A DNA stretch of 18,887 nt from an uncultured beta proteobacterium (GTDB taxonomy: Bacteria; Pseudomonadota; Gammaproteobacteria; Burkholderiales; Burkholderiaceae_C): the NCBI GenBank assembly GCA_903927495.1, contig CAIYNH010000046.1, positions 1-18,887 of the forward strand, given 5' to 3'. Positions within the stretch are counted from its first letter, which is position 1. Each line of letters starts with the position of its first letter. The position numbers were made by a program, and so were the translations under genes. Positions 1 to 18,887 of this stretch are shown here, in pieces. The notes beneath the pieces were generated by a model that was not told where the DNA came from, searched no databases, and worked only from the letters and a program-made list of their open reading frames with translations.

Positions 1-1
1 G

Positions 2-1693
2 CTGAAAAAAGTGCGTGTTGTGCAAGGCAAAGACAACGTCGAGCGCCGCCTCACCCCCACTTTTGATGAGACTTTGCCGCGCGACAACGACAAAGCCCTG
101 TATCTTTGGCTGCAAGATGGTTGGCAAACCGAAGAAAAGTCCGTCATTGCCGAAGCCAAATCCAAGCCCTCCGACAACCCGACGTTGTTTGCCTTTTTGC
201 GTGCCCAAAACAAAACAGAGCTGACCAACGCCATTGTTGCGCTCGAATCTGCCCGCGCCACTTTGCGCAAAAAAGGCACTCCCGCCACCGAGCCCGGCCG
301 CGATGCCCAGCGCTCTATGGAAAGCCGCGAACGCAACGCTGACAAAGAACTCAAAGACCTGCTGGATGCCCTGTTCGCCGGTGCCCGCGTGTTTCAGGCT
401 GGCGGCCAAGAGGTGACCGAAGGCAACGAGTTGTCCGACCGCATCAACCGCGCCGCCAAATCCTCGGCCATCCGCCTGTACAAAGACTTTGACATTGCCG
501 ACAGTGACCAATGGAGCCGGGTGCTTGATGAAGCCCGCAAGGGCAACCTTGAAGCCCTCAAAGCTGTCGGCCACACCCAAGAGGCAGACAAACAACCGGT
601 GTGCCAAAAGCTGTTGGCCTTCATTGGCCCCGGCAAAAAAGGTGGCGAGATACGCGACAACTTCGAGAGCCCGCCCTTTGGTTGGCCGCGTGATGCCATC
701 GATGGTGCTCTGTTTGCGCTGCTCTCAAGCGGCCATATCCGCGCCATGGATGCGAGCAGCAAATTGGTCGATGCGAAGAGCCTTGACCGCAACAAACTCA
801 CCCAAGCCAGCTTCCGTCAAGAGTCCATCACCATCACGCCGCCACAGCTCATCAAAATTCGCCAGTTGTTCAGCGCCGTTGGCGTGCCCTGCCAGCCCAA
901 AGAAGAGCTGACCAAGGTTCCCCTGCTGATTGCTAAGCTGCGCGACCTGGCCAGCAAGGCGGGTGGCCCAGCCCCGGCACCGCTTGCGCCGAAGCTCACC
1001 GCCATCGAAGCACTGGAGTCCCAGTCTGGCAACGGCCAACTGCTGGAGCTCTACACCCGCCATGACGAATTGCTGGGCTTGTCCAAACAGTGGACCACCA
1101 CGGCTGAGGCTATGCACAAGCGCCTACCAGTATGGAGTCAACTTACCAGCCTGCTGGAGCACGCCAAAGAGCTTGGCCCCTTTGACGAGATTGCGGCCGA
1201 AAAAGAGGCCATTCATACACAACGCAGTCTGCTGGCCGAACCCGACGCCGTGCGCCCCTTGCTTGACCGCACTGCCGACCTGCTGCGCCAGGCCTTAAAC
1301 GCCAAACTGCAAGGCTTCACAACCGCCTTCGCCATGCAGCAAGCCCACTTGTCTGCCGATGCGGATTGGACCAAGCTGACAGATGCTCAGCGCACCAAAT
1401 TAACGCAAGACCATCACCTGGCACCGGTTAAGCCGATTGACTTGGCAACGCCAGACCAACTGCAAGACGCGCTTGACGACTGCACGCTAGACCACTGGAT
1501 TTCCAAGACCCAAGCCCTGGGCAGCCGTTTTGATGCCGCCCGCCATGCCGCAGTCCAACTTCTAAAACCCAACGTCACGCACGTCAGCATTCCAAAGCGC
1601 ACTCTCAATAACGAAGCAGAACTTAAAGCTTGGTTGACCGAGGTGGAGCAATTGCTGGCCGACAAATTGAAGAGTGGTCCGGTGGCGCTGTAG
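2..1693 (+). CDS. brxC: BREX P-loop protein BrxC, C-terminal part (5' truncated by window edge)
   Basis: The reading frame is open from the first bases of the window to a TAG at 1691-1693, so this is the 3' part (about 563 codons) of a longer gene. BrxC proteins are usually around 1,200 residues, so the N-terminal P-loop ATPase domain lies off the left edge. The visible part is mostly helical and charged, with a proline/alanine-rich linker (GGPAPAPLAPKL, near residue 320 of the visible part) followed by a helical tail. No Walker motif is visible here, as expected for this half. The BrxC assignment rests on overall resemblance to BrxC C-termini plus position upstream of pglX, pglZ and brxL; BrxC is an essential core component of BREX type 1. 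The GTG at 11-13 is an internal codon, not a start. The toxin-antitoxin pair begins 23 bases downstream. Confidence 0.85.
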   Translation: MKKVRVVQGKDNVERRLTPTFDETLPRDNDKALYLWLQDGWQTEEKSVIAEAKSKPSDNPTLFAFLRAQNKTELTNAIVALESARATLRKKGTPATEPGRDAQRSMESRERNADKELKDLLDALFAGARVFQAGGQEVTEGNELSDRINRAAKSSAIRLYKDFDIADSDQWSRVLDEARKGNLEALKAVGHTQEADKQPVCQKLLAFIGPGKKGGEIRDNFESPPFGWPRDAIDGALFALLSSGHIRAMDASSKLVDAKSLDRNKLTQASFRQESITITPPQLIKIRQLFSAVGVPCQPKEELTKVPLLIAKLRDLASKAGGPAPAPLAPKLTAIEALESQSGNGQLLELYTRHDELLGLSKQWTTTAEAMHKRLPVWSQLTSLLEHAKELGPFDEIAAEKEAIHTQRSLLAEPDAVRPLLDRTADLLRQALNAKLQGFTTAFAMQQAHLSADADWTKLTDAQRTKLTQDHHLAPVKPIDLATPDQLQDALDDCTLDHWISKTQALGSRFDAARHAAVQLLKPNVTHVSIPKRTLNNEAELKAWLTEVEQLLADKLKSGPVAL

Positions 1694-1716
1694 GTGTTTG
1701 TGCTAATATTTTCACG

Positions 1717-1944
1717 ATGAATACACACCTATTCCAAGAGCTTGAGGGTTTAAGCATCGCTGACAAGCGCTCGCTGGGAGAGGCGCTAATCATGAGTGCT
1801 GACAGTGAGGCATCCGTACCGCTGACCACCGATGCACAACGCACTGAGCTGCGCGCTCGCCTTGCGCACCACAGAGCCAACCCAAATGAGCCTGGATTGA
1901 GCTTTGCGGAACTCAAAACCCAATGGTTAGCCGTGTCGCATTAG
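1717..1944 (+). CDS. Antitoxin, addiction-module component family (TIGR02574-like)
   Basis: A 75-residue acidic protein starting MNTHLFQELEGLSIADKRSL. It has the pattern of the addiction-module antitoxin family: an N-terminal 'LS-x-x-(D/E)-(R/K)' helix, a middle 'R-x-E-L-R-A-R-L' helix and a C-terminal 'G-L-S-F-A-E-L-K' segment that in relatives binds the toxin. The stop is followed after two bases by the ATG of a ParE/RelE-like toxin, the usual antitoxin-first order. No good ribosome binding site is visible upstream; a TAATAT at 1704-1709 could be a weak -10 box, so the pair may have its own promoter inside the end of brxC or be read from the BREX transcript. The family call is fairly firm; autoregulation is inferred from the family. 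Confidence 0.75.
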   Translation: MNTHLFQELEGLSIADKRSLGEALIMSADSEASVPLTTDAQRTELRARLAHHRANPNEPGLSFAELKTQWLAVSH

Positions 1945-1946
1945 GC

Positions 1947-2255
1947 ATGGTTTTTCAGGTCGTTTTCAAACCACTGGCGCAGCTTGAGGCCACAGAAGCG
2001 TTTGAGTGGTACGCCCAAAGCCATATCAACATGGGTGAAGCCTTTTCGGCTGAAGTTGAACGTACCAATGGTTTTTTGTCCAGAAACCCGTATCTCTATC
2101 CCAAGGTAGAGCAAGAGGTGCGGCGCGCCAATCTGGACCGGTTTCCGTATTCCCTGTTTTACGTCATTGATGACGATGTAGTTTCTGTTCTGTCATGCTT
2201 TCACCAGCACCGAGACCCCAAGTCACGTGAGCGATTGCTTGGCATCCCCCGTTAG
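1947..2255 (+). CDS. ParE/RelE-superfamily toxin
   Basis: A 102-residue protein starting MVFQVVFKPLAQLEATEAFEWY. The segment 'A-x-x-x-x-x-E-A-F-E-W-Y' followed by a helix ending in 'L-S-R-N-P-Y-L-Y-P' and 'R-R-A-N-L-D-R-F-P-Y-S-L-F-Y-V-I' is the plasmid-stabilisation (ParE/RelE) fold pattern, ending with 'F-H-Q-H-R-D-P' as in many ParE toxins. The ATG at 1947 is preferred to the in-frame ATG at 1923, which would overlap the antitoxin by 22 bases and add eight residues with no counterpart in the family. Relatives inhibit gyrase (ParE) or cleave mRNA (RelE); the sequence alone does not decide which. It follows its antitoxin at two bases, so the pair is co-translated. A 47-bp dispersed repeat begins 28 bases after the stop. 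Confidence 0.78.
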   Translation: MVFQVVFKPLAQLEATEAFEWYAQSHINMGEAFSAEVERTNGFLSRNPYLYPKVEQEVRRANLDRFPYSLFYVIDDDVVSVLSCFHQHRDPKSRERLLGIPR

Positions 2256-2283
2256 TCGATAACACCGAGGGCTGTGAATTTTT

Positions 2284-2330
2284 AAGCCAAATCACCCTCT
2301 AGCCCTCGTCGGATAAGCGCAAGCAGCTAT
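2284..2330 (+). repeat. 47-bp dispersed repeat, copy 1 (intergenic)
   Basis: Begins AAGCCAAATCACCCTCTAGC and ends GCGCAAGCAGCTAT. By hand count it matches the copy at 6538-6584 at 41 of 47 positions, the copy at 3152-3198 at 39 and the copy at 3886-3932 at 38. It lies between the ParE-like toxin and vapB. An A/T-rich tail follows, as after the other intergenic copies. I associate this type of element with Comamonadaceae genomes, but that is recollection, not a search result. Confidence 0.8.
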
Positions 2331-2426
2331 TAAAAATATACCAGTTAGGTCGGGTTAGTGCAGCGTAACCTGATATCTCGTCAGTAAAAATGAGCGGTAC
2401 CAACCTTTAGTGTGGTATAGCCTGTA

Positions 2427-2432
2427 TATACT
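2427..2432 (+). promoter_or_regulatory. Candidate -10 box and operator of vapBC
   Basis: TATACT matches the sigma-70 -10 consensus at five of six positions and lies 24 bases before the vapB start. It overlaps a perfect 8-bp palindrome GTATATAC (2424-2431), a plausible binding site for the VapB-VapC complex, which represses its own operon in known systems. No strong -35 box is visible at the right distance, so this is a moderate call. Confidence 0.4.
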
Positions 2433-2456
2433 TTAATTTTTCAAGGAGCAAGCCTC

Positions 2457-2714
2457 ATGTTGACCCGAGTTTTCAAAAGCGGCAATTCGCTGGCCGTGCG
2501 CATCCCCAAAGAGCTGGCCTTTGTCGATGGCGCGCAAGACGTTGAAGTCGAGCGGGTGGGTAACACGCTGGTGCTGCGCCCGGTGGTGCAGGAAACCATT
2601 GGCGACCTGACCCCCATCTTGTCCATGTTTAGCCAGGACTTCATGGCCGGTGGGCGTGAATTTCATGTAGAACGCGAGCGCGACTGGAGCGGCGCCGAAA
2701 AATCCCAGAAATAA
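2457..2714 (+). CDS. vapB: VapB-type antitoxin (AbrB-like swapped-hairpin fold)
   Basis: An 85-residue protein starting MLTRVFKSGNSLAVRIPKEL, the classic 'F-x-S-G-N-S-x-A-V-R-I-P-K' signature of VapB/MazE-type AbrB-fold antitoxins. The N-terminal ~45 residues form the DNA-binding hairpin. The C-terminal half ('F-M-A-G-G-R-E ... E-R-D-W') is the part that threads into the toxin in relatives. A strong ribosome binding site AAGGAG lies at 2443-2448, eight bases before the ATG. The vapC start follows the stop after three bases. The gene has its own leader with a candidate promoter, so it is probably expressed independently of the flanking BREX genes. Confidence 0.88.
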   Translation: MLTRVFKSGNSLAVRIPKELAFVDGAQDVEVERVGNTLVLRPVVQETIGDLTPILSMFSQDFMAGGREFHVERERDWSGAEKSQK

Positions 2715-2717
2715 GCC

Positions 2718-3122
2718 ATGCGTTACCTGCTTGACACCAATATTTGCATCTACATCATCAAGCGCCAGCCACCCGAAGTGCTGCACCGACTTGAATCTTT
2801 GCCCCAAGGGAGTGCCGTGATGTCGGTGGTGACCTATGCCGAACTGCGCGCCGGGCTTGAAATTCAAACCGCCAACCGTGCGCAAGACGAACGTGTGCTG
2901 GCCCTGTTGACACAGCGCATTCCGGTATTGCCTTTCGGCGAATCGGATGCGATAAGTTTTGGTGTGCTGCGTGCAGCCGTGCGAGACCGTCAACGTGACA
3001 CCATGGACCGCCTCATCGCCGCCCACGCGGTGAGCACAGGTCTCACGCTGGTCACCAACAACGAGGACGACTTCAAAGGCTACCCCGGCCTGAAGGTAGA
3101 AAACTGGGTCAGTGCCTTGTGA
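2718..3122 (+). CDS. vapC: VapC toxin, PIN-domain ribonuclease
   Basis: A 134-residue protein, the normal length for VapC. The four acidic residues of the PIN active site are in place: D6 in 'Y-L-L-D-T-N', E42 in 'V-T-Y-A-E-L', D97 in 'M-D-R-L-I-A-A-H-A', and D118 in 'T-N-N-E-D-D-F'. The end 'F-K-G-Y-P-G-L-K-V-E-N-W' is also typical. Characterised members cut the anticodon loop of initiator tRNA or other RNAs and are neutralised by the VapB encoded immediately upstream. The active site looks intact, so the toxin is probably functional. The repeat copy at 3152 begins 29 bases after the stop. Confidence 0.9.
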   Translation: MRYLLDTNICIYIIKRQPPEVLHRLESLPQGSAVMSVVTYAELRAGLEIQTANRAQDERVLALLTQRIPVLPFGESDAISFGVLRAAVRDRQRDTMDRLIAAHAVSTGLTLVTNNEDDFKGYPGLKVENWVSAL

Positions 3123-3151
3123 CATCACTTCAAACATCCGTCGATTCTTGT

Positions 3152-3198
3152 AAGCTAAATCACCCTCTAGCGCCCGTCCAGTATGCACAAGCAGCTAT
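3152..3198 (+). repeat. 47-bp dispersed repeat, copy 2 (intergenic)
   Basis: Same element and orientation as at 2284-2330, with 39 of 47 positions identical by hand count. It ends CACAAGCAGCTAT followed by an A/T-rich tail. It separates vapC from the winged-helix/nucleotidyltransferase gene. Confidence 0.78.
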
Positions 3199-3261
3199 TA
3201 TTTTTGAATAGTCATCACGTACTACCGTCATTCTTCCATGGCACGCATGGGTGTCTATCGT

Positions 3262-3295
3262 GCCAATAATTGGCTTAATAATGCTATTATTTGGC
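3262..3295 (+). promoter_or_regulatory. Paired palindromic sites before the wHTH-nucleotidyltransferase gene
   Basis: GCCAATAATTGGC at 3262-3274 is a perfect 6+1+6 palindrome. A related, imperfect GCTATTATTTGGC occupies 3283-3295. The two units start 21 bp apart, about two turns of the helix, and end at the preferred ATG (3296). A TATTAT at 3285-3290 could serve as a -10 box. This layout suggests operator sites, possibly for the winged-helix protein encoded just downstream (inference). Confidence 0.45.
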
Positions 3296-3904
3296 ATGAC
3301 CATTGCAGCAGCACTTTTTACCGACAGCCAATCGCGCCTCTTTGTGTGGCTGTTTGGTCAACCAGACCGCGCCTATCACCTCAACGAGCTACGCCGCCTT
3401 ACCGGCCTGGGCAGTGCCTCGTTGCAGCGAGAGCTCAACCGCTTGGCCACGGCAGGCCTGGTCGATGCGCAAGCGGTCGGCAACCTGCGCCGCTTTCAGG
3501 CCAACCCCCAATCGTCTGTGTATGCTGAACTGGTCGCCCTGACTCGCAAGACGCTGGGCACGGTGCCGGTGCTGCGCGATGCCTTGCAACCCTTGTTGCC
3601 AAATCTGCAATCCGCCTGGGTCTATGGTTCGGTCGCCAAACAAACCGACACCGCCCGCAGCGACATTGACGTGATGCTGGTGGGTAACGATTTGCTGCTC
3701 AGCCAGGTCTTGGCCGCGTTGGAGCCCGCCGAGGCGCAATTGGGCCGAATAATCAACCCAAGCTGCTATTCACCCAAAGAGTTTGAGCGTCGCCGCGCCG
3801 AGCCAGACTCGTTTGTCAACCGGGTGTTGTCGCAGCCCACACTGTCATTGATAGGGGACGCCCATGAGCCTGATGTGAAAACCTTGAGCCAAATAGCCCT
3901 CTAG
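3296..3904 (+). CDS. Winged-helix plus MNT-type nucleotidyltransferase domain protein
   Basis: A 202-residue protein with two domains. Residues ~10-75 form a winged helix-turn-helix ('L-N-E-L-R-R-L-T-G-L-G-S-A-S-L-Q-R-E-L-N-R-L ... G-L-V'). Residues ~105-150 carry a minimal nucleotidyltransferase core with G111-S112, D123 and D125 in 'V-Y-G-S-V-A-K-x7-S-D-I-D-V-M-L-V-G', the canonical G-S ... D-x-D metal-binding pattern. Such fusions may act as regulators or transfer nucleotides to a partner; no HEPN partner is encoded nearby. I place the start at ATG 3296 because the family begins near 'A-A-A-L-F'; a GTG at 3251 would add 15 hydrophobic residues translated across the palindromic region. The last residues and the stop codon (3902-3904) come from repeat copy 3, so the natural C-terminus may have been altered. 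Confidence 0.75.
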   Translation: MTIAAALFTDSQSRLFVWLFGQPDRAYHLNELRRLTGLGSASLQRELNRLATAGLVDAQAVGNLRRFQANPQSSVYAELVALTRKTLGTVPVLRDALQPLLPNLQSAWVYGSVAKQTDTARSDIDVMLVGNDLLLSQVLAALEPAEAQLGRIINPSCYSPKEFERRRAEPDSFVNRVLSQPTLSLIGDAHEPDVKTLSQIAL

Positions 3905-3932
3905 CCCCCGTAAATCAAGCGCAAGCAGCTAT
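3886..3932 (+). repeat. 47-bp dispersed repeat, copy 3 (overlaps gene end)
   Basis: Same element and orientation, 38 of 47 positions identical to copy 1 by hand count. Its left end forms the last codons of the nucleotidyltransferase gene, and the TAG within its 'CTCTAGC' block is the stop codon. It ends 21 bases before the pglX start, so little room is left for a separate pglX promoter. Confidence 0.78.
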
Positions 3933-3953
3933 CAAAAACATAACGAGATTCCG

Positions 3954-6900
3954 ATGTCCCCTGTCACACCCACCCCCAACGCCCCCCTACCCAAACCCCT
4001 GCGCACCCAGCTTGAAAACACCGTCAAGGCTGCACGCGATGTAGCTGAAAAAGCTGGCAAAGCCGCCTTGGCACAACTGGCAGTGGCCGAACCCAAGGTG
4101 CCTGATTATCTGGACGAACCCCAGCGGGTTTTAAGAAGGAAATTGCGCGCTCATGCCCGTTCCATCAGCGCAAGCAGCTCTCAAAACAGTAGTGTCGAGC
4201 TGCAAGCACTGGTGTGGGAGGTAGCCTATGAGCACTGGCACCGCATGTTGTTTGCCCGCTTTCTGGCCGAAAACAACCTTCTGATGTGGGAGCCGGGTGC
4301 TGCCGTGTCGCTGGACGACTGCCGCGACATGGTGGACAACCATCCTGATATGGCGATGGGTGCCAAAAGCCATTGGGAGCTGGCGGGCAAACTGGCCGCG
4401 CGCATGTTGCCGCAAGTTTTCAAACCGCACAGCCCTGTGTTTGAAATCAGCTTTGCACCCGAACACCAGCGCGAGCTGGAGCGGCTGCTCTCGCAATTGC
4501 CGCCCGAGGTCTTTCAGGCCAGCGACAGCCTGGGCTGGGTTTATCAGTTTTGGCAAGCCAAGCGCAAAGACGAAGTCAACGCCTCCGAGGTCAAGATAGG
4601 TGCCGACGAACTGCCCGCCGTCACCCAGCTCTTTACCGAGCCCTATATGGTGGACTTTTTGCTGCACAACTCGCTGGGTGCCTGGTGGCACACCCGCCAC
4701 CCCGGCCTGCCTTGCCCGGTGACCATGCCGTATTTGCGCACGCTGGAGGATGGCAGCCCCGCTGCGGGCAACTTTGAAGGCTGGCCCGACCACCTGACCG
4801 ACTTCAAGTTGCTTGACCCCAGCTGCGGCTCGGGCCACTTTTTGGTGGCGGCCTTTTTGCTGCTGGTGCCGCTGCGTGTGGCCGACGAGGGTTTGAGCGC
4901 TATGGATGCGGTCGATGCCGTGCTGGCGCACAACCTGCACGGGCTGGAGATAGACCCTCGCTGTGTCGAAATCGCGGTGTTCGCGTTGGCCTTGGCCGCC
5001 TGGCGCTACCCCGACGAACACGGCAACTCGCTGGGTGTGCGGCCAGACATGCCCGCGCCACGCATTGCCTGCTGCGGCCTGAAAGTGTCTGCCCGACCGC
5101 AAGACTGGGAAGCACTGGTGCCCGACAGCCAGCCCAACGCTGCATTGCTGCGCCAGGAGCTGCGCCTGCTGCACAGCGTGTTTGCCCAAGCGCCCTTGCT
5201 GGGCAGCTTGCTCAACCCGTCGCTGAGCATCAAAAACGACCTGGCCACATCCAGTTTTGAGACGCTGCAAACGCTGATAGAGCAAGCCCTGAGCAGTGAG
5301 CAACCCGGCACGCTGTGGGGCGGGTCGCAAGATTTGAATGACGATGCCTGGGACTTAGCCATCAGCGCCCGAGGCCTGCTGGAAGCGGCCCGATTGCTGG
5401 ATGCGCGCTATCACTTGGTGATTACCAATGTGCCGTATTTGGCGCGCGGCAAACAGTCCGACGGTTTGAGGTCGTTTTGCGCATCAAACTACAAAGATGC
5501 GAAACATGACCTTGCGACGGTTTTTATTGAACGATGTATAGACCTATGTTTGAGTTCAGGAAGCTTTGGTATCGTTAGCCCGCAAAACTGGTGGTTTTTG
5601 CAAAGCTATACGGACTTTAGAGGCTGGTTGCTGAGCGAAACTACTATCGACCTCGCTGCTTCACTTGGCGAGGAGGCCTGGGAATCGTTCGGAAACCGCG
5701 GTCCGCTTGCAACGCTGTGGCTTGGAACAAGGAAACTGGCGCATCCAACCCAGACTTTTGCTGGTATCAATGCAATCAGTCTTAAAACAATTGACGAGAA
5801 GAAAGAGCACCTCAAGACTGGAGTGGTTCTGAACGTTTCTCAAGCGCAGCAGCGTAGAAATCCAGATTCCAGGATTGTGCTCTCCGAGAGTTCGACCAAT
5901 CTCGCACTACTTGGACAATATGCAACCTCATTCCAGGGAGTTAAGACAGGAGATGATGCAAGTTTCCGAGTCTGCTTCTGGGAGTTGGGCGATAAAACAC
6001 AATCTTGGATTCACTATCAGGGAGCTGTTGACCAGGGGCAACTATTTGGTGGACTTTCCGACTGCCTGCTTTGGAAGAATGGCGGCCAAGAAATTGCCCG
6101 TCGCCAAGGATTAGGCGCTTGGGGAAAAGCTGGTGTGCTCATTTCACAAATGCGTGCCCTGCCTACGAGCATTTATATGGGTGGTGCCTTTGATAGCAAT
6201 GTTTCACCCATCATTCCATTTTCATCTAGCGACCTGTTGGCAATTTGGGCTTTTTGTTCGTCAGGGGCGTATGCCGACTTGGTAAGAGAAATTGACCAAA
6301 GTCTAAAGGTTACGAACTCAACCCTTACAAAAGTCCCCTTCGACCTGGCCCACTGGAGCCAAGTCGCCGCCGAGCGTTACCCCCACGGCCTGCCCAAACC
6401 CTATTCCGACGACCCAACCCAGTGGCTGTTCCACGGCCACCCCGTCCCCGCCACCGACCCGCTGCAAGTGGCAGTCGCCCGTCTGCTGGGCTACCGCTGG
6501 CCCGCAGAGCAGCAAACGGCCGATTCTCAAGAGTTACAAGCCAAATCGGCCTCTAGCCCCCGTCAGATAAGCGCGAGCAGCTACAAACAAGCTAGCAACG
6601 ATGCAGCCGCAGCCGACACCAGCGCACCCGCCATGGAGTTATCCAGCGAAGCCCACGCCTGGATAGCCCGCTGCGAGCCGCTTGCCAAACACACCGACGA
6701 CGACGGCATCGTCTGCCTGCCCGCTGTGCGCGGCGAGCAACCCGCCCACGAGCGTTTGCTGGCCCTGCTGATTGATGCCTGGGAAACGGCAGCCCCCGGC
6801 AGTTGGACCCCCAGCGTGCTCGACAAGCTGCTGGCCCAAGCCGACAACGCGGGCAAGGGGCTGGCAGTGTGGCTGCGCGACAGCTTTTTTGAGCAGCACG

Positions 6901-7430
6901 CCAAGCGCTTTGGCCATCGCCCGTTTATCTGGCACGTCTGGGACGGCCAGAAAGACGGCTTTGCTGCCCTGGTTAACGCGCACTTGCTCGATGCCAAAAA
7001 CCTGGAGCGACTCATCCACACCTACCTGGGCGACTGGATTCGCACCCAAGAGGCCGGCGTGGCCAGCGGCGCTGACGGCGCACCGCTGCGCCTGTCCTCC
7101 GCGCAAAACCTCAAAGTCCGCCTGCAAGCCATTCTGGAAGGCGAAAAGCCCTACGACATCTTTGTGCGCTGGAAGCCGTTGGCCCAGCAGCCCATAGGCT
7201 GGCAGCCCGACCTCAACGATGGCATCCGCATAAACATCCGCCCCTTCATGACCTTGGACGTGCTGCGCCACAACAAAAAGCCCAAGCTCAACATCACCTG
7301 GGACAAAGACCGTGGCAAAGACGTTGAGTCCGCCCCGTGGTTCAAAGTGTTCGGCGGCGAGCGCATCAATGACCATCATTTAACTCTGGCTGAGAAAATG
7401 GCGGCAGTTACTAATCTCAGAAAGGTATAA
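3954..7430 (+). CDS. pglX: BREX adenine-specific DNA methyltransferase PglX
   Basis: A 1,158-residue protein close to the usual ~1,200 of BREX type 1 PglX. An N-terminal helical region precedes an N6-adenine methyltransferase core of the Eco57I type. SAM-binding motif I is D288-P-S-C-G-S-G-H-F296. Catalytic motif IV reads N492-V-P-Y495, where most relatives have N-P-P-Y. The block 'N-W-W-F-L-Q-S-Y' ~30 residues on also fits the family. In BREX this enzyme methylates a non-palindromic site on host DNA and is needed to tell self from phage. The central segment (~5460-6340) is AT-rich and contains the expected target-recognition region. Two stretches derive from a dispersed repeat: residues ~862-877 and, degenerate, ~62-76, both translating to I-S-A-S-S. 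The AIPR gene starts three bases after the stop. Confidence 0.9.
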   Translation: MSPVTPTPNAPLPKPLRTQLENTVKAARDVAEKAGKAALAQLAVAEPKVPDYLDEPQRVLRRKLRAHARSISASSSQNSSVELQALVWEVAYEHWHRMLFARFLAENNLLMWEPGAAVSLDDCRDMVDNHPDMAMGAKSHWELAGKLAARMLPQVFKPHSPVFEISFAPEHQRELERLLSQLPPEVFQASDSLGWVYQFWQAKRKDEVNASEVKIGADELPAVTQLFTEPYMVDFLLHNSLGAWWHTRHPGLPCPVTMPYLRTLEDGSPAAGNFEGWPDHLTDFKLLDPSCGSGHFLVAAFLLLVPLRVADEGLSAMDAVDAVLAHNLHGLEIDPRCVEIAVFALALAAWRYPDEHGNSLGVRPDMPAPRIACCGLKVSARPQDWEALVPDSQPNAALLRQELRLLHSVFAQAPLLGSLLNPSLSIKNDLATSSFETLQTLIEQALSSEQPGTLWGGSQDLNDDAWDLAISARGLLEAARLLDARYHLVITNVPYLARGKQSDGLRSFCASNYKDAKHDLATVFIERCIDLCLSSGSFGIVSPQNWWFLQSYTDFRGWLLSETTIDLAASLGEEAWESFGNRGPLATLWLGTRKLAHPTQTFAGINAISLKTIDEKKEHLKTGVVLNVSQAQQRRNPDSRIVLSESSTNLALLGQYATSFQGVKTGDDASFRVCFWELGDKTQSWIHYQGAVDQGQLFGGLSDCLLWKNGGQEIARRQGLGAWGKAGVLISQMRALPTSIYMGGAFDSNVSPIIPFSSSDLLAIWAFCSSGAYADLVREIDQSLKVTNSTLTKVPFDLAHWSQVAAERYPHGLPKPYSDDPTQWLFHGHPVPATDPLQVAVARLLGYRWPAEQQTADSQELQAKSASSPRQISASSYKQASNDAAAADTSAPAMELSSEAHAWIARCEPLAKHTDDDGIVCLPAVRGEQPAHERLLALLIDAWETAAPGSWTPSVLDKLLAQADNAGKGLAVWLRDSFFEQHAKRFGHRPFIWHVWDGQKDGFAALVNAHLLDAKNLERLIHTYLGDWIRTQEAGVASGADGAPLRLSSAQNLKVRLQAILEGEKPYDIFVRWKPLAQQPIGWQPDLNDGIRINIRPFMTLDVLRHNKKPKLNITWDKDRGKDVESAPWFKVFGGERINDHHLTLAEKMAAVTNLRKV
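4136..4181 (+). repeat. Degenerate copy of the dispersed repeat inside pglX
   Basis: The right part (CAGCGCAAGCAGCT, near 4165-4178) matches the repeat closely and is followed by CTCAAAACA as in copy 3. The left part aligns only loosely and the unit is one base shorter than the 47-bp copies. It encodes I71-S-A-S-S75 in the N-terminal region of PglX. The right half is convincing; the left half is tentative. Confidence 0.5.
6538..6584 (+). repeat. 47-bp dispersed repeat, copy 4, in frame inside pglX
   Basis: Matches copy 1 at 41 of 47 positions by hand count and has the same orientation. It is translated as part of residues 862-877 (Q-A-K-S-A-S-S-P-R-Q-I-S-A-S-S-Y), a low-complexity stretch continuing through 'N-D-A-A-A-A-D-T-S-A-P-A'. 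This looks like a flexible linker between the target-recognition part and the C-terminal domain. The frame used avoids the TAG in the 'CTCTAGC' block. Confidence 0.78.
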
Positions 7431-7433
7431 GGC

Positions 7434-9140
7434 ATGAATATCAACACTTCCATCATTGACCAGCGCATCACGGGTGTCGTAGAAGAAATTCGTGAGTCAG
7501 CGCAATCTGAATTGAACCTGACCGAAGCGACCCGACTCAAGTCGCTGGCCTTTGTCTATCTGTGCGTTAAGACCATGCTCGATCTTGATTCGGAGGCGGC
7601 GTTTGATTGTCTGACCGATGGCGGTGGCGATTTTGGTGTGGATGCCATGCACGTAACCGAAGAGATTGATGGCGAGTTCGTTGTCACTCTGTTTCAGGGG
7701 AAATACAAGGCCAAGCTGGAAGGCAACTCAAATTTTGAGGAAAACGGCGTGCTGGCCTTGATCAATGCCATCCGCCACATTTTTGACCCTGCCGCTGAAT
7801 TAGGCACTATCAATGACCGCCTTAGAGTAAAGGTGGAAGCCGCCCGCTCGTTGATACGTGATGGTTTAATTCCCAGCGTACGCGCTATCGCGTGTAACAA
7901 CGGGCTCAAGTGGAACGTATCAGCCGAACAAGCCATAGAACGGACTGGCTTTGGCGATCAAGTGACATGGGAACATGTCAACCACGATGTGCTGATCGGA
8001 CTTTTGCAGCGCCCCAAGCAAGTTGATGACACCTTGCGTTTCGTCGGCAAAGCCAATGTGGAAGACATGAATTTCAGCCGTGTTTGCGTTGGCCGTATGC
8101 CGGTGGCAGAAGTCGCTGCGCTGATGAGCACGAACGGCGACCGTTTGCTTGAGCGCAATGTTCGGCGCTATCTGGGTTTGCACGGTAACCGAGTTAATGA
8201 GGGTATTGCGGCTACCCTGCGTTCCAACAATCCCGCTAATTTTTATTTCTTCAACAACGGCTTGACGATCATTTGTGATCACTTCAAATACAACGCCTTG
8301 CAAGGAGCCAACTTTCAGGTGCAAGCCGATAACTTGCAAATCGTCAATGGCGCACAGACTTGCATGACGATTGCCAAGACCTTGGCTAGTATGGCGGACC
8401 AGGGTGAAATGATCCCGCTAGATGTCAGTGTTTTGGTGCGTTTGTATGAGTTGCCCAAAGACAATGAAGACCTTGTACTGCAAATTACACACGCGACGAA
8501 CAGTCAAAATCCTGTTGATTTGAAAGATTTGCGCTCTAACGACGAAGTGCAACAGCGGCTCGACAACAGTGTTCAAGCTTTAGGCTACAACTACCGCCGC
8601 AAGCGTACGGATGGGGCGCCCAAACAAGTGGACATCACCTCGGGCGCGGCAGCTGAGGCGATTCTTGCTGTCTGGCGTGCAGCCCCGCACCAGGCCAAGT
8701 TTCTGACTCGGGAGCATTTTGGCAAGTTGTATCGTGAAATATTTCCACCAAACATCAATGGTGCGCAGGCTATCACAGCGGTGCTGTTGTATCGCATTGC
8801 AGAGAATCATCGGCGTCGTCCAGCACCTGCTGACCCATTGTTCGTACGCTACGCCTCATGTTTTATCGCGATGCAAATGGGGCGGCGTTTGCTGAAGATG
8901 CTCCAACTTCCGCTTGAAAGGCTTGACCATACCAATTTCACTACCGCACAAGGTTTGGTTGAAACGCAAGGTGAAAGCTATTTCTTGGCATCAGTAAAAG
9001 ATATTGAGCTGTCACTCAAGGCTTTGTATGGTGAGCAGCCGATCTCCGTACAACAGTTGTCCGCAACGTTCAGACGCGGCGATCTCATCGAGCGACTAAA
9101 GGGACTGGGCATTGAAGATGTCAGGGACGCAACATCATGA
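7434..9140 (+). CDS. AIPR-family protein with PD-(D/E)XK-like N-terminus
   Basis: A 568-residue protein recognised as the AIPR (abortive infection phage resistance) family by F272-F-N-N-G-L-T-I-I280, Q302-I-V-N-G-A-Q-T309 and the block N-S-Q-N-P-V-D-L-K-D-L-R-S-N-D (356-370). The N-terminal ~100 residues show a nuclease-like pattern, 'D-G-G-G-D66-F-G-V-D70 ... L-F-Q88-G-K90-Y-K', matching the D ... Q/E-x-K layout of PD-(D/E)XK enzymes. AIPR proteins occur beside methyltransferases and in defence islands; their biochemical action is not settled. A good ribosome binding site AAAGG (7421-7425) overlaps the end of pglX, and the start lies three bases beyond the pglX stop, so the two are tightly co-expressed. 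A nuclease restrained by, or guided by, PglX modification is an attractive inference but is not shown here. Confidence 0.85.
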   Translation: MNINTSIIDQRITGVVEEIRESAQSELNLTEATRLKSLAFVYLCVKTMLDLDSEAAFDCLTDGGGDFGVDAMHVTEEIDGEFVVTLFQGKYKAKLEGNSNFEENGVLALINAIRHIFDPAAELGTINDRLRVKVEAARSLIRDGLIPSVRAIACNNGLKWNVSAEQAIERTGFGDQVTWEHVNHDVLIGLLQRPKQVDDTLRFVGKANVEDMNFSRVCVGRMPVAEVAALMSTNGDRLLERNVRRYLGLHGNRVNEGIAATLRSNNPANFYFFNNGLTIICDHFKYNALQGANFQVQADNLQIVNGAQTCMTIAKTLASMADQGEMIPLDVSVLVRLYELPKDNEDLVLQITHATNSQNPVDLKDLRSNDEVQQRLDNSVQALGYNYRRKRTDGAPKQVDITSGAAAEAILAVWRAAPHQAKFLTREHFGKLYREIFPPNINGAQAITAVLLYRIAENHRRRPAPADPLFVRYASCFIAMQMGRRLLKMLQLPLERLDHTNFTTAQGLVETQGESYFLASVKDIELSLKALYGEQPISVQQLSATFRRGDLIERLKGLGIEDVRDATS

Positions 9141-9169
9141 CCCTGCGCGAGTTGCAGCTGCATCAATGA
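9137..9169 (+). other. Ten-codon mini-ORF overlapping the AIPR stop
   Basis: ATG at 9137 overlaps the AIPR stop (ATGA) and reads MTLRELQLHQ before a TGA. The sequence resembles the first beta-strand of an SMC/RecF-type ATPase (compare MLKTLKLSGV of the next gene and MKLDSIHLKN of the second ATPase). It may be the remnant of an earlier ATPase start or may serve only to carry ribosomes across the gap. Very short, so chance is possible. Confidence 0.3.
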
Positions 9170-9226
9170 GTACCCCTTCACATGGGCTGCAAAGCTTGTG
9201 TCACAAAACATGAATGGAATAGATCA

Positions 9227-10519
9227 ATGTTAAAAACCTTAAAACTCAGTGGCGTGGGGCCATCCCCCTCCATGGATCTCAATTTTGGTGACCGGCTCAA
9301 CCTCATCACCGGCGACAACGGACTAGGTAAAAGCTTTTTACTTGATATTGCTTTTTGGGCCATGACGCGGCGCTGGCCCGGCGAGGTCAATAAGCGCCTG
9401 ACGACGGGCCGCCTTGCCTTGCCGCGTCCGCAAGAGCAGGGCGACATTACGTTTTCTTTCACTGGCAAGACGGCCACTGAGCAATACACCAGCCACTTTG
9501 ACAGGCAAACCCAGTCCTGGACCGGGCGCGCGGGGCGGCCAGCCAACCCGGGCCTGGTGTTGTATGCCATGGCAGACGGTGGTTTTGCACTGTGGGACCC
9601 GGCCAGAAATTACTGGCGCACTCAAGCTGGGGTGGATGTGCAAGAGCGTCGCCCAGCTTATGTGTTTAGCCCACAAGATGTTTGGGATGGTCTGGAAGAT
9701 GAGACCGGCATTTATTGCAATGGCTTGATACGCGATGTGGCCAATTGGCAGCGCGAACAAGGCGATGCCTGGACTCATTTTGTGTGGGTGTTGATGACGC
9801 TATCTGCCAACGAAGACGAGACTTTGTTCATGGGCAAGTTGACGCGCATCAGCTTGGATGATGCCAGGGACATGCCGACCTTGACCATGCCCTATGGACT
9901 GGATGTGCCTGTGGTACATGCCTCATCAGGTATGCGCCGTATTTTGGCGCTGGCCTATCTACTGGTTTGGGCCTGGGAAGAGCATTTGAAGGCCAGTCAA
10001 TTGCTGGCAGAGACCAGTAGTAATCAAGTCGTTTTTTTGATTGACGAAATAGAGTCGCACCTGCACCCCAAATGGCAGTTCAGTGTGATTGGTTCGCTGG
10101 TGAGTGTGATGAAAAACATGGCCCCTACCGCGCAAGTGCAGTTGATTACAGCCACGCATTCGCCGCAGGTGTTGGCTTCGCTGGAGCCCTTTTTTGATGC
10201 GACCCAAGATGCCTGGTTTGACCTGGATTACATCCACGGTGAAGAGGGTGCTGACGTGGCTTTGACGCAGCGGGTTTTTGAGAAACACGGCACGGTGTCG
10301 AACTGGCTCACCAGTGAGGCTTTTGATTTGACCAGTGACCGGGCACCAGAGATTGCCAAACTTTTGGACGAAGCTTCCAAACTCGTCAACCAGGCCAACT
10401 CGAACGACTTGCCCGCGTTGCAGGCGATGAATCAACAGTTGCTGCTGGCGCTTAACCCCAAAGACGCGTTCTTGTTCCGTTGGCGGGCCTTGGCTGAGCA
10501 TAAAGGCTGGCAGCCATGA
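9227..10519 (+). CDS. RecF/SMC-like AAA ATPase 1 (PtuA-like)
   Basis: A 430-residue ATPase. Walker A is G29-D-N-G-L-G-K35-S36. Walker B is V268-V-F-L-I-D-E-I-E-S-H-L-H-P281, a form typical of OLD/PtuA/RecF-type ATPases, followed by T-A-T-H311-S-P-Q. A signature-like 'S-S-G-M-R-R-I-L-A-L-A' precedes Walker B (~233-243). No separate nuclease domain is seen, so activity probably depends on a partner. I choose ATG 9227 because the family begins directly at the first strand (MLKTLKL) and GGAA lies eight bases before it; ATG 9182 would add 15 unrelated residues. The stop overlaps the start of an HNH-like gene by ATGA, giving an ATPase-nuclease pair with the layout of Septu. It differs clearly from ATPase 2, so it is not a recent duplicate. 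Confidence 0.8.
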   Translation: MLKTLKLSGVGPSPSMDLNFGDRLNLITGDNGLGKSFLLDIAFWAMTRRWPGEVNKRLTTGRLALPRPQEQGDITFSFTGKTATEQYTSHFDRQTQSWTGRAGRPANPGLVLYAMADGGFALWDPARNYWRTQAGVDVQERRPAYVFSPQDVWDGLEDETGIYCNGLIRDVANWQREQGDAWTHFVWVLMTLSANEDETLFMGKLTRISLDDARDMPTLTMPYGLDVPVVHASSGMRRILALAYLLVWAWEEHLKASQLLAETSSNQVVFLIDEIESHLHPKWQFSVIGSLVSVMKNMAPTAQVQLITATHSPQVLASLEPFFDATQDAWFDLDYIHGEEGADVALTQRVFEKHGTVSNWLTSEAFDLTSDRAPEIAKLLDEASKLVNQANSNDLPALQAMNQQLLLALNPKDAFLFRWRALAEHKGWQP

Positions 10520-11130
10520 TGCCGGTGTGTTTGCAGCCCGAGCCTGCCAACTTTGACGAGCGTGTTCGCCAGCGCGGGCATCAATGGCTGGTTGACAAAG
10601 GCTGGTCAATGGATGCACCCGCGCCGGATGCGAGTGCCTTGCCAACTTATTGGCGCGAGTCGCAAAAAGAGCTCTGGAGTGCTTATGGGGGAATCTGTGC
10701 GTACTTGTGTATTTTCTTTGAGTGGGCAAGTGGGGCATCTTCCACAGACCATTTTGTCGCCAAGTCAGTCAACGCTGGGCAGGCCTATGAGTGGGCCAAC
10801 TTCCGTTTGAGTTGCTTGGGCGCAAACCGCAACAAAGGCCGCTTTGATGATGTGTTGGACCCGTTTGAGATGTCGGAATTTACTTTTGAACTCAATCTGG
10901 CTAATGGCGAGATTGCCCCTGGGGGGCATTTACAGGCTGACGCGGCGTTGCTTAACATGGCATTGACCACCATTCAGCGGCTTCATCTTAATGACGTTGA
11001 AACGGCTGGTATGCGAGCCCAACATGTGAATGATTATTTCAATCATGATGTCAGCGCAGACTATTTGCGCAGGCGCTCGCCCTTTGTGTGGGCGGAGATG
11101 GTTCGGCAAGGGGTTATTTGCACACCATGA
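10516..11130 (+). CDS. HNH-like nuclease 1 (divergent PtuB/TIGR02646-like)
   Basis: A 204-residue protein with a degenerate HNH core. C61-A-Y-L-C65 stands where relatives have C-x-x-C; 'T-D78-H79-F-V-A-K-S' matches the '(D/E)-H-F-R-P-K' motif; and 'Y-E-W-A-N95-F-R-L-S-C100-x-x-x-N104-R-N-K-G' matches the 'Y-x-W-x-N-L-x-x-S-C-x-x-C-N-x-x-K' block. The DH pair and the Asn are kept, but zinc-binding cysteines are partly lost, so activity or metal binding may differ. The start ATG overlaps the ATPase 1 stop (ATGA), with AAAGG at 10502-10506 as ribosome binding site; a second ATG three bases on is equally possible. Co-translation and the ATPase-HNH order support a Septu-like pair. Assignment is by motif spacing only. 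Confidence 0.65.
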   Translation: MMPVCLQPEPANFDERVRQRGHQWLVDKGWSMDAPAPDASALPTYWRESQKELWSAYGGICAYLCIFFEWASGASSTDHFVAKSVNAGQAYEWANFRLSCLGANRNKGRFDDVLDPFEMSEFTFELNLANGEIAPGGHLQADAALLNMALTTIQRLHLNDVETAGMRAQHVNDYFNHDVSADYLRRRSPFVWAEMVRQGVICTP

Positions 11131-11177
11131 AGCTGACCGAAGAAATGGCGGCACGCCGCGAAAAAGGAGATTTGTGA
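11127..11177 (+). other. 16-codon coupled mini-ORF between the two modules
   Basis: The ATG overlaps the HNH 1 stop (ATGA) and the ORF reads MKLTEEMAARREKGDL before a TGA that overlaps the ATPase 2 start (TGATG). The AAAGGAG ribosome binding site of ATPase 2 (about 11163-11169) lies within it. This double overlap would let ribosomes pass without a break from HNH 1 to ATPase 2. It may be only a coupling leader; no peptide function is claimed. Confidence 0.4.
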
Positions 11178-12493
11178 TGAAACTAGACTCAATCCATCTA
11201 AAAAACTACCGTTGTCATGCAGGTCTGTCAGTGATCTTTAGGCCTGGTTTTAACGTGGTGGTAGGCATCAACGGCAGTGGAAAAACTTCGCTGCTCAAAG
11301 GCATTTGCGAGTCGTTTTATGGCCTGATAGCCGCACTGGATGTGCCACACAATCCCCCGCTGACTGAGGCCGGGCATGTGCGCCTGCTTGCCGTCAACAC
11401 CGGCGGCTTGTACCGGTTTGAACCGCAATATCCAGTCAAGGTGGAAGCTGGCGGTGAAGCGTTTGACGCAGGTTGCGTCTGGACCCTGACCCGAACCAGC
11501 CAGGTGGGCAGTGCCACACTGTCCGGCCAATTTCCGGGCCAGATATGGCGCACCCTTCAGCAGGTTGGTAACCCGAGACCCGAAGGTCCGCTAGATTTTC
11601 CTAGCCTTCCACTGGTAGCCTTTTACCGCGCCAATCGGCATTGGAGCGACCCTCAGCCCCACGAGTTGCAAGCCGCCACACAACGCAATTCACGTATCGA
11701 CGGTTACGCGAGCTGGTGGAATGCCTCGCTGGACTCGGTTGCTTTTCAAAGCTGGGCTATTGCCAAATGCTTGGAGCGCTTTCAGACCTCATCCGAGACG
11801 GGTGTCGCGTTTGATGCTATAAAAAATGATGAACTGGCATTGGCCAATGTGGCATTGGCAAAGGCCGTGGAAGGAGTCAAGGGCCTGCGCTACGACTTGA
11901 AGCAAAAGAGTTTGTTGGTGGACTGGCTGCCAGATGTTTCAGGCACGCGCGACCCCACGGCGTTTGAGAACCTCAGCGACGGGCAGCGTGCCGTCATCGG
12001 TCTGGTGGGCGACATTGCGCGGCGCATGTGTCTGCTTAACCCGCAACTTGGGGTTGAGGTCACCACCAAGACAGCCGGGGTGGTGTTGATTGATGAGTTG
12101 GATATGCACTTGCATCCCCGCTGGCAACGCATCATCACCCAAGGCTTGCAGGCGGCGTTTCCGGCGCTGCAATTCATAGTGGCGAGCCATTCGCCGCAGG
12201 TGCTGGGCGAACTGCGGCCAGAGCAAATCATTCTGCTGCGCCCGGAGGGCACATCGCACCCCCAGGTGAGCTATGGCCTGGACTCCAGCCAGGTGCTGGA
12301 AGAAATCATGGATGCCACCGCCCGCACACCTGGCGTTGAAGACGCGCTGGCCAAGCTGTTTGCGACGCTGGAGCGCAATGAGCTTGACTCGGCGCGTGAG
12401 CAACTGAACGCCTTGTCGGAACTGGCCCCAGGCATCGCCGAGCTGGGTGGAGCCGCAGCGCTGCTCAAGCGCAAAGAGGTGTTGGGCCGATGA
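11177..12493 (+). CDS. RecF/SMC-like AAA ATPase 2 (PtuA-like)
   Basis: A 438-residue ATPase starting MKLDSIHLKNYRCHAGLSVI, the typical 'L-x-N-Y-R' opening of RecF/PtuA-like proteins. Walker A is G30-I-N-G-S-G-K36-T37, the ABC-type signature is L266-S-D-G-Q270, Walker B is V302-V-L-I-D-E-L-D-M-H-L-H-P314, and A-S-H338-S-P-Q follows. The layout matches Septu PtuA, including the effector ATPases found with some retrons. The start at 11177 is set by the strong AAAGGAG seven bases upstream; the longer frame from 11030 runs back into HNH 1 and is rejected. It overlaps the following HNH gene by ATGA. All motifs are intact, so it should be an active ATPase. Confidence 0.85.
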   Translation: MKLDSIHLKNYRCHAGLSVIFRPGFNVVVGINGSGKTSLLKGICESFYGLIAALDVPHNPPLTEAGHVRLLAVNTGGLYRFEPQYPVKVEAGGEAFDAGCVWTLTRTSQVGSATLSGQFPGQIWRTLQQVGNPRPEGPLDFPSLPLVAFYRANRHWSDPQPHELQAATQRNSRIDGYASWWNASLDSVAFQSWAIAKCLERFQTSSETGVAFDAIKNDELALANVALAKAVEGVKGLRYDLKQKSLLVDWLPDVSGTRDPTAFENLSDGQRAVIGLVGDIARRMCLLNPQLGVEVTTKTAGVVLIDELDMHLHPRWQRIITQGLQAAFPALQFIVASHSPQVLGELRPEQIILLRPEGTSHPQVSYGLDSSQVLEEIMDATARTPGVEDALAKLFATLERNELDSAREQLNALSELAPGIAELGGAAALLKRKEVLGR

Positions 12494-13146
12494 AGCATGT
12501 CACCAAGGGCAGCCCTGCGCCGGAATTTGAAGCCTGGAAAGTCAGCGATGATGCCAATTGGGCACCCGGTTATGGTGATTTGCAAAACCCGCAAAAACGC
12601 AAGTTGCATGAGTCATTGCTGAGTGAGCAGGGTTGGATTTGTTGTTACTGCGGTCGCCAGATTGACTTGAGTGACAGCCACATTGAGCACTTTCGGCCGC
12701 AAGAGCGTTATGCCGATTTGGCGTTGAACTACGAGAATTTGCACGCATCTTGCATCCGCGAGACTCAACCGGGTATGCCGCTGCATTGTGGTCATGCCAA
12801 GGGTGCTGATTTTGATGAAGCCTTGCAGATTTCCCCGCTCGATGCGCACTGCGAGTCGCGTTTTGCCTACACCTTGGATGGGCACATCATCCCCAGTGAC
12901 ACAAACGACACCCAAGCGGCGTACATGGTCAATCTGCTCAAGCTTGACATTGCCTTTTTGCGTGACCGACGACTCGAAGTGGTAAGTCGCGTTTTTGATG
13001 ACAAATTTCTGGCAACTGCCACGTTGCAGGAGCTTGAGACCTTGCGCGACTTTTTCCGTGCCCGAGGTGCTCAAGACAAGGCACAGTCGTTTGGCCATGT
13101 ACTGGCCCGCTTTGCGGAACAACGACTTTTGGATGCATCGCCATGA
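12490..13146 (+). CDS. HNH endonuclease 2, PtuB/TIGR02646 family
   Basis: A 218-residue protein with a well-kept HNH core: W49-I-C51-C-Y-C54 (zinc CxxC), I65-E-H67-F-R-P70 (catalytic His region), Y81-E-N83-L-H-A-S-C88, then C100-G-H-A-K-G. This is the pattern of the TIGR02646 family, which includes the nuclease PtuB of Septu and the HNH effector of some retron systems. It overlaps ATPase 2 by ATGA at its start and pglZ by ATGA at its end, so it is embedded in the BREX transcript. In Septu the ATPase and HNH protein form a complex that cuts nucleic acid on phage infection; the same role is inferred here. No reverse transcriptase or retron RNA is seen in the window. Confidence 0.85.
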   Translation: MKHVTKGSPAPEFEAWKVSDDANWAPGYGDLQNPQKRKLHESLLSEQGWICCYCGRQIDLSDSHIEHFRPQERYADLALNYENLHASCIRETQPGMPLHCGHAKGADFDEALQISPLDAHCESRFAYTLDGHIIPSDTNDTQAAYMVNLLKLDIAFLRDRRLEVVSRVFDDKFLATATLQELETLRDFFRARGAQDKAQSFGHVLARFAEQRLLDASP

Positions 13147-15524
13147 CGCTGGCCGACAAACTGATTGAAAGCGTGCAAGCGGCTGCCAAGGTGAACCGCT
13201 CGCTGATGGTCGCACCCGCCGCCATCCTATGGACAGACGCAGACCGCCATTGGGAATCCGCCATTGCGCAATTGACCAAGCAGTTGCCAGAGCTGTTTGT
13301 GCTGGGTACCTATGCCCCAGACAAGCGCCAAGGCCCCAGCATTTGGCTGAAATGCGCTGTTGCTGGCAAGGTGGGTGCCCCATTGCCGGACGGTGTCGTA
13401 CCCATTCTGTACTTGCCCGGTATCAGCCGCGCCGACCTGCGCGCCATTGAAACTTGCCCGCGCGAGCTGCAGCCGCTGGCCGAGTTGCAATACCGGGGCG
13501 TGTTCTGGAGCCAAGTCAACGGTAAAGACTGGACCGTGAACGCGTTCCTGTCAGCAAAAAAAGGCGGCCTGGGGCTGGATGTAACGCAGGTCAAAACCAC
13601 GCAAGAGGCGCTCAAACGTGTGCTGGAAGCGCATCTGTTGCTTGACCGCAATGTGGCCGAATTGCAGGGGCATCAAATCAATGCAGCCTGGTTGGAGGCC
13701 TTGCTGATGCCGAACCCTACGCGTGATGTGCTGGTTTGGCTGAACAACCCTGCTTCGGCGCAGGCGCAATGGGTGGGTGGGCATTGGTCAGTGTTTGTGG
13801 GCCATTGTCAGCAGAATTTGGGGTTCGACCCGCAATCAGATGGCACAGTGAGCGCCGCTGAAAAACTGGCCGAGCATCAAGGCCCATGGGCCAATGTGTG
13901 GGAGCTTTATTGCGAGTCCTTCACCAGCTTCAATTCAATTGCCCCCTTACTCGGTCAATTGTCGCCACCACCACCCAAAGATTTCTTTGATGCACCAGAC
14001 CAGTTGGCAGGCTACCCTCGCGCCAGCGAAAGTGCCGAGTCTGCCCTGCGCTATGCCTTGAGTGCGTGCGCGTCGATGTCGGCTGAACTGGCGCGGGCAA
14101 AAGTGCTGGATTTGGATAAAGAACATGGCAGCCGCCGCGATTGGCTTTGGTCCAAGATGGGCAGTGCGCCGCTGGTGCAGGGTTTGCAACATCTGGCTGA
14201 GCTTGCCACGCTATCCAAGCAAACGCCAGCCGGTGCCACCTTGGCGCAACTGGCAATCAGCTACCAAGAGTCGGGTTGGCGGGTGGACCAAGCTGCCATG
14301 CAGGCACTGGCTGCCGTCAGTAGCAAGGCGGACACCGATGCCGTTGGCGGGGCGTTGCGTGCGCTGTATGTACCGTGGCTGGAGGATTCGGCGCATCGTT
14401 TTCAGGAGCTGGTGAAGGCAGAAGGCGGTTTGAATGTGGAAGCGACTGTAGAAGCGCCATCTTGGCGCTTGATGAATTCAAAGCGGCTGGAAGCCGCTTC
14501 CACAGATGGCGCTTCTACAGACGGGGTCTGCACGGTGTTCGTCGATGGCCTGCGCTATGACGTGGCTATGCAATTGAAAGCTCAGTTAGCGAGTTTGGGC
14601 AAGGTTACTTCCAGCGCCATGTGGACCAGCATGCCGTCAGTCACAGCGTCCGGCAAAGCGTGGGCTTCGCCGGTGGCGCAGTGGGTATCGGGCAAAAAGA
14701 CGGACGAAAACTTTGAGCCCAGTGTGGCGTTTGACTGCAAACCGCTGTCCACCCACAATTTCCGCAAGCTGCTGGCCGACCATGGCTTTCAGGTGCTTGA
14801 CAAACAAGAATGCGGCGACCCCAGTGGCAAGGCTTGGGTGGAGTGTGGCGACCTCGACCATTTTGGGCATGAGCACGGGCTGCGATTGGCGCGTGATATG
14901 GACAACCAATTGCTACAAATTGTGGAGCGCGTGACGGAGCTGCAGCTTGCAGGTTGGGCACATTTCCGTATCGTCACCGACCATGGCTGGTTGCTGGTGC
15001 CCGGAGGGCTGCCTAAGTCTGATCTCTCAAAGTTTGAAGCAGAAACCCGCTGGGGCCGCTGTGCGGTGCTGAAGGATTCGTCCCACGGCACCCCGCTGAC
15101 CTTTGGTTGGGATTGGTGCAAGGACGTGCAGATTGCCTTCGCCCCTGGCATTTCCAACTTCCATGCAGGTGCGGTTTACACCCATGGCGGTCTGACCCTG
15201 CAGGAATGTCTGGTGCCAGTTTTGGAGCTGGTTGCTGCGGGCGCTACCGTCAGCACGCTGAAGGTGGACATCACCAAGGTCACTTGGACGGGGTTGCGGT
15301 GCAAAGTCGAGGTGACACCACCGGTTGCCGGGCTCAGCGTCGATATCCGCACCAAAGCGGCATTGGCCGATTCGACGCTGGTTGCAAACGTCAGGGCTCT
15401 GGAAAATGGAAAGGCATCGTTGGCGGTGGAAGACGATGCGAACGAAGGCACCGCTGCGTTCGTGGTGGTGCTAGATGCCGGTGGTAACTTGGTGCAAAAG
15501 AAGCCGACCACGATCGGGGAATAA
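13143..15524 (+). CDS. pglZ: BREX alkaline-phosphatase-fold protein PglZ (type A)
   Basis: A 793-residue protein with an N-terminal helical region and a PglZ domain of the alkaline phosphatase superfamily. Putative metal-binding residues are D468 in 'V-F-V-D-G-L-R471-Y-D473', D613-H614 in 'I-V-T-D-H-G-W', and H681 in 'Y-T-H-G-G-L-T-L-Q-E688'. PglZ is a core BREX component required for defence and, in many systems, for methylation; its enzymatic target is not firmly established. Residues ~432-460, just before the first catalytic strand, are encoded by a cluster of palindromic repeats and include A-S-T-D-G twice in tandem. The start overlaps the HNH 2 stop (ATGA), so pglZ is translationally coupled to the Septu-like module. 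The length is slightly below that of typical members. Confidence 0.9.
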   Translation: MTLADKLIESVQAAAKVNRSLMVAPAAILWTDADRHWESAIAQLTKQLPELFVLGTYAPDKRQGPSIWLKCAVAGKVGAPLPDGVVPILYLPGISRADLRAIETCPRELQPLAELQYRGVFWSQVNGKDWTVNAFLSAKKGGLGLDVTQVKTTQEALKRVLEAHLLLDRNVAELQGHQINAAWLEALLMPNPTRDVLVWLNNPASAQAQWVGGHWSVFVGHCQQNLGFDPQSDGTVSAAEKLAEHQGPWANVWELYCESFTSFNSIAPLLGQLSPPPPKDFFDAPDQLAGYPRASESAESALRYALSACASMSAELARAKVLDLDKEHGSRRDWLWSKMGSAPLVQGLQHLAELATLSKQTPAGATLAQLAISYQESGWRVDQAAMQALAAVSSKADTDAVGGALRALYVPWLEDSAHRFQELVKAEGGLNVEATVEAPSWRLMNSKRLEAASTDGASTDGVCTVFVDGLRYDVAMQLKAQLASLGKVTSSAMWTSMPSVTASGKAWASPVAQWVSGKKTDENFEPSVAFDCKPLSTHNFRKLLADHGFQVLDKQECGDPSGKAWVECGDLDHFGHEHGLRLARDMDNQLLQIVERVTELQLAGWAHFRIVTDHGWLLVPGGLPKSDLSKFEAETRWGRCAVLKDSSHGTPLTFGWDWCKDVQIAFAPGISNFHAGAVYTHGGLTLQECLVPVLELVAAGATVSTLKVDITKVTWTGLRCKVEVTPPVAGLSVDIRTKAALADSTLVANVRALENGKASLAVEDDANEGTAAFVVVLDAGGNLVQKKPTTIGE
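14436..14520 (+). repeat. REP-like palindrome cluster in frame within pglZ
   Basis: Two hairpins lie side by side: AAGCGCCA-TCT-TGGCGCTT (14452-14470) and AAGCGGC-TGGAA-GCCGCTT (14481-14499). In addition CTGTAGAAGCGCCATCT (14446-14462) recurs exactly inverted at 14504-14520, and GTGGAAGCG (14436-14444) recurs inverted at 14495-14503. The right side also forms a 15-bp imperfect tandem repeat (14496-14525), giving A-S-T-D-G twice in the protein. All matches were checked base by base. Confidence 0.8.
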
Positions 15525-15546
15525 ATACAAAGAAAAGTGAGATGCC

Positions 15547-17592
15547 ATGGAATTAGATGAACTGGACCGCAAGGCCACTGCTGCGTTTGAAGGCTATGTG
15601 GTGCGTAAGGACCTGGTTCGGACTTTTAGCCGCCAGTTTCCGGTGCCAACCTACGTTGTGGAATTTTTGCTGGGCCGTTACTGTGCCACCACCGATGAGA
15701 CTGAAATCCAGGAAGGTCTGGAAATCGTGCAGAAGCAATTGAGCTCGCGCACGGTCAAGGCTGGGGAAGAAAACCTGTTCATTTCCCGCGCCCGTGAGCA
15801 AGGCTCCGTCAAAATCATCGACAACATCACGGCCCGCTTGGATGCCAAAAGCGACTCGTATGTGGCTTCGCTGCCCAGCCTGCGCCTGAATGACGTGCGC
15901 ATCACACCGGAAATGGTCAAAGAGCACGAGCGCATGCTGACCGGCGGCTTTTATGCCGAAGTCACCCTGGGCTACGACGCGTCCATTGCCCAAGAAAAGG
16001 GTGGACGACCATTCGGCGTTGATGCCCTGCGTGCCATTCAGCTCTCGAAACGCGAAGTGCTCACCGCTCTGGCTAAGGGGCGTGCCAGCTTCAACACCTC
16101 TGAGTGGCGTGATGTGCTGCTGCGCAGTGTCGGCTTTGAGCCAGCGGACCTGAATGACCGCGCCAAAGATGCGCTGCTCCTGCGCATGGTGCCGTTCGTG
16201 GAGCGCAATTACAACCTGGTGGAGCTCGGCCCGCGAGGCACCGGTAAGTCGCACCTGTTTCAACAAATCTCGCCCTATGCCCACCTGATTTCTGGCGGCA
16301 AGGCCAGCGTGGCGCGCATGTTTGTGAATAACGCCAGTGGCCAGCGCGGCCTGGTGTGCCAGTACGACGTGGTCTGTTTTGACGAGGTGTCCGGCGTGTC
16401 CTTTGACCAGAAGGACGGCGTGAACATCATGAAGGGCTACATGGAGAGCGGGGAGTTCTCCCGTGGCAAAGAGAGCATTCGCGCCGATGGCTCCATCGTG
16501 CTGGTGGGCAATTTTGAGGTGGATGTGGAGCATCAGCAGCGCGTGGGCCACCTGTTTGGCCCCTTGCCGCCAGAGATGCGCAACGACACGGCCTTCATGG
16601 ACCGCATCCACTGCTTTTTGCCGGGGTGGGACGTGCCCAAGCTCAACCCGACCATGTTCACCAACCACTTTGGCCTGGTCAGCGACTTCTTGTCGGAGTG
16701 TTTCACCCAGCTACGCGGCCAGAGTCGGGTTGCGACCTTGCAAGGGCGCGTGTTCTGGGGCGGAGCCCTGTCAGGGCGTGACCTGAACGGTGTCAACAAG
16801 ACGGTCAGTGGCCTGCTCAAGCTGATTTACCCGGATGAGAGTGCCCAGGTCAGCGATGAAGACCTCGAATGGGCGGTACGCTTGGCCTTGGAAGTGCGCC
16901 GCCGCGTGAAAGAGCAGCAAAAACGCATTGGCGCGGCAGAGTTCCGCAACACCCACTTCAGCTACACGATTGGCACTGAGGGCGTTGAGAAGTTTGTTTC
17001 CACCCCGGAGTTGCAAAGCCAGAGCGGCATTGGTGACGAGCCATTGGAGTGTGGTCAGATTTGGACACTGAGCCCCGGTGGCCAGGAAGAACACCCAGGC
17101 TTGTTCCGGCTGGAAGTCACTGAAGGCCCGGGCAGCGGTGTGCGGGTGTTGAACAACCCCGTGCCGGCACCATTCAGGGAGTCGATTCGCTGCGCTGAAC
17201 AGAACCTTTACGCGCGTGCCACACAGCTTGTTGGCGACCGTGACCCTCGCGAGCATGAGTTCTCCGTTCAGATTCGGGGCTTTGACGCTGCCAAGTCCGG
17301 TGCCAAGACAGGAGTGGCATCGCTGATTGCACTGTCCAGCGCTCTCTTGCGCAAGTCAGTCAGGGGAGGTTTGGTTGTGGTCGGTGAGGTGACCTTGGGC
17401 GGCACCATCGAGCCCGTATTCAACGCCGTGACGCTGGCCGAATTGGCGATTGAAAAAGGCGCCAAGTCATTGCTTCTGCCCGTAGCGTGCCGCAAGCAGT
17501 TGTTTGACCTGTCTGATGACATGGCGACCAAGCTGGATGTCGAGTTCTACCAGGATGCGCGGGATGCGTTGCTGAAGGCGTTGGTGGATTGA
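15547..17592 (+). CDS. brxL: BREX Lon-like AAA+ protein BrxL
   Basis: A 681-residue protein matching BREX type 1 BrxL throughout. Residues ~1-150 form the N-terminal DNA-binding region ('V-R-K-D-L-V-R-T-F-S-R-Q-F-P-V-P'). The AAA+ domain has Walker A G228-P-R-G-T-G-K234-S235 and Walker B V-V-C-F-D279-E280. Residues ~570-681 form a Lon-like domain. Where Lon has its catalytic serine (G-P-S-A-G) this protein has G585-A-K-T-G589, and the partner lysine region reads P-V-F-N-A-V-T-L, so no Ser-Lys protease dyad is apparent; this is probably usual for BrxL. BrxL is needed for phage restriction but generally not for methylation. It starts 22 bases after pglZ with its own AAAAGTGAG (15533-15541), the last gene of the BREX operon. 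Confidence 0.93.
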   Translation: MELDELDRKATAAFEGYVVRKDLVRTFSRQFPVPTYVVEFLLGRYCATTDETEIQEGLEIVQKQLSSRTVKAGEENLFISRAREQGSVKIIDNITARLDAKSDSYVASLPSLRLNDVRITPEMVKEHERMLTGGFYAEVTLGYDASIAQEKGGRPFGVDALRAIQLSKREVLTALAKGRASFNTSEWRDVLLRSVGFEPADLNDRAKDALLLRMVPFVERNYNLVELGPRGTGKSHLFQQISPYAHLISGGKASVARMFVNNASGQRGLVCQYDVVCFDEVSGVSFDQKDGVNIMKGYMESGEFSRGKESIRADGSIVLVGNFEVDVEHQQRVGHLFGPLPPEMRNDTAFMDRIHCFLPGWDVPKLNPTMFTNHFGLVSDFLSECFTQLRGQSRVATLQGRVFWGGALSGRDLNGVNKTVSGLLKLIYPDESAQVSDEDLEWAVRLALEVRRRVKEQQKRIGAAEFRNTHFSYTIGTEGVEKFVSTPELQSQSGIGDEPLECGQIWTLSPGGQEEHPGLFRLEVTEGPGSGVRVLNNPVPAPFRESIRCAEQNLYARATQLVGDRDPREHEFSVQIRGFDAAKSGAKTGVASLIALSSALLRKSVRGGLVVVGEVTLGGTIEPVFNAVTLAELAIEKGAKSLLLPVACRKQLFDLSDDMATKLDVEFYQDARDALLKALVD

Positions 17593-17619
17593 TTCTTATA
17601 ACTAAGCACTGGCTATTGA

Positions 17620-17787
17620 ATGAATGAGACACGTCTTGGTTTTTTGAACGAACCAACGACTTTGAATTGGTCCTATGGCAAGGTTGTGCCACTAGATGAA
17701 TATAACCAGCTTGTTACATCCATGAATGCTAGTCAAGGCGTCTATGGCGGGTGGTGCTACCCGCAATCACCACCGATGCAGACGTGA
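17620..17787 (+). CDS. Small hypothetical ORF, possibly a truncated gene
   Basis: A 55-residue ORF starting MNETRLGFLNEPTTLNWSYG and ending G-G-W-C-Y-P-Q-S-P-P-M-Q-T. Its balanced amino-acid composition, with ordered-looking 'Y-G-K-V-V-P-L-D-E-Y-N-Q-L-V' helix/strand stretches, suggests real coding or the N-terminal remnant of a longer gene. I recognise no family. No strong ribosome binding site is visible (AAGCACTGG lies somewhat upstream). It starts 27 bases after brxL and is the only candidate gene between the BREX operon and mraZ. Confidence 0.35.
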   Translation: MNETRLGFLNEPTTLNWSYGKVVPLDEYNQLVTSMNASQGVYGGWCYPQSPPMQT

Positions 17788-18040
17788 TTACTTGATCAGT
17801 TTTTCTCCTCAAGCATCACATTCAAAACGCACGCTAAGTGCTTAATTTAGAACGATTTTTATCTGACATTTGGATTCAAAATCGCGTCTAAGTCATTGAT
17901 TTCATTGTAAAAATTTGTTGCAGCATGGTTTCCGGAATGGTCTTTTGCTGATACAGTGCAAAAAAGTGCAATTTTGTGGTGAATTGTGCTTTTTGTCTTA
18001 CTATTGTTGAGTTCCCCCAAAAAACCAAAGGTCTGTCATC
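17788..18040 (+). promoter_or_regulatory. AT-rich control region upstream of mraZ
   Basis: About 250 bases without a credible gene, distinctly more AT-rich than the surroundings. The segment beginning ATTCAAAACGC (17820) is loosely repeated as ATTCAAAATCGC (17874), each followed by a CTAAGT block. The right part holds the GTG-box array and a possible TACTAT -10 box (17999-18004). This is where the promoter of the dcw cluster should lie. Confidence 0.5.
17955..17989 (+). promoter_or_regulatory. MraZ operator: four GTG boxes at exact 10-bp spacing
   Basis: GTG occurs at 17956, 17966, 17976 and 17986, each preceded by A or T, in AGTGCAAAAAAGTGCA followed by TTTTGTGGTGAATTGTGC. Direct GTG-containing repeats at about one helical turn upstream of mraZ are the known binding pattern for MraZ, which represses its own operon in E. 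coli and binds similar repeats in mycoplasmas. Position (55 bases before the start) and spacing support autoregulation. Confidence 0.7.
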
Positions 18041-18469
18041 GTGTTTCAAGGCGCTTCCTCATTGAGTCTGGATGGAAAGGGTAGGCTATCAGTGCCAACC
18101 CGGCATCGAGATGTCTTGAGCGCCTCGGCGGCGGGTCAACTGACCATCACCAAACACCCGCACGGCTGTTTGATGCTGTTCCCGCGCCCGGAATGGGAGA
18201 AATTTCGTGAACGCATCGCTGCCTTGCCGATGTCGGCGCAGTGGTGGAAACGGATTTTTCTGGGTAACGCGATGGATGCCGAAATTGATGGCACGGGTCG
18301 GGTCTTGATTTCTCCCGAATTACGCGAGGCCGCCGGTATCTCCAAAGAAGCGGTCTTGTTGGGCATGGGCAATTTTTTTGAGCTATGGGACAAAACCACC
18401 TACGACGCTCAGGAAGCCCAGGCGATGCAGGGTGTCATGCCCGATGTGCTCAAGGACTTTTCTTTTTAA
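18041..18469 (+). CDS. mraZ: Transcriptional regulator MraZ
   Basis: A 142-residue protein with the two tandem SpoVT-AbrB half-domains of MraZ, each with the D-x-x-G-R motif: D11-G-K-G-R15 and D83-G-T-G-R87. It begins with GTG ([20 protein letters not shown]), preceded by AAAGG at 18027-18031. Length and first residues match the family. MraZ forms a ring-shaped oligomer that binds upstream repeats and tunes expression of the division and cell-wall cluster. It is followed after nine bases by rsmH, the standard order of the dcw cluster. The gene looks intact and typical, so the defence island ends before it without damaging the operon. Confidence 0.97.
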
Positions 18470-18478
18470 AGGCTGACG

Positions 18479-18887
18479 GTGGGATCTACATGGACACACA
18501 CCACCGTGTTGTTAAGCGAGGCGGTTAATGCTTTGCTTGGCCAAACACCTGAGAAGCGCGATGCCAGCTGCGATCTGTTGCCGTTGCCTGCGCCAGTATT
18601 TGTCGATGCCACCTTTGGCCGTGGGGGCCACAGCCGCCTGATTCTGTCGCGACTTCCCGTTGCTGGAAAGCTGATCGCTTTCGACAAAGATCCCGATGCG
18701 CTGACTGAGGCAGCCAGCATTTGCGACCCGCGCTTTTCCATTCGACACCAAGGCTTTAGCCATTTGAATGAGCTGCCTGCGGCGAGCGTGGCCGGTGTCT
18801 TGCTGGACTTGGGCATCAGCTCGCCGCAGGTTGACAACCCGGCACGCGGATTTAGTTTCAGGGCAGAAGGCCCGTTGGACATGCGCA
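18479..18887 (+). CDS. rsmH: 16S rRNA (cytosine-1402-N4)-methyltransferase RsmH, 5' part
   Basis: The first 136 codons of rsmH (mraW), cut by the right edge of the window. It starts with GTG at 18479, with AAAGG (18468-18472) six bases upstream and overlapping the mraZ stop. The opening '[11 protein letters not shown]' is the conserved RsmH start. The SAM-binding block is V42[10 protein letters not shown]52, followed by D69-K-D-P-D-A-L and '[13 protein letters not shown]'. The enzyme methylates N4 of C1402 in the ribosomal decoding centre. The insertion between V-N-A-L-L and the SAM motif ('[19 protein letters not shown]') is longer than in E. coli; I have seen such loops in betaproteobacteria (recollection). 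Confidence 0.95.

Follow-up and report, generated by a model that had tools for sequence, protein, structure and literature searches.

Locus organisation

The window, meaning the whole stretch of 18,887 nucleotides that was analysed, is one entire contig (C46) of a fragmented genome with a completeness of 75.6%. It contains, in this order, the 3' half of brxC, a ParE-type TA pair, a PIN-type TA pair, a nucleotidyltransferase-like gene and pglX, followed by an AIPR gene, ATPase1, HNH1, a 16-codon ORF, ATPase2, HNH2, pglZ, brxL, mraZ and rsmH (Table 1). ATPase1-HNH1 and ATPase2-HNH2 are referred to as pair 1 and pair 2, respectively, and the pglX-pglZ interval as the slot. The presence of pglX, pglZ, brxC and brxL in one operon, with brxC partial at the contig end, identifies the locus as type-1 BREX. 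PglZ reached 854.9 bits with the type B model NF033450 (cut-off 400) and BrxL 634.7 bits with TIGR02653 (cut-off 628.25), against 334.3 for the BrxC piece, which is half a protein (cut-off 400). An alternative in-frame start of ATPase1 lies at 9182. Between positions 7000 and 18100 there was no signal for internal promoters (3 promoter-like sites versus 4.7 in shuffled sequences) or internal terminators (12 terminator-like sites versus 13.7).

Table 1. Features of the BREX locus in the window
Feature	Position	Strand	Evidence
brxC, 3' half (contig starts inside the gene)	2..1693	+	PADLOC BrxC PDLC02489 5.8e-198, profile 584-1145
pglX, left slot border, C-terminus ..LTLAEKMAAVTNLRKV	3954..7430	+	PADLOC
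AIPR gene, module 1	7434..9140	+	PF10592 1.1e-49; AbiU 4e-45 (PADLOC)
ATPase1, divergent PtuA-type ATPase, module 2	9227..10519	+	Walker A GDNGLGKS 29-36, Walker B FLIDE 270-274
HNH1, divergent PtuB-type HNH nuclease, module 2	10516..11130	+	H79, N95, N104
16-codon ORF MKLTEEMAARREKGDL, read as scar: old pglX 3' end (AARREKGDL), perhaps joined to pglZ start-codon region	11127..11177	+	
ATPase2, PtuA, module 3	11177..12493	+	Walker A GINGSGKT 30-37, Walker B VLIDE 303-307
HNH2, PtuB, module 3	12490..13146	+	H67, N83; TIGR02646 above cut-off
pglZ type B, right slot border, ATGA overlap with HNH2	13143..15524	+	NF033450
brxL	15547..17592	+	TIGR02653, PADLOC

Two divergent Septu-type pairs

The initial annotation described both pairs as Septu-like, and a profile check of the four proteins bears this out: both pairs match PtuA and PtuB models of PADLOC, with best E-values of 1.7e-164 for ATPase1, 1.8e-63 for HNH1, 1.3e-157 for ATPase2 (PDLC00277) and 4.6e-80 for HNH2 (PDLC00346). 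Pair 2 consists of adjacent genes for a PtuA ATPase and a PtuB HNH protein, the ATPase first, and HNH2 scores 124.1 bits with TIGR02646 (cut-off 52.15). Pair 1 combines a PtuA-type ABC ATPase with an HNH protein that is PtuB-type by its PADLOC model and its fold. Since HNH1 reaches only 27.8 bits, below the same TIGR02646 cut-off, we name pair 1 Septu-type, a divergent branch, and not a member of TIGR02646. PADLOC has two PtuB/PtuA models specific to pair 1, so its genes are already catalogued. The structure models of ATPase1 and HNH1 match solved PtuA and PtuB, respectively, and have the PtuAB proteins of retron-Eco7/Ec78, effectors of type I-A retrons, as their best structural neighbours.

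The two pairs are divergent, as was claimed before: the best local match covers 59 aa at 41% for the ATPases and 55 aa at 27% for the HNH proteins. The catalytic His and Asn are kept in both HNH proteins. HNH1 lacks the CxxC zinc pairs seen in other PtuB proteins; that it is a dead nuclease could be ruled out, as H79, N95 and N104 are conserved in 100% of 87 sequences. The closest named relative of ATPase1 among the matches listed is found in a Rhodoferax sp. (L054; 96% identity), so that the window probably comes from a Rhodoferax-like host.

The pairs resemble stand-alone Septu (PtuA/PtuB) in the order of the ATPase and HNH genes, in their PADLOC models and in the folds of ATPase1 and HNH1. 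Septu EcB88, which requires both its ATPase and its HNH motifs (PMC13096335), has the H and N at the same spacing of 16. Unlike stand-alone Septu, two divergent pairs lie here in tandem inside BREX, with pair 1 below the TIGR02646 cut-off and only distantly related to the cited Septu systems. For the PtuAB of retron-Eco7, depletion of tRNA-Tyr and growth arrest have been described, and action on nicked DNA has been reported for the Septu of E. coli ATCC 25922 (PMC11555353). An association with a retron, or membership of type I-A, was ruled out for the window: no reverse transcriptase was found among the 16 main ORFs scanned, no msr-msd RNA was matched by Rfam at gathering thresholds, and all four ATPase/HNH proteins missed the equivalog cut-offs of NF041760/NF041761.

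The initial annotation has Septu normally standing alone or beside a retron, which leaves out of account the published OLD-ABC/HNH dyads in BREX loci, which are found among the core BREX genes and have been proposed as a backup effector (PMC12839542). The window has an ATPase-HNH dyad within core BREX genes, in agreement with the definition given there. It differs from the dyads described in that source by its two dyads in one slot, the AIPR gene and the pglX/pglZ stubs at the borders.

Translational junctions

As stated in the initial annotation, the ATPase gene comes first in each pair and shares an ATGA with its HNH gene (10516-10519 and 12490-12493), and HNH2 overlaps pglZ in the same way (13143-13146). 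HNH1 and ATPase2 do not overlap; the 16-codon ORF between them shares an ATGA with HNH1 and a TGATG with ATPase2.

In 21 of the 38 testable rows (the duplicates L043/L181, L112/L198 and L117/L200 counted), pglZ and the gene before it share an exact ATGA overlap. The upstream partner varies and may be HNH1, HNH2, AIPR, a GmrSD-like gene or pglX itself. Because this junction occurs whatever the cargo, chaining is a feature of the slot and not of Septu. It speaks for co-expression without pointing to a special link between Septu and BREX. The two pairs are thus chained to the BREX genes, as had been proposed, yet this wiring is not specific to them.

The pglX-pglZ interval in other loci

The setting is less exceptional than the initial annotation assumed, as the pglX-pglZ interval has already been described as a cargo slot. 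About 9,000 genomes have pglX near pglZ and about 7,000 of these have genes in between; BrxU and PARIS are among the commonest known systems at this place, and about 5,000 of the about 7,000 intervals hold no known system (PMC11341690). BrxU and PARIS in type-1 BREX thus resemble the modules of the window in being defence genes between pglX and pglZ, but belong to different protein families. With the slot described in that source and the dyads in PMC12839542, both the cargo slot and the dyads are already known. What appears to be new is the presence of two pairs and an AIPR gene in one slot, and of pglX/pglZ stubs at module borders. Searches of the open-licence PMC library turned up no description of a BREX slot with two Septu pairs or of pglX remnants at module borders, although this does not prove that none has been published.

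We annotated 131 records, the window included, using profiles made from the window proteins and their relatives. A pglZ gene is present in 42 tabulated rows, duplicates included (L043/L181, which form one contig with L096, L112/L198 and L117/L200), and also in L201. As the loci were gathered mostly with ATPase1 as query, among the matches listed, the counts given here are not frequencies.

The slot is empty in L149, L151 and L152. Its sole cargo is AIPR in L148, pair 1 in L056, L112 and L144, and an ATPase2-type pair, directly behind pglX, in L182 and L185. The three modules are therefore separable. Mixed loads are common and include relatives of GmrSD, Schlafen-AlbA, AAA/SMC, DUF932, TIR and Hsp70 (families named from gene clusters, of which one representative each was scanned). 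GmrSD-like genes share the slot with pair 1 in other loci, and the slot of L181 holds OLD-TOPRIM and UvrD genes.

Pair 1 lies between pglX and pglZ in at least 20 loci (each counted once and the window included; L108, with fragments of both genes, was excluded). Among the matches listed, HNH1 directly precedes pglZ in 18 of these 20, the exceptions being the window and L117, and three of them (the window, L054 and L060) carry another PtuAB pair in the slot. The latter two have the pairs in the opposite order to the window, with a second ATPase that fits PDLC00271 instead of PDLC00277; the HNH partner of this ATPase in L054 is an ORF of 138 aa that matches only the N-terminal part of PtuB. AIPR is also found near pair 1 in L117, L108 and L059. 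The order pglX-AIPR-ATPase-HNH-ATPase-HNH-pglZ occurs in no other locus among the 131 annotated records. Pair 1, pair-2-type pairs and AIPR thus recur in the slot and are no one-off insertions, whereas the exact full order was seen, among these records, in the window alone.

A PglZ profile search that was blind to ATPase1 gave matches in 9 of 369 and 6 of 398 genomes (own genome included), with 14 places outside the window; two of the contigs (L153 and L157) end before pglX. A Septu-type pair was present in the slot of 2 of the 13 places examined (L198 and L200). Within the own family ATPase1 was found in 14 of 399 genomes (E <= 1e-40) and ATPase2 in 16 of 398 (E <= 1e-60), the own genome included in both.

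Mobility of pair 1

In a tree of 94 ATPase1 proteins, 21 rows of which were labelled BREX, the label changes 14 times, and 12 of these changes are forced by well-supported branches. Shuffled labels gave a mean of 19.4 changes, and none of 500 shuffles was as low as the observed number. The association of pair 1 with BREX has thus been gained or lost many times, and it shows some clustering. The count is rough, since the label "other" also covers some short contigs and some former BREX cargo. Outside BREX, pair 1 is mostly a two-gene unit, and its recurrent neighbours are limited to clusters of four, three and two genes.

The linker between the pairs

The 16-codon ORF between the pairs (MKLTEEMAARREKGDL) is read as an old pglX 3' end. 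Compared with a profile of 34 PglX C-termini, the window excluded, it ranks ninth of 113,225 stop-anchored 16-mers; of the eight that score higher, six are pglX ends, one is the pglX-end stub of L067 and one an unrelated 16-mer of L087. Over an uninterrupted run of nine residues the linker is identical to the C-terminus of PglX P0136 (LTLAEKIAARREKGDLS), a match whose score none of 2000 shuffles of the linker reached. P0162, P0137, P0148 and P0195 end alike, among the 120 PglX listed, one of which is the window's own. Three of these five PglX have the same longest-contig size as an ATPase2 relative (P0136/P0248, 5699; P0137/P0253, 14229; P0195/P0257, 12692). In all, the PglX and ATPase2 lists have four such sizes in common, where 400 shifted lists gave 0.32 on average and one of these also reached four; as evidence this coincidence is indirect. 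In L182 and L185 a pair of the ATPase2 type does lie directly behind pglX. We conclude that pair 2 was probably once located directly behind pglX, and that AIPR and pair 1 entered between the two at a later time.

At its start (ATGAAGCTGACCGA) the linker resembles the pglZ start behind HNH1 in L054 (ATGACGCTGACCGA). Perhaps the linker combines a pglZ start with a pglX end, as would be expected if an HNH1-pglZ border had become fused to a pglX-ATPase2 border. Taken as a peptide, the part of the window linker that resembles a pglZ start does not reach significance (134 of 2000 shuffles were as good), and neither does, on its own, the DNA repeat between the window pglX end (7386-7406) and the linker (11133-11153), which 45 of 2953 random segments equalled. 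A microhomology of pglX end and pglZ start built into every slot was rejected: the 95% null level was reached by 4 of 36 rows, with 1.8 expected, and the 99% level by one, L054 being the best. Likewise, the stub MTLRELQLHQ at the AIPR end was ruled out as a pglZ remnant, as 613 of 2000 shuffles scored as well.

Stubs at module edges in other loci

A profile of PglX ends (147 sequences, window excluded) was scanned over 75,669 six-frame fragments. It recovered 35 full pglX ends and nine further matches of >=16 bits in eight loci, all on the strand of the modules; the next match had 11.5 bits. These stubs lie between modules in L066 and L067 (two matches in the latter), before ATPase1 in L082, L057, L059 and L104, and before AIPR in L108. 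In L091 the stub is located 3.3 kb upstream of ATPase1, together with a second pglX fragment. No intact pglX or pglZ was found on the stretch examined of L057, L059, L104 and L091. The linker before ATPase1 in L054 (MTLVDKIAARNLAGERVC) also resembles PglX ends (5 of 2000 shuffles as good for the whole, 11 of 2000 for its second half), and its first half resembles pglZ starts (12 of 2000). The 14 non-BREX loci with an ATPase2-type pair (L183, L184 and L186-L197) gave no PglX-end match of >=16 bits.

At the other border, a positional probe (14 of 35 pglZ starts used; null 99% level 2.8 bits) detected a pglZ start with an ATG in frame behind the HNH1 stop in L059 (17.4 bits) and L088 (32.1 bits). 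Of the 68 non-BREX HNH1 ends covered by this probe, three passed the 99% level, one of them weakly (L044, 6.5 bits). A separate scan showed further pglZ-start pieces in L057 (33.7 bits) and L108 (91.7 bits). The pglZ start without ATG in L072 (10.3 bits) is within the noise of that scan (up to 12.6) and rests on its position.

Stubs are thus present in 11 loci besides the window (L054, L057, L059, L066, L067, L072, L082, L088, L091, L104 and L108). Seven of these lack intact pglX and pglZ on the stretch examined (L057, L059, L072, L088, L091, L104 and L108), and six are among the 73 tree rows labelled non-BREX. Stub loci without intact pglX and pglZ may be decayed BREX loci or the result of a cassette that moved with its ends; the data agree with both.

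A probable stepwise filling of the slot

The gene identities, the junctions and the putative pglX 3' end left between the pairs are read from the sequence itself. We consider it probable that the type-1 BREX slot was filled stepwise with three separable modules (AIPR, pair 1 and pair 2) that act as parallel backups. ATPase2-HNH2 would have come first, directly behind pglX. AIPR-ATPase1-HNH1 would have entered later, by recombination at the pglX end, with the old pglX end left as a scar. PtuA forms an oligomer that controls PtuB, in agreement with the titles of the solved structure entries. Each ATPase may similarly form an ATP-dependent oligomer that restrains its own HNH protein, which would be released during infection to cut tRNA or DNA. 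The modules would share BREX transcription and translation, and would take over when a phage evades or blocks BREX, as parallel backups and not as one four-part machine. Each pair may thus be a co-translated backup effector nuclease. The analogy behind this model is PrrC of EcoPrrI, a nuclease embedded in a restriction locus and fired when the restriction system is inhibited (PMC12707154); the genes are different from those of the window.

Both pairs could instead be independent lodgers, complete Septu systems with their own phage triggers in a slot that is merely tolerant and well expressed, without a functional tie to BREX. The two-gene units of pair 1 outside BREX and the 14 label changes in the 94 tree rows agree with such lodgers, as do the BrxU of an E. 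fergusonii island, which works independently of BREX (PMC12707154), and the PARIS inside a Salmonella BREX, which was inactive under the conditions tested (PMC11341690). We nevertheless regard this as rather unlikely, for the BREX label is more clustered than expected by chance, and the overlapping junctions with pglZ have been kept, which suggests some benefit of joint expression. The opposite extreme, one composite machine whose mixed complexes would contain both ATPases, both HNH proteins and BREX components and would act only as the modification state of the DNA permits, is in line with the co-translated chain and with the second PtuAB pair in the slot of 3 of the 20 loci, among the matches listed. 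It seems very improbable to us, given that each module is found alone in the slot or outside BREX, that L054 and L060 have the reversed order with a second ATPase of another PtuA model (PDLC00271), and that the two pairs have little sequence in common. A composite defence system, as suggested in the initial annotation, is possible in a looser sense, but the separate occurrence of each module argues for a stacking of independent modules; for the co-regulation by modification state that was suggested with it, nothing was found that points to such control.

The order of acquisition would be unreadable if the linker were a chance ORF of 16 codons, or a small coupling peptide, and not a pglX remnant. 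The linker is indeed short, it overlaps codons of both neighbours as a coupler would, its likeness to pglX was noticed after looking, and in a 15-column profile scan the unrelated 16-mer of L087 scores slightly higher. This explanation is hardly credible in view of the nine-residue run shared with P0136 and the similar ends of four more PglX, of a rank that is exceeded almost only by pglX ends, and of the clear pglX-end stubs at module edges of other loci. Read as a pglX remnant, the piece left between the pairs suggests how modules get stacked.

More generally, though we advance this tentatively, the slot may be an exchange platform, which defence cassettes enter, stack in and leave through recombination at the pglX 3' end and the pglZ 5' end while keeping short pieces of the two genes as end tags. 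Such tags would date the stacking (in the window, pair 2 first) and would betray modules of other genomes that are now on their own as onetime BREX cargo. The growth of defence islands is mostly inferred from co-occurrence. The pglX and pglZ ends at module borders would, by contrast, record which module came first and which cargo left BREX; they make the exchange route testable and could help to sort the many unclassified pglX-pglZ genes. End pieces of both pglX and pglZ are kept in L057, L059 and L108.

Possible cargo outside the pglX-pglZ interval, and related loci

AIPR, ATPase1 and HNH1, which accompany one another in the window, are also found together on L059, a WOR-3 contig that has no intact pglX or pglZ there: the end of pglX is followed by ATPase1, HNH1, the start of pglZ and AIPR. 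In the four loci L049, L050, L051 and L052 the ATPase1 relatives are encoded by open frames of 624-636 aa and are therefore extended by some 200 aa at the N-terminus; a gene of 308-329 aa, common to all four, precedes them. These relatives form a distinct sub-branch.

In the BREX locus L181, the pglX-pglZ cargo slot holds a pair of the ATPase2-HNH2 type together with Gabija-like OLD-TOPRIM and UvrD helicase genes and a relative of GmrSD. The same contig also carries ATPase1-HNH1, about 6 kb past brxL and on the opposite strand.

The brxC-pglX interval of the window may serve this BREX operon as a further cargo slot, in addition to the one between pglX and pglZ. The operon is immediately followed by mraZ and rsmH, the beginning of a cell-division gene cluster, and this border is a possible insertion site.

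In two of the collected loci, the Rhodoferax record L054 and L145, pglZ is divided between two frames, reflecting either decay or sequencing error.

Coordinates of the features discussed
Locus	Positions	Feature	Location
Window	1714-3904	ParE-type toxin-antitoxin pair, MazE-like/PIN (VapBC-type) pair, wHTH-nucleotidyltransferase-like gene	between brxC and pglX
Window	17592-18886	BREX border with mraZ and rsmH	end of BREX operon
L181	8541-20000	OLD-TOPRIM gene, UvrD helicase gene, ATPase2-HNH2-type pair, GmrSD relative	cargo slot
L059	1325-5429	pglX end to AIPR	
L054	6787-9197	split pglZ	
L145	18013-20303	split pglZ
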